Assembly: GCA_006384855.1 (NCBI GenBank)
Contig: VCJN01002132.1
Coordinates: forward strand, 18,733-82,732
Reading direction: 5' to 3'
DNA: 64,000 nt
Source: Tetraselmis striata
Taxonomy: Eukaryota > Chlorophyta > Chlorodendrophyceae > Chlorodendrales > Chlorodendraceae
The notes under the pieces: generated by a model
The model's input: the letters and a program-made list of their open reading frames with translations, nothing else
Database searches by the model: none
What the model was told of the DNA's origin: nothing
Made by a program: the position numbers and the translations under genes
Shown here: positions 1 through 64,000 of the stretch, in pieces
How the letters are laid out: each line of letters begins with the position of its first letter
How positions within the stretch are numbered: the stretch's first letter is position 1

Positions 1-3000
1 GATATCTCGAAGAGGGCCCTTCTGTCCTGGCTACGTGTTGTGCCATGCCGCATATTCCGCACGGCCAACCCCCGTTGCATGTCGCCCAACAAGCAGCACT
101 CAAAACGATCCACTACAGCTGCCTAGGCCCGGGGCACCGCAGTGTACTTGACCCCGTGCCGCATAGTCTTAAACTCCAACAGCGTGTAGTACTTCGTTCA
201 AGCTCCGGGGGATCGTAGTTCCCGGTCACGACGTTGACCGCGGAAGAGAGAACTATGCGTCCGGTACCATATCCTTGAGGTCATCCTTGGTACGGTGTTG
301 CCGAGAGGCACTGCCTGCTGGAACAAGTCATCCACCTCCCGGCGGTGTTGTGCAGCGATACCCATATGTCGTGAACACAGTGATTGCGGAAGGCGGCTTC
401 GATAGCGTCGTGCTGTACATGCAAGTGAGCATCTCCCGGTCCCGGGAGGTTCATATGCGCGCCGTTATAGAGGTCGACAGTGACGGGTTGTCCGACATGT
501 GCGGTAGTCGCTACCCGTACCTGTTATTTATGAGCGTTAATTTTGGTTTATGGCCGCCCGCAACTACAAGCCGCCGAAGGGCCGACACAAGGCACGCCCA
601 CGGGCTTGCCACACTCCATCGAGCACACCACAACCCGCCCAACTCCCCCAGTATGTGCCTGGGCTTGTTTGCCTACAAATTCCTGATTATCACCATATTA
701 ACCGGTCACTACACCTGGCATTCTTCGGCAGACCAGACGTTCCTTGTGAAACATACTCATCGATCGTACTCTTATCCCTATACTACAGGAAGGTACGGTC
801 ACGGCATGCTATCAACGGCAGCGCGAGATGGGCGGGTCATAAATTTGCAATTGAACTGCCCGGGGGGCGGATATTAAACATGATGTACTATGTATGTCCT
901 TGTAGTATTCTTTACCAAAGTTTATAGATGTGAAGCGTTATGTATGGTGAGAATGGTTTCCGAGGGCATCATAACGTTGTTAAGCACTATAGTCGTAAGT
1001 ACGTGTAAGCCAGTCTGATACATGTACTATGCAGTATACGGAGCAGGCCTCCCGGTCTGACGACGCCGTTGCAGCTGGCCGCCTGCTTCACGCTACCTTG
1101 CGCCTGCTGGCGCAGCTGTGGGAGTCGGAGCCATCGACGGTGCACGACTGCCTGACTTGGTCGTGGTCTGAGCCGGTGGAGGGCGCCATGGCCGTGATTG
1201 GTCTCGCCTCGCCCCTATGCGAGACCATCACAAGCGCTGCCACGTCGTACCGCACCCGTATGTATGATGATGACATGCGGATCAGTGCACGGTCCCGCGG
1301 CTGATAAATCAACGGAGACACTTGGTTTATTTTTTGGGAAAGCTTTCTGCACTAATGATGCCTTTTTGACCGGCATCGCGCTATACAACTATGGAGTTGT
1401 ACTGCTACGTGTATACTGACCCGATGGCGCGCTACTGCTGATATAGCAGGTACTCACCAGGTAGTCGTGGTATTGGTGCTATAAAAGTTACATGAGATAG
1501 CTGCGAAAGGCGGTCAGGAAACCACGCACCCGAAAAGGAAATAGGAAACGTCCACTAATACAACAATTGCGCGGTGGAAGCAGCACTAGAAGAGGGTGCG
1601 GAATGAGCACGGGCGGACGCATCAAACTTGGCCGTCTGCGCTCCGGCAGAGAGAATGCCGCCCAAGGTACCAGTCACGCACGCATAGACTCGCTGCAACA
1701 ACCCCCGCCGCGTGCGCGACAGGTGATGGCGGAACTCAGCGGGTTGGCTGGCAACGACGTTCCGAAGAGCATGGACGGACCGACCACGGAGAGAGCATGA
1801 AGTCGGGGCGGAAGGACCGCCATGGAAGTTGCGCACAAGTAACACCGCGATTAAGATGATGTAAACCACCGTCAAAGCGGATTTCCCGAGGCGGCCGCGG
1901 TCCTCAACCACAAAAGGGTAGTACCGGTGAAGACCCTGCACTGGGGCGGAAGACGCCCGGTCCGCCGCGAGCTTGTTGCTTGTGCTCCGCCTCGGTCGCC
2001 GCGATCCCCGGGGTGCACCGGCGGGGGTCGTTGCCCCAAGTGCGGGTCGTGGAGGACACGCACGCGAAATCGATCATGTAATCGCACACCGGGCCCTCAC
2101 ACCCCGCCAACGTCAAATCTGACGGCCGCGAGCGGTCCGCTAGGCGCAGCCCAATCGTATCAAGGGTCATGTCGCCGACTCCCGGGCGGTCCCGGTCGAG
2201 CACCGCGCCCGCTTCAATCGCCACGGAAGCCCACCGATTTTTCAAAGCGGTATGCATGCGGTGCTTGTAGTTCGAGAAGGGGGAAGATGGGCAGATGATC
2301 CACGACAAAATCCGTGGCGTTCCGGATCGAGCCATCCGTAGAGCAAAGCCATAAGCGGTAAATATGGGCATGTGACAAGCACGGAACCCCTGCGCGCAAC
2401 GGCGTCCAAATAAGCAGCATGGGGAATCTTGCGGGCCGACTCGCGATCCGACTGGAATAAAAGCGATAGCGAGCCCGGCCCGCATGCGCTGTACAAGCGC
2501 ATGGAATATCAAGTCGCGAGGCCGTGGCACCCGTACGCTGGAAGCCAGTAGAGAGGGCCACGAAGTCACGCAAGCGAAGCGAATCGCACGGCTGATGTGG
2601 CGTTGGACAACCATGGTCGTGGGCGGTTGGTCATCGGAGGCAGCACCCGTACGCGTAACTACCCGAGGGCGGAGCAGTATGTAGTACCGCATGGCTGTGG
2701 TTCTAATAGGGAAGGAGTTGCCAGTGACGGAGGATGTGCCACTAATTCGCGGGGCGACGGTATCTTGAGAGCTGCAAAAGCGCATGTAGTAACGGTATTG
2801 GCAGTACTCGTACCACCGATAGGAAGCGATTGCTGGGCAGCAGCAGAGGCGGCCTCACCAGTACCAACTCCATGGGGAGTGGCCGTAAAGATATGATGTG
2901 GTGGCGCGCAATCCTCCGTCAGTGCTCGTACCCGTACGGGCCGTAGCACCAGCTGATAATATGGCGGATCCGGTGCAACGGTGGTCGTAGCATTACCGAC

Positions 3001-4340
3001 CGTAAGCCCGCAGCCACACCACCGCCGGCGCGCATCCCCGAGTCACCCGCGGCACCGTCCGAGGCAGCTTCACATCAGCACCTATCTTCGCCCGTTGGTC
3101 CGCACTTCACGGTGATGGCTCCGCATGCGCGCCTGCGCGCAGCGGTGTATGTGGGTCGCACCGCCGCCAACTCCACAAGACTCAAGACATGAAGACGGAG
3201 GCCGTGCTCATTCTCGCGTGGGCTTCATGCAGCTTTATTGAAGTTGCTTGTAACGTTGTACTGCGCGGTAGTCTCTTGTTGCTTACGCTTTTGTAATCCA
3301 AACAGTACCAGCATTACCGACCGTAAGTACTGTAACTCAAAGATCTTGTGGGCGTGCCCGTACGCGGTGCGTGCGCGCCGCACATCTTCCTGTGGTAACG
3401 AAGGTAACTGGTACTGCGGTAAATACTGCTACTCGTACCCGCTAGGGTGCCCCGGAAACTCAGCATAAAGTACAGAGTAGCTTTTGACGCAATCTATGAA
3501 GACAATAAGGTCAGTTTCAGACCATATCGCGACTCTGCAAATAAACATAAGCCCACTCGTACCCGGATGCCCCACAAGCTCATTCCGAATGAATGACCTG
3601 GTTCAGGCCCCTCCCCCCGTTCGTTTAGAATGATCTAATATTTCACGTACTAGGACCCACTATGTAGGTCATGGTGACTTGTGGCATGCCTCCCTCTGCC
3701 TATGGTAAGCCACTGGCATGCAGAGGGGGTGGGATGAGAAAGTTGAGCAATCAGGTGTTGAGTGTGCCCCGGCAACCCAGCAGAGGGCACCTGGCGGTTT
3801 CGGGGCTTGATGCCCATGCGGCTTTGCTTGCAGTGCTGATTTGGGATACTAACTCTATTGAGAGGCGTCCCGGCAAGGCATCAGCGGCCGTGCGGTGCGG
3901 TGCGGTGCGATGGCGGTTCCATCATCATTCCATGTAATGTATCATTGATTTCGCAGCAATTTCAGCGCGCAACGCACATAGCCGCTTGCTGCCGCCGAGC
4001 TATTTCCCGCCAGCCCTTTTCACATGGCCGACGGCATACCTACAAATTGTTGGCGTTACTCCCACTCCACACTCTACTCGCATGTCAGGGCGTCATCACA
4101 CATGAAGGTGTCGCGCAATGGGAGCCTTCGTCGATGTGAAGCGATCATTTGCATGTGCCTTCACTGATATGCACCCACTATCCCACTATGCTATGCCCGC
4201 GGTACCACAAAGCCCGCGCTACTGCAATAAGGCACACAACAAATAACACGGCTGTGCATCCGCACTCTTACTCACTTGTTGGCATTGCGGCCGGGCCCCG
4301 CAGCATAGCAAGAAACTAACAATGTATGAAGAAACTTGAA
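1..4340. other. Gene-free stretch, repeat-rich
   Basis: No protein family is recognisable on either strand. The longest open frame (1904-2785, minus, 293 codons) has no domain, no biased codon pattern and no splice context, so it is not called. The stretch holds one copy of a dispersed repeat (1487-1640) and many GTAC-containing words such as CCCGTAC between about 2640 and 3570. A segment near 3022-3075 (ending CCGAGGCAGCTTCA-like) resembles 33438-33480, so it belongs to another dispersed repeat. Confidence 0.6.
1487..1640 (-). repeat. Dispersed repeat family R1, copy 1
   Basis: Minus-strand copy of a family with the core GATCGCCTTTTGCAGC (here slightly diverged) followed by a GCTCATGTAAC-like end. 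It also shares the string AGAGGGTGCGGAATGAGCAC with the copy at 62486-62640. Other copies lie at 18385-18455, 47535-47700, 47701-47850 and 55605-55697. No coding potential or terminal inverted repeat was seen, so the class is unknown. Confidence 0.7.
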
Positions 4341-4506
4341 AGTTATTGAATCAGCGATGCGTCGATTTTTCAGAAAATTTCAAAAGAACGGGTTCTATGT
4401 CACTGACCTACAATTCCATGAATTGCATTGCCAGCTTTGAAGTAGTCGCTACGAACAGCGAGCGTTTGCATTGCCAGCGCTTTGAAGTACCAGAGTTTTT
4501 TTTCCA

Positions 4507-5331
4507 TTACCAGCAGTGAGTAGCGAGTACCAGTACCAGTACCAGCAGCGAGTACCAGTACCAGCAGCTTTTAGGGCCGCTTTTAGGCGGCTTGCTGTGT
4601 TGATTTTCTAATTCTGGGGAACTGTCCTTTTTGTAATTCACACCAGTACCAGCAGCGAGCGTTCGCAGTGCCAGCGCTCTGAAGTACCCGAGTTTTTTTT
4701 CCTGGCGGATAAACGCCAGGAAGTCGCGCCGGTGTTTATTTGAGGCGTCGTAGGCCGCCACGCCCGCTTCAAGGAGGCGAAGGTCCTCCTCACCAGGGGG
4801 CTGCGCCGCGCTTGCCGCTCTCTTAATCGACGCGAGCGCCTCGCAGAGAGCCGCGTGGGCCACCGCATCGTAGAAGCCAAAGCAGTACAGAGAGCGGTAC
4901 TGATCCAAAGTGGCCCAGTGCCGACGCGCGATGAGCTGGCGGTGCGTCTCGTCAGATGAGATGTCGTACAGTTGGGGAATCGGAGAGAGGCCGGGACTGG
5001 GCTGGACGGAAAAGCCGGGGCCAATTAAATGAGCCCACTCCTCCCAGACTAAGGAAGGGGCAGCGGCACTAGGGCCACCGCGCTGGGGCTGGGGCACGGA
5101 AACCTGCTCTGCGCGAGCCGGTGCGTCGTGCTGGGAGCTCGCCGCGGCAGCGCTACTAGCGGGCGCGCGGGGCTCGGTAGGAGTAGAACCACTAGGCCGC
5201 TGAAGGTCACTTCGTAGGGCTTCCAGAAGCTCCGTAAGCCCCGCGAAACCGGCCTCCAGCGCGGCGATGCGGTCTTCGGCTAGGCCACTAGGGGCGTCAC
5301 CGGAGTTGTCAGGCATACTGAGCCCTGACAA
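4507..5331 (-). CDS. Gag-like ORF of the inverted-terminus element
   Basis: A 274-codon open frame. Residues 18-45 form a short heptad-rich helix (AALEAGFAGLTELLEALRSD), followed by an Ala/Ser/Pro-rich linker to about residue 95. A helical region follows with the string YRSLYCFGFYDAVAHAALCE around residues 145-165, then a basic segment with HRRDFLAF. The order coiled-coil, linker, CFG-containing helical domain, basic segment parallels ORF1 of the YR element at 16729-17608 (LWMLCFGAHMAALFVALDEL). That parallel is the basis for the gag-like call; no zinc knuckle is present. The last 40 residues run through CCAGTA-repeat DNA and may not be native. The start is the first ATG (MSGLSMPDNSG); an internal MPDNSG start would match the MPDGEE start of the other ORF1. 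Confidence 0.55.
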   Translation of the reverse strand: MSGLSMPDNSGDAPSGLAEDRIAALEAGFAGLTELLEALRSDLQRPSGSTPTEPRAPASSAAAASSQHDAPARAEQVSVPQPQRGGPSAAAPSLVWEEWAHLIGPGFSVQPSPGLSPIPQLYDISSDETHRQLIARRHWATLDQYRSLYCFGFYDAVAHAALCEALASIKRAASAAQPPGEEDLRLLEAGVAAYDASNKHRRDFLAFIRQEKKLGYFRALALRTLAAGTGVNYKKDSSPELENQHSKPPKSGPKSCWYWYSLLVLVLVLATHCW

Positions 5332-5751
5332 TGCCGTGCGCAGGGCGTCGTGCTAGCGCAGGCGGATAATATCGACAAGGATCGCTTCCCCTCGCGGCAC
5401 AGGTGCCGCGCGATTGCTGGTGCGTGAAGCGCAACAGCAAAAGGGATGAGCGCTATGGTCTAGACAGTTGGCTAAGTAGTAGCTGCAGGCAGGCAGGGAA
5501 ACATGTCGGGAGCTGGTGCGGTCGCGAGTCCGCTGCTCACTGTCCCATCCTGGAAGATTCTAGACAGAGCCGATGACTGGCTACTGTGCTATATTTTCCA
5601 GGTGGTAGTCGTTCGACCGCACAACTCGGTCCGTCGTCTGACTAAACTCAGTTAAGTACTTAACAACGATTACCAGCAGCGAGTAGCGAGTACCAGTACT
5701 CATAGCGTCCCATCCGTGAGATGGTAATCGAACGGCTGTGTAATTAAGGAC

Positions 5752-5785
5752 CGTGGGTGGGCGGGTGGGTGGGCGGGTGGGTGGA
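5752..5785 (+). repeat. G-rich GGGTGGGCGGGT tract
   Basis: Runs of three Gs separated by single bases, the pattern of a potential G-quadruplex on the plus strand. The same tract recurs at about 21633-21660 in the short copy of the element, so it is part of the element rather than chance. Confidence 0.7.
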
Positions 5786-6731
5786 TTATAGTACTTAGTA
5801 GTAAAAGTCAGTAGATAAGCGCTTTAGTCATGCACCTATAGGCCCGACCCGCTGCACTATACGGGTACCCGTACGGCAATAAAGCTCACCGCCGAAAAAT
5901 CGACGCTTCGCTGATAAACATCGTTGCGAGCTTTCCGGCAGTAGCATGATGTGGTGTACCACATGCACTACAAGCCATAGCGACAACCGCCCGTAATAGC
6001 GACTATTGATTCCTGTCCGAGGACGATGTTGATTCTCACGAACACGGCAGTGAGTGACGCCGTCGAAGGTAAACGATGGCTATGGCTCTGAGCAATGGCT
6101 ACGAGCTGCAGCATTGATGATACTCAGCGGCGGATTAACAACGGCCACCTTGCATTGGACAAGCGGCGCTGATGCCCACATGCCATGGATCAGTGTTCAA
6201 TATTGGAAATATATACAATGGGAGAGATCCCTAACATATACCACAAGGCGTCCAGCTCAGGCGCCTATGCGCTGCATGTGCATCCCAACAGAGGAGGCTT
6301 CTTCCTCACATCCGCCTGTTGGTCAAGGGGCAAACCGGCCCCTGTCGTAGGGATGCCCGGAGACCAAGGAGGGAAGGGAGGGGCAGGAGAGTGGGTCAGT
6401 GTGTGGTCATCCCACGTGCGGCGAGTGGCGTGGTGATGCGTGGATAAGCAGTGCCGCGGCTGCACACGTACCGTCGCCGAAGACTGCTCCCCATTCTGCG
6501 CACCGCCGGTAGAGCGGAGGATCGGCGAGAGCTCGCCATGTGTAGTGCTGTAGTAGCCCTCCTCCTGCGAGAAGGGGCACATGGCGCCGAAAATAGGATA
6601 CGTGCTATCCCCCGTTTCAACAGGAATACACGACATATCACCTCATCACGACTCCAGCAGGCAGCGGAAGCATTGCCATCCCTTTGAGTCCCCAAAAACG
6701 CTGACACACCCGCGTGCAAGCAAAGGCGTTA

Positions 6732-6937
6732 CTAAATCGCAATCTCAGGCAGCCCCACCTTGATGATCTGGGCGATGTCCACGCCCTGCTCCTGCATGAG
6801 CAGGTGGGAGTGGCCAGGCAGCACCCGCCGGCTGCACGCTGCGAGCAGCTTCTCGAGGCGCCTCGACTCCTCCTCGCTGGGCACTAGCAGGTCCGCACTG
6901 CCCGCGATCACCAGCACCGGTTGGGTGACCTGGTGGG

Positions 6938-6971
<34 letters not shown>

Positions 6972-8834
6972 GCAGCCACAGCAATCATTGAAGAGCAGCA
7001 AATTTGGCATCTGTATGGGGCCACAGGAAGCAATGTGTGTATTTGTATATAATACGATATACATGGACAATGTTCTATATGAACGCATGCAGAGAAATTA
7101 AATTACTGTGTGTGCGGCTGTCCTTCCCCCCGCGTCGGTAGATGGTGTGGGCAGCCACCCTTGCCTACCTGTGACAGCTTGGCCTCGGTGTAGGCGGCGC
7201 CCTGGCCCAGGATGTCGATCTTCCACTCGAGCGTGTCGGCAGGCAGCAGGTCCGACAGCATGCCCAGCAGCGGGAGCATGTTCACCAGCCCCTGCGCCGC
7301 AGAAATACACCCCGCCACATCAGTCGGGCCACCGTATCCGCAATGCTGGGCGGAAGTACTCAGAAACTGCATTCTAATGACACCGAATGTGCACATCCTC
7401 AGCGGGGTTCCATACGTGCAAACAACATTAATGTCACGCATCCACATCCTCATTCGCATTCACATCCACATCTGCATCCACAACCCATCCACAACACATC
7501 CACATTCGCACCCACAACCACATCACCATCCACATCCTCGTCCGCATCCGCATCCACATCCTCATCCACATCCACATCCACATCCACATCCACATCCACA
7601 TCCACACCCTCATCCTAATCCTTGTTCGCATCCACATCCGCATCAACATCCTCAGCCGCATCCACATCAACACCCACATCCACATCCACATCTACCTCCT
7701 CATTCATAGCCACATCATGGCATCAAGCATTGCACCATTCACGGGGACAATTACGGGGGATACAGGCCAGGCTCCGATGACAGCCACCCGCAGCAGCTGC
7801 CTATGATGGCCTGATTTGGGGTTTTAGGGTTTTGAAACCATTAAACCCTCATATCGCCGCACCTGCGCGAGGAACTCGGCCTGTTCAGGGGGCGCCGCCG
7901 AGAGCGGCGTGTAGAAGGACGCCATCTTGAACGGATCCCCCAGCAGCGGGACCAGCGCAAAGGGCGCCGCACTGTTTGCCACAAGCATGGAACAAATGTG
8001 CGATGAGGTGGTGAGATATGGACAGCGAGCAGGGGCCGGGAGAACCTATGGTGACTGAATCATGGTGAGGGCGATGATGGGGGCTCGCACTTGTACAGCC
8101 CAGAGGGGAGCTGGCTGAGCACCGGGCCGAAGGAGGGCCAGATGGAGCGCGGGAAGCTCGTCGCGGGGTTCACCAGCACCACGCGGTCGACCCTCTCCCT
8201 GTCAGAGCACCCGTCCACGTCAGCCCTCCCCGAGCCTGACAATCAACCAAAAACGATCACCCGAGAAGACAGGGCGCGCTCACCCCAGCTCCGCCGCCAC
8301 CGCCAGTGAGAGGATGCCGCCAAAGGACTCGCCCAGGATGTACACCGGCCTGGTGCTGTCCTCCGTCTCCCGCTGCAGGTAGTCCTGCACATGGGCCCAG
8401 GCAGGCAGGCAGGCGGGCAGGCGGGCGGGCGTGAGCCATGCCTCCCGGCGGCCGTAACACATGGTCCTGACGCCTGCTGATGCGCGTACCTCCACGTACG
8501 CCACGAGCTGCGGGAAGGGTGTCCGGTCGGTGAGCGGAATCACCAGCTTCCGTAGGTCAAAGCACTTCTGCAGGAGCGGGTACTGGCGAGCTTCGCGCAG
8601 CGTGAGGAGCAGCCGTGTCAGATGATGCGGACAGGCGAGGGAGAGGGGGGTGTCAAAATGGTGCCCGGCACTCCCGCAGCTCGGCGGTTGCCGACGGCTC
8701 GAGAGAGCGATGGGCATTTATCAAACCTGTGGCGGAGCGGTGGAGGGATGTGTGGGCGGCATGGCCTGACCTGCGCAGATACCACTGCCATCCAGGCCTG
8801 GGAGGTAGAGCATGAGGGGCAAGTGTGCGCGCTC
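6732..8834 (-). CDS. Phytyl ester synthase-type alpha/beta hydrolase, acyltransferase half missing
   Basis: Seven exons join in frame: 8834-8771, 8590-8490, 8384-8284, 8198-8091, 7971-7863, 7291-7169 and 6929-6732. The exon sum is 801 bases plus stop, or 267 residues. Family landmarks appear in order: LPLMLYLPGLDGSG, then DRTPFPQL, the nucleophile elbow GESFGG with its serine, VLVNPATSF, GSADLLVP with the likely aspartate, and PGHSHLLMQEQG with the likely histidine. Plant PES1/PES2 proteins are plastid (plastoglobule) enzymes that esterify phytol and diacylglycerol, with this hydrolase half followed by an LPLAT acyltransferase half. Here the frame runs to TAG at 6732 just after IIK. A GTGGGG donor at 6758-6753 sits exactly where homologues continue, but no LPLAT exon was found downstream before the element at 5915. 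The N-terminal start is also unresolved: the first exon follows an AG, and an upstream in-frame ATG lies at 8915. Confidence 0.8.
6939..6970 (+). repeat. Poly-G homopolymer, 32 bases
   Basis: On the sense strand of the hydrolase gene this is a C run ending about ten bases before the 3' splice site of the last exon. It may act as a polypyrimidine tract or be a sequence artefact. Confidence 0.9.
7437..7697 (+). repeat. Hexanucleotide array (CACATC)n
   Basis: About 260 bases of imperfect CACATC/CATCCA repeats, inside an intron of the minus-strand hydrolase gene (between the exons at 7291 and 7863). It reads as His-Pro repeats on plus and Met-Trp repeats on minus; neither is taken as protein. 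Confidence 0.9.
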
Positions 8835-9289
8835 CTGCGCGCCCGGCAGGGTAGCCCCCCCCCCTTCAGCCTCGCCGCGGCGGATGCGATGCCATGCCCT
8901 GCCCTCTCTGCCCATTCTGGCACTCGCGCACTGGCCACCTGCTCCGGATCCTCACCATGACCCTCGCTGACCCCTCATATCCGATGCAATTTGCTGTTTC
9001 AGGCGATTATCGTGCCCACCTGTTCTTGCCGCGGGTCGGAGAGGATTGGGCTTGCGAAGCGCGGCGGCCCATCTGGCACAAAGCAGCACGCAAAAAACAC
9101 TTCCTCAAAGAGCATCGGAATGAATACGATGCCAAGCAGGGTCGAGGCGTAATACCGACTTCTGAAATTGCTGACCATGAGACCACCTGGGAGTGCTGCT
9201 TTAGCATATATTACTTGTACCTGGGAGTTTGCGGGTCCATTTGTAGGTATTTAGCCCGCGGCGCACCGGGGGGATCCCTCTGCGTGCAC

Positions 9290-9530
9290 AGTGCTGCGAC
9301 TGAAGACATAGCGACGGGCGCTGCAATGGCCACAGCGCGGAGCGCTTCGAACGCCTCACCTGAATGCTCCGTGATGTACTCGCGGAGCTTGCTCGGGTCG
9401 GAGCGGCCCTCTCCGTCGGTGGAGAACATGAGGTCGTTGGCGGCCAGCCGCCGGCCGGGCGACGGGATCAGCTTCCACAACTCGTCGAGCTCGCCGGCGG
9501 CCGACCGCGAAGCCCAGAGCGGGCCCGCGG
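9290..9530 (-). CDS. Exon-like segment of an unrecognised gene
   Basis: The minus-strand frame reads a protein-like stretch: GELDELWKLIPSPGRRLAA, then LMFSTDGEGRSDPSKLREY, then EAFEALRAVAIAAPVAMSSV. Composition and helix periodicity look real, while the flanking parts of the same frame do not. It lies upstream of the phytyl-ester-synthase-type gene on the same strand. It could be an earlier exon of that gene or the end of a separate gene; no family is recognised and no splice sites were proved. Confidence 0.35.
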
Positions 9531-10483
9531 TTCGCGGTGCTGGGCGCCCGGGAGCATGGCTGCTTCTCCGCGAGGCGACGTGCTGGCGATCCGATGGCCT
9601 GGAAAATATGCTCCTGTGCGCGAGTGTTGACGCGCCACGGCAGTGGGTCGTTGCGGAGCGCATACTGTAGCGCGATCCGGGGCGATCCTGCTGCGCAGTA
9701 TTTGCGTCGGCGCGCCACTCCACGGGTGCCCTATTTGCCAACCTACCGCGAGCGGACGTTCGCCAGCGAGAGACTAGCCAGCACACCCCCTGCCCGCTGA
9801 TACAAGGTGATGATTCGAGCCTGTCGCAAAGGGCGAGGTCGCGAACACGTTGCCCTCCAGGTCGCACAGGGTAGCGATATTGGCTCATAAAGTCTGCTGC
9901 TGGCCACCACCCGTACTGGGGCGAATTACAAAATGGCCAGCACGTATAACAAGTAATATCCACGTACCGCGCGAAGAGCAGTACCAAGGCAGTACTGTAC
10001 CGCCAGTACCGGTGTCAATCTTTTTGGTTACAGGCGGGAGAGCGTCCAGTAACGGTGTGGATAACAAACAAGCCAGTTCCAAATCCACCGGTAAAAGCGA
10101 GGGGATCGATCTATCGTAGGCGGGCGAATGCTCGCGCAAACCAATTAATATTAGCCACTGAGGATTGAAGGTTTCACAGCAAACTAAATTAAAACTTTTA
10201 GCATGTTTAAGCGCGCTTTCGCGCGCCCAGGAAGGCCTGCTGCCCAGCCCTCCCCGGGGCAGCCCTGGGCCCCAAAACGTCTCGAACTAGGTTAGCAGGC
10301 TGCCCTTAAGGGTCCTGCAGGTTGTGCCGAGGCCCTGGGCCGTGTGCCGTGGTGCCGGTTCGTCGGATGGCGCGATGGCGCGAAGGCCTCCCGCCGCTTT
10401 TTTTTTCCGGGTCGGCACAAGTACCGTCACACTCACTCAGCTCACAGCACTAGCCCCAGCCGGCACTTTCACGCAGCCAAGCC

Positions 10484-12030
10484 ATGCCGTTCACCAAGAA
10501 CACTTCGAGGCGGCCTTGTCCTCAGAGGGCCAGCACTCGGAGGCTGCCTGCTGTTCGGACTGCCAACAAATCTACCTACGAGACCATCGCTGATCACCTC
10601 GATGCCGCCAAAGGTCTACTCACTAAGAAGACTAAAGACTTGGACAGCACCAGGCTGGAGGTGGCGCGGCTAGTCGAGGAGACCACCTCCCTGAAAGATG
10701 CTATGAGGAAGCAGCGGCGGCAGGCTTTGGACACAGAGCACGCGCTGGAGCGCCAGCTAGAGGCGCTGACGACGACAGCAGTGGGCAGCAGCGAATCAGA
10801 TGGCGACGAGGCAGAAATTCAAATTCGAAAGCGCAAGCGCAGTGGGCCACGAGACGACGAGGACATGTCAGCCCGCACCAGACTCGCACCACTTTACAAA
10901 AGTGATATGGAGGAGTTCATGGACGAGCGCTTCGAGGGCGGCAGCGGTGGGAAAGTGGCTCTTCTGGCTGTGGTGGCCTATGTGGCTGCGCACCTGGAGG
11001 TCCTGGAGTACATCGTGGAGGAGCACGACATCAGGCGGAAGGCTGCCCTCACAGTCATCACTCGGTTGAAGCAGCACTGGACCATAGATACATGTTGTGC
11101 CCTATTTGTCCATGGCAAGTTGGACATGGATGGCTATCAGGCTATCATAAACAACTTATGTAAATGGTATTGTCCTGTGCTCGAGCGATGGTTGCCGCTG
11201 CATCTTGGTTTCAATGTGTATGCATCAAAGCTAGCTGCCAGAGACGCCATGAAAGACAAGTTGACTGAGGCAGCAGGCAGCTATGGCATGGCCTCAATCT
11301 GTGAGGGTCAGGGAGCTGTGGCCAGCCCAGAGATAGTGCTGAGGGAAAGAGTGGAGGACATCCTGGAGGAGTGCCCCCCTGCCGAAAGACCAACAAAATG
11401 TCAGTGGTTAAGGGGTTGGGTTCAGCCAACTGGAGGAAGCGCCCCTCCAACAAGATCCTGCGCAACTACTCTGCCATGGTGCTGAAGCCGTTGTGCATGA
11501 AGTACCGGCATCGTGGGGTCAGGCCCAGGGCAGGGGACGCCATCAACAGCCCTGACAACAACATGTTGACGATGTTGTACGCTGGCAAGGACAGCTATCA
11601 CCTGATCGACAAGATGCTGAATGCAGTGCCTGCATACGCCCCTGGGGATCCCAATGAGCCCAAGGTGAAGGAGACAGTCAAACAGACCCTTGAGCGGATG
11701 CAAAGGGACGGCCTGCAGACTAAGTTTGGTCTGATATCCATCTGCTTCTGCCTGGGCGGCGACCTGGCCTTTCTAACCGAGTTCTTTGGGCTGGCCGGGT
11801 GTGCGAGCAACTACCCGAGTGTTTGGTGTGAGATCATGAAGCACCAGCTATCATTTCTATGGTGCCAGTTCACAACCGAGACAAAACCCAGGCGCAGATC
11901 TAATCTGCGCATAAACATGTGTGTGCATGCTTATGGGGCGAAGTGGGGCATCACTGAACCATATCGATGCCCTGGCTGCAAGGTACCCCCTCTACCTGCC
12001 CGCACCCGCCCTGTGCCTCTCGCTCCATGA
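10484..12030 (+). pseudogene. Unrecognised protein with coiled coil and DDE-like block, broken by one frameshift
   Basis: The first frame runs 10484 to about 11380. It has a charged coiled coil at residues 33-95 (with LLTKKTKDLDSTRLEVARL), an acidic/basic linker with a KRKR patch, and a conserved-looking block around residues 145-290 (FMDERFEGG, then HGKLDMDGY and YCPVLERW). The frame then fails at a run of six Cs (about 11373-11379) and continues at once in the next frame as KMSVVKGLGSANWRKRPSN. That part ends with ISICFCLGGDLAFLTEFFGL, a GD block, and a CPGC pair before a GTACCC donor-like site near 11982. A GD..FL block followed by Cys/Trp residues is reminiscent of DDE-type transposases, but this is inference only. 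One missing or extra C would restore the frame, so a sequencing error is possible. Confidence 0.55.
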
Positions 12031-12485
12031 TGACAACACATGACATGCTGTGCGCGTGTATTACAGGCAAATATTACAGAGCATGAGTTATCTATGTCTA
12101 GCCATTCATCTGGCACCTGAATCTCCTGCATAGGGTGCATTGACCTTACATAATTAAGCGATCCCACATTGAACCGGAGCACCGCCTTCTCTACCTTGCA
12201 GTGCCGGCTGTCCTCTCCTCTGTGGCTTTCATACTTTTCCCTGTCTGGGAAGTAATCAGTCCTGGGAGGGCATCACATAGGCGGCATCCGTCAATCGCAA
12301 CAGTCGGCCAAAAATACATTGCACACCAGCAGGGTGATGGGCACAGCCTCCTTACCTGTGAGAAATGAAAAGAGGGTTGAGCAGGATGGCTATGCTCTGG
12401 GTGTCTGCCACCACGTTCCCGATCCCCCTATACTTGTGTCTAGCGCTCTTGGGGATACAATGAAAGTAAGCTATCTTCGTGATGA

Positions 12486-12800
12486 TCAGAGGAGGTCCGT
12501 GGTGATGAAGTCCCGAACGCTCTTGCTGTTGCTGTGTTGCTCGTCCACCTTGTGCCAGTCCGAGAAGCCGTCCCAGGTCCGAAGCTGCTCGATGGTCAGG
12601 CCAGCCAAGCTTGTCAACCAGTTCGTCCCAACTCGGCACTTCCGAAGCCGCCTCTCGACCTGGGTGACGAAGGGACCGCGGCCGAGGTTCCCTGTGACCG
12701 CCAGTTGTGCGTGGAGGCTGTGACCGCACTCATTGCACTCGCCAGTGGCTTGCGCATTATCGGCCCGCGCGCCCAAAAACGCGCACATCGGGCACGCCAT
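12486..12800 (-). CDS. Small zinc-ribbon-like hypothetical protein
   Basis: A 104-codon frame starting MACPMCAFLG. A CPMC pair at residues 3-6 and an ECNECGH pair near residues 21-27 give a spaced four-cysteine pattern like a zinc ribbon. The remainder (VERRLRKCRVGTNWLTSL) is helical and basic. It lies convergent with and downstream of the DDE-like ORF at 10484-12030, so both may belong to one mobile element. The family is not recognised, and the antisense plus-strand frame is judged a shadow. Confidence 0.4.
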   Translation of the reverse strand: MACPMCAFLGARADNAQATGECNECGHSLHAQLAVTGNLGRGPFVTQVERRLRKCRVGTNWLTSLAGLTIEQLRTWDGFSDWHKVDEQHSNSKSVRDFITTDLL

Positions 12801-13434
12801 GACTCACCCACTCTTCAGGGTGCCCTACAAGAACACACATCGCGGGCGTTACAGGACGGTAACTCAAAAAGCAAGAACATGACGACCTCACTAACATGTA
12901 TATGTTGCCGATACAACAAACTCGTGAGACCTTCCGGGGAGGTGTGGAGATCTCCTTCGCATCCCCCAACGGGGTTCGTTGTGAGTGAGTGGGATAAAAA
13001 CGATTTACGCCCCCCCGCCGAGGCGGGTACCGCGCGCGCGACGGCCGATGAGCGAGTCAACACCCAAACATACGGCCGGCCAACCCCAGTGTGCAGTCAA
13101 ACATATGTGAGGAGCGTGTATACCGGGTTTGGGCCTCACCTGCTGGGTTCCGCGCCTGGCAGAGCTGGTGACAGTGGGGTAGGTGGTGTTGTGAGATGCG
13201 AACTGAAACCGGACGCGGCGCGGCGCGGCGATGTACACGTGCGGGGCCGCGCAGAACGGAAAATCGGGGTGTCTTAAATAATGCTCGAATTTTAATATAG
13301 TTTGCTGTGTTCAAGTTGAGTCTGGTTTTGCCAAGAAGGTCGCGCAGACTGTTTTACACGACTGGTCAAGAGCCGAATATGCAGGATGGTACCCGTATAG
13401 CGAAAGCGTGGAGGGAAATCGGAGTCAGGGGGGG

Positions 13435-14978
13435 CGCTGCGTGGAACGCAGCGAAAACTGGAAGATGGCAGGCTCAGCTGTTATGGCTGCTTTTTTTATA
13501 TCTACTCGTGCTGCACCCAAAAAGGGCGCAACTAGAGATGCCTAGTTATTCCCGTATACCACTGAGCAGCACTTGTACACCCCTCCACATAAGTTTGGGG
13601 TCCTTTTTTGGCTGAATCTGAAATGAAAAATACTAGGGTACCTAAACGTAGGGCTTTAGGGCTAAAACCCGGGAATGTTTTAGGTTGTTACAAAACCTTT
13701 TGCTTGATAGGGTCTGAATTATAACCTAGTACCCCCTAAGAATAGGGTATTGCGATCTGGCGCGGGGTTCAAAGGGCATGACGCAGTGATGCACAACAAT
13801 ACATGTTCTTGGCACATATATGATGGCCCACATGCTTAGAGCATTGTATGGTGCAATGGCCGTAGATGTGTGAGGAAACATAGTAGCTCGCGGGTTGGGT
13901 GGGTTTGGGCGGGCATAGTCACGTAAGGCAGAGTGGTTGGACACACGTGCGTGTGACGATGCTAGGACCAGTGCAGTTTTGCCCACTGCAAGCGACACCC
14001 CCTTGATTTCAAACGTTTATAGCGGCTCAGGGAGTGCTCCAAAAATTCCAAAAAAAATGCGCAAAAAATCCTTGCGTCAAACGCAGGAGGTGATTTTCGG
14101 TTTCTGAGCACCTAATTTGCACGTTTTGACCACTTTCTAGCGATGAACATATAATACATCAATCACGGCATCGTTTCGCAACACTCGGCCTCAACATGGG
14201 GGCGTAGCTTTGCGCTATGTGTGTTCCCTTACTGTATACGCATTTGTGTGACAGTGTTATGAATGTAGATGCACACGGGCGGCGCAAACTTGCCACATGC
14301 TCCCTCTCTAGCCATGTCCTCGATGGTCAACAACATTGTGATGTTTTCAATATAGTATTTTTGCTAATATTCAAGCATGTAATAGCGCGCTGCTATGTGG
14401 CATTCTACTTGTGATTCGGCGCAATTGCCATGCGTGCACGTGACCCCCATTGATGCGCTCTCGCCTAAGCCAAGGAGGGCACAATAAGCCTTTCATGCGT
14501 GAGTAGGCAACAACAACACCATTTTTGGCCGAAAATCACGCCATGTAGTGGTGAAACTGTAATTTAGGGCTTGTGCAATACCCTTTGTGACCTATTCTTG
14601 GTGCCCCACACATGTTGTAGGTGTACCTTACACTAAAGATGACAGCATGTCAGTACGGCGTGGATTTGTGCGTTGGATGTACGCGTACGAAGGGATGGCG
14701 CAACTTGTTATTTTCAGTGCAAGTTTTACACGCGTTGATTTGCCATTTCTCGAGGGGCGCAGAACGACGCATGCCATGTCGCACGGTTAGGCCTAGAGCG
14801 CGCCCCCATTTTTTCCCAAGTCGACCTCGCCCTTAGTCACTTGCATGCAATTGCCCACGCCGTATTTTCTACATGACATGCGCATGTCGAACAAAAATGC
14901 AAAACCCAAACTTATGTGAAGGGTTGTAGCCGAAAAGCGGTTAGGTCAAGGGAGGAAAACCCATAAACTAGTTTAGAT
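13435..14978 (-). repeat. A2 repeat of YR element copy 1, interrupted
   Basis: About 195 bases matching A1 at 17722-17908, split at the string TTGTA by the insertion at 13578-14922. The shared hairpin-like start CGCTGCGTGGAACGCAGCG occurs in both repeats. Confidence 0.75.
13578..14922. mobile_element. Nested inverted-repeat DNA transposon with TTGTA target duplication
   Basis: The interrupted A2 repeat reads ...GCACTTGTA then the insert, then TTGTAGCCGAAAAG..., whereas the intact A1 repeat reads GCACTTGTAGCCGAAAAG without a break. The insert starts CACCCCTCCACATAAGTTTG and ends with the complement of CCCTTCACATAAGTTTGGG, giving terminal inverted repeats of about 17 bases. Only short open frames occur inside, so it is non-autonomous. 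Its first 770 bases match 62674-63440. The superfamily is unknown. Confidence 0.8.
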
Positions 14979-15058
14979 CACTTCAAGTTGAGTCAGGTTT
15001 TGCCAGTCATGAGCGAACGGAGAGAGCGGTGGATTGACGGAGAAGGGGTAGCGCCAGG

Positions 15059-16224
15059 TCATGAAGTAGGCACCGGGAAGGCCACCGCTGCGGAGTCATG
15101 TTGGACTTGGAAGTGGTGGAGTGGGGCGATGTGGCCAAAGAAGAACCATGCGCCAGGTAAAGGAAGAACGTTGGGGTCGATGCAGTCCAGCACGACGTCG
15201 GAGTTAGTAGCCCAGCCGCCATGGTAGCGAATGTGGGACAATGCATGGTACTCCGATGGCGTTGGCTGCAGACGCTGCTCCCTTGCGAAGGCTGTGTGAG
15301 GTCCAGGAAGTGCCGGCGGGAGGGGCAGCACCGACAAGACGGACGGATGTAGTCAATCAGTCCGACATTGTAGCGGCAGTCCAAGGTTTTGACTGTTCGC
15401 TCGGGGTGACCGCCCAGAAGTTTGTTTCAGCCAAGGCAACAGTAACCACGGGGACAGACTATACGTTGTCGATGAAGTGGTGCAGGAGACGTGCAATTCG
15501 GGGGTGCTCTGACACCTGAAGGAGAAGTACGCGCATGTCATCGGGTCCCCGTCGGCCAGCGCGGGCTTTCTCGCGGTACACATGCACGGTAATGTTGTAA
15601 TCGTCGACATGCACATCCCGCACTCTGCAGGAGAGGCCAGTAAGTCCTCTGGCAAAGAACATGAAGTTGACAACCGAGGCCACGAGGGCTGAGAAGTCGT
15701 GTTGGTACTATGGGGTGGGAGCAAACACAATCAGCTCGGCCTTTGTGACGAAGCGGTAAGGTACACCAGCAGGCAGAGGAACTCGCAAAGGGGCGGTTTC
15801 CAGGCGGCGCTGCCGCAGCATCAGCCCACGCCTTGCCGAAGTGAGGTGTAGGCTGTCCTTGGCGATTGGGTCGAGGTTGTGCAACTCGAAAAACGTGTTG
15901 ATCGCAGAGAGGTAGGGTTGCAGTGACTTAGCTCCAATGAGCCCTCGCTCACCAATCCAGGCTACGTACCGAACGACAGTAGCAGTGGTCGCCTCCAGCG
16001 GGCTGATGTTCTCGGAGTCATGGAAGAACTCCGCGAACTGAGACAGTTTGCCGGCGTAGCTCCCGAGTGTCTGAGCGGTGAGGGAGCTGGAGAGCAAGTC
16101 GAGTGTCCGTTTGTCCTAGCTCGTCTGACCCGAAAGCATCCTGCAGTCGTGATCGCACTGAAGCAACCCAGGGAGCGACAGCCTCGGGCTCGTCAATTAC
16201 GGAAGTGCGTCGTTTTACCGACAT
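15059..16224 (-). pseudogene. Tyrosine recombinase of YR element copy 1 (degraded)
   Basis: Integrase-like protein of the YR element, expected to join a circular DNA intermediate into the genome. The N-terminus reads MSVKRRTSVIDEPEAVAPWV. A frameshift near 16110 leads to the SAM-like helical core (SLTAQTLGSYAGKLSQF, then LQPYLSAINTFFELHNLDP). The box-I arginine region is RGLTGLSCRVRDVHVDDY around 15600-15660. The HSLR box is intact at 15285-15296, but four extra bases just after it shift the frame before HIRYHGGWATNSDVV. The residue aligned with the catalytic tyrosine is cysteine (TGC, 15182-15184), whereas copy 2 has tyrosine. Several further frame breaks are present. Confidence 0.75.
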
Positions 16225-16728
16225 AGTTTTAGAGGTGCGACTACCGTTTGCAAAGTACTCGGCAGCAGCGGTTACGTTCCCGGCGGCTGGCCGGTAGATG
16301 CTGGACGGGTTTGCAGTAGCACCAGTACGGGTTTGCGGGGCAAGGTTCAGGTAGGAGGGCCGCCCCGCGCGCCCTTCGCGCTCGTAGCGCCTGTCGCGCG
16401 CGTAACGTACACGCGCGAAACTTGGTCGTTGCGAACCAGTTGTAACACGCAGTGTAACAACCGACGGACGCAGTGATGGAATGGTACGGGAGGCGGTTGG
16501 TTGAGCCGCGCCGTGTGCAGGTGTGCGGATGGTTGAGCCGCACTCGGCTATAGCTGTAAGAAGCGCCGCACCGAGGAAGGTCTAAATGAAGTCTGTAAGG
16601 TAGGGGGGTCAAGTTCTGACACAGGGCGCTCCCGCCGTTGACAGAGTTGCAAGGGTGCGCTTTGCGACGGTCACCGAAAGGTGGCCTCGTAAAGCTCCAG
16701 CAGCTCCGACGAAAGGCGCTCCACACCG

Positions 16729-17608
16729 TCACTCGTGCTCACCTTCGCGACCACGCCCGCGTTCACCGCCACGTCCTCGTCCACGTCCGCGACCTGCAAC
16801 TGCCGCCGCCACCCGAGCAGTAGCGGTTGCTTTGGCGCTGCTGGCCACAATCGCCTCGAAGACGCGACGCTCGTAGTCCCTCATGAGGTCCCCAAAAATC
16901 GCGGAACCCAGATGCTCAGAAGCAGGCTGAAAGCGTTGAGCTCGCAACACGTCCAGAACACCTTGGTCACCGTGCACACGCTTGACCTCATTAAGCCTCC
17001 GTAGGAAGGCCAAACGAAAGCGAAACGCCTTGTCGATGGCTTCGGTGTGGTTCCGAGCTCTCGCGAGGTAGGGGGTGAAGTCATGATTTGCAGCAGGGAC
17101 GTAAGGCAGCAACTCGTCGAGAGCCACGAAAAGTGCGGCCATGTGGGCGCCGAAACACAACATCCATAAATACTCCTCCTGGGCCGGCAGACGCCGGTCA
17201 TCCTGCTTGAGGTACTCGCTCGTTCGTTGGGTCGGTGCTCAGGGGGAAGAGTCCAGGCACTCGGCTGACCGGTCGAACGGCCTCGTAACCAGACTCTGCT
17301 CTCTGCAGTAGTTTCGGCACCGCGAGGTAGTCATCCTCGTCACTCACGGATTTTGCTCCGACACGGCCGCTCTGGGCTAGCTCTAGCAAGTCGGGGCGCT
17401 CTGCGGCTCCCCCGCTGCATGTCGGTTGTCCCGCGACGCGCTGCCCGGAACCGGAACCATGTGCTCCTTCTCCATCAACAACGCGCTCACGAGCCGTCAA
17501 TTGGGCCATCGCTGTAGCAAGCTCTCGCAGTAATGTAGATTGGGCCTTCACATCTGCGTATAGCGACTCGAGAGTCGGCTCAACAACGGGTTCTTCTCCA
17601 TCTGGCAT
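16729..17608 (-). pseudogene. Gag-like ORF1 of YR element copy 1, one frameshift
   Basis: It starts MPDGEEPVVEPTLESLY with a short coiled coil (STLLRELATAMAQL), then a Gly/Ser linker. A conserved DEDDYLAVPKLL segment leads to a frameshift near 17221. The next frame continues DDRRLPAQEEYLWMLCFGAH, a helical domain (ARNHTEAIDKAFRFRLAFLR), and an RG-rich basic tail GRGRGRGRGGERGRGRE before the stop. The RG tail is likely nucleic-acid binding. The same gene, more decayed, is in copy 2. It is called gag-like by position and architecture, not by a known domain. Confidence 0.65.
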
Positions 17609-17721
17609 GGTAACGCACGGGCGTACGGATGAGAATATCACACACGGGTGGTGAGCCGGGTGTGGTCTTGAACAACCTGGGGTGACCTTGCTCGCAACAG
17701 GTTACGAGACAGTTTTAACAT

Positions 17722-17908
17722 CGCTGCGTGGAACGCAGCGAAAACTGGAAGATGACATGCTCAGCTGTTATGGCTGCTTTTATGTCTACTCGTGCTGCAC
17801 CCAAAAAGGGCGCAACGACAGATGCCTAGTTCCCGTACCACTGAGCAGCACTTGTAGCCGAAAAGCGGTTAGGTCAAGGGAGGAAACCCCATAAACTAGT
17901 TTAGATCA
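17722..17908 (-). repeat. A1 repeat of YR element copy 1
   Basis: Uninterrupted 187-base version of the A repeat. It contains the motif GGAAACCCCATAAAC, which also ends the A repeats at 14953-14967, 30440-30457 and 41687-41703 and is reversed at 38944 and 41032. Confidence 0.75.
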
Positions 17909-18384
17909 TAACTGTCAAGTGCGCTGCTGAGGGCGCGCCACGGGCCAGGCCAGCCAGGGCGCCGCCCGTCACTGCTACAGCGCGCATCATATGCGAGAGG
18001 CCGAGATAACAGGAGATGGTCGCACAGGTACTGGTAGCCATTATTATCTACTGATTATGCCAGATAACAGGGACTACCCGTACATCGATTGCGTGGTCGC
18101 GGGTGCTGCGTTGCTGTAACGGGGATCATGCGTGCATTGGTGCACGTGCAGCAAGAACGACTGGCGCCTTGATGATGATGATATATGAATTTTAACAAAA
18201 TATTTTATTTGTTCGACGTCCTTCCCTCCCCGGTATGGATTAGGTGTACACTTTCCGTGCATTCTCAGGCGGACGCTGTCCCTGCTGCAGCCGACCGCAC
18301 ATAATAATTAATTTGGTCGGCATTCGAGTCGCCATCGGCCTTCGTGCCGTTGCTGACTACAGGTACGAGATATAGCTGTAGAGG

Positions 18385-18455
18385 ACCTTTCTGATTGCCT
18401 TTTATTTTGGTGATTTCCGATATCGCCTTCTGCTGCTAGCTCATGTTAGATACAG
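18385..18455 (+). repeat. Dispersed repeat family R1, diverged copy
   Basis: Matches the R1 core in the order GATTGCCTTTTATTTTGG, then TCGCCTTCTGCTGCTAGCTC. It is the most diverged copy in the window. Confidence 0.45.
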
Positions 18456-18883
18456 CGACAATCTCACAAATCCTTATTATCCGTAGGTTTACTGTGGCAG
18501 CACGACCGACGTACGTGGACTCGTGCAGCGCAAACGATGTCTCGGATGACAGCATGCCCCCTGGCACCCTGGCAGTCCTCTACCAGTATTAACCACTCGT
18601 ACCCCTTTCACCCCTATCTTCTCGAACTAGCCTTTCACCTGGCTGTGTCGCCTCAGATTTAACCCCCCCCCCCTCTCCCCTGCACACACACTCACCGCCA
18701 CGACCCCACCCATCCACCCTGCATTCGTTTGCACCTGATCAGCGCGAATTCGCTACTTTTGTCAGTCTCACTGGCTCAGACGCCCGCGTCGTCCTCGTCC
18801 TTGTCCTAGGACAGCGAATAAGTCGGCATATTGCTGGGTACAGTGAGACCGCCCCATCCCACAGTCGCTCGTTCCGGGGAGCG

Positions 18884-20836
18884 ATGCCGCCGCTCGGCGG
18901 GCCGCGAGACATGACGGCAGATTCGGCACTTGTGGGCGCCGCCGTGATGACTGCCGGCACGCGGCCGTCGCGTTCGACGCCCCTGCCGCGCAACCCGCAC
19001 GTGCGAGCGGCTGTGCTTCAGAAGCGGCTGCGCCCGCTTCACCGCCGGCTGGACCTCATCTCCACCGCCGGCGCGCCCCGCACACTGGTACCCACCCTCC
19101 CTCCCCCTCCCCCAACACACGAAGCCTGCCTTTTCTCGCATCCTCGTACAGCTGCCGTCGTGTCGACGGTGGATGGCTCGCTGCACCGTTTGTCAGGGCA
19201 CCGAGAACGCGCTTTCACTTGCGTGATGTGCTTGGTTTGGTTTTACTGGCATGCCCCCCGCGATTAAGCTACAGCCTAGCAGTCTGCATCTGGCGGTGCT
19301 AACTGTAGGCTACCAGGAACGTCCCTTGCGTGCGCAAATCCGCGTTGGTCGTGATTGACGGGGCAGCAATCCGGCGGGCCAGTGCGTAGCTAGGCGGACC
19401 CACTACGGTACCGCCGCCCTCCCTCGAGGTGGAGGTGCTCAGTGTCATCCATATATTGATATGACCATCATCTACAAGTACTGGCTGGCATCTACAAGTA
19501 CCAGTACCAGTACCAGTACGAGTGAAGATATTTCACTCCTTGTTCCGGTACGGTAAAGCGTCATATACATCATATCCGAATCAGATCGCCATCAGATTCG
19601 TAACAATCTCTTATTGTACGGTACCGGTACCGGTATAGCGTTTGCGCGCGCGTAAGGCAAGTGACGAACTGCTGGCACCTTATGCCAGTACTGGCCAGTA
19701 CTGGCTTGCCGATTACTATACTGGTATTGCGGTACAAGTACCCGTAGCGCCCGGTGTACGGGTACCTCTTGTACTTCTTATGGTTCTGCTGTATACAGCA
19801 GTTACTACCTGCACTTATATTGGTAGATACAGCTAGTCGCTAGATATAATATTAGCGAATAAGATATTTTGCAAGAATGTTACATCCATAAAGTATCTGT
19901 TAAGTCATAGCAAGTCATTATACGCCGGTGCGATGGTGGCGACTTTATTTGCGTTTTGGCATGATTTCTACTGACATGACCCTAGGTCAGTGAGCAGTCG
20001 GCGACCGTTGAATATCCCTCCTATTCATTCATATTCATGGATATAATATATTCCATCTGAAAATATCCCCACGTGGCCATCTTGCCATGGCTGAGCATGC
20101 CGGTCGCCCCTGCCCGTGCAGGCGCAGGCTGTGCAGGAGAATGCGGGCGCCACGTCAGCCTCTTATGCGGGCCTGTGGCGAAAAAATCCCGACGCGTCCG
20201 ACCCCATGGATGCAGCGTGCGACGCGGTGGAGCTGGGCTGGGTGCTGCGGCGCGCCATCGGGCTGCTGAACCAGATGCAGGTAGTGGACACGCCCGACAC
20301 CTTTGGCACCACCATCAAGGCGGGCGGCGTGCTGGACGTGGTGGAGCGATACCCGAAGAGCGGCGAGAGCGTGGTGCATAAACGGCGGGATAAGCGCGGT
20401 GGGAGCCACACGGGCGTGGTGGTGCAGACAGCAGAGGGGCCCTCCATACAGTGCGCCCCCCGCTCCCCTGTGGTCCTCGATTGATTACCCACCACGATGG
20501 CCTTCATGTTCTAATCTGACCTGGTGGGGATTCACAGGCTAACGGAGCCTTCGTTGTGTGTGGCTGGCAGGGTGGAGTGGAGCGAGCCCTATGCTGGCTG
20601 GTGCTCCGATACCTTCACGCTCTCCGAGGGTGGCCGCCGCCTGACGGTCTCCACGCTGATGCGCATGAGCAGCGGGCGAGAGGTGTCGTACAAGTGCGCC
20701 CTCCCCGCCTCTCCCATCAGCCGCTGGTCTGACCAGTGACCAGCGCACCTCGCCGACGGCCCACTGAACCCCCCCCCGCTTGGTTGTCAACCGCAGAACG
20801 GTCTACCAGCGCGCCGGCGGAGCTGCCGCAGCGTAG
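18884..20836 (+). CDS. Four-exon gene of unknown function
   Basis: Exons 18884-19087, 20122-20450, 20571-20693 and 20797-20836 join with GT-AG sites in a single frame to give about 231 residues. The last three exons are well supported. Exon 2 has the helical string VELGWVLRRAIGLLNQMQVV, then DTFGTTIKAGGVLDVVERYP and a RRDKRGG turn. Exon 3 is beta-like (VEWSEPYAGWCSDTFTLSEG, then LTVSTLMRMSSG). Exon 4 ends with KTVYQRAGG and four alanines before TAG. The alternation of short strands suggests a small beta-barrel with an N-terminal helix, such as a lipid-binding fold; this is structural inference, not recognition. Exon 1 (MPPLGGPRDMTADSALVGAA) is less certain but fits in phase. A C-rich tract precedes the last acceptor. 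Confidence 0.7.
19475..19830. repeat. GTAC-rich simple sequence
   Basis: Clusters of CCAGTA, GGTACC and GCCAGTACTG words, inside intron 1 of the gene at 18884-20836. Similar words occur at 4515-4570 and 2640-3570. No gene is seen here. Confidence 0.7.
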
Positions 20837-21418
20837 AGTGCTTCCTCTAGCAAGCGCACCGCCAGTGCCGTAAAGTATGCACGTGCTGCGGCTTATACCA
20901 TCTATCTGTTGTGTACTACTATATACCGCGACCGCTCCCCTGACCACAGGCAGCATTTCCACCCCACCGGCCGGTGCCCTCTGCCATGTCTTCACAAAGT
21001 AGTTATATAGATTGTGGTGGATCTGTGTGAGCGCCCCAAGAAGGAAGCACAGAGCACCACAAACGCCGTGCTAGACGTGAGGCCGGTGGTCTTTATAACA
21101 CAGGGTACTCTGGCCGGCGTGGCGCGCCTCACAATAATCACGGCATTGCGTTGGTAAACATTGCCTCCCAGGACACGAGGCTCCCGCTATTGAGCAGGTG
21201 CCCGACCGGCAGTTGCTGTGTTCGTTTGGCTGCCGGTTGCTCTCCTCACCTGTGCGTGGGAACTATTGCGAGCAGCTGTGTGCGCTTTTATGGCTTGGGC
21301 CACTGTTTGCGCGCAGCACAGCCCTCAATATCGCCATCGGCGGCAGGTACAGGAGACTAACAAGGGCTCTAACTCCCGAGCCATGATATATATGAGTATG
21401 AAGTAACTTCACAGTTGA

Positions 21419-21790
21419 ATCAGCGATGCGTCGATTTTTCAGAAAATTTTAAAAGAACGGGTTCTAGCGACTAGCGACTATATCACTGGCCTACAGTTCC
21501 ATGAATTGCATTGCCAGCGCTTTGAAGTACCAGAGTTTTTCTTTCCATTACCAGCAGCGAGTAGCGAGTACCAGTACTCATAGCCTCCCAACTGTGAGAT
21601 CGTAATCGGACGGCTGTGTAATTAAGGACCGTGGGCGGGTGGGTGGGCGGGTGGGTGGATTATAGTACTTAGTAGCACATTCCAGTAGATAAGCGCTTTA
21701 GTCATGCACCTATAGGCCCGATCCGCTGCACTATACGGGCACCCGCACGGCAATAAAGCTCACCGCCGAAAAATCGACGCTTCGCTGGAT
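21419..21790 (-). mobile_element. Short (MITE-like) copy of the inverted-terminus element
   Basis: Bounded by TCAGCGATGCGTCGATTTTTC and its near complement. The left 130 and right 235 bases match the outer parts of 4350-5915 with about 90 percent identity by eye, and the ORF is lost. It carries the same GGGTGGGCGGGT tract. Confidence 0.75.
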
Positions 21791-21799
21791 TATAAACAT

Positions 21800-22823
21800 T
21801 TGCTAGCGCCCCATGTCTGAGAGCGAAATGTTGGGTTCTTATATTCGCGCTGTCACCCGTGCGCGGGGAATGCTGCCCGACCTCCTCTCATTTGTATCTA
21901 CATAAATCCACGGCTGTCATTATCGGCAAAAGTCTCGCCATTATTGACAGTGCCATTCCGTGGATATTTCGTGAAATTCAAAGGGCGCTCGCTGGAGATG
22001 CTTGGAGGCCGTCCGCACTCGCAGCCCCCCTTCCATGTGCAAATCACCAGTTGATGAATATGCAGGGGCTGTGCATTTAGATGGTGGAATCATCATATCA
22101 ACGTGTCATTGAAACTTTACGATCGCCAGTGGCAATGGGGATTCTAGCCAACCCATCATCATTCAGCGTTAAGAAGGGTCCATCAGCAATGATGCTACGG
22201 GCTTGAATAGAAAAGAGCGGATGGAGTTTGCCTCACGGGCAAAAAATGGCCCCGTAGCTAAATTAAACCGGTGAATATCTCCAAGCCAACTCTTCACCGC
22301 ATAAACTAGATTTTCGAGCCGCCTCACACGTGAAGACCCCGAGCAAAAGTGAGCATTGAGCTGTGCGCTACGCATGCCGATGACTGAATTTCCCTATCCT
22401 GGAACAACTCTATATCTATCATGACAGCCAGGCGCACCGGTGTATCAATCGCCCGCCTTTGTTGGTGACAGTGTTGTCGGGTTTTTGTCGATGAAGGGCT
22501 GGAGGGGTCTTCTCCTTGTTGCTTTGCCCGCCTTGACCGCCCGCCCAGCCTCCCTCACGGGTGTCGTCGCAAGACAGTCCGTGAGCTGAGGTGCCAAACC
22601 GAAGAGCTGCACCCTCAGACTGCAGCCTGTGCGATTAGCCGCTGCCGCCCCCGAGAGGGTGCGCGCCATCGTCGCTCCCCCCAACAAACTGTCGAATCAC
22701 TACTATGCTGCGGCTGCAGCGTCAAAGCTTCTTGTAGTTGTACATATTGCTGCGCAGATGTGTGACCTGCAGGAGCAGGGTGATTGGCAGTAGGGGCACA
22801 GAGCATCGTTCAGGGATGCACAA
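21800..22823. other. Gene-free stretch
   Basis: Only short open frames with no recognisable domain. The minus-strand frame at 22445-22687 lies downstream of the membrane protein gene and may be its 3' flank. Confidence 0.5.
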
Positions 22824-23975
22824 TCAGGGATGGGTGTGCGCCATTGTCAACAGCGCAAAACACTGCCGACTGGGTGGTGGTGGTGCCGGGGGGGGGAGGG
22901 GGGACATGCAGGACGCAAGACACACCGAACACTGGAGGTCCGTCGCCATGCCGGCAGCGCTACGGCAGATGAGGCACACCACGGCCGGCGTTGCCGGCAG
23001 CCACGCCAGGCTCCACCGGAAGCTGGGTGGCAGTGCCGCGGTGCGCCGGAGTGTGTCATACTCCACCCACAGCGCCCAGGCCCAGAAGACGCCGCAGCAT
23101 GCCGAGGCGGCGAGGGCGACGGCCATCCTCCTGGGCAATACAGCGGGCAAGGGGGCAGCTCCGCCTGGGGAGGGCAGCTGCATCCCAAGCAGGCCAGCGC
23201 CTGCCAGAATGCAGGCCACTGCGTTGCCAAGCAGACCCAGGCCGATGGCGGCGGCACTCCGGGTGGTGCGGAATTCGGCGGTGTAGCGCTGTTTGTTTAG
23301 CCGACCCAAAAGGGGAAAGGGGGGGGGGGGGGGGGGTCAGCGCCCTCTGCTCTATGATGTTGACACGGGGGGCACTACTCACAGAATTGAGGGAATGCAT
23401 TGCTCCGAGAATACATCCAACTGCGGCGTGGAGGGAGCTTTCAGCTACCTTGTGCATACCCGTTCTCGTACGGGGAGTTATGAGGCAACACAAAACTTCC
23501 ACTTTAGGCTTCTCTGTGTGTATTAACTGAGAGACAACGATTCTATGTAAATCGCTGGAGCAGTCCGGGATCTGTGACTGTTTTTTTTGTTTCACAAGGG
23601 TTCCTCTGCTGTGTGTTCCTCGATGAACTCTGATTGATCCAATAATGACAGAACTGCACGATGAGTTTCACAAGACACTGTGGTTATACTGGTAGGGATG
23701 TATGACAACACTATCCCACCCAAAAGGAAGCACGCAACGGCGTAGAAGTGGCAGAGAGGGGAATGCACTCAGGGGGGGGGGGGGGGGGTCAGCAGAGTTT
23801 GAGACGGGTTTCCACCCACCGTGCTCCAGGGGTCTGCCGCGTGGTGCATCGCCGCCAGGGCGAAAAACACGCCGGCGATGAGAGCCACGGCGGCAAAGAG
23901 TCGGCACCACCTGCGGCTCTGCGACGCGCTCTCCTCCTGCAGCGCCTGCACCAGCTCTTCCTGCTCTGCGCTCAT
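22824..23975 (-). CDS. Small four-helix membrane protein
   Basis: Exons 23975-23820, 23288-22926 and 22862-22824 join in phase 0 with GT-AG sites, giving 185 residues ending at TGA. The N-terminus MSAEQEELVQALQEESASQS is a charged amphipathic helix. Four hydrophobic segments follow: about residues 26-46 (LFAAVALIAGVFFALAAM), 63-87 (AAIGLGLLGNAVACILAGAG), 107-126 (VALAASACCGVFWAWALWV) and 147-165 (WLPATPAVVCLIC). No signal cleavage motif is obvious. Introns 1 and 2 contain G runs on plus (C runs in sense), at 23772-23788 and 23319-23336. The family is not recognised; organelle or endomembrane location cannot be told. Confidence 0.65.
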
Positions 23976-24264
23976 GGGAGGAGGTCAAGGAGGGGGTTCA
24001 GGAGCTTGCGGAGTCACACCGCCGCACTTAAGAGCCTGCCAGGGTCTTGCAAGAGTTGTCGAATAAAGGCATCTCCGTGTGAGGCGGACACGTAACTTCG
24101 CACTAGGACATGCCTGAACGGAGCCCAACGCTAGCAGACGGGCAAACAAGTGAAGTACCCCGCGTCTGGAGTTCTGAATATATGCTTTGAATACCGATAC
24201 AGTATGTTGCAGTATGGTAACTGAATGTTACGAATGTTCGGACATTGGCGTCTCTTTATTTTGA

Positions 24265-24729
24265 TCAAAGAGGAAGCGGGTCATGCAGCGGAAATTGTTT
24301 AAAAACGAGGTCTACCAATATTCCCGGTATGCCGCGAGCAGTCCCTGGCACGCTGACATCTATCCTGCGTGCGCGCCAAGCCTCACCCTCCACCCCCAGG
24401 AGATCTTGCTCCATCATCTGGAATAGCTCCGCTGTGCGAGTGTTTCCGCTCGTCGTGCGGTTCCGGGCGAGGGTCGCCGCCATCTCCGCGTTGCGACGGC
24501 AGTGCGCAGGGCCGGGAAGTTGTTCAGGCAGGGGCTGGCCGCTATGTCCGGCGGTGAGACGTGCACTGTGGAGTGACTCGAGGGCGGGTGGGTCAAAAGC
24601 CCTGAGTCTGAAAGGTTTCCTGGCGACTGTGTGACGGTCGTAGTGAAGCACTATAGCTATATCGTCGCCAGGGGCAGAGGCGGTGCTACCCTCTGGTAGC
24701 GGCGGTGCTGCTGCGTCCGATCGGCGCAC
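24265..24729 (-). CDS. Hypothetical ORF, 154 codons
   Basis: Unspliced frame starting MRRSDAAAPPLPEG. The middle and end look protein-like: GDDIAIVLHYDRHTVARKPF, then ELFQMMEQDLLGVEGEAW and IPGILVDLVFKQFPL. No known domain, signal or membrane segment is seen. The antisense frame is also open, so chance is possible. It lies upstream of the membrane protein gene on the same strand. Confidence 0.35.
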   Translation of the reverse strand: MRRSDAAAPPLPEGSTASAPGDDIAIVLHYDRHTVARKPFRLRAFDPPALESLHSARLTAGHSGQPLPEQLPGPAHCRRNAEMAATLARNRTTSGNTRTAELFQMMEQDLLGVEGEAWRARRIDVSVPGTARGIPGILVDLVFKQFPLHDPLPL

Positions 24730-24857
24730 GCAAGCTCCTGGCGCAGCAGCAGGGCAAGCGCGACTAGGTGTAGAACAATTAGATAGAGACAGACTTCATT
24801 GTGTCATCAGCACAAATATTAATTAACAACGAAAACGCCGCTTCAAAAATATGTAGC

Positions 24858-25012
24858 GGATTTTAGGGTTTTAGGGTCTTTCAGGGATTTAGGTTTTATG
24901 ACGCTAGATGGGTTGTAGGACTTTAGGATTTTAGTGTTTTTTCATAAAGCGGGTGTTATGGTTTGTTTTAGGGTGTTCAGGGTTTTAGGTTTTATGACGC
25001 TAGATTATGCAC
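24858..25012 (+). repeat. Degenerate TTTTAGGG-like (telomere-type) sequence
   Basis: Begins TTTTAGGGTTTTAGGG and continues as decayed units (TTCAGGG, TTTAGG, TTTTAGTG), with the string TTTTATGACGCTAGAT present twice. TTTTAGGG is the telomere repeat of Chlamydomonas-type algae, so this may be an interstitial telomere relic or simple-sequence drift. Smaller traces occur at 7818-7836 and 13645-13690. Confidence 0.55.
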
Positions 25013-25552
25013 GGCCCACTCGTGTGCGGGAAAATAAATGATGGCTTGGTTTGTCGCTACTTTGTCGCTAGTTAGTTCGATATAGTCGCTATATCAGATA
25101 GTACAGTAACATAAATAAGAGGAGCGCCGATACTACTTCAGAGTATTAGCGTCATATCACGCGGCGGAAACTACGTGGTAGCGACCTCTATTTGGCGGGC
25201 TAGGGCGAGAGCATGCCGCGCGGACGCGATGACGCACCTTCCGATGACGACGAATGGCGGCGGCGACGGCGACGACGGCGACATACGCACAGCAGCAGCT
25301 GTCTCGCAGCACCAGCATCGGCCTAGAATCCGAGCTTCAGGCACGCAATCAGTGCCAGTGCTCTGCCAAACGGCACTCGTCAACTCGCCGGGTGTTTCCC
25401 TCCTCCAACAGCGCGACCTACACACGCCACGACCTATTCCCTGCGATCAGAACTGAGTGGGGCATCCTCCTTCGGACGTCCCTTCGCCCTAGTGAATGCA
25501 CTGCATCACTACGGAGGGTGGGACAGCGTTACACGCGAAACTCGCCGGAGGC

Positions 25553-26735
25553 ATGCCAGACCCTAAACCACCGCCAGGCGAGCAGTGGTCCTACTGCGAC
25601 CGGCGCTACTGGGATACACGATATCAGCGAGCTCTGGGCTCATCCGCCGCGCCCGCTGCCCGCTCTGCGTCCTCGTCCGGTGAGGAGGATAGCGCCGTGT
25701 TCGACTGGCTGTGCGATGCGACGTCACTCGCGGCACTGGCCCGCCGCTCCTGGGCGGGTCGCGACCCGGTGGTGCTGGATATGGGGTGCGGAAACAGCGA
25801 GCTGCCCGAGGCGCTGGCGAGGGGCGACCGCTCGGACGTCGGCGGATGGCAGCGGGCGGGGTTCGTGCTGGGCTCGGACTACAGCAGCAGTGGCGTGCTC
25901 CAGCTCATGGCGAGCCGCGCCGCGGCGGGCGGCCTGGGGGGCTATATAGACTACATGATAGACGATGTGCGCGCGCTTCCGCTACGAAGCGCTACCGTGG
26001 ATGTTGTCATCGATAAGGGTTGTCTTGACTCCGTGCTTCAGGATGCCGATCAGGTGATGGCGTGGCCAACAGGATGTCAATGTATGTAACATGGGTGGTG
26101 ACGGATGGCATCGCTTGGCGCCCTGTGTGCAAGCAGCTATTATGCTATGTCAGACTAGTTGTAGCACCTGCCTATAAAGGGAAAAGGGGGGGGCACTCTG
26201 CATGTAGCTCTTTACATGACGGCATGACGTGTCTGAGATGCCATGTGTGTGCCCTGCAGATAAGACTGAGCATGCGGTGGCAGCGGCATACATCTCGGGA
26301 TGCAGGGCCGTTACGTACGAAACCTGGCGTCCCACTTTGGAACCCCTACCAGCTCAATGTTGAGTCGCGCACTTGCTGCCTAGGCCTGACAGTAAAACAA
26401 GCGTGTGTAAGTTGTTCACTCCGCTAGCCATTGCGCTGAGCCATTTGCCTGCTTTACTCACAGTGGAAGAGGCCACAGCAAATGCCAACAGCGTCGTGAG
26501 AGAAGTATCCCGAGTGCTCGCCCCTGGAGGTGTTTTCATAGTGGTCTCCTACGAGCCGCCCGCTGGGAGGCGCAGCGTGCTGGAGGCCGATGACGCTACC
26601 TGGCACTTGGAGGTGGCTGGGGAGGAGGACGAGATGGGCAATTACATATATGTGTGTCGAAAGGTTGGCTTGGAGCTGGGCACGCTGGATGCCACGCTCA
26701 TGGGCGAAGAGGGCAGTCTCATCGAGGTAGACTAG
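25553..26735 (+). CDS. SAM-dependent methyltransferase, EEF1AKMT4/METTL13-like
   Basis: Two exons, 25553-26053 and 26472-26735, join in phase 0 (GTGATG donor; acceptor GAAGAG) to give 254 residues. It starts MPDPKPPPGEQWSYCDRRYW; the YCDRRYWDTRY segment is the usual family entry motif. SAM-binding motif I is VVLDMGCGNSELPEAL, the acidic strand end is VLGSDYS, and post I/II is VDVVIDKGCLDSVL. The second exon gives VVREVSRVLAPGGVFIVVSY. This family methylates lysines of translation elongation factor 1A in animals; the substrate here is inferred. The DKGCLDS string, where relatives have DKGTLDS, fits the subfamily well. An upstream in-frame ATG at 25496 is less likely because the family starts near the YW motif. 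A nearer AG at 26463 would break the frame. Confidence 0.8.
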
Positions 26736-28785
26736 CTGACCAAGAATAATGCGTGGGAGGAGAAGGCGGCCACACAGCTTCCGTAGTATTGTTGATACAT
26801 GACAGGCTATGGCCTTGCTCCTGACGAGCCGCAAGTAATGTGTTTCCCTCGATAGATTCACCCATGCACACCATGTTTGCACATGAGTCAGAAGGCCGGC
26901 GATCACCAAGGTCGTTATATACGAATTGAAAGAGTGGACCTTTTTTCACATTGAGGTACAGCAGCATCCAGAGCATAGTTGCGCGCAAATGTGCCTTTGT
27001 TGATTTATTGTATACTATTTCTAAACAACGGGTGTGGTTTACTATAAAAGTGTTTGACCAGCTGCAGATTGCTACCAGCAGTGGCACAGCATCGGCATCG
27101 AGTATCTGAAGGGCTGTGCACTGGCGATCATGGAGCCAAACAGTTTATCAATGCGAGACATTACGATAGCACAGAACAAGAAGCAAACAGTGCCAAACAT
27201 CACATAAACTAGTAGCAGGTCTCAGATGGTTAATCTACTCATGTGCTACTCTACTTGTAAATTCTGCTGAACAGCTTGCCGATAAATACAATATTAGTCC
27301 GTATGGACGAGCTTTAGCGAGTCGATGACGGCATGAAATAAATACTGGCCCATAATGAACATCGATGTAGACGAGTTGTATTATCTGCTGTACATATAGC
27401 TGGCCACAAACCAGCAAGACCCGGGCTGCTGCTTGCCAAGATCACCAAGCAATGGAGTAGCCGCTCCACGTTCTATGGTTACCCAAGCTAGTTGTACATT
27501 GACACATGCCACATCCTCGACAACGCGCACATTCTTTTGTGGGGAGGTGTACAAGCGATGTCATTCATCTACACAGTAGTAACAGCATATATCATCGGTA
27601 TGTACGGTCAGGTACAGCATGTACTACAGCAGCTCATTCTACTGCTGTATACATATACTATATACTCCGCCGGATCAGAATGGCGACTTCTTACAGAGTA
27701 GTGCACTCCCGCACTGTGTGCAATCGCGTCCTAGGGGTGGTAAGTGTTGCGGCTGTAGCACTACATCCTGGAAGGGGGTCAGAGGCCGCCGCTCTCCGGG
27801 GGGGTGGGGGGGGGGGGGGGGGGATCTTACGGCGGGATCGGCATCATTTCTGCTCGATCACCAGCAAGCTCAAAATGTCATGGTGTTGCGTGGTGCGTTG
27901 CGCGTTGTCGTTGGCGTTGCAAGATGCGCACATTGATGATTTTTTATCGCCCATGGCGAGTTATTGACGCATAGCAGTCCTATCAATTGTTGACGATGAC
28001 CGCCGCACGAGATGAGAGCGGGTAATAACTTCGAGTGCCATCATCAGCCAATGCCGCTGCTGCTGCTGGTTATACTGCATAGGCTTGTCCGCGTTGCAGG
28101 CGCCACGATGGCTGGGATCTTACTACGGATAGCGTCAGCACACTGAGCTATTTATTATGTGTGATGACTACCCCTTAGAACTGAAGGGTTTCCTCAGCGC
28201 AAGGTTATATATCCTTGAGATCTCTACTCTCTATGATTGCGCGCGGCACTGTTGCAGCATGCTGGTTTGAGAGTGTCTCTTCAGACTGTGATGCAAGATT
28301 GCAAGCATGTGTCAGAAAGTTTATATTTGATCTCTGGGCGACAGCACGCGATCGCTCGGATGATATGTTATTTTACATATAGTCGCTATATATTCGTAGC
28401 AGCTAAAAAATATAAATTCATTTTGGCAGTTTGGGTCACATTATTCTCATATTTCGCTACTGGTGCCGTGCGGCAGCCATGATGCTGATGGCAACATGCG
28501 CGCGTGACAAAATGATACTGGCGCAGCAGGCACTGCAGACACTAGCGACAAGCCGACCAGTCGCTACCGCAATCGCCGCAAAATCGGACGTCGACCAGCA
28601 CTTCCCGCTAGTTCCTACTCATCCCGCACCTTTCTCATCTGAGCAGTTCCATGCTCGATCAGCATCTAAATCACGTGTATATACTCGTTCGATCGTAGCA
28701 CACAAGCAATAAGCATAAGACTTAGCCTGTGTTCCCGTAAGCCGGCATACGTACCGCGCGGTAAGAAGCGTCGCATTGTGCTTCT
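26736..28785. other. Gene-free stretch
   Basis: AT-richer sequence with short open frames only. It holds a poly-G run at 27806-27823 and TAGTCGCTATAT at about 28379-28390. No gene or RNA is supported. Confidence 0.6.
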
Positions 28786-28875
28786 GTATTTAGGCCTGGA
28801 AGATTTTATTCGTTGTCTTTGGTGGCCCCCCCCCTTTTTTTGGGGCCCCCCCTTTGGAAATACTTCCTTCCTCTG
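28785..28875 (+). repeat. Dispersed repeat R2, plus copy
   Basis: AGGCCTGGAAGATTTTATTC, then GTTGTCTTTGGTGG, then a C/T homopolymer and GGAAATACTTCC. The inverted copy is at 30595-30705. Confidence 0.7.
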
Positions 28876-29289
28876 CAGTACTGCTAAAGTACTGCCATGA
28901 AACAAATAACAAAGAAACATCATGTTTGTGCCTTGTAAGCATGCAGGAACAGCCAAGGCAACTAAAAGCATGTTATAGATGAACTTCTATGGGTATTGGG
29001 CACCCCCACCTTCAGGTGAAAAAAAGGGGGGACTGTGACAGTACTTTGTGCAGTACTGTAGACAACGCTGGGCAGCAGATAGGCCGTTAATATAGATGCA
29101 GGAGGATACATAGAAGACCACGCACGGCACATAGATGAATATGGCACATAGATGAATGTAATAAATGACAATGTAGTTTTGTCAACCCCATATATACCCG
29201 CCCGACTGTATGAGACATCTATCATAGACGGGGGTGTCCAAGCAACAGCCGGGGGCTAAGCGAGCGCATGTCGGTTGGGAAATCGCGGT

Positions 29290-30095
29290 TCACTTGGTGG
29301 CCAGCGCTTTCAGCGCCTCGATGGTCTCCACATGCGACGCCGTCCCGGCCGACCGTACCGGCTCCTCCATCAGTTTTGACTTAAATAAGGTCATAGTCGC
29401 GCTGCTTGCCGAGCCGCTCCTCATACCGAAATAGCGAGAGCTCCAGGGCTTTTAGCAACGCGATGATGCTCGGCATGTTGCCCTTCTGGACCCCATTTCC
29501 GTTGCGGACAGCGCGATACTGAGGTACTCCAACGAGCTTCGGAACGTTCGGCCGATCTGCCTTATGTCCGAGTTTCTTCTTCCCAAAGAACTGCGCCAAG
29601 CGTTTGTCCGGCGGGGTTGGCCCTTTGCATAGCTACTTTCATCATACCCCAGATACAACGCCAGTCTTGGAACGAGAGCTGAGAGGGAACAAGGCGCGAT
29701 GGAAGGCGAAGACGAAGTCGAAGCCGACCGATTTAGCCATGTCCGCCGACCAACCGACGCCCTCTAACTCTTGCCAGTCTATCAGGGAGTTGTATTGCTG
29801 TTTTTTGGCAGACAGCGGGGCGCCGCTAGGCACTTTGTGAGTAGGGAGGCGGTGATGACTCTCAGGACTCGCTCGGCGCTGAATCAGTCTCGTCTCGTTC
29901 TCGTCTCAAGGAACGCCATGGTGTCTGTGACTGCCTCTAGCAGGAACGCTGTGCAGTCTCGCAAAAGCCCACGGTCGAGCCGGGTGCCGGCCATGCACAC
30001 CATCTTGATATCGGTGTCAGCAAGCAGGGGGTGGTAGTCGGGGGCGTGGGCCTCGATTGCCTCATTTAGCTGGCCCGTAGAGTTCTTGTCGCCCC
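29290..30095 (-). pseudogene. Gag-like protein remnant, three frameshifts
   Basis: The coding-like part of the truncated element. The pieces read on in successive frames without losing protein character, which suggests recent decay. The family is not recognised; it differs from ORF1 of the YR elements at 16729 and 43559. Confidence 0.5.
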
Positions 30096-30460
30096 ATCAT
30101 CCACTCCTGAGCGCCTAGCTTTATCCATACGTTCCGCACTGCGGTCCTGCCGTCAACGGAAATGCTTACGCACGCCGCCAGTGACGCCAGGAGGTACATA
30201 GTGGTGCTGCCTGGTGTGGGCGGCGGGTGCTGCTGGTGGTGGGATAAGCTGGAGGGATATCGGATAATGGAAGGCAATGAATGGGCGGATGAAATGATGG
30301 TGGCTGTCCTATTAAGTAGCTCCCCGGCCAGGCCAGGCGCAACGCTCGCGGGCGATAAGGCAGCCCGGAGGGTACCGGTAAAACCCGTTTGAAACCCGAA
30401 ACATATTGCACGGGTCGCACTAGGACAGTTGACTAGTTCTTGAAACCCCATAAACAGAGC
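29290..30460 (-). mobile_element. Truncated retroelement: A repeat plus degraded gag-like ORF
   Basis: On minus it begins with CTGTTTATGGGGTTTC (30457-30441) and continues with blocks shared with the A repeat of the element at 38935: CTGTCCTAGTGCGACCC, CGCCCGCGAG and CCGGGGAGCTACTTA. It then enters a coding-like region with frame breaks near 29880, 29640 and 29382. Protein strings are STGQLNEAIEAHAPDYHPLL, AGTRLDRGLLRDC, WQELEGVGWSADMAKSVGF, LAQFFGKKKLGHKADRPN and HVETIEALKALATK before TGA at 29290. No recombinase or second repeat follows, so only the 5' part is present. Confidence 0.6.
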
Positions 30461-30594
30461 TTAGAGGATGCATTGCGGCGGTTTGTCTCCCCATCAGCCG
30501 CTACTGTACTGTGCCGGTGTCGAGTCAGCTGCGCCGGGGCTGTCGCCTACGACATCGGGGGCATCGACGAGTACTGTTCAAAGTACTATTAGAC

Positions 30595-30705
30595 TATAAG
30601 TTTTTTTTTTCGGAAAAGGAAGATTTCCCCCCCCCCCCTTTTTTTCCGAGCAAAATCGCCACCAAAGACAACGGATAAAATCTTCCAGGCCTTATATATT
30701 TATTC
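30595..30705 (-). repeat. Dispersed repeat R2, minus copy
   Basis: Complement of 28785-28875 with about 90 percent identity over 40 bases (AGGCCTGGAAGATTTTATCC), again followed in its own direction by a homopolymer and a GGAAATCTTCC-like end. Confidence 0.7.
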
Positions 30706-31697
30706 ATATGGCGCTTACTGATGCTTAGTACATCCTTTTTCCGCTCGGTTGAGCGGTCGTCTCGTACGCGAAAAGTCCGGGTATCGATTCCTGGCCGATG
30801 CATTTCGGCAATATCGTCCCGGCGTGTCCTGGGTTTACCCGGTTGATGCATTAGCCTTCGGGGTTCGAATCAGGCAATGGTCTGCGGGCTATGCCAGACC
30901 TACGGCTACAATTCGCGCAAGAGGTCAAGTGCTGGGGCGGCTTCGGCCGACGATGTCCCGCGGCGAACTGTTACTTTACTTTGCTGATGCTCAGAGACTG
31001 TGCTTAGAGAATCAGTCCATGCTCAGAGACAGAGACCATGGGGATTGTAAGTTATGATTTGATATAGCGACTATATGTAAATTTGATATGTGTAAATTTT
31101 TATCTGCTGCTAGCTTATGTAAATTTATATATGTGCATGCGGCGCACGATCTTTGCCATAATAATCCTTAATATGCGCTATTAATCCTTAATAGCGCTCG
31201 TCCCGCCGCACGCTACCTTATCAACGTCTCGGCACTTGGCAGTGGCGCGCAGCAGCAGCACGACAAAGACGGACGTACTGACCCTTCTCGCCCAATACTC
31301 GCGCCTCTGCCCCGCCACAACCTGGTCAGCTCGAGTGTCCGCCCGCCTCTCGCGAGACCGAACAAGCGCCGTTCCCGCATCGCGCGCGACGACCGACAAC
31401 CCCTCCCGACCCAGCGGTGCCCGTCACGTGGCGGTCAGCCAGCCGCCAGAAGCAGTGTAGTTCTGCGAGCTGATCTTCCTGTCCTTTGCGCAAGTGGGCG
31501 CTGCGCAAGATACAGAGCGGCGTTGAACTACACAAGACTGACTCCCAACTGAGTCTGACTGCCCGATCACTGCAACTGAGAAAGCATACGGACAACCGGC
31601 AAGCGCTGAAGCCAAACACGCTTGAGGGTGGCGTGGGAAGGGGGGGGGGGGGTAGCTACTTCGAGCACAGGCAAGGTTCGCTACTGGGAGCACGGGG
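30706..31697. other. Gene-free stretch
   Basis: No supported gene. It holds a tRNA-B-box-like string near 30780 (GGTATCGATTCC), another near 30860 (GGTTCGAATC), and a poly-G run at 31640-31652 just upstream of the longin gene. Confidence 0.5.
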
Positions 31698-32801
31698 ATG
31701 GACCCCGGACACGTGCACTGCGTGCTGGTGGCCACACGAGCCGGGGAGGTCGTGCTGGAGCGCTTCTTCGACCCGCTCAGCGCGGTCGAGCGCAGTGAGC
31801 TGCGTGCAGCCCTGCACGAGGCCAGCGCGCCGGTGATAGCCAGCGCTCCAGATGAGGCAGAGTTTGTGAGCTGCTACAGGTACTGCGGAGCCACTGCGTG
31901 TGCGGCCCAATGGCCCTGAATCTGTGCTTCTGGAGGCTGCCTCTAATGTGGTTGGCCCACTGGCGCGTTGTGTACAGGGACGCCAGTGTTGTGTTCAGCC
32001 CAATGGCAGACTGCGTGCTCTACCTAGTAGGATCCGGGGAATATGACGAGCTGATGTGTGAGCGCCCTACCACTTGGATGGTTCAGCGCAGCCGTTTTGT
32101 CCTTGATTCACGGGGATCGCCTGAGAGCTCCTGCTGTCACCTATGCGGCTGACGTGTGGCTGGCCGCAGTGTCCAATGTCACGAGGGTGCTCCGGGAGGC
32201 TCTGAAGTACGTGCTCAAGCGGCCGCCCAGCGAGACAGCGATAAATGAGAAGTACACCAAGGCACGCCACCATCGAGCCTCACCCTGACGCCCCCATTGC
32301 AATTGTGCCAGGTCATGCCATCCTTTGACCCCCAAAACTCCTCTCCCCCCCCCCTCCCCCCACTGCGTCCCGCATAAATTGCCCGCCTTGCTCAGAACAG
32401 GCATGTCTGGCGATCGATGAAGTGCTAAATGAGGTAAAATAACCCCACGCCGCTACTCTGTCTGTAGCGCATTCACTCCTGTCCTATCCCTAGAGCACCT
32501 TCAGTCAATACGCCCCTGCACTCAACAGGGCATGCTGGACAACACCAATCCGGAGGCGATCAAGAAGGCGCTCAAGCTGAAAGTGAAGCCCCGCCGGTGC
32601 CTCTTGCCTGAAAGCTTGCCAGCAGCAGCAACCGCATCACCGTATGGTGTGGATGTAGCAGGGATGGATGCTCGGTGTGCAAAGAGCGGCGAACTGAACC
32701 TGCCGGCACCGCTTGCTGTGGCATGCTTGCACGGCAGGTGGCGGACTAGCTTGGAAGCGCGTTTGCTGTCTGCTGACCTGGAGGGGAGCCATACGCCCTG
32801 A
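31698..32801 (+). CDS. SNARE-like (longin/coatomer-zeta type) protein
   Basis: Five exons in frame: 31698-31879, 31978-32057, 32170-32261, 32401-32433 and 32529-32801. The longin fold is visible: VHCVLVATRAGEVVLERFF (strand, strand), a helix, ASVVFSPMADCVLYLVGSG (strands), YDELMLSNVTRVLREAL, then KRPPSETAINEKYTK and CLAIDEVLNEGMLDN. The order and spacing match the plant SNARE-like superfamily proteins related to coatomer zeta and adaptor small subunits, which act in membrane trafficking. Intron 3 starts GC (AAG then GCACGC), the others GT. The ELM-L-SNV junction across intron 2 confirms the splice. The end is uncertain: relatives stop soon after the ALKLK helix, while this frame continues about 60 low-similarity residues to 32801, and a GTGAAG donor lies after ALKLK. 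Confidence 0.8.
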
Positions 32802-33623
32802 ACGGCACAGGACATCCTGCAGGAAGGCAGCCAACGGGACGCATTGCAATCGCGCAGCCCTCCATGCAGTTGGGCTGCAGCCCCAGGACCCTGGCACCAC
32901 ATTCCCCGATGGCGCCCCATGTCATCGCGTCATTTGACTGTGGAGCCTAGTACCCCATCATGCTCCGGGATCAGTGCTGCACTGAACGCAGTCGCATGAG
33001 ATGAAGCACCTGTGGCTCCTCATCGCGCAAGCAGGCAACAACCTAGCTGCCGGTAGTTGGGTCACCAAGAGGCTGAACCCCCTGTGAGCAGCCCCACGCA
33101 CTGCCAGGGCGTGTGAATGTGCAGGGGCAATATCCTGCAAGCAGCCCTGTCGTAGCTTTTCACTGCTGGTTCTACCTCCCCCCCCCCCCCCCCCCTTTGT
33201 CACTTCGGTGACCGTGTCGCGGGCCGGCGGGTGCTACAGATGGCTGATGCTTGTCGACGCGTCATTTAATAGGGTGCGGGTACTAATACATGAACTCGTG
33301 TGAATTACGATAATCACGCTGCTAGTAACAGTGTTCCCACATGTATGAGGTCGCTACCCTCCGAGCCGCGCCCTACCACCCCCCTTCAGCCAAACACACC
33401 CGCTCCCCTCCCCAACCCCGAGGCCAGATCACCTCCGGCACGCATCTCTGAGTCACCCACGGCACGCTCCGAGGCAGCTTCAAAGCACTTGCGTGAAGTG
33501 CGACCGACGCGCAAAGAGATGTGCTTTGAAGCAGCTTCGGACGGTAAGTGAGCTGCCCTCATCATCAGGAGAGCAGGATTCGTACATAATATCATCCAGA
33601 AAACTACACACAAAACTACACAC
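32802..33623. other. Gene-free stretch
   Basis: Downstream flank of the longin gene, with a poly-C run at 33178-33195. Near 33438-33480 lies a copy of the repeat seen at 3022-3075. Confidence 0.5.
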
Positions 33624-34142
33624 AGGCGGGGCGCATGCGGAATCATCACTGTGAAGTGATACCAGTGCGATAGACTGTGTATGAACATTTTCAGAGCCCA
33701 CATCAGTAAAATCATGAGCGTCCGAGGACGCTTCCTCAACATCAGAAGCGCAGGATTCGCGCATAGTCACATCATCCGGAAAACTACAAACATTCATTGT
33801 CCACAAGCCATACTCGGATGGGCCACGGCGCTGGGCGTGCATTCTCATGGGACAGAAGCATATGCCCGGTGAAACACCGTCAAAAAATTGAGTTTTAGCC
33901 GATATGCTTTTGTCCATCAAAATGCACGCCCAGGGCGCCATTGCCCATCCGAGTATGGCTTGTGGACAATGAATGCTTGTAGTTTTCCGGATGATGTGAC
34001 TATGCGCGAATCCTGCGCTTCTGATGTTGAGGAAGCGTCCTCGGACGCTCATGATTTTACTAATGTGGGCTCTGAAAATGTTCATACACAGTCTATCGCA
34101 CTGGTATCACTTCACAGTGATGATTCCGCATGCGCCCCGCCT
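33624..34142. repeat. Large inverted duplication, arms about 240 bases
   Basis: The left arm (33624-33868) and right arm (33893-34142) are near-perfect complements separated by about 25 bases. Both encode the same protein string MNIFRAHISKIMSVRGRF when read inward and DDVTMRESCASDVEEASSD when read outward. Mismatches are few and grow toward the centre. Confidence 0.85.
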
Positions 34143-34253
34143 GCGGTGGCAAGTCCTGAATCGCCATCGGTTGCACCGCCAACCCCATATGGCCCCAACC
34201 AACACCAGGATGGAGGCGGAGCTCATTATTCCGTATGCTTTAGCCCGCGGTGA
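33888..34253 (+). CDS. Hypothetical acidic ORF in the inverted duplication
   Basis: A 121-codon frame with FPDDVTMRESCASDVEEASS, then SENVHTQSIALVSLHSDDSA and a Pro-rich end (SPESPSVAPPTPYG). The same sequence is mirrored on the minus strand at 33480-34085, where a second variant unit (LDDIMYESCSPDDEGSS) follows. Ser/Asp/Glu-rich, with no known domain. It could be a fragment of a transposon gene; the mirrored copy makes expression as a normal gene doubtful. Confidence 0.35.
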   Translation: MSFSRYAFVHQNARPGRHCPSEYGLWTMNACSFPDDVTMRESCASDVEEASSDAHDFTNVGSENVHTQSIALVSLHSDDSACAPPAVASPESPSVAPPTPYGPNQHQDGGGAHYSVCFSPR

Positions 34254-35028
34254 AGTTGCCTGTAATGTTGTGCGGAAACTATGGTGTAGGTTTCTCATGC
34301 GCGCGTGCATACAAGGTAAATCATTCTTCGTCGCGCCAATACAACGTATCTGTGCTGGTCGGTGCATGTTGATTAAATCAAATAAAATACAGATAATACA
34401 TATAGAATTATTCCAATGTATATTATACAAATATTTATTTGTAATATATATAGAAGTATGTATTTATATGCATATCATATATTTTGATGTTCTATGTCAT
34501 ATATCGTCGCTGCGCGGCGAAATGTCACATATATAGAGTAGCCCTCAGGGTAGGTACGTCTGAACCGGACCTAGCAAATACCGCCAATTCTGGCGCGCGG
34601 TTGCTGGTACCCGTACTCGTAGTACTTTCCTCGATTGACGAAAATTTCGGCTGGCGTTGTAGCGTGGCAATCTGTATGCTTCAGAAGTTGCCACGCTGTA
34701 CTATCCAAACTCGCATTTGCGATGCTTAGCTGTCATTTACGTTTGTACATCATGACCGTTTTCAGCCGGCCTGTTTTGCTTCATAGCGAAACCATAGCCA
34801 GTTTGGCCCTTTGCCCTGGTTGTAGCAGCCGTGACCGCAACAGCGACAACAGCGACGCGCACACATCATAGCAGCGATGGGGGAGTAGGGCGGGAGGCAC
34901 AGCGACAGGCACCACGCGGCCTTCAAGTTGCCAGCAGTACGACGTTGAGCGCCAAAACCCCTCTTCGCGAGCAAGGGACCACGTCCTGTCGGGCGTCGCC
35001 TTGGCCTGTAGGTAACCTTGCGCATACA
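34254..35028. other. AT-rich gene-free stretch, then upstream flank
   Basis: 34330-34520 is strongly AT-rich with no gene. From 34800 on the sequence turns GC-rich and is likely the promoter and 5' UTR of the plastid protein gene starting at 35029. Confidence 0.5.
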
Positions 35029-35820
35029 ATGGCCGTTGCCTTGGCAGGGAGCCGGGCGCGCATCGCCGCCGGCGCTGCCGCCCGCCCAGCCGGCCCGCTG
35101 CGGCCGCCGGCCGCGCGGGCACCGCTGCGCCTGCCTGGTCGCCACGCCGAGCGCCGCACCGCCACCGCAAATGCTGTGTCGGAGGTAGTTGGGCCGCTTG
35201 CCGCCCTGGACCTGGACTGGTCCGATCCCGACACGCTCATCGGCGCCGCCGGCGCTGTGCTCGGCCTGGGTCTCGGCATCGGCATCCCTCTCTTTTTCAT
35301 CTCTCGCGACGAGAAGGACGAGGAGCGCCTGGAAGAGCTCCGCCAGCTCAACAGGGAGACGTTCAAGGAGACCGGGGAGTACATGTCTCCGGTGAGCCTT
35401 GCTTCCAGCTTGTCTACATAGTTTCGCTGTGTACCCAGCGGGGGCTCAAAAAATTCTACCCCGGCAGGACTTACCTGCGTGTATTCCTATCTTAATAATG
35501 CGATTTCTCCGATAAGCAATTCTTAGTGGTCTTCCTTCGCTCTTGTTCGTATTCGTCCAAGCGGCGAAGGAGCAGGCCGCTGAGCCCTGCTTCCGTTGCA
35601 TGTCCCACAGGAGGAGATCGAGGCCATCCGCCCGCCGCGGTGGACCGACCGCAGGTGCGCCTCCAACCTTGCCTTACATGTGGCTCAGGCACGCTCTTGC
35701 TGCCTTACCCCAGCTGCCGGGTGCGCCTGTAGACACTTCTCCTGCAGGTCTGCCGTGGCGACTGATCCCCACCTGCTCACCCCGCCCCCCACCGACAGGG
35801 AGTTTGTGGATGATGATTAG
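35029..35820 (+). CDS. Plastid single-span membrane protein, REFVDDD family
   Basis: Exons 35029-35391, 35611-35654 and 35799-35820 join in frame (phases 0 and 2) to give 142 residues ending at TAG. The first 45 residues (MAVALAGSRARIAAGAAARP) are rich in Ala, Arg and Pro with few acids, a typical chloroplast transit peptide. The conserved part is LDWSDPDTLIGAAG, a hydrophobic span GAVLGLGLGIGIPLFFI, then SRDEKDEERLEELRQLNRET, EEIEAIRPPRWTDR and REFVDDD. This is the pattern of a conserved plastid membrane protein of plants and algae; its function is not stated here. The invariant C-terminus across two tiny exons makes the model strong. The start is the first ATG giving a clean transit peptide. 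Confidence 0.8.
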
Positions 35821-37025
35821 GCTGGAACATTCATTGCGCCTTCACCCAGGGCCACTTCTACATGCGATGACTGCTCGTCCCATTTTAATTCAGCCATGCT
35901 CAATACGTAATACTCCATGTGACACTGTGCTATGCCCTCTGCCCACAACTGGCTGCATATCACCGCACCTCTGATTCTACGTCCAGCAGCAGAATTATAG
36001 GGCCAGCAGGTCCTGGTACGAATCCGAGCGACTACTGCATGCAAACCGTATTTCGTTGCATTGCCTGCCAGCCCTTCTCTTCTCCGCCTGGTCTCCTCGC
36101 AGCATGGTTCAGTATGTGGGAGGCATTGGGAATCGCAATGCGCCGCTGGGTATTGTTGCCGGGATGGTAGTCGCCAGTCCAGTCCAAGAAACCCTGTGTT
36201 TTCTCCAGATATGTGGCCCCACACTTGCTCTGCGTTGCCACGAGGAGTGCGGTCCGACGGGTATTCGATTCGTCACATCTTCCGGGCAGCTGCTTCTTCA
36301 CTGATGGGCGAAAGCACCCGCAATCTTCTGCAGTGCCATGCCGTTGCTGAGCAAATCTCGTTCTCTCGCCCTTGGGTACAGGCATTTCCCAAGGCATGAC
36401 ATTTCTTAGCATTCACCAGCTTTGCCACAGACGCAATGTTGCCATTGGACTGCCGGGGGTTGCCCGCAGCTGGATCATCCGCTACCCAAACAACACAACG
36501 AGCTCTAGTCCCTCGCAGGTCTCGCTTGTTCACAGTACATGCCCTTGGACATGTGTGGGTTCCTGCCCAACTGTGCGTCACTCGGACTCGCTTGCGTGTG
36601 TAGCCGGATGACTATGGGTATAGAGAGGCACCTCCACGATAAGCACACTACAGGGGGGGCGGGGGGGGGGGGGGGGGGGGGTATACTTACCCACATAGGC
36701 CTGTAGAGTGTCACACCTGGCGGCAGCCCATAAGTTATGTAGAGGTTTCCCATTGAAACGCCCAGGCGAGTGAATGAGCCACCGTGGCAGCTGAGTGCCG
36801 TGCTCTGGCTCGCTCACAGACATGCGGTTACGCGGCATTCCACTGCACCAGCATTGCGACCCGATAATGCTGACGTATGATGCTGTAGATGCAGTGCATG
36901 GCCCGGCAGCTAAACTGGGCATTGTTACAAAAAACAGCCCCGCATGGCACCGAACAGCAGCACGGCTACCGGAGCATGTCCTTGCCCCGGAGCCTCTCTC
37001 CCTGGACGGCCAGCGCACAGCGGCC
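35821..37025. other. Intergenic stretch between convergent genes
   Basis: Contains the 3' flanks of the plastid membrane protein (plus) and the TPR gene (minus). Some minus-strand frames look weakly protein-like (for example LDWTGDYHPGNN near 36160) but show frame breaks and no family. A poly-G run lies at 36661-36681. Confidence 0.45.
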
Positions 37026-38468
37026 CTACCAGATCAGCCATGGCTTGTTGGTGCCCGAGTTCTTCCCCCTCTTGCGCCCAAAGATGGCGTTGATCTTGTC
37101 TCCCGGGTTCTCAAACCTTCGCAGCGTGTTTGAGCGGGAAGGGGGGGGGGGGGGGAGGGCAGTCAGTCCATGGCAACAGGGGCGCGGGTGCGGTCACGGG
37201 GTGAGCAGCAGGAGCAGTCAGATGCGCCTCACTTTCTGATGGCAGCCTCCAGCTCGCCGCCCTGAATGTTGGCGAGGTCGGGGTCCTTCCTGAGCTGCTG
37301 GAAGTCGTCAAAGCCTGAGAAACCGCCACACAGAGGCCGCATCAGCTGCAGGGGAGGGGCCTTCTGTGCCTGCACCTGATTGATGATACGGTGCCAGCCG
37401 GGCCGAACGAGTGCGCCCTGAAGGCACGTCGCGGGCTGGGCGGATGGGAGCACCGTTTTCCAGGGCGCCCTGAAGGCACGTCACGGCGCTCTGCGTCTCG
37501 CCCAGCTGGCTGTACGCACACGCCATGTTGTACAGCGCGGCGTTCTCCTCGCCTTCGCTTGGGCAGCTGCGGGTCAGATGGCGGGCGCCATCCGGTCAGC
37601 CCCGCCCCGCCCCGCCCCGCCATGCGCCGCCACATCGCCGCGGTACCAACCCGCCCCGCGGGGCCACGCTGCCAGTCGCTCAACGACTGAGCCGATGGAC
37701 GTGATCAGGTTGTCGCCGTCGTCGGCAGGTATAGATTAGGTGAGGGCGGCCGCGCACCTGAACTCGCGCACCGTGCCCGACATGCGCATTGCCCCGCTGC
37801 CGGGCAGCTCCAGCGACTTCTGCCACATCGCGATGGCCTTCTTGAACTGCTTGTCGGCGTACAGCTCCAGGCCCAGGCTGATGGCATCCTTGCACGTCTT
37901 GGGCCTACATAGGATGGCGGGATGGCAGGCCGTTACTCTCGATGCGCCATGTCTGGCATGCGTGGAAGAACCCTCACCCATCATCGAGATGTGATATTGT
38001 TTGCTCTTATGTGATGCAGTTGGGGCTGGGCTGGAGGGCGCCCACTCATCCTTGGCTCCAGTTGTGCTAGCATCCCTGAGCGCAAGAGCAGGCTGTCAGT
38101 AAGTTTCCTGGGCACACCCAGAAGCTCTGCCACATCTCCCTGCGGGGCTTTCCTTGATCGACAGGAGCCCTGGTGAAGGATACAGGGATACCCCCCCCCC
38201 CCCGCGGGCCCCCCCATTGTGTGACCTACGTGTTTCCCGCCTAGCCCAGTTCCCCAGCCCCAGCTGGGGGCTCTCACTCTGCCTCGGCACGCAACAATAG
38301 CGGCCGGCGCGTACGCTGCGCGCCGCACAGAGCGCGCCCGGCGCGTGTCATCCGCTGTGGCAGCGCTGTCGCCCTGAACGCAGGCGTGCCTCCGCGGCCG
38401 GCCGGTGCGAGGTGTGTCCTCGAGGCGGACGCAAGGGGCAGGGTCGCTGCGAGAGATGCGAGGGCCAT
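37026..38468 (-). CDS. Plastid tetratricopeptide-repeat protein
   Basis: Exons 38468-38278, 38075-37978, 37904-37758, 37566-37454, 37314-37233 and 37116-37026, all with consensus splice dinucleotides. The N-terminus (MALASLAATLPLASASRTHL) is a transit peptide. Exon 3 gives TPR 1 (CKDAISLGLELYADKQFKKA, then WQKSLELPG) and exon 4 TPR 2 (NAALYNMACAYSQLGETQSA). Exon 5 gives GFDDFQQLRKDPDLANIQG, and exon 6 the basic end INAIFGRKRGKNSG before TAG. TPR pairs followed by an LRKDPDL segment occur in plastid photosystem-assembly factors such as LPA1/REP27; that assignment is tentative because the DUF3493 membrane part is absent. The exon 2 to exon 3 join is one base out of phase, so a small exon, another splice site or an error is involved. 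The intron before exon 6 has a C run in sense (37141-37155). Confidence 0.75.
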
Positions 38469-38715
38469 TTTGTGATCCCGAGGAACGGTCAGCAGGTCAC
38501 GAGGAACGGCGAGCGGCAAGGTGCGGCGGGCTACGGTCCTCGAGCTTCAAATACCTGCCTTGACCACTGTCGATGGAGTGCTGCTGCTGCTGTGTGGCGC
38601 CGCCAGCCAACAACCACAAACTCGCCGACGATATCTACCTTGGAAACGCGCCGATAGTTCGTACGCCACAGTGCAGGCGCGCAGGCAGACGAGGCCGGCG
38701 GAGCCCCCCCCGCAA

Positions 38716-38742
38716 CCCCCCCCCCCCCCCCCCCCCCCCCCC
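38716..38742 (+). repeat. Poly-C homopolymer, 27 bases
   Basis: Lies upstream of the TPR gene start, between two oppositely oriented units. No functional role is evident. Confidence 0.9.
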
Positions 38743-38934
38743 GGGTGTCCTTGACAGTAAGAATCCTGTCTGTGTGGGTGTGCAGGGCATATTCTAAATA
38801 GGGATTGATCAAGGCGTAGCGTTAGGTCAATAGAGATGACTACGGCAGGATTCTTAGGATTATATGTCGGTCGCTGAGCAAGAGCAGGCCGGACGGACAT
38901 TCAGATATATATTGCCCTAATCCTAACTGGTTCT

Positions 38935-41384
38935 GATCTAAACGTGTTTATGGGGTTTCCTAACGGACTATAGCTGTCCTAGTGCGACCCGTACGGTCTG
39001 TAGTGGTTTCAAGCCGTTACCATCGGGGTTTGGTACGGGCTACCCCATCGCCCGCGAGCCCTGCGCTCCCGGCCGGGGAGCTACTTAGGACAGCCACCAG
39101 CAGCTCGTCTGCCATCTTCCAGCTCGCTGCCTTCGGCAGCGGCTTCGCGTACTTGTGCGCGCGAGGGTCACTGAGGCTGAACAAGTCCGCACCGAGGTTC
39201 ATCCACCCGGTAGTGAGTCGTCGTGCCGCGCACATGCCTTACAACATCAGGCAGCGACAGACAGCCCCTCGGTAGTGTGGTTTTCCCTACTCGTGCGCCC
39301 GATGTCGTTTTCCGTTTTTGCCCTGGCTTTGCAGCTGGGACGTTTTCGGATGGCGATGCGCACGGCAAGGAATTGGAGCTGGGCGGTCCCCGTTGGGGGG
39401 GGTTTAAACCTCAACACCCGAAGTCGAGTCGCAATACAGGCCTTCGGGGCTCCCGCAGTGGAGCGCCCTCTCGCAGTAGTCAACTCTTGAGGTTTAGGTG
39501 AGGTGGACGCGCTCGGCACCATGGCCGCTGCTCGTCACGGTTGTCAACGACGACGACTACGCCCACCGCAACAAATCGGCGCGGACGGAGGGGGACGTCC
39601 GTGTCGTCGGGGCGACCACTTGTTGTCCCGCAAGACACTGCAACCCAGTCCCCGTGTCCTCGCAGCAGGGCGCCGTGGCATCAACGGTCGTTACATGCTG
39701 TGGTTTTCCGGAACTACTCGCGTAATTGGCCTGTTACATGGGTGGCGCCGCTCACGCGCCGGTGTTTTGAGAGGGCTCGTTGCCCTCGCCCCAATGAAGC
39801 TTCAGCAACGTTTGTTGTGGTCGCAGTGGGAGGCGTTTGTGCGGCCCGTGCCGATGCGTCTCCGACGTCTCCTACTCCAACGTCGTCGTCACAAGGACCA
39901 CGACAACCTGCCGCTGCCCGCCGGGGGGCAGCTCCACCACCTGGCGTGCCTGGCGTCTCGTGGTGTACGTAACTACCCTTGGCCAACTCTGGGTTTGGGA
40001 CTTCGGCGGCCGTCGCTGGTGCAACAGCAGCGGCCGCCTCGTCGTCTCCCTCGCCCCGACATCATTGGCATCGTTACGGGCCGGCATAGGCTACAAGGGC
40101 CTCCACGCCGGCCAACCCGCTTCCAACGTCACGGCAACGCATTTGTGACAACACGAGCTGCCCGCCGGGGGACAGCTCCGCCACCTAACGCGACTTGTGC
40201 GTTTCGTGGCATCATCCTAAGCCGACGCTTTGTGGGTTGGTCAGCAGCCGTCGTTGGTGCAGCAACGGCGGTCGGCTCACCGCTCTCCGCGAAGAAAGAC
40301 CCACGGCGACAACTAACCGAGTCGGCGGGTCTTCTGCGACGTCGCCGACAACCGACCCCGACACACCTGAACCGGTACAGCACGACCACACAGGGTTCCA
40401 CATTTCCGCGCCCTCAGCGTTGTGCGTTTCACCCGCCGCTCTTCGCGCAAGGGGGCGAAACAACCACCGCTGGTGATGACAGCGGCAGTACATCGCTGTC
40501 ATCGCGAGTTGTTGCGTCCACCCCTCGTAACGTGCATCGCCAGTACAGGTACATGGTACGAGTTACCATCGCGTCGGGTACAGTGCACCAGTACTTCACC
40601 TGACTGTACTCGGCGCGCTCGCGCGCTCGTGCGCGCAGCTGTACTCGTCCTACTCGTGCATGTGCCGCTGCTTTGCTGGGCGCTCGTCGCCAACTTGGGC
40701 TTTGCTACCCCTGCTGCTTCTACTGGCCCGCAGTTCCGGCTCGTGCCGCACGCCACCATGGCGCGCAACCAATACTATAGGGCGCCGTCGGGAGACTGCG
40801 CCTTAATTCCGCGACACGTCCAGCCTATGTCATGCCGGCGTCAACATCTCCCGCCCGCGCCTGATGCGCCTGCGCCTCGATCGAGGTCCTCTTGGCGCGA
40901 GACCCCTCTACAACTCAAGACATCTTCCGCCTTCGTCTGGTCGGCACGCCTGCCGACTGCCCACGCTCGCAGTCGTAAACGAACCGCGTGTAAACTGGCA
41001 AAGCCAGACTCGAATGCATGATTGAAATGACGTGTTTATGGGGTTTCCTAACGGACTATAGCTGTCCTAGTGCGACCCGTACGGTCTGTAGTGGTTTCAA
41101 GCCGTTACCATCGGGGTTTGGTACGGGCTACCCCATCGCCCGCGAGCCCTGCGCTCCCGGCCGGGGAGCTACTTAGGACAGCCACCAGCAGCTCGTCTGC
41201 CATCTTCCAGCTCGCTGCCTTCGGTAGCGCCCTCCCGTTTCCCGCCTCCGCCCTGCGGGCTCCTCCTCCGACATTCCCTCCCCTTTCGCTGAACCTTCCT
41301 AGCCATAAAATGGCGCTTTTCCGTGTAAAACAGCCTCCGCACTCTTTTTTGGCAAAACTAGACTCGAATGCATGATTGAAACTA
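38935..41384 (+). mobile_element. Split-repeat YR-type element copy 3, non-autonomous, recent
   Basis: Plus-strand order: A1 (38935-39140), internal region, B1 (about 40997-41028), A2 (41030-41226), B2 (about 41350-41382). A1 and A2 start GTGTTTATGGGGTTTCC and appear identical for about 197 bases up to CTGCCTTCGG. B1 and B2 share GACTCGAATGCATGATTGAA. The ends correspond to those of the YR elements at 13307 and 41395. The internal region has no reverse transcriptase and no recombinase, so it must be mobilised in trans. Repeat identity implies a young insertion. It meets copy 2 tail-to-tail at about 41385-41407. Confidence 0.75.
39503..40603 (+). CDS. Long Arg-rich open frame in element copy 3
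   Basis: A 366-codon frame starting MDALGTMAAARHGCQRRRLR. It is Arg/Pro-rich with no known domain. The other two plus frames are also open for long stretches in the same DNA, so the openness partly reflects low stop density in GC-rich, CGA/CGT-rich sequence. One of those frames reads a more protein-like string (TLGQLWVWDFGGRRWCNSSG near 39985). The true coding frame, if any, is undecided. Confidence 0.3.
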   Translation: MDALGTMAAARHGCQRRRLRPPQQIGADGGGRPCRRGDHLLSRKTLQPSPRVLAAGRRGINGRYMLWFSGTTRVIGLLHGWRRSRAGVLRGLVALAPMKLQQRLLWSQWEAFVRPVPMRLRRLLLQRRRHKDHDNLPLPAGGQLHHLACLASRGVRNYPWPTLGLGLRRPSLVQQQRPPRRLPRPDIIGIVTGRHRLQGPPRRPTRFQRHGNAFVTTRAARRGTAPPPNATCAFRGIILSRRFVGWSAAVVGAATAVGSPLSAKKDPRRQLTESAGLLRRRRQPTPTHLNRYSTTTQGSTFPRPQRCAFHPPLFAQGGETTTAGDDSGSTSLSSRVVASTPRNVHRQYRYMVRVTIASGTVHQYFT

Positions 41385-41863
41385 TTCCTACTCACCGATC
41401 AGACGGATTTCAAAGCAGACTCTCGTTTTGCCAAAAAGGTCGCGCAGGACAAGAGCCGAAATTGCCAGGAAATAGTGGAGGGAAAACGGAGTCAGCAGGT
41501 GAGGGGAGGCGCTGCGTAGTGTAACGCAGCGAAACTGGAAGATGGCAGGCTCAGCTGTTATGGCTGCTTTTATGTTTACTCGTGCTGCACCCAAAAAGGG
41601 CGCAACGACAGGTGCCTAGTAACCCGTACCACTGAGCAGCACGCGGTAGCCGGAAAAGCGCTTTAGCGATTTATAAGGAAACTAAGGATGAAACCCCATA
41701 AACAAAGTTGGGTATCAAAGATGAGTATGGTTTTGCCAGTGATAAGCGAACGGAGATAGCGCTGGATTGACGGAGAAGGGGTAGCGCCAGGTCATGAAGG
41801 GGGCACCGGAAAGGCCACCGCTGCGGAGTCTTGTTGGACCTGGAAATGGCGGAGGGGCGCGAT

Positions 41864-42014
41864 CTAACCGAAGAAGAACCATGCGCTAGGCGAAGTAGGA
41901 AGGACGTTGGGGCCGACGTAGTCCAGAACGACGTCGGAGTTAGTGGCCCAGCCGCCTTGGTAGCGGATATGGGACAGTGAAGTGCCGATGGCGTTAGCGG
42001 CTGATGCTGCTCCC

Positions 42015-42048
<34 letters not shown>

Positions 42049-43010
42049 GGGCGGGGCAGCACCGACAAGACGAACGGCCGTAGCGAGCCAGTCTGAAATT
42101 GTGGCGGCAGTCCAAGACTTGGACTACTCGCTCGGGGTGACCACCCAGAGGTTTGTTTCGGCCAAGGCAACAGGGGCCAGGGGGGAAGACTGCACGTGGT
42201 CGATGAAGTGGTGCATTTTTCAGACGTCGACGCGCAATGCGGGGGTGCTCCGATAATGACACTGGAAGGAGCAGTACGCGGTACGCGGCGCGCGCGGTCG
42301 GGGCCGCGTCGACCGGCGCGGCCTTTCTCGCGGTAAACCTGCAGGGTAATTTGTAGTCGTCGACGACATGCACGTCCCGCACTCGGCATGACACGCGAGT
42401 AAGTCCCCTGGCAAAGAACATAAAGTTGACGACAATATTCGAGGCCATGTGGGCTCGGAAGTCGTACTGGTACTCGGGACGGGGAGCATCATACACAATC
42501 CACTCTGCACGCTCGACAAAGCTGTAAGCGACATTAGCAGACAGAGGGACTCGCAAAGGGGCAGTATCCAAGCGGCGTTGCCTGAGCATCAAGCCACGAC
42601 GAGCCGCGGTATAAGGGGCAGGTTGTCCTTCATTGGCGATCGGGTCGGGGTTGTGGAGCTCAAAGAACTTGCTTGTTGATTGATGACAGGTAGGGCTACA
42701 ACGACTTAGCCCCCATGTGCGCCTCATCACCAATCCAAGCAACGTACCGGACGACAGTAGTAGTGGTCGCCCCCATCGGGCTGATGTTCTCGGAGTCGTG
42801 GCAGAACGCCGCGAACTGAGACAGTTTGCCGGCGTAGCTCCTGAGCGTCTGCGCGGTGAGGGAGCAGGAGATTAGGTCGAGTGTGCGCTGTCCCAGCTCG
42901 TCTGAGCCGAACGCTTTTTGTAACTAAGCGAGACCGGAGTGAAGCAGCCCAAGGGGTGACAGCTTCGGGCTCGTCAATTACGTAAGTACGGCGCTTGGCC
43001 GACGGAGTAA
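41864..43010 (-). pseudogene. Tyrosine recombinase of YR element copy 2 (degraded)
   Basis: The same protein as at 15059-16224: KRRTYVIDEPEAVTPWAASL at the N-terminus, a frameshifted core, then KFFELHNPDPIANEG, the box-I region RGLTRVSCRVRDVHVVDDYK, and the C-terminal HIRYQGGWATNSDVVLDY. The tyrosine aligned with the catalytic residue is present (TAC, 41918-41920). The HSLR box is missing because the 36 bases that encode it in copy 1 are replaced by 31 Gs. Confidence 0.75.
42017..42047 (+). repeat. Poly-G homopolymer replacing recombinase sequence
   Basis: In copy 1 the sequence between TGCTCCCTT and AGGGGCAGCACCGACAAGAC is 36 bases of coding DNA; here it is 31 Gs followed by AGGGCGGGGCAGCACCGAC. 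The flanks are conserved on both sides. Confidence 0.9.
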
Positions 43011-43558
43011 CATGAAGCCGGTTTATTTCAGCGAAAATACTCGGCGGCAGCGGTTAGGTTCCCGGCGTTTGGCCGGTAGTTTCTGGACGGTTTTGCAACA
43101 GCGTGAGTACGGGTTTGCGGGGCCAAGCTCAGGTAGGAGGGCCGCCCCGCGCGCCCTTTGCGCTCGTAGCGCCTGGCACGCGCGTAACGTACACCTGCGG
43201 AGCTTGGTCGTTGCGAACCAGTTGTAACACGGAGTGTAGCAACCGACGGACGTAGCGGCGATGAGATGGTACGGGAGGCGGATTGTTGAGCCGCCATGTG
43301 CAGGTGTGCGGATGGTTGAGCCGCACTCGGCTTTAGCTGTAAGAAGTGCCGCATTGAGGAAGGTCTAAATGAATAAGTGTGTAAGGTGGGGGAGGGGGGT
43401 CCGGTCAGGGCACATGGCGCTCATCCCGCCGTTGAGCTACTAGAGTTCGCCATCCATATGCACTATATAGGCTCACTAGGGCTCACTAGGGATGCGGCGG
43501 TCACCGAAAGGTGGCCTCGCAAAGCGCCATCAGCTCCGACGAAATGTGCCCCACACCG

Positions 43559-44371
43559 TCACTCGTGCTCTTCTTCGCGGCCACGCCCGCGACCGCCGTC
43601 ATGCCCTCGTCCACGCCCGCGCCTTGCAGCCGCTGCCGCCACCCGAGCAGAGGCGGTAACTTTTGCGCTCATGGCAACCGTCGCTTCGAAGACGCGACGC
43701 TCGTAGTCCTTCATCAGGTCCCCGAAAATGCTGGGCTCGCAGTACGCCCTAAACACCTTGGTCACCGTGCACACGTTTGACCTCGTTCAGCCTCCGTAGG
43801 AAGGCTAGACAATAGCGAAACGCCTTGTCGATGGCCTCGGCGTGATTCCGAGCGCGCGCGAGGTAAGATGTGAAATCTGGATTAGCAATAGGAACGTAGG
43901 GTAGCAGCTCGTCCAACGCTACGAAGAGTGAGGCCATGTAGTGGGCTCCGAAACACGATATCCAAAGATAGTTTACTCCTCCTGGGCCGGCAGACGGTGC
44001 TCAAGGGAAACATATCCGGCACTCGACTGACCGGTCGAACGGCCTCGTAACCAGACTCATTCCTCGCTGCAGTAGCTATGGCACCGCGAGATAGTCGTCC
44101 TCGTCACTCACGGATTTTGCTCCGACACGGCCGCTATGGGCTAGCGCTAGCAAGTCGGGGGGCTCTGCGGCTCCCCCGCTGCATGTCGGTTGTCCCGTGC
44201 TTACGCGCTGCCTGGAACCAGAGCCACGTACTCCGTCTCCACCAACAACACGGTCACGAGCCGTCAATTGAGCTTACGATGTTGCCAGCTCGCGTAACAA
44301 TGTAGAATGGGCATACATGTCTGCTTGTAGCGATTCGAGCTCATCGACGGGTTCTTCTCCACCTGACACTA
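43559..44371 (-). pseudogene. Gag-like ORF1 of YR element copy 2 (degraded)
   Basis: Pieces in different frames match ORF1 of copy 1: GGEEPVDELESLQADMYAHS, GRVGAKSVSDEDDYLAVP, FVALDELLPYVPIANPDF, NHAEAIDKAFRYCLAFLR and the RG tail GRGRGHDGGRGRGREEE. At least three frame breaks separate them. Confidence 0.65.
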
Positions 44372-44705
44372 TGACGCACGGACGTATGGATGGGAATTTC
44401 ACACACGGGTGCTGATGAGCCGGGTGTGGTTTTGAACAAGCTAGGGTGACCTTGCTCGCAACAGGTTTCGAGACAATTAATCGCCGCGTGTGACGCAACG
44501 AAACTGGAAGATGGCATGTTCAGCTGTATAGTTGAAACGCATTTTGCGCGTAGTGACAGCGGATCGGGTGGTGTTTGAAATATCCGGGAGCGGGATCATG
44601 CTCGATGCGGACGTTCTAAAACAACCGGCAACGCGTAGCCTACACGTCGCCGATTTTTGGTCGGGGGCGTTGCCGATTTTGATTACTGCTTTTATTCCGG
44701 CTAGA

Positions 44706-45780
44706 TTAGTAGAGGTATCCAGAAGCACTGGAGGGGTCCTTGCGGCATGACAGCATAGTTTTCAGATGTTTCCACGATCTGGTGGCACTGCTGCAACCTG
44801 TGTAAAAATTTTCAGCCTTCTCCCGCCAGTGCCATTCCATAACTACATGCTTAGATGCCGTCTCCACCTGCCGGCTGTGCCCCAAGTCGTCCATCAGGCT
44901 GTGAAAGTAGGTGCCGGTACTTGGCGAACATGGACAACAACACCCACCGAGGCATGTGCGTGCATGACCGGCGGTGCTCTTTGCCAGCAAGACTCTGGTT
45001 ACATGCGGTGCCGCCAGCGCTTCGCGAGCAGCCGCCTCGCCACTACTGTCGCCCGCATGCGGTGGCAATGCTTATAGTGAAGTCGCGTTGTTCTTGTAAT
45101 ACTGCTCCCACTTGGCGCCAAACATGGTGGTGAGACACTGCCTGAGCTCGTCACGCCGGCGCGCGTGGGTGTACGCGTCGATGTTGCCCTTCGATACCGG
45201 GGCTGTCCTCCGCATCGTGTAATGCAACACTTTCGCTGCGCTGTCCCGGCTCCTCGCCGTTAGTTGTCGCTACTATCCCGGCCTCCACGGACTCGCTGTC
45301 GTACTCATCCCCCACCTCGTTGTCATGCTTCTCGTCAGCACCGTGCTTGCACTTCATGGCGTTGTACCGATATTGGTACAACTTCGACTGGGCATCGCGC
45401 TCGGCATGTTTGCTTTGCTCCGCTGATATCTCGGAAGCCGACATCCGCGACTGCATCATTCTCCTTAATCGTCTCGCGGTGTTATTGCGCCGCTGCGGTC
45501 CTCAACTGCTCACTCTCCTCGGTCAAGCGCAAGACATTTTGTCGTCAACGCGTTCGCCACTTACATTTCAATAGTGATAAGACATTTTGTTGCCAACTGC
45601 GTCGCCGGGCGAGTCGAACGTCCGCCATGGTCATCGGCGGCAGCGGGGATGGCATGCCGGCCGCGGCCCGCCCGCCGTGGCCCGCCCACGGCCCGCTGGA
45701 ATCGGCACTCGCGGCCGCCGCAGCCGCCGCCGCCGCCCGTGCCCTCGCCTTGCGAGACCTCTTATCCTCGTACGGCATTG
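44706..45780 (-). pseudogene. Broken hypothetical gene, probably from a mobile element
   Basis: On minus, MPYEDKRSRKARARAAAAAA (a basic segment followed by an alanine run) starts at 45780. Frames then shift through QQNVLSLLKCK, EISAEQSKHAERDAQSKLYQ and RRRDELRQCLTTMFGAKWEQ to a stop near 45072. Beyond it another protein-like piece continues (MDDLGHSRQVETASKHVVME to SWKHLKTML). The charged helical content suggests a DNA-binding coiled-coil protein. No family is recognised. One in-frame TAA near 45486 is taken as damage, since other genes here use all three stops as stops. Confidence 0.4.
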
Positions 45781-45860
45781 TTGGCACTTTGTGAGCGCTG
45801 GTGGGTGCGTTGTGGTGGCAAAAAGGGTAGAACTGTGTGACATGACGCATCGGCACGCAT

Positions 45861-47534
45861 GAAAATTACAGATATTTGCGCATTCCGCGCGATGTGGGCA
45901 ACGCCGCAAATGTTGTGCTGGAACGCTATTGTGGCGGAGACAAGTCTGAGTCTGTAGGTGGGTCCGGGTGCCGCGCTAGAAAGCGGGGCGCCGCGGAGCG
46001 TCGTGCGGGTGTTTATCTCGGGATCCTTGCAACGGCGGCCCATGGGGTTTTGGAAGGGAGGTCGTCCAACTTCTGAAGGGGCTGGGCCCCTGCGCGGATG
46101 GCAATGCCCCGGCGGGCACCAAAGCGAGAGCGGTCGCGGCGTATGGCCATTGTGTCGATTGTGGCGTAATGGTGCCAGTTGTGTGGTGGTGCCGGCTGCG
46201 GGTGTGGCGTGGCTGCGGGGTGATTCGCATGGTATTGGTTGCGGTCGGGTCACGGCGCCCGTCTCCCGTTATTTTTAGTTGCGCACTCGCTGTACGTGTG
46301 CACTGTACGCGAGTATTGTTCCGCACGGGTGTGTCGTGGGTCCTCGCGATGTTTTGAACTACGAGTTCGGCTTTCGGTCGCCGCAGCGATTAGCCCGATC
46401 AGAGTTTCCATTCCACGCCGAGCATCCCGCGGGCGCTTTTCATGTGGATCAACAAGAAGATCAAGCCCTCAAGCTCATGCTTCTCCGAGGGGAGATGAAG
46501 CTGCGGTTGGGGTCGACATTATCCCGCAAGAGTTGTGCGGCTTGCTTTGGGGGCGAGAGGGGACGGCACGCAGCCCCCCTCCTCTTGGTTCATGGGTTTT
46601 TAGTACGTTTTCGTACTCGGAAATTCCCGTTTTGTGTGCGCATGCACGTACCAGTCTCAGCTTGTGCGCGGGAAAGTAGAGAGTGTTATGTCGGCGCAGA
46701 CTTCCACCTAGACTACATGCTGGGGTTAACGGGGCTCCGCATCGAGGCGAAGGAGATGCAGGAGCATCAGCGGGCGACTGCGGCGACTCAGCACGATGGG
46801 GAAACACGTATATGGCGTGAGGCTTCGTGCAAGTGTGTGCTCCCTAATTCTGCTTTGCCACTTGCCCTCTACGCATATTCCCGGATTCATCTTCCTCCCT
46901 CGCGACCTCTGGGACATGTGTGCGGTGTTGGGGGCCGCAGTAGTGCCGCACCGGGTCATGACTAGAGGAATCGCACGTCCCCCTCCCCACGCACGGAGTA
47001 TTGGGTTGCGTTTCCGTTATGGCCCGAGCTAGTTCACATCCCCCATCTTGCAGCACCGAGGGTGCACCCCTCCCATTGCGGCAAGCGACTTGCCCGGCGT
47101 GCGGCAGTGGGTGCGGCCGTGCGTCGGGGTCAAACCTTGCCGTTAAGTCCACACATCTCGAATCCCCGATTGAGACTTTTTTCCAGGGCAAGCCCCTCGA
47201 GCCCCCCTTTCACCCTGCTCCGACACAACACTTGTGAACATCTCGGGTATGGGCACAACGCGGGAGAGGGGCACGGAGAGACACTTCCGTGCAACGCATG
47301 GCCCCCCAAATGCCAGCGCCACCCCATGATCGGGCCACACGCAACCAAGCCCCTACACCTACGGCCGAGTGATGTAGAGCCGTGCCTGGCTATGACACGC
47401 AATATATGCTCGTCGGAGGGAAGGTTAGAGCATATCATGTTGAGTTCCGCCATTAGCTGTCGCACACTACATGGCGGGGGTGTCGCAGCGGGTCTCTCCT
47501 TGCGTGCAAGGTACCTTGAACGGCATTCCCTCTA
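45861..47534. other. Stretch with only doubtful open frames
   Basis: The longest is a 228-codon plus frame (46279-46965) whose middle is mildly protein-like (FHAEHPAGAFHVDQQEDQAL, then YMLGLTGLRIEAKEM). No domain, no splice context and overlapping open frames on both strands, so no gene is called. Confidence 0.45.
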
Positions 47535-47850
47535 CCGGTGTGCAGACGCCCAAGGATGCTACGTGTGCTCGTGCTCATTCCGCTTCCACTTCTGCTGCTT
47601 CCACCTCAGTTGCTGTAGTGGGCGTTTCCTAGTGCCGTTTTGGGTGATTCCGAGATCGCTTTTTGCAGCTAGCCCATCTAATTTTATATAGCTACTTAGG
47701 CGGTGTGCAGACGGACAAGTATGCTGCGTGTGCTCGCGTTCATTTCGATTCCTTTCCTGCTTCTGCTTCCTCCTTGCAGTTGCCGTAGTGGGCGTATCCT
47801 TTTCGGTTGATTTCCCGATCGCCTTTTGCAGCGCTACAGCAGCCCAATAA
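47535..47850 (+). repeat. Dispersed repeat family R1, two tandem copies
   Basis: Copies 47535-47700 and 47701-47850 lie head to tail, each starting GTGTGCAGACG and containing TGCTGTAGTGGGCGT or TGCCGTAGTGGGCGT, then the GATCGC-TTTTGCAGC core. They are about 75 percent alike. Confidence 0.75.
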
Positions 47851-50073
47851 AATCATGCTGTGTATATAGTCGCTACCGGCAGTCGTTGCTATTATACGTA
47901 TACTTGTAGCGACCAGTCTGGTACGTCTGCTGGTGTGATCCGGCGGTACGTACAAAAACATCCGCGTACTGGCGGCCGTTATTTCCTATCGAAAGCACCC
48001 TGTCAGCAACTCAGCACCCGATCGTAATAAGGATTATGTATTAAAGTGTATATGATCTGACATGATATACATAATCAGCAAATCCTACTGTATCGTTATT
48101 AAATATCCGTACCATAGCGGTAAAATATGAAATCATATCGTTAAATAAAATTTGACGCCACCCGTGTCCGCCAAGCGCCAGCCGCATGCTGATGCCAGCT
48201 CGCCGGCAAGCGAAAACGCGCTCCGCCCGGGTCCCGATGACTGGTCGATCGCTCTATATAAGGATGACTCGCTATGATTATTATTTATTGATGCTGAATA
48301 AATAAAAGGATGACGAGCGCAGCAGAGCAGCGCGCGCGTCGTCAGCTCTGTGTCGGGCTACTCCGGACCGACGGGCGACTCGATACGACGTTCTCACCCG
48401 CCCTCTTCGCCAGCAGCTCCCTACTGCGACCTTCCCTTCACCACCCCTGCAATTGCTGTCTCGCCCCCACACAATCGCGCACACCCGTCAGTATAGGGGC
48501 ATCAAAGTCCAGAGAGGGCGCGGGCCGCCGGCAGCGCCAGCGGCCGCTGGCGCTCCTACAGCAGCAGCAGCGCGGCGATGGGACGCCTCCGCTGAGCGCC
48601 ACCGAGGCGCTTGCAGCCAGCTCCAGCGGCGCCACCTCCGACCGGCCTGGCTGCCTGTCTTACGCGCCCATCACGCTCCCCTCGCGCAGCAAGTTTGAGA
48701 TGCAGCCTTCCGGCTCGTCATCACAGCGTCTCTGCGCCAAGGTGCGGCCAGCTGGCGCTGCCCTCGAGGCGGGGCCCCGTCTCCGCCACCCAGCCCCTAA
48801 ACGCGTCGGCCGCCGCCCACTGCCCGTACCCAGAGTCGCCCCACGACAGGCCGGCCGTTCCAACCGCGCCAAAAAGCGTCTTGCCCTGCGCCCCGAACCG
48901 ACTTGTATACCTCGCGCGTGTCTCCTCTGACTGTCTGCTCACTGTGTAAATGTGCTAGACGCCGCTGCACCGCTCTGACGTTGCACTACAGTTCGTCGTC
49001 GCCAGGCGCGTTATTATCCGGAGCTGAGCGAGCGGCGAGTGGCTGTGCCGACGAGGCGGCAACCCACGCCAGCTCTAAGCTGGAGAATAAGATTTCATAT
49101 TGTAGGGGCCGATCGCACTAGCTTCCAACCGCCAGGCAGCCCGCTAGGAGACCTCCCCGCTCGGCTATGCTTTCTATAGTGATAGGGTTCCTGCGTGACG
49201 TGATCGCCCCGGGCCCGGGGTCGTCTGGTGGCCCAGCAAATCGGCTTTATACCCAGGAGTATATGCCATAAATTCTGCCTATTGTGCACTCCAGCAGGGC
49301 CATGAGAGATCTAGTGCTACGGGTACATCGTTGTACCATCGCACCCACTCTAATATACATACATGCTTATACACAGCAAGCTGCTATGCAATTGTGTGCC
49401 TGCTTGTGCATGTGTTTTGAGGGTTACAGGACTGGATTGTGAGGAGTGCTTTGCTTGCACGTGAGCGAGCTGTGATGCGCCCCTTGTTGCAGTGTTGCGA
49501 CCTATACAATAAAGGCCATGGGGAGGGGTAGGAGGTGCTAGGTGTCGGGGGTGCGAATGTGCGATGGTCGGAGCAGCGCTCAAGAAGCGCTAGTGCGTGA
49601 TCAATATGGTGTCACTGGTAGATTATGATGACACGGGGCTATGTCAGTCGCGCACTCCCTCAGATGCCGGCTTGTGTGCACCCGCATGGTTTGCTTGCTT
49701 GGTTACACAAAACATTCCTCGTCAAGTGTCAAAACCAGGCGCCACCGCTCACCACCAGTTTATTGTTGTGTACTTTGTTGAATCGTTGAATACCGGTAAT
49801 CTGTTCGATGGTAAGGTCCACTTCCTGTCACATGCCTGCTGGAACACTCTATCTTGTCTGACTACACATAGCAACCAGTGCGAATAAGCACGCAGGAGGG
49901 CTGTTCTCAAATCACTCTTTCATCTCGAGTAAGGGAACATGCGATCTGCCGGCCACCTTTTTTAGCCTCTGTATGTATGCCATTATGCCCATTATTAGCC
50001 GCATGTCGAAATGCAGCAGTGTATCTGATAGTGCGAATATCCAATGTCAGATCACATGGTCAGGGACAGAGAG

Positions 50074-50107
<34 letters not shown>

Positions 50108-50840
50108 GCGTGTGGCGAGTTTCCAGCTGCGGCAGAGTAATGGAGTATTGACGTCTGTTTCTGCTGTGCGTCTCCTACAGGTCGGTGCGTCCCCCGAGCT
50201 ACGATCTTGTAGCGAGCCACGGCCAATAATTGGGTGGGTACAGCCCCAGCAGGAAGTGGACAGCGCTGCGAACCGCGACACGACAACAGGGAGCGCCGGG
50301 GAGACCGAGGGATCGCTCGCTAGCTCACCGGCGGTTCAGGCGACCAGCCGTTCCCTGGCTCGGACGGCAACGATGACATCTCCGGAAGAGCTGACGCCAT
50401 TTTATCCGAAGGAATCGACGAACAATAAGGCACTGTCCGAACGCAAAGATTATCGGGAAGGGAAATCCTCGAGTGATACTCGTACGAGAAGGAAGTCCCC
50501 CCAAGCGGTGGTGGTACGCGTGCGGGCAGATTTCGAGCATCGCAGCGGTGGCGACTACGATCCGACCGCTGGCGCGTGTGCTGCTGACGTCAGCATCCCG
50601 TGGGCCTTCCGTCAGCGCCCCCACCGGGTCGAAGGCTCCGAGTCCTGGCCGCCCGCCGCGTCCCTGCCACAGCAGCAATTACGACGAGTGCCACTACCGG
50701 CACCGCAGCCACGCAAAAAGGTCGATCCTGCCAATCAACGCCCGCTGTGCGGTGGAACGTCGGCCAGCAGTCAGCAGCGAGATCCCCCCGGTGACAAGGG
50801 TGTCGGCGCGAGGCCGGTCTTCCTGACCGGCGGTAGCGGG
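47851..50840. other. Gene-free stretch upstream of the kinase beta gene
   Basis: A 206-codon plus frame (48310-48930) and an opposing minus frame (48721-48942) are both open in GC-rich DNA; neither has a domain. A 32-base poly-G run lies at 50075-50106. The frame upstream of 50841 stays open for over 900 bases but is Ser/Arg/Thr-rich and shows no family, so it is treated as 5' flank. Confidence 0.5.
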
Positions 50841-52002
50841 ATGGGGAACACTCAGCCGGGCGGCGCGATTCGGGCGGGTACGGGTACTGCGCCGGGGCGG
50901 ATGCCGGCGCCCGCGGGCGGTGGGGGGACGACGCCAACAGGCAACGTCGAGGCGCCGGGGGGCTGGACGTACGCGGTGCCCGCGGGCGGGAGCGATCACG
51001 CCAGCCCCTACGGCACGCCCAGCTCGCCCCTGCACTACGCGCCGCAGACGGTCGGCCTTGCGCTGGAGGGCAGCCCCGGCGGGACGCCAGGCGCGGGCGG
51101 CTCCAAGCCCAGCCAGGTCGCGTTCACGGAGCCTGCGGAGCCCAACAAGCTGCCCATCGTCCTGACCTGGGCCGGCGGCGGCACCAACGTTGAGCTGCAG
51201 GGCAGCTTTGACAACTGGCACAGCCGGCAGCCGATGCAGCAGACGCACGCGGGGCACACGCTCGTGAAGCTGCTCACGCCGGGTGTGTACCAGTACAAGT
51301 TCATCGTGGATGGCGAGTGGCGCTACGCCGCGGACCAGCCCGCCATCATGGACGAGATGGGCAACGTGAACAACGTTGTGGAGGTGTGTGTGCGGACCTC
51401 TCCGGGGCGCCCGGGCGGGGGCCCGGGCACCGCTCGCTCTGCTGGGCTCCACAGCCACATGCCTCCCATCCTCTCCCCCAACCTTCCGATCCCCCTCTCA
51501 GTCTTTTCCGCATTTGTCACGGTGTACTACGGGCGCTGACGAACCTACAGGATCCACGAATTTAAGCCGCAAATTTGGGCTGCGTGCTACCTCTAGGGAC
51601 ACGTGTTGTCTGTCCGGTGAAATTTGTGTCCATTTGGCCTCTGGCATGCAGGCCAGGTCGACGGTCGCGGTGCTCAAATCACCGCATCGGCACCCGTAGA
51701 GTGAACAGCCCAATTCCTACGTACTGCCGCCGACCCTGCACCCGCCTCGATGGCTCTCTTGCGGCCCCTCTCTTTTGCACACAGTTCATTGGGCTTACGG
51801 GGCCCCCAACACGATGAACCGCCTGAAGTCGGAGTTTCGGCGATGTGTTCGCGGTGTATTTTGATACGGCGACTGTCTCGAGATGCATGTTGTATTTCCA
51901 TCTTTGCGAGGGATGCAAAAGAGCTAGATGTTGCGAAAAACCCAAAGCGGATCAGCGGTGTGTATCCTCACGGGTGTTCATACTTCGGTCATGCCCCGGC
52001 GA

Positions 52003-52034
<32 letters not shown>

Positions 52035-52412
52035 TCCCCCTGGCGGTCCTTTGACACTCCCGCGCATTTCGGGCAGGTGCACGAGTATGAGCCCGACCTC
52101 CCCGGCAACATCAGCGGCTTCGACGGCCTGCCCAGCCCGCCCGCCTCGTACACCTGCCCCGCCCTGGAGCGCGAGGACTTCGCCAAGGACCCGCCGCTGC
52201 AGCCGCCGCACCTGCAGCTCACGCTGCTCAACCTGCCCGCGGCGCAGGAGTGGCCGTCCTGCCTGCCGCGCCCGCAGCACGTGGTGCTCAACCACTTTTA
52301 CAGCCAGCGCAGCACGGCGGTGCAGGCGTGCGTCCTGGGCACCACCACACGCTACAAGTCCAAGTACATCACGACCGTGCTCTACAAGCCCATGCACCCG
52401 CCGCCCTCGTGA
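50841..52412 (+). CDS. SnRK1/AMPK beta subunit (AKIN-beta)
   Basis: Two exons, 50841-51383 and 52077-52412, join in phase 0 to give 292 residues. The beta subunit scaffolds the heterotrimeric energy-sensing kinase, bridging the catalytic alpha and regulatory gamma subunits. Residues 1-6 (MGNTQP) fit N-myristoylation at Gly2, as in plant AKIN-beta, which decides the start. A Gly/Pro-rich linker follows to about residue 105. The carbohydrate-binding module is next: PIVLTWAGGGTNVELQGSFD, NWHSRQPM, then YQYKFIVDGEWRYAADQPAI. Exon 2 encodes the C-terminal ASC domain: VHEYEPDLPGN, PPHLQLTLLNLPA, LPRPQHVVLNHFYSQRS and KYITTVLYKPM near the stop. The intron holds a 28-base C run at 52006-52033 upstream of the acceptor. 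All domains expected of the family are present. Confidence 0.9.
52006..52033 (+). repeat. Poly-C homopolymer, 28 bases, in the kinase beta intron
   Basis: Sense-strand C run 43 bases before the 3' splice site at 52076. Confidence 0.9.
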
Positions 52413-54577
52413 CAAGCCCGCCCCGCCCCCGACCCTCACCGGCCCGCCACCCTCGAAATGGCATGTCATGCCGGCTGGCGATGCGGCAGCCTAGCGCGGG
52501 GTGCTCGTGCACGGCCCCCACCCAACGCTGGGGGCGCCCGCCCCGCCGTAGTCGTTGGGGCTCGCCATGGCTGGCCGGGATGTGCTTGTGTATTCGCATG
52601 GTGTGGGCCACCTGGCACGTGGGCGCCTGGTGGGAGGGAGGCCAGGTAGCCTCACGGGGCGCCGGCCAGCTGTGGCATAGTTCAAGGCACGCGGGGTGGA
52701 GGCGACCCCTTTTGTGTCCTCCACTCGGCCGGGGTGATGCTTTTTTGCCGATAGGCTTGAGCGGACCGGCGCGGAATTTTCATGTGTTCCCCCCCCTGAA
52801 TGCACCAATGCCCCCTAACACTAGCATGCGGGGCGGGCGGCATTAATCCAAGAAGCCTGCAAGGCAACTAAGCACACCCGACCTCCCTTCCTACTTGCGA
52901 GTAGCCCGTGCTGCAGTGGCGCGCCCTCTATTTTGCCGTCATCCGTTCGCGGCCCAATGCAGCCGTTTGTGCCCGTGGTGTGCAACCGCCGGCCGCACAT
53001 GGCGTGTGCCGACTTAAAGGGAGAATTAAGACCACACAAAGACGTCTACGAGTGCCAACTCGTCACGCGCAATTTGTCATTGTAGTTTTTACTCTAGATA
53101 CGAGGGCACGAGGAATCCCGCCTGGCCATACGGAGGATTAGGGACGGACAGAGGGGTAACCAAAGAATCAATAAATATGAAATTCTGTACAAAGGAGACG
53201 GGTCCTATGCCCGATGGCCGAGGGACCTGGCCGCCAGAGGGCTGCATCAATCTAGCGACTACGCACTTTTAGATATACTAAGGATAAACTGCAGCGGACC
53301 TTATGCGGGTACGTGCCGCTGGGGCGTACAACAGCTGGCATGTTCAGCATCACAGACCCACTAACTTTTCAGCGGCAGGAACAGAAGTTGTAAGAAATTT
53401 CAAATTCTAGACTGACCTGTGATGCTATCGACTTTTATCGGGGATACTTCACACCTCAAGTTTACAGGTATATATGTATATACCGGGCGGTGTATATTTC
53501 CCCCAAACCGACAACCACCGAACACCCGCAGCGCACCCTCATGTGCTGCATGCGTGCACAGACGGGGCCGGCCGATTTAAGGCCGTTGAGATGTGAACGC
53601 GACACCTTTCTCCGGTCGCGGAGTTTACTCGTCTAATTGTCAAAATATACCTTGGCCAGTAACGTTAACCGCAGCACAGCATTTGACCTGTGGGAGGTAG
53701 GACAGGTTCGTAATGGCGGCTTTGTTACTATCTCGTTCGCGCCTGTAGCCAAACACGAATAAATACCGCCCGCATTTCAAACTACGTCCCCATCCCCCCC
53801 CCCCCCCCCCCCACTTTCCCACACCCTCGCTGCGCGCCCAACACACACACACACACACACACACAAATACATGGCCCTTGGTGCTCTTCTACTATTGAAG
53901 GAAGTGATCTGTAAAACATGATATTCACCGGGTGTTTCCAACAGAGGCAGCAGCTGATGGACCACCAGCTGGCATGGGGGCATGCACAGCGTGGCCGTGC
54001 CGTTGCTGGTGGCCTCTGCAGCCACTCAAACATGAGACGGGCGCGTCTCCAACAAGTCTCACTCTGGCACATCTTGAGCGGCATGATGAGTGTCGACTAC
54101 ACACACACATACAAACATGAATACATATATGCATGCAAACCTATATACATACACATGCACACGCACACATACATATATTCATACATATACATATGTGTGT
54201 AAATATAGATTTCAATACAATATATAATATATATATTTGATATATAACTAAATATAGATATATCTATGTATATATGCAAGTTGCATAAGTATATGTACAA
54301 GTACATGCATTGTTTATGCGCGCGGTATTAGAAATATTCAGGAGACATGACCGCCAGATCTGATACTGCAGCCTTCTTGCCCGGCATGCGCTACCCTGAT
54401 TCGCCGCGGTTTGAGTCATGTTATTTGCAAACAGCAGTGTGTACGCCGTACTACATCACCCTTTTCCTACTCCAGCTGCCGCTACCAGGAGCGTGGGCAC
54501 ATGAAATCACGACTGCAGCGGCCGACGAGCCCCGAAATGGCCACCAGTGCAGCATTGCCCACGGCAATGGTGATCAT
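52413..54577. other. Intergenic stretch
   Basis: 3' flanks of the convergent kinase beta and NDUFAF7 genes. It holds a poly-C run (53794-53812), an AC dinucleotide run (53840-53866) and an AT-rich block with TATA-type words (54180-54265). No gene is seen. Confidence 0.6.
53840..53866 (+). repeat. (AC)n microsatellite
   Basis: About thirteen AC units. Confidence 0.9.
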
Positions 54578-57500
54578 TTACACGGTCGATGGACCCGGGC
54601 CCTCGGGTGGCGGGTTGGGGCTCCCGCTAGGCGGGGCCGGTTCCTCCTCCTCCTCCTCTTCCTCCTCCTCCCCTTCCTCCTCCACCGGCTCAAACGCCAC
54701 GGGCGTAGGCAGCTCCTGGTGCGCGATGACCATGGCCTTGTAGGTGGCGCCCATGCCGTCCCGCAGACCGCCCTCGCCGGAGGAGCCGACCAGCCGTGCG
54801 TAGCCCTGCTTCAGGCGGCCCGCCTGCTTGGGGGAGGCGTGCTGGCAAGCGCAGCAGGCAGAAGGGGCGAGGCAACATCAGCGAACTCGGGAAGCGAGTG
54901 AACCAGTGGGGATTGAAGCAAGGGCTAATCGCGAATTTTGTGGCGGTATGGGCGTGGCATTGTGCCTCAGTACACGTTACTACTGTGGTGAATCGAGTTT
55001 GGAATTCAAGCCGGCGATCTGCTGATGGCCTGGTCGGGTTGGCATTTCTGGAATTACGGGCATGCGTTTTCAGGATCTCGGAACTTTGCTTTAGAATTCC
55101 AGAATTCGGATGCTGGAATTCTGAATGCTGGAATTCGGATGTTGACATTACAGAATTCGGATTGAACTGTCCGAAGATGAAGTGTAGTTGGAATTCCAGG
55201 AATTGGATGCCGCGACTCTGTACCCGTACGCGGTTGGGCGGGGGAGGGGGGGGGCGGGAGGGGCACCTGAAGGAGCGACTCGAGGCGGGCGTCAATGCCG
55301 AGCGATCGCAGAAAGTGCGCCTGCGTGATGGGCCCGTGCGTGACGGCCGCGCCGCCGCCCTCCTGCGCCACCGCCTGCCGAACAGACGAGAAGTCCACCC
55401 ACGCGCTGAGGTCCACCTCGCCCGGGCTCTCCAGCACCTGCCAAGGCCGCGCACACCCGCATGCATTTCCACACCTCAGCAAGTCAGTGGGGTGGCTGCA
55501 GGCCCACCCCGCGCGGTGCGCGATTGGATGCGCACAGAGTATCTTCGCATGCCCTTTGCAGGGGGTTTTGAGAGTTAGTAGAGTAATCCTTAATAGTTAT
55601 GCGGCCAACCTCGCAACTGCTGTAGTGGATGTTTCCTATTGCCTCTTCGGGTGGTTTCCTGATCGCCTTTTGCAGCTGGCTCATGTAACTGAATAGGTAT
55701 GCGGCCCCGAAGGGATCACCACCTTCAAGGGGCACCGCGACTTGATGAACTATTTCGAACGGATTGTTATTTGGATATATCCTTACTATCATGAATAGAC
55801 AGCACGGCCCGTCCATATCAATAAAGTGCAAGCTTCCCGTAGTTTTCCATGCTGCCATGAAGCAAGCTGTCCGATGATACGAGCATTTCTTCGAATACTA
55901 CATTACTAATGCTCGTCGGCGGCGGCGGGATACATGTACAAGGTAGAGACGATATGTACTGAAAATACGGGTTTCGTGGTTTATTACGGCGGTATGAAGG
56001 CGTTCGACATCACGTCACAGGGGGCAGCTCCACTCAATGAGCTCAAGCTGAAATAAAAAGCCCGCGCAATAAATACTCGCTACGTGCTGTGAGAAGTAGG
56101 TCCGCATAAGTACCTGAACCGGTATAATAGTAGGGCTTAAGGACAGCATAGGGAAGTCCTCCGCCAGCATATGTGTATACACATATATCTATATATGGTA
56201 TATACACATATTTATATATATTTTTTGAAATTTGTTACAGCTTGATTCCTGCCAGTCGTCCACCTAACAGGCCAGCTCTCTTCACGGCCCGGCTGCATGA
56301 TCTCGCACAGGATCGGGTTCCAGCTCTCTGAATGGCCAATTAATAAAGATAATACTACGGCTTCCAAATTAAACCTTAACTCTAAACAGTATATTAGGAA
56401 AAACAAATCGGCAATTAGAAATACAATAAAATATAACTGGAAAGTGTGTTGATACTTTGGAAGATTTTGAAAGAAAACTGACAAATACATCTTAATCTTG
56501 TTGCAAATTGATTTCGGAAAACAATAAGTGCATTGTTTGAGTTGGTATTGCTCAATTATTCAGGAAAACTACACGTGCATTGTTTGAAATCATACAGCGA
56601 TACAGGAATACGGATCGATACATAACAATAGAATAACGTTAATCATACTGGCAACGATTACTATGCGTAGGTAATCCTTAGCCAGGTAAATTTAACGCGT
56701 AAGACGTGTCTGAATAAAGGCATCTAAAAGGATTACATAGCGTGTTGGGTAAGGACCAAAAACGACGAGCGGTCAAGTGTACTAGACGTGAAAAATTGCG
56801 TAATCCTCATTGCGTCCAAACAGTCCATTACAATGGAACTTCCGCAATAGTATAAACACAATCCAATAAAAGCAGAATAGAGTAGACGGATAGAATAGGA
56901 CAGAAAAACGCTAGAAGGGTGGCACCGCCGTTTAACATTGTTTGCCACCAACACGTTAGTCGGCAATACAGCCGGGTTCCTGGCGTATGCGGGGAGTTCG
57001 GGAACTCTCCACTCCGCTACCCCCTGGCTAGCCGTACGTACTGCTTCAATAAACCCAGAAACCGGTCTTACTTTGTTTCCGTGAGGAGTTGGTATTGCTC
57101 TGCTCGGAAAGCTAGGAACGACCTGGTGCTTGAAATCATCGATAGGCCACACGCAAACTGATACCATTGCCCTGAAAGCATGAAATAATAAGACTGAATT
57201 GTTGTACGCTATCGAGTCAGCATAAGGCTCCGCGATGCATTTGCGGTGTGTTGTTATATGATAGATTTCAATGTACATACACGTTCAGCTTCTTCCAACG
57301 TCAAGGTGGCAAATAAATGTAATACGCAGCGCACCCAAGGTGCGGCTATTACGGTTTTCATCTTGCTGTTGAAGGAAATCTGGATAACGGCATTTCATTT
57401 GTGAAAGTGTCGTTTGTAAAAGTGTCATCGGTGGGACGGCTGTGGGTGGTGTATTTTGGGTTTTGCTCTCGGTGCGTGATTGGCAGCCCCTCCTCCCGCC

Positions 57501-60500
57501 CGCTCAGCCGCTGCGGCCTCACCCCGACCAGCTTGTGGTTCTTGATGCCCTGCACGCTGGAGGGGTAGGGCGCATCCTGGCCGTAGTCCACCAGCAGCGC
57601 GGCGCCGCCCTCGTGGCTCACTCGCTGCGCCAGCTCGCTGGCTACCGACATGGTGGCACCTCCCACCTGGCGCGAGGGGGGGGGGGGGGGGGGGGCGCAG
57701 AATCGGAGTTCAGTCCACAAATAAAAAAACGGTCGCCAAAGTTGTGTTCCCGTTATATTGGATGGTTTTTGAACTACCCAATGTAAACTTACTTTCCTGT
57801 TGGTCCTACATTTATAAACAGTGCGTCACTCCTGGACGGCAGTTATACGACAAAAAATGCGAACAGGTGCCGGCGCACTTTGAAGAACAAGAGCATTTGA
57901 CGCAGAAATAGAAGAGCCGGCATATTTTACAAGTCGTTATATGTGCGTGATCATTTCGTCTAAATTTGAGCCAGGGCATGGCACGTTTTAAAAATGCGTT
58001 CTTCAGAGGGCGTCGGCACTTGTATATACTATTATGGTTTAAAGTTGCCAAATAGGCGTCAAACATCACCCGAGTTCATATATTGCATTTAGTATCCGAC
58101 TTCAGCCAGGGCCGCCGAATGAATGGCAAATCTTCCTGCAATACTATCCGCAAATGAAGTGCATATTGTTGGTGGTGGGGGGGCGGGAGGTGCCGAAACG
58201 AGGCGCGCAGCACCTCGATCTCGTCGTACTTGGTGGCGTCCGCACCCAGGTACTTCAGGCGGCGGTCGAGCAGCAGCTGCCGGGCGGGCGTGTCGCGTGG
58301 CGCCAGCACAAAGCGCAGGTGCAGCGGGCTGTCGGGCGACGCCACGTCCACCAGGCGCTCCACCCTAAAAGCCACGGGAGGAGGGCGACGGTTAGGGAGG
58401 CCGGCATTTCCGACCCAGGCACATTCCGACCCTGATCCAGGTTATGTAAGCCGAGCAGCATCCCAACATATCTCCTTAAAACGAGTTCCACAGCTGCAGG
58501 CACGTTGTACTGAAACTGGAATTTCTTACTCCTGGGCGATCCAGGGCAGCCGTCTCACGGCCCTACTGACATGAACCCGCGCAGGGTTGGCTGCTCCCGA
58601 TAGGATCAGAGTGCATTGCCCGTAGCATTCTCTCTGATCCGAATGGCTAGAATGAAATTCAACGGGGCCCCATCGGAACTAACAGCGCACCACGCCGCGC
58701 CGGATGAGGGCTTAGGGTCTAGGGTTACAACTCCGACAGAAGCGCGTCGATTCCACTGCTAATCGGAGAGCAGAACGAAGGGGCTTACACTTCTTATTGA
58801 TGATTCCAATCGACCGGCGTATGGGAATGTCAGTGCGTGCGGCGCGCCCCCGAAATGAGTGGTGACACAATCTTTCATGTGTATTATTCTTAACCAGAAT
58901 GCCCCGCCCGTTGGCCCTCCTGTGTCATACATGTCGAGGCAGGCGTCCGTGTGGGATAAGCAGGCCGCCGCACCACTTGCCGCCCTCGGCGCGCTGGAAC
59001 TGGTGCACCGGCAGCGCATCCAGAAACTCGTGCGCGATGTAGATGGTGGGCACCCCGGGCGGCACCTCCCCCAGCGACGTGTGCCACGCGACGGGCGTGC
59101 CCCCGGGCGCGGCGGTGAGCGGGCTCGCGCCGCCCGCCGCCCCCTCCGGCATCTCCCGCGCCGCCTGCCCATCCGCGCCGCCGCACTGCAGCGCCCGCCA
59201 CTGCGCGTGCCGCAGCCCCGTGCTCACCTGCGCGCCCAGGCCCCAGCGTCGGTGCCACCCTTGCGGCAGGCTCCGCCGCCTCAAAGCCCCCACCACCACA
59301 AAAAAAATTGAAAGCACGTTTGAGTTCCGGTTTACGTTGTGGTTTCAAGGGTTTCAAGGGTTGTAGGGCTTGGGGCTATGGGGCGCCCCGTTGGTGTGAG
59401 GTTTAAGATTTAGATTTCAAGGTAGGGACACACCGAATGTACCGGGCAGATCAGGCGTACATTTCAAGTCTGCGTCCATGATGCATTCGTGTGGTACTCG
59501 TATTATCATTAAAGAAAGAGAAAATTGTTCTGCCGACTTGTAGAATCTCGGGCATTGACACGTTAAGTTTAAATAAGCCGTTCACACCATCGTATCCCCT
59601 TTCCATTTTCGGTTAAGCCTTCCTGTCGGGGCAGTCCGTACGGCTCTCGGATCCTCAGGTCTGTAAGCGTAAAACTACGTCAAGATATGCTGGTTACGTG
59701 CGCTTGGAATATGGCTCTAACTTTAGGGTATTGGGCCGTTTTGCCCTTCGGGTCAGCGGAACCCCGCCACCCTCCCAAAACCCCCAAGGCGCCGCACTTG
59801 CCTCCACCAGCCGCACGTCCAGCGCGCGCTGGAAGGGCGCAAAGGGGCGCGTGCCGCGCAGCAGGTCCGCCATGAGCGTCCCCTTCCCGGGGCCCAGCTC
59901 CACGAGGCGCAGCTGCTCCGGGCAGCCCATCTGCTGCCAGGTGCACACCGCCCAGATGCCCACCATCTGCACGCGCCGGCACGGCGCCGCCGCCACTGTC
60001 AGTGCCGGGTATCCCACACTCCTCGCGACTTGAAAGGATCCGCGCCACCCCATATCAACCGCACAACAAGATCGCGTGCGCCGGGTGGATCTGCGCATGG
60101 CATCAGTTGCTGGGTGTTGACGATTTGTATGCATCAATCGGTGTAGGGTTTGCCGGACACCGGGTGTAATTTCATCCCTAGAGGTAACTGCAATCAGCAT
60201 TTTTCGCAACAATTGAAAAGACCAAAAGTGTTTATCCGTAATCTCTGGTTACATTGTCCTTTCCTTTTCCGCAAGCGAGTTATAATACTCACTTAATCTC
60301 CAACATTGGAAACGGGGCCATCGCTCTGTTGTCTTTTCTTTCCGTAGGGCAACCAGGTCAGTTCCTCCCTATGAGCTGCCCGGATCGATTTGATCAAGTC
60401 ATGGGTGTCTTAAAATCGTGAGTTTTCTGTTGAGCACTGACAGACACGGGTATTGTTGGCACTCAGGTTGAATAATGCCGGGACTCACCCCAAACATCAT

Positions 60501-62188
60501 CACGCACTCGAAGACTGGATCCATCGATATACTTTCCTTAGTCTGGGTCGTGATCGTGATCGTAAGAGGCCGTTGCTTCTCAGATGTATCGACATTACTT
60601 ACTTCCAAAAATTAAAGTGTAGAACAAAAAGGATGCAAAATAAGTGCACGAGTTTACGATCTTTAGGTCTTCTAATCATCCAGTCTTCAAATCACTCTTC
60701 GCCCTTAGACTATTTTATGACAAGCCCTGCGCATTACCCCCCCTCCTCGCCGCCCTCTCCCCTTGCCCGGTCTCGCATTCATGGCTACCCCCAACACGAG
60801 AGCAGGGCATGGAAGGGGAAAGGGGGGGGGGGGGGGGGGGCGCACCTCCCCAAACATCTGCGAGATCTCAGGGGACGTGACAAAGTCGCCGGCGGAGCCG
60901 ATGACCTGCTCGCCCATGTAGAAGCCGGCGATGGGGTTGGTCAGCACCTCCTGCGGGGGGGGGGGGCACATCCATGGGTGGTGGTGGCGCCGGGGGGGGG
61001 GGGGGGGGGGGGGGGGGGTGAGTGCTTTTCCAGACGGATATTGCAGAACTAATAAGTATCAGGCGTCGAGCGTGGAAGGAGGGGGTTTGGGGGGGGGTAT
61101 TTTGAGGGCTACCTTCATGTACTCCGCCATCGTGAGCGGACCGCCTCGGAACTGGGCGGAGGGCAGAAGGGAGGGGGGGGGGGGGGGGGGGGGTAGCGGC
61201 AGAGCCAGGTCGAGGGGCACAGCAAGGGCGTCAGGCCGGTGTTTGCTCGCTTTGGGGGGTCGCCCCTGCCCTGCCCATGACTTTGCCTCTCCTGCCCGGC
61301 TTTGAACCCCATCCGAGCGCCTCCCAGCTCCCCTGGCGCGGGGTCTTCCTAACCGCGCAACCTTGCAATGCCGCACTAGGACAAGGCCAACCTGCATCGC
61401 TAGCAGGTCCCTGGGTGGAGTGGGTACACTCCTCTCTCCGTGATAGTATCGCTTGCAATAAAGAAACGAAAGCAGCTCGATTTCCCATCACACTTGGCTA
61501 TCACGGCCTCAATCACTTTCGGATCCATGCTCACTCGCTCTACCAGCAGAGCACCCCCGAAGGCATGCTGCGTGATTTCGACTTTGACCTCAAACTAGTC
61601 TATTGAATGTGGCACCTGATTACAGTGACGGATTTCCATAGCGACGGAGCTGTCGGCCAGACATGGCGGTCTGTTTTGAGTAAACTTTCGGTAAACTGCT
61701 ACAGAGAGCTCGGCTCCTCCCGGCCTAGCTTCGGAGCACCGCCCAGCTCCTCTGGCGCCTGGACTCCTCGACCCATCGGCGCCCCCCCCCATCCCCCCCC
61801 CCCCCCCCCCCTTCCCCTCCCCCATCCTTTCCTTCGCATCACCCCGGTTTCCGTGCGCCCCCACCTGCACCATCGCTTTCACATGCTTCGCCATCGCCGT
61901 CTCCGGCTCCTTTTCCACGCTGTGTTGCGCGGCCTGCGACTCGCCACTTGGTGCCTCGGGAGGATTGAAGAGCCCGGAGCGGTCGATCGAGATGGCCGCC
62001 ATCCGCCCCCCGCCATGGCCGCCTGGCGGTGCGTCACCGCCACCGCCGCCGCCATCGCCGTCGCGTACGCCACCGGATGAAGCGGCGGAGGAGGCCCAGG
62101 CGCGCGCCCAGGCCGGGCAACGGCTGGCGGGGGCACAGCTGCGCGCCGCTGCGGTGGCCGCCAGCTGCAGCAGCGCGGGGCGCAGCAT
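54578..62188 (-). CDS. NDUFAF7: Mitochondrial complex I assembly arginine methyltransferase NDUFAF7
   Basis: Nine exons, all in frame: 62188-61865, 61151-61113, 60950-60846, 59966-59802, 59227-58977, 58364-58214, 57666-57523, 55437-55267 and 54841-54578, giving 537 residues and TAA. In animals this enzyme symmetrically dimethylates an arginine of NDUFS2 early in complex I assembly. The N-terminus (MLRPALLQLAATAAARSCAP) is a mitochondrial presequence. Family blocks follow: GGPLTMAEYMKEVLTNP, GDFVTSPEISQMFGE, the SAM-binding LVELGPGKGTLMADLLR, IYIAHEFLDALPVHQFQ, RFVLAPRDTPA, GGAALLVDYGQD, VDLSAWVDFSSVR, GPITQAHFLRSLGID and RLKQGYARLVG. The last exon adds a Glu-rich, Pro-rich tail not usual for the family. 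Intron 4 begins GC (GAG then GCAAGT). Introns 2, 3 and 6 have long C runs in sense near their acceptors, and intron 7 (2.1 kb) holds an R1 repeat and AT-rich DNA. Confidence 0.92.
55000..55200. repeat. GAATTC-rich degenerate repeat
   Basis: At least seven GAATTC palindromes in 200 bases, in words such as CTGGAATTCTGAATG and AGAATTCGGATG, inside intron 8 of NDUFAF7. It appears to be a decayed short tandem repeat. Confidence 0.75.
55605..55697 (+). repeat. Dispersed repeat family R1 copy in NDUFAF7 intron 7
   Basis: Contains GTTTCCTATTGCC, CCTGATCGCCTTTTGCAGC and GGCTCATGTAACTGAATAG. It is the closest match to the copy at 62486-62640. Confidence 0.75.
56733..57278 (-). CDS. Unrecognised 181-codon ORF inside NDUFAF7 intron 7
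   Basis: An open frame in DNA that is much richer in A and T than its surroundings, where long frames are unlikely by chance. The middle looks protein-like (CVWPIDDFKHQVVPSFPSRA, RPVSGFIEAVRTASQGVAEW, YARNPAVLPTNVLVANNVKR), then a hydrophobic stretch (SAFIGLCLYYCGSS). Same strand as the host gene. It could be a captured gene fragment or element remnant; no family is recognised. Confidence 0.35.
   Translation of the reverse strand: MYIEIYHITTHRKCIAEPYADSIAYNNSVLLFHAFRAMVSVCVWPIDDFKHQVVPSFPSRAIPTPHGNKVRPVSGFIEAVRTASQGVAEWRVPELPAYARNPAVLPTNVLVANNVKRRCHPSSVFLSYSIRLLYSAFIGLCLYYCGSSIVMDCLDAMRITQFFTSSTLDRSSFLVLTQHAM
60992..61018 (+). repeat. Poly-G homopolymer, 27 bases, NDUFAF7 intron 2
   Basis: C run in sense, upstream of exon 3. 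Similar runs at 60822-60840 (just downstream of exon 3), 61173-61193 (upstream of exon 2) and 57676-57695 (upstream of exon 7). Confidence 0.9.
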
Positions 62189-62485
62189 GATGCCCTTGCA
62201 ACCCGCGCTAATCCTATGGAGGGTCACGCCACGCGTACCGGTACCCGTAGTAGCTACAGTGGCTGTGCCGGTGAGGGCGACGCAGGAGCTGGCGTATCAC
62301 AGTTTACCCCTCGACTAGAACGGGAGACAGTACAGTGGAGGAAACGAGGGGGGTGTCCCGGGTGGTAGCTGCGCGCAGTGATAGCGAGGCGCAGGACGTG
62401 TTGTCCCTACACGTCGATGCTGCACTTCGTTTTCATCGCCCCCGGGAAAAGACTGGTTATTAGAGAGAAACCCTTGCAGTAGCCC

Positions 62486-62640
62486 CTGTACGAACTTAGT
62501 TACATGAGCTAGCTGCAAAAGGCGATCAGGAAACCACCCGAATAGGCAATGGGAAATAACGTCCACAACAGCAGTTGCGAGGTGGAAGCAGCACCAGAAG
62601 AGGGTGCGGAATGAGCACGGGCAAAGCGTCTGTACGACGG
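62486..62640 (-). repeat. Dispersed repeat family R1 copy
   Basis: Contains the complement of the R1 core and AGAGGGTGCGGAATGAGCAC, as in the copy at 1487-1640. Confidence 0.75.
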
Positions 62641-62673
62641 CCGTTATTTTGGGCAGTCGTGACCCAACGAACT

Positions 62674-63445
62674 ATACCCCTCCACATAAGTCTGGGGTCC
62701 TTTTGGCTGAATCTGAAATAAAATATACTAGGGTACCTAAAATTAGGGATTTAGGGCTATAACCCTGGATGATTTTAGGTTATTATATGACCCTCTGCGG
62801 GAAGGGGCCAGCATTGTAACTACCTACTACCGTGAAACTGGGGTAGTGCGGTCCGGCGCGGCGCTTAGCAGGCACGACGTACTTTTGCACAACAATACAC
62901 GTTGTAGGCACACAAGTGATGGCCTACACGCATAGAGCACTGCGTGGTGCAATGGCCGTCGATGTGTGAGAAAGCATGCTAGCTAGAGGTTTAGATGGCG
63001 TTGGGTGCCTCGAGTCACGTAAAGGATAGTCGGCGCACGTGTGTGTCACGATGCTAGGAGCGGTACAGCTTTGCTCACTGCAAGCTACACCCCCTTGACT
63101 TCAAACGCTTACAGCGGCTCAGGGAGTTCTCCAAAAATTCTGAAAAAATACGCAAATAATTCCTTATTAAGTCCGTGCGGTGGGGCGATTTTAGAGCCCA
63201 ATTCCGACGTTTTCCCTTAGTTTTGAAGCAAACAAGAAATTCAACAAGAAATTGCGTTGGTGTGCACCATGTGGCTACCCACATGTGCATGCTAGTGTAC
63301 GACTGTCACGTGTGTCGCAATAGTCCATATTTGGTCGTGTGATAGTGTTATGAATGTAGATGCACACGGAGGACTCACCTAAACTTGGCACATGCCTCTC
63401 TCTAGCCATGTTCTCGATTGCCAACATTGTGCTGTTTTTCAACGC
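62674..63445. mobile_element. Second copy of the TIR transposon found at 13578-14922 (left part)
   Basis: Starts with ACCCCTCCACATAAGTCTGG and follows the other copy closely through GGCTGAATCTGAAAT, TAGGGTACCTAAA and TGTTATGAATGTAGATGCAC up to about 63440. There the similarity ends, and no right terminus is seen before the window ends. Confidence 0.75.
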
Positions 63446-64000
63446 AAACATTGATTCAAAATAAATGTTAGGTTAGCCAAAAGTTTCATGGTTGCGGTGT
63501 TAAGCAATGTTGGCCTCAAAACCCTTGTTTTTAGGGGACCAGACACACGCCACAAAATGATCTAAGTGCCGAGCGACGTCTTGCCCCCGGGCTAGCATGG
63601 ATGGGTCAACGTGATGATCACGGATACAACTTGGTACAGATGATGATCACGGAAATAACTTGGTACTGTATTGCCAAGTAACTAACGTGGGGCGGCGCGC
63701 TGTGGTGTTAGTATGGCTAACTAAGTCTGTAATAGAAATGGTCTATCATCCTTTGAAACCATAACATTGCCATTGCTATTTTCATGTAAACTATGATCAA
63801 AGCTAGCATGCAGCAAAACATGGATGGTAATAAAAGCAATGCAAGAGTAAAGTTCCATAACATAGACAAGCTCCGAAACCATCATGTTTGTCATGCAGCC
63901 AAAAGGCATGAAGTGAGGACATGAATAATATGCAGATGATTGCTCCGAAACCAATTGCGGTGACACATTGTTACACATGTATTCATGGCCGGCTCTCAAT
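63446..64000. other. Gene-free end of window
   Basis: AT-richer DNA with the string TCCGAAACCA repeated three times between 63750 and 63955. The one longer minus frame (63721-63999) shows no domain. Confidence 0.5.

What the first reader, a model, noticed from the sequence alone, without database searches (positions are those of the whole stretch)
13307..17908. YR elements with split direct repeats, gag-like ORF and recombinase but no reverse transcriptase
Seen: in two independent copies (13307-17908, 41395-44529) the order on the coding strand is A1, ORF1, tyrosine recombinase, B1, A2, B2, with nothing between ORF1 and the recombinase that resembles RT or RNase H. Known: A1-B1A2B2 is the layout of PAT/Ngaro retrotransposons, and TOC1 of Chlamydomonas has split repeats and depends on a partner. 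Inference: this is a stable RT-less lineage that keeps its own recombinase, either borrowing RT in trans or moving DNA-to-DNA like a Crypton.
Basis: partly seen in the sequence, partly recalled or inferred. Interest (0 to 1): 0.78.

Follow-up and report, generated by a model that had tools for sequence, protein, structure and literature searches.

The report
Jumping gene without its copying enzyme
A retrotransposon-like mobile element seems to have kept two genes, a coat-like protein and a DNA-joining recombinase, under natural selection while lacking the copying enzyme it should need, so it probably borrows that enzyme from a relative.

Summary
The layout is real. Two minus-strand copies (c1 17908-13310; c2 44527-41410) read A1, ORF1, tyrosine recombinase (YR), B1, A2, B2. 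No unassigned stretch is long enough for a reverse transcriptase (RT), and Pfam finds none.

Both copies are dead, but diverged under purifying selection: dN/dS 0.24 (ORF1) and 0.25 (YR), against 0.84-2.35 in shifted frames. The spacer where RT would sit aligns through, shows no significant codon phase, and is about as diverged as the ORFs. c1's A1 and A2 differ at 3.4%; four-fold sites between copies at 29.7%. So the RT-less form seems as old as the split and live for most of that time.

Best reading: a trans-dependent two-gene PAT/Ngaro-type lineage using borrowed RT. Concerted A1/A2 evolution supports this over DNA-only movement, though the inner end of A does not show it. No host genome was held, so the partner is inferred.

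The parts
17722..17908 (-). c1 repeat A1 (5' end of element, TGATCTAAAC...; inner end is a hairpin CGCTGCGT-TCC-ACGCAGCG)
   Evidence: hairpin z -3.5
16729..17608 (-). c1 ORF1, gag-like by position only; ATG to a stop conserved in c2; Arg-Gly-rich C-terminus; one frameshift near 17235
   Evidence: dN/dS 0.24; no significant Pfam family
16225..16728 (-). c1 spacer where RT would be expected; no significant codon phase; 16600-16230 less diverged than four-fold sites
15059..16224 (-). c1 tyrosine recombinase, broken (frameshifts near 16112 and 15250, three in-frame stops, Cys at the catalytic Tyr position)
   Evidence: PF02899 E 1.9e-5, 2.6e-6 read through; PF00589 E 0.18 only; non-significant Cre alignment; dN/dS 0.25
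14982..15005 (-). c1 repeat B1 (TGGCAAAACCTGACTCAACTTGAA)
14927..14980 (-). c1 repeat A2, outer part
13578..14926 (.). insertion splitting c1 A2: TA duplication, about 22-nt inverted ends; Tc1/mariner-like MITE by structure
   Evidence: no Pfam match; related sequence at 62673-63442
13435..13577 (-). c1 repeat A2, inner part, ending in the hairpin
13310..13434 (-). c1 3' terminal segment with B2 (last 24 nt equal B1 at 23 of 24)
44482..44527 (-). c2 A1 stub (outer part missing)
43559..44369 (-). c2 ORF1, broken, approximate limits; GTG at the start position
41792..43000 (-). c2 tyrosine recombinase, broken, approximate limits; Tyr present (LDYVGP); H..R region lost at a poly-G tract (42017-42056)
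   Evidence: PF02899 E 0.0031, below its cut-off
41715..41738 (-). c2 repeat B1
41510..41714 (-). c2 repeat A2
41410..41509 (-). c2 3' segment with B2
38934..39141 (+). e3 repeat A1 (third element, not in the finding)
39521..40600 (+). e3 possible reading frame (Arg-rich, no family found); no match to RT, ORF1 or YR
40996..41027 (+). e3 repeat B1
41028..41229 (+). e3 repeat A2, 194/195 identical to A1 over the compared part; 6 nt shorter at its outer start
41230..41381 (+). e3 3' segment with B2 (last 32 nt equal B1 at 94%)
30298..30456 (-). s4: lone A-like repeat of the e3 subfamily; no B motif nearby

Best explanation
c1 and c2 are dead copies of an RT-less lineage of split-direct-repeat tyrosine-recombinase retroelements (PAT/Ngaro type) that encodes only ORF1, presumably its own Gag, and a YR. 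Shown: the A1-ORF1-YR-B1A2B2 layout, no detectable RT, a shared RT-less junction, purifying selection on both ORFs between the copies, and A1/A2 more alike within an element than between elements over most of A. Inferred: the RNA is packaged with the element's own ORF1 product; an RT from an RT-bearing relative elsewhere in the genome copies it; the lost ends are restored from the internal B1A2 junction to give a circle; and the element's own YR inserts the circle. e3 shares only the tips with c1/c2 and looks like a more reduced dependant of the same machinery. The RNA and circle steps follow the model proposed for DIRS-1, which its reviewers call not fully proven (PMC5633606, PMC3266345, passages read).
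For: Layout and size. No RT/RNase H in c1 six frames or c2 coding-strand frames, nor in the other 35 kb scanned. dN/dS ORF1 0.24 (CI 0.16-0.36, 257 codons), YR 0.25 (CI 0.18-0.34, 371 codons); pooled shifted frames 0.97-1.86. Codon-phase asymmetry in all five coding pieces (p 0.0058 to 1.2e-5), not significant in the two spacer pieces (p 0.23, 0.55). Spacer divergence 14.1% and 21.8%; ORF1 15% and YR 19% raw, from the counts. c1 A1/A2 differ at 6 of 174 against 90 of 303 four-fold sites between copies, so most divergence predates c1's insertion if A1 and A2 were alike then. e3 A1/A2 194/195, but e3/s4 121/143 and e3/c1 122/160; informative ungapped sites in c1 A1, c1 A2 and c2 A2 split 18 (c1 A1 = c1 A2), 7 (c1 A1 = c2 A2) and 2 (c1 A2 = c2 A2). 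Shared tips between otherwise unrelated e3 and c1/c2.
Against: No RT-bearing partner was seen: no host genome is held, and viral and prokaryotic collections gave no relative. Only two coding copies, both broken. In the inner 46-47 nt of A, c1 A2 is as close to c2 A2 (45/46) as to c1 A1 (45/47), and c2 A2 is closer to c1 A2 (45/46) than to c2 A1 (42/46), so homogenisation is not seen there. The 18 sites include changes private to c2, and 30 gapped columns were dropped. Read in the YR frame the spacer gives dN/dS 0.56 (CI 0.34-0.92), so a coding extension is not excluded. The proteins could have evolved partly in RT-bearing genomes, with the RT-less junction spread by recombination. ORF1 has no demonstrated Gag homology, and the YR catalytic-domain match is below Pfam's cut-off.
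Confidence: 0.64

Rival explanations
1. Plain deletion derivatives: a recently RT-deleted, functionless element made a few dead copies, and both ORFs are passengers.
For: Both copies are broken, no RT is found, and internally deleted retroelements are common (general knowledge).
Against: dN/dS of 0.24-0.25 in both ORFs between copies that share the RT-less junction, and c1 inserted late relative to the c1-c2 divergence.
Confidence: 0.17
2. DNA-to-DNA movement: the YR excises and reinserts a DNA circle as proposed for Cryptons, and ORF1 and the split repeats are ancestral relics or serve another role.
For: The YR is retained under selection while no RT was found. The inner end of A does not evolve in concert.
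Against: Simple excision and reinsertion gives no reason for A1 and A2 to stay alike, yet over most of A they do. Cryptons have no long direct repeats (PMC3212892, passages read). B1A2B2 is kept in all three elements, and e3, with the same tips but no YR match, has near-identical A1/A2.
Confidence: 0.09
3. The RT-less junction spread recently among RT-bearing relatives by template switching, so the selection signal reflects RT-bearing ancestors.
For: Spacer 16600-16230 is less diverged (14.1%) than four-fold sites (29.7%, p 1e-6), which a recent conversion tract would also give.
Against: The neighbouring spacer piece 16733-16601 is 21.8% diverged, no closer than the ORFs, and leader (12.8%) and tail (7.7%) are also below four-fold sites, which fits constraint on non-coding signals.
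Confidence: 0.09

Closest known systems
PAT-group elements (Pat1, Toc3, Kangaroo) of the DIRS order
   Same: Split direct repeats A1...B1A2B2, gag-like ORF plus YR; YR in the same direction as ORF1 and no zinc-finger family match in ORF1, as described for algal Toc3 (PMC4157794, passages read).
   Different: No RT, RNase H or methyltransferase found; B repeat only 24 nt (c1) or 32 nt (e3).
Ngaro and VIPER retrotransposons
   Same: A1-[ORFs]-B1A2B2 (PMC8547959; PMC6681497) and no methyltransferase (PMC3266345; PMC4157794); passages read.
   Different: Those carry RT/RNase H. Cafeteria Ngaro type 2b lost ORF1, a different loss.
SIRE, the short VIPER derivative of Trypanosoma cruzi
   Same: Like e3, it keeps terminal repeats of a split-repeat YR element without its genes (PMC6681497, passages read).
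   Different: SIRE corresponds to A2B2; e3 keeps A1, a 1.85-kb unrelated interior and B1A2B2.
TOC1 of Chlamydomonas
   Same: Recalled, not read: split repeats and no RT, so e3 resembles it most.
   Different: Three searches naming it in the paper library returned nothing; no sequence was compared.
Crypton
   Same: YR-encoding element without RT.
   Different: Cryptons lack long direct repeats and have short direct repeats or none at the ends (PMC3212892, passages read); here there is ORF1 and B1A2B2.

Membership tests
PAT/Ngaro-type split-repeat YR element | A1-ORFs-B1A2B2 layout | tested here: met
   three elements, though c2 A1 is a stub and e3 has no recognised gene
PAT/Ngaro-type split-repeat YR element | tyrosine recombinase N-terminal SAM-like domain | tested here: met
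   PF02899 above cut-off in c1; below cut-off in c2
PAT/Ngaro-type split-repeat YR element | catalytic R-H-R-Y | tested here: inconclusive
   PF00589 E 0.18, below cut-off; H..R, W and Tyr positions line up with Cre at E 0.5, behind an unrelated hit at 0.38; Tyr is Cys in c1, Tyr in c2; first Arg assigned by eye; a shorter query found no recombinase
PAT/Ngaro-type split-repeat YR element | reverse transcriptase and RNase H | tested here: not met
   no room in the internal region
PAT/Ngaro-type split-repeat YR element | gag-like ORF1 | tested here: inconclusive
   position and Arg-Gly tail only; no significant Pfam match; model pLDDT 53
PAT (DIRS group) | methyltransferase domain | tested here: not met
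   none in c1 or c2; some Pat1-like elements also lack it (PMC4157794)
PAT (DIRS group) | placement in RT or YR tree | not testable with these tools
   no reference YR retroelement sequences held; no RT
Crypton | no long direct repeats | tested here: not met
   A is about 190 nt, direct and split
Crypton | moves as DNA circle without RNA | not testable with these tools
   needs reads or an assay

The most novel reading that the evidence does not exclude
A self-sustaining lineage that does without reverse transcriptase altogether: ORF1 and YR, with the conserved spacer, replicate or copy a DNA circle, and the split repeats are kept alike by recombination in that circle. This would be a third way for YR elements to move, between retrotransposon and Crypton.
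Probability: 0.07. Interest if true: 0.85.

Novelty: new variant of a known kind. Interest (0 to 1): 0.52.

Why it matters
Non-autonomous retroelements often lose their genes. Here two genes appear to have stayed under selection without the polymerase, which suggests that their products preferentially help the molecule that encodes them. That would make YR retroelements a place to test cis-preference of Gag and recombinase separately from RT, and to ask how split repeats are regenerated when the polymerase comes from outside. No paper describing an RT-less split-repeat element that keeps gag and YR turned up in the searches. I saw listings only, cut at 20 of 35 and 15 of 51, and read passages of nine papers. 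The library omits most subscription journals, where the main reviews of these elements lie.

Tried and rejected
RT elsewhere in the window: six-frame Pfam of 35 kb outside the elements (E up to 0.01) and a motif search of the 64 kb (two candidates, neither RT-like by eye) found none. Not scanned by Pfam: 1-8300, 33000-33900, 49600-51500 except one ORF, 56500-64000. c2 was scanned only in its three coding-strand frames; besides the recombinase domain these gave two low-complexity matches below cut-off (PRIMA1).

Relatives: YR in viral and prokaryotic collections and ORF1 in the viral one: 4, 45 and 16 stretches matched a pattern, none was confirmed, as may be expected for a eukaryotic element. 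No tRNA or Rfam match; the host was not identified.

Structure: AlphaFold models of YR (pLDDT 33) and ORF1 (pLDDT 53) were too poor to search with; no fold search was run. phmmer of the YR piece without its C-terminal part matched four non-recombinase chains at E 0.64-2.1; PHROGs gave one ORF1 match at E 0.16.

Spacer: RNA folding z -2.5 in c1 but -0.7 in c2, so no claim. Its period-3 power is reached by 92 of 2000 shuffles and its dN/dS in the YR frame is 0.56 (CI 0.34-0.92), so weak coding signal remains possible. The hairpin at the A end folds better than its shuffles in c1 and in c2 A2 (z -3.1 to -4.0), weaker in c2 A1 and e3 (-1.5 to -2.2); its role is unknown.

e3 coding: its longest stop-free frame is reached by 12 of 1000 shuffles. 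Period-3 is reached by 1 of 2000 for that frame, but by 124 of 2000 for the whole interior and 1211 of 2000 for the second frame. An internal 143-nt repeat may inflate the first figure, so coding stays open. e3's interior shows no convincing similarity to c1 or c2 (best tblastx E 0.069, short and antisense).

Full report
What is there. Two related elements lie on the minus strand. c1 runs from 17908 to 13310 and c2 from 44527 to 41410; they align over most of their length at 80-85%. On the coding strand each reads A1, ORF1, YR, B1, A2, B2. c1's A2 is split by a 1,349-nt insertion (13578-14926) with a TA duplication and inverted ends; related sequence lies at 62673-63442. c2 has lost the outer part of A1. 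B1 and B2 are short: 24 nt in c1, 23 of 24 matching.

A third element. e3 (38934-41381, plus strand) was not in the finding. It has A1, a 1.85-kb interior, B1, A2 and B2; A1 and A2 match at 194 of 195 nt over the compared part, and A2 is 6 nt shorter at its outer start. Six-frame Pfam of e3 gave only two sub-threshold matches, on the other strand, and its interior shows no convincing similarity to c1 or c2. It shares with c1 and c2 only the A start, the A end with its hairpin, and the B end. e3 and c2 lie tail to tail, 28 nt apart. A lone A-like repeat of the e3 subfamily (s4) is at 30298-30456.

No reverse transcriptase. Six-frame Pfam of c1 and e3 and three frames of c2 gave no RT or RNase H. 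The c1 interior is fully assigned: leader, ORF1 (17608-16729), spacer (16728-16225), YR (16224-15059), then B1. The size threshold used for RT/RH ORFs in a related group is over 600 aa (PMC6681497, passage read), far more than the 504-nt spacer could hold.

The recombinase. The N-terminal SAM-like domain passes Pfam's cut-off in c1 (PF02899). The catalytic domain is below cut-off (PF00589 E 0.18). phmmer lines it up with Cre through the His-x-x-Arg, Trp and Tyr positions, but at E 0.5 and behind an unrelated protein at 0.38. c1 has Cys at the Tyr position; c2 has Tyr but lost the His-x-x-Arg region at a poly-G tract. Both copies are dead.

Selection. Between c1 and c2, dN/dS is 0.24 for ORF1 (257 codons, CI 0.16-0.36) and 0.25 for YR (371 codons, CI 0.18-0.34). 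The same segments in shifted frames give pooled values of 0.97-1.86, single pieces 0.84-2.35. Differences concentrate at third positions in all five coding pieces and show no significant phase in the two spacer pieces. The spacer read in the YR frame gives 0.56 (CI 0.34-0.92), so part of it could extend the YR. Caveats: frames were chosen with help from tblastx, and codons with gaps or stops were dropped.

Age of the RT-less form. The spacer aligns through in both copies, at 21.8% and 14.1% divergence, against 15% and 19% raw for ORF1 and YR (counts). The RT-less junction is therefore about as old as the split. Four-fold sites differ at 90 of 303, while c1's A1 and A2 differ at 6 of 174. If A1 and A2 were alike at insertion, most of the divergence arose while the lineages were still active. 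c2's stub gives 42 of 46, but from few sites and in a part of A that may not be homogenised.

Mechanism. In e3, A1 and A2 are far closer to each other than to s4 (121/143) or c1 (122/160). In c1 versus c2, 18 ungapped sites join c1 A1 with c1 A2, against 7 joining c1 A1 with c2 A2 and 2 joining c1 A2 with c2 A2; the 18 include changes private to c2. If A1 and A2 had evolved apart since before the split, the last class should lead. The inner 46-47 nt run the other way: c1 A2 and c2 A2 match at 45/46, c2 A1 and A2 at 42/46. Restoring only the lost outer ends from an internal junction would give both patterns, but so few sites do not prove it. The proposed DIRS-1 model has truncated transcripts, restoration at an internal region and a circle inserted by YR (PMC5633606, PMC3266345, passages read). 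I infer that RT is supplied in trans, while ORF1 and YR act on their own RNA or circle; that would explain why they stayed under selection.

An open point. The spacer from 16600 to 16230 is less diverged than four-fold sites (p 1e-6) without significant codon phase. It may hold a non-coding signal, or it may be a conversion tract. RNA folding does not decide.

Limits. No host genome is held, the host is unknown, and the collections searched were viral and prokaryotic. Two coding copies are few.

Noticed in passing
13578-14926 and 62673-63442: Repeat with TA duplication and about 22-nt inverted ends inside c1 A2, with related sequence at 62.7 kb (79% over 504 nt): Tc1/mariner-like MITE by structure.
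   Followed up: partly
49872-52400, plus strand: AMPK beta-subunit gene in pieces: AMPK1_CBM domain (E 1.2e-28) and, downstream in another ORF, AMPKBI (E 9e-23), suggesting an intron.
   Followed up: no
25772-26050, plus strand: Weak methyltransferase-like match (Methyltransf_25, E 3e-4, below cut-off).
   Followed up: no
39521-40600, plus strand: e3 holds a 360-codon Arg-rich frame with period-3 signal and no family found.
   Followed up: partly
16230-16600: Spacer less diverged than four-fold sites in the ORFs around it.
   Followed up: partly
6935-6970, 36653-36681, 38704-38742, 42017-42056, 50075-50106, 52006-52033, 60992-61018: Seven 27-40-nt runs of G or C; one lies where the c2 recombinase lost its His-x-x-Arg region.
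   Followed up: no
1486-1738, 47441-47681, 55608-55690, 62498-62623: A dispersed repeat family of about 70-215 nt, not identified.
   Followed up: no
4324-5913 and 21396-21787: Repeat pieces shared at 82-97% between the two places, not identified.
   Followed up: no
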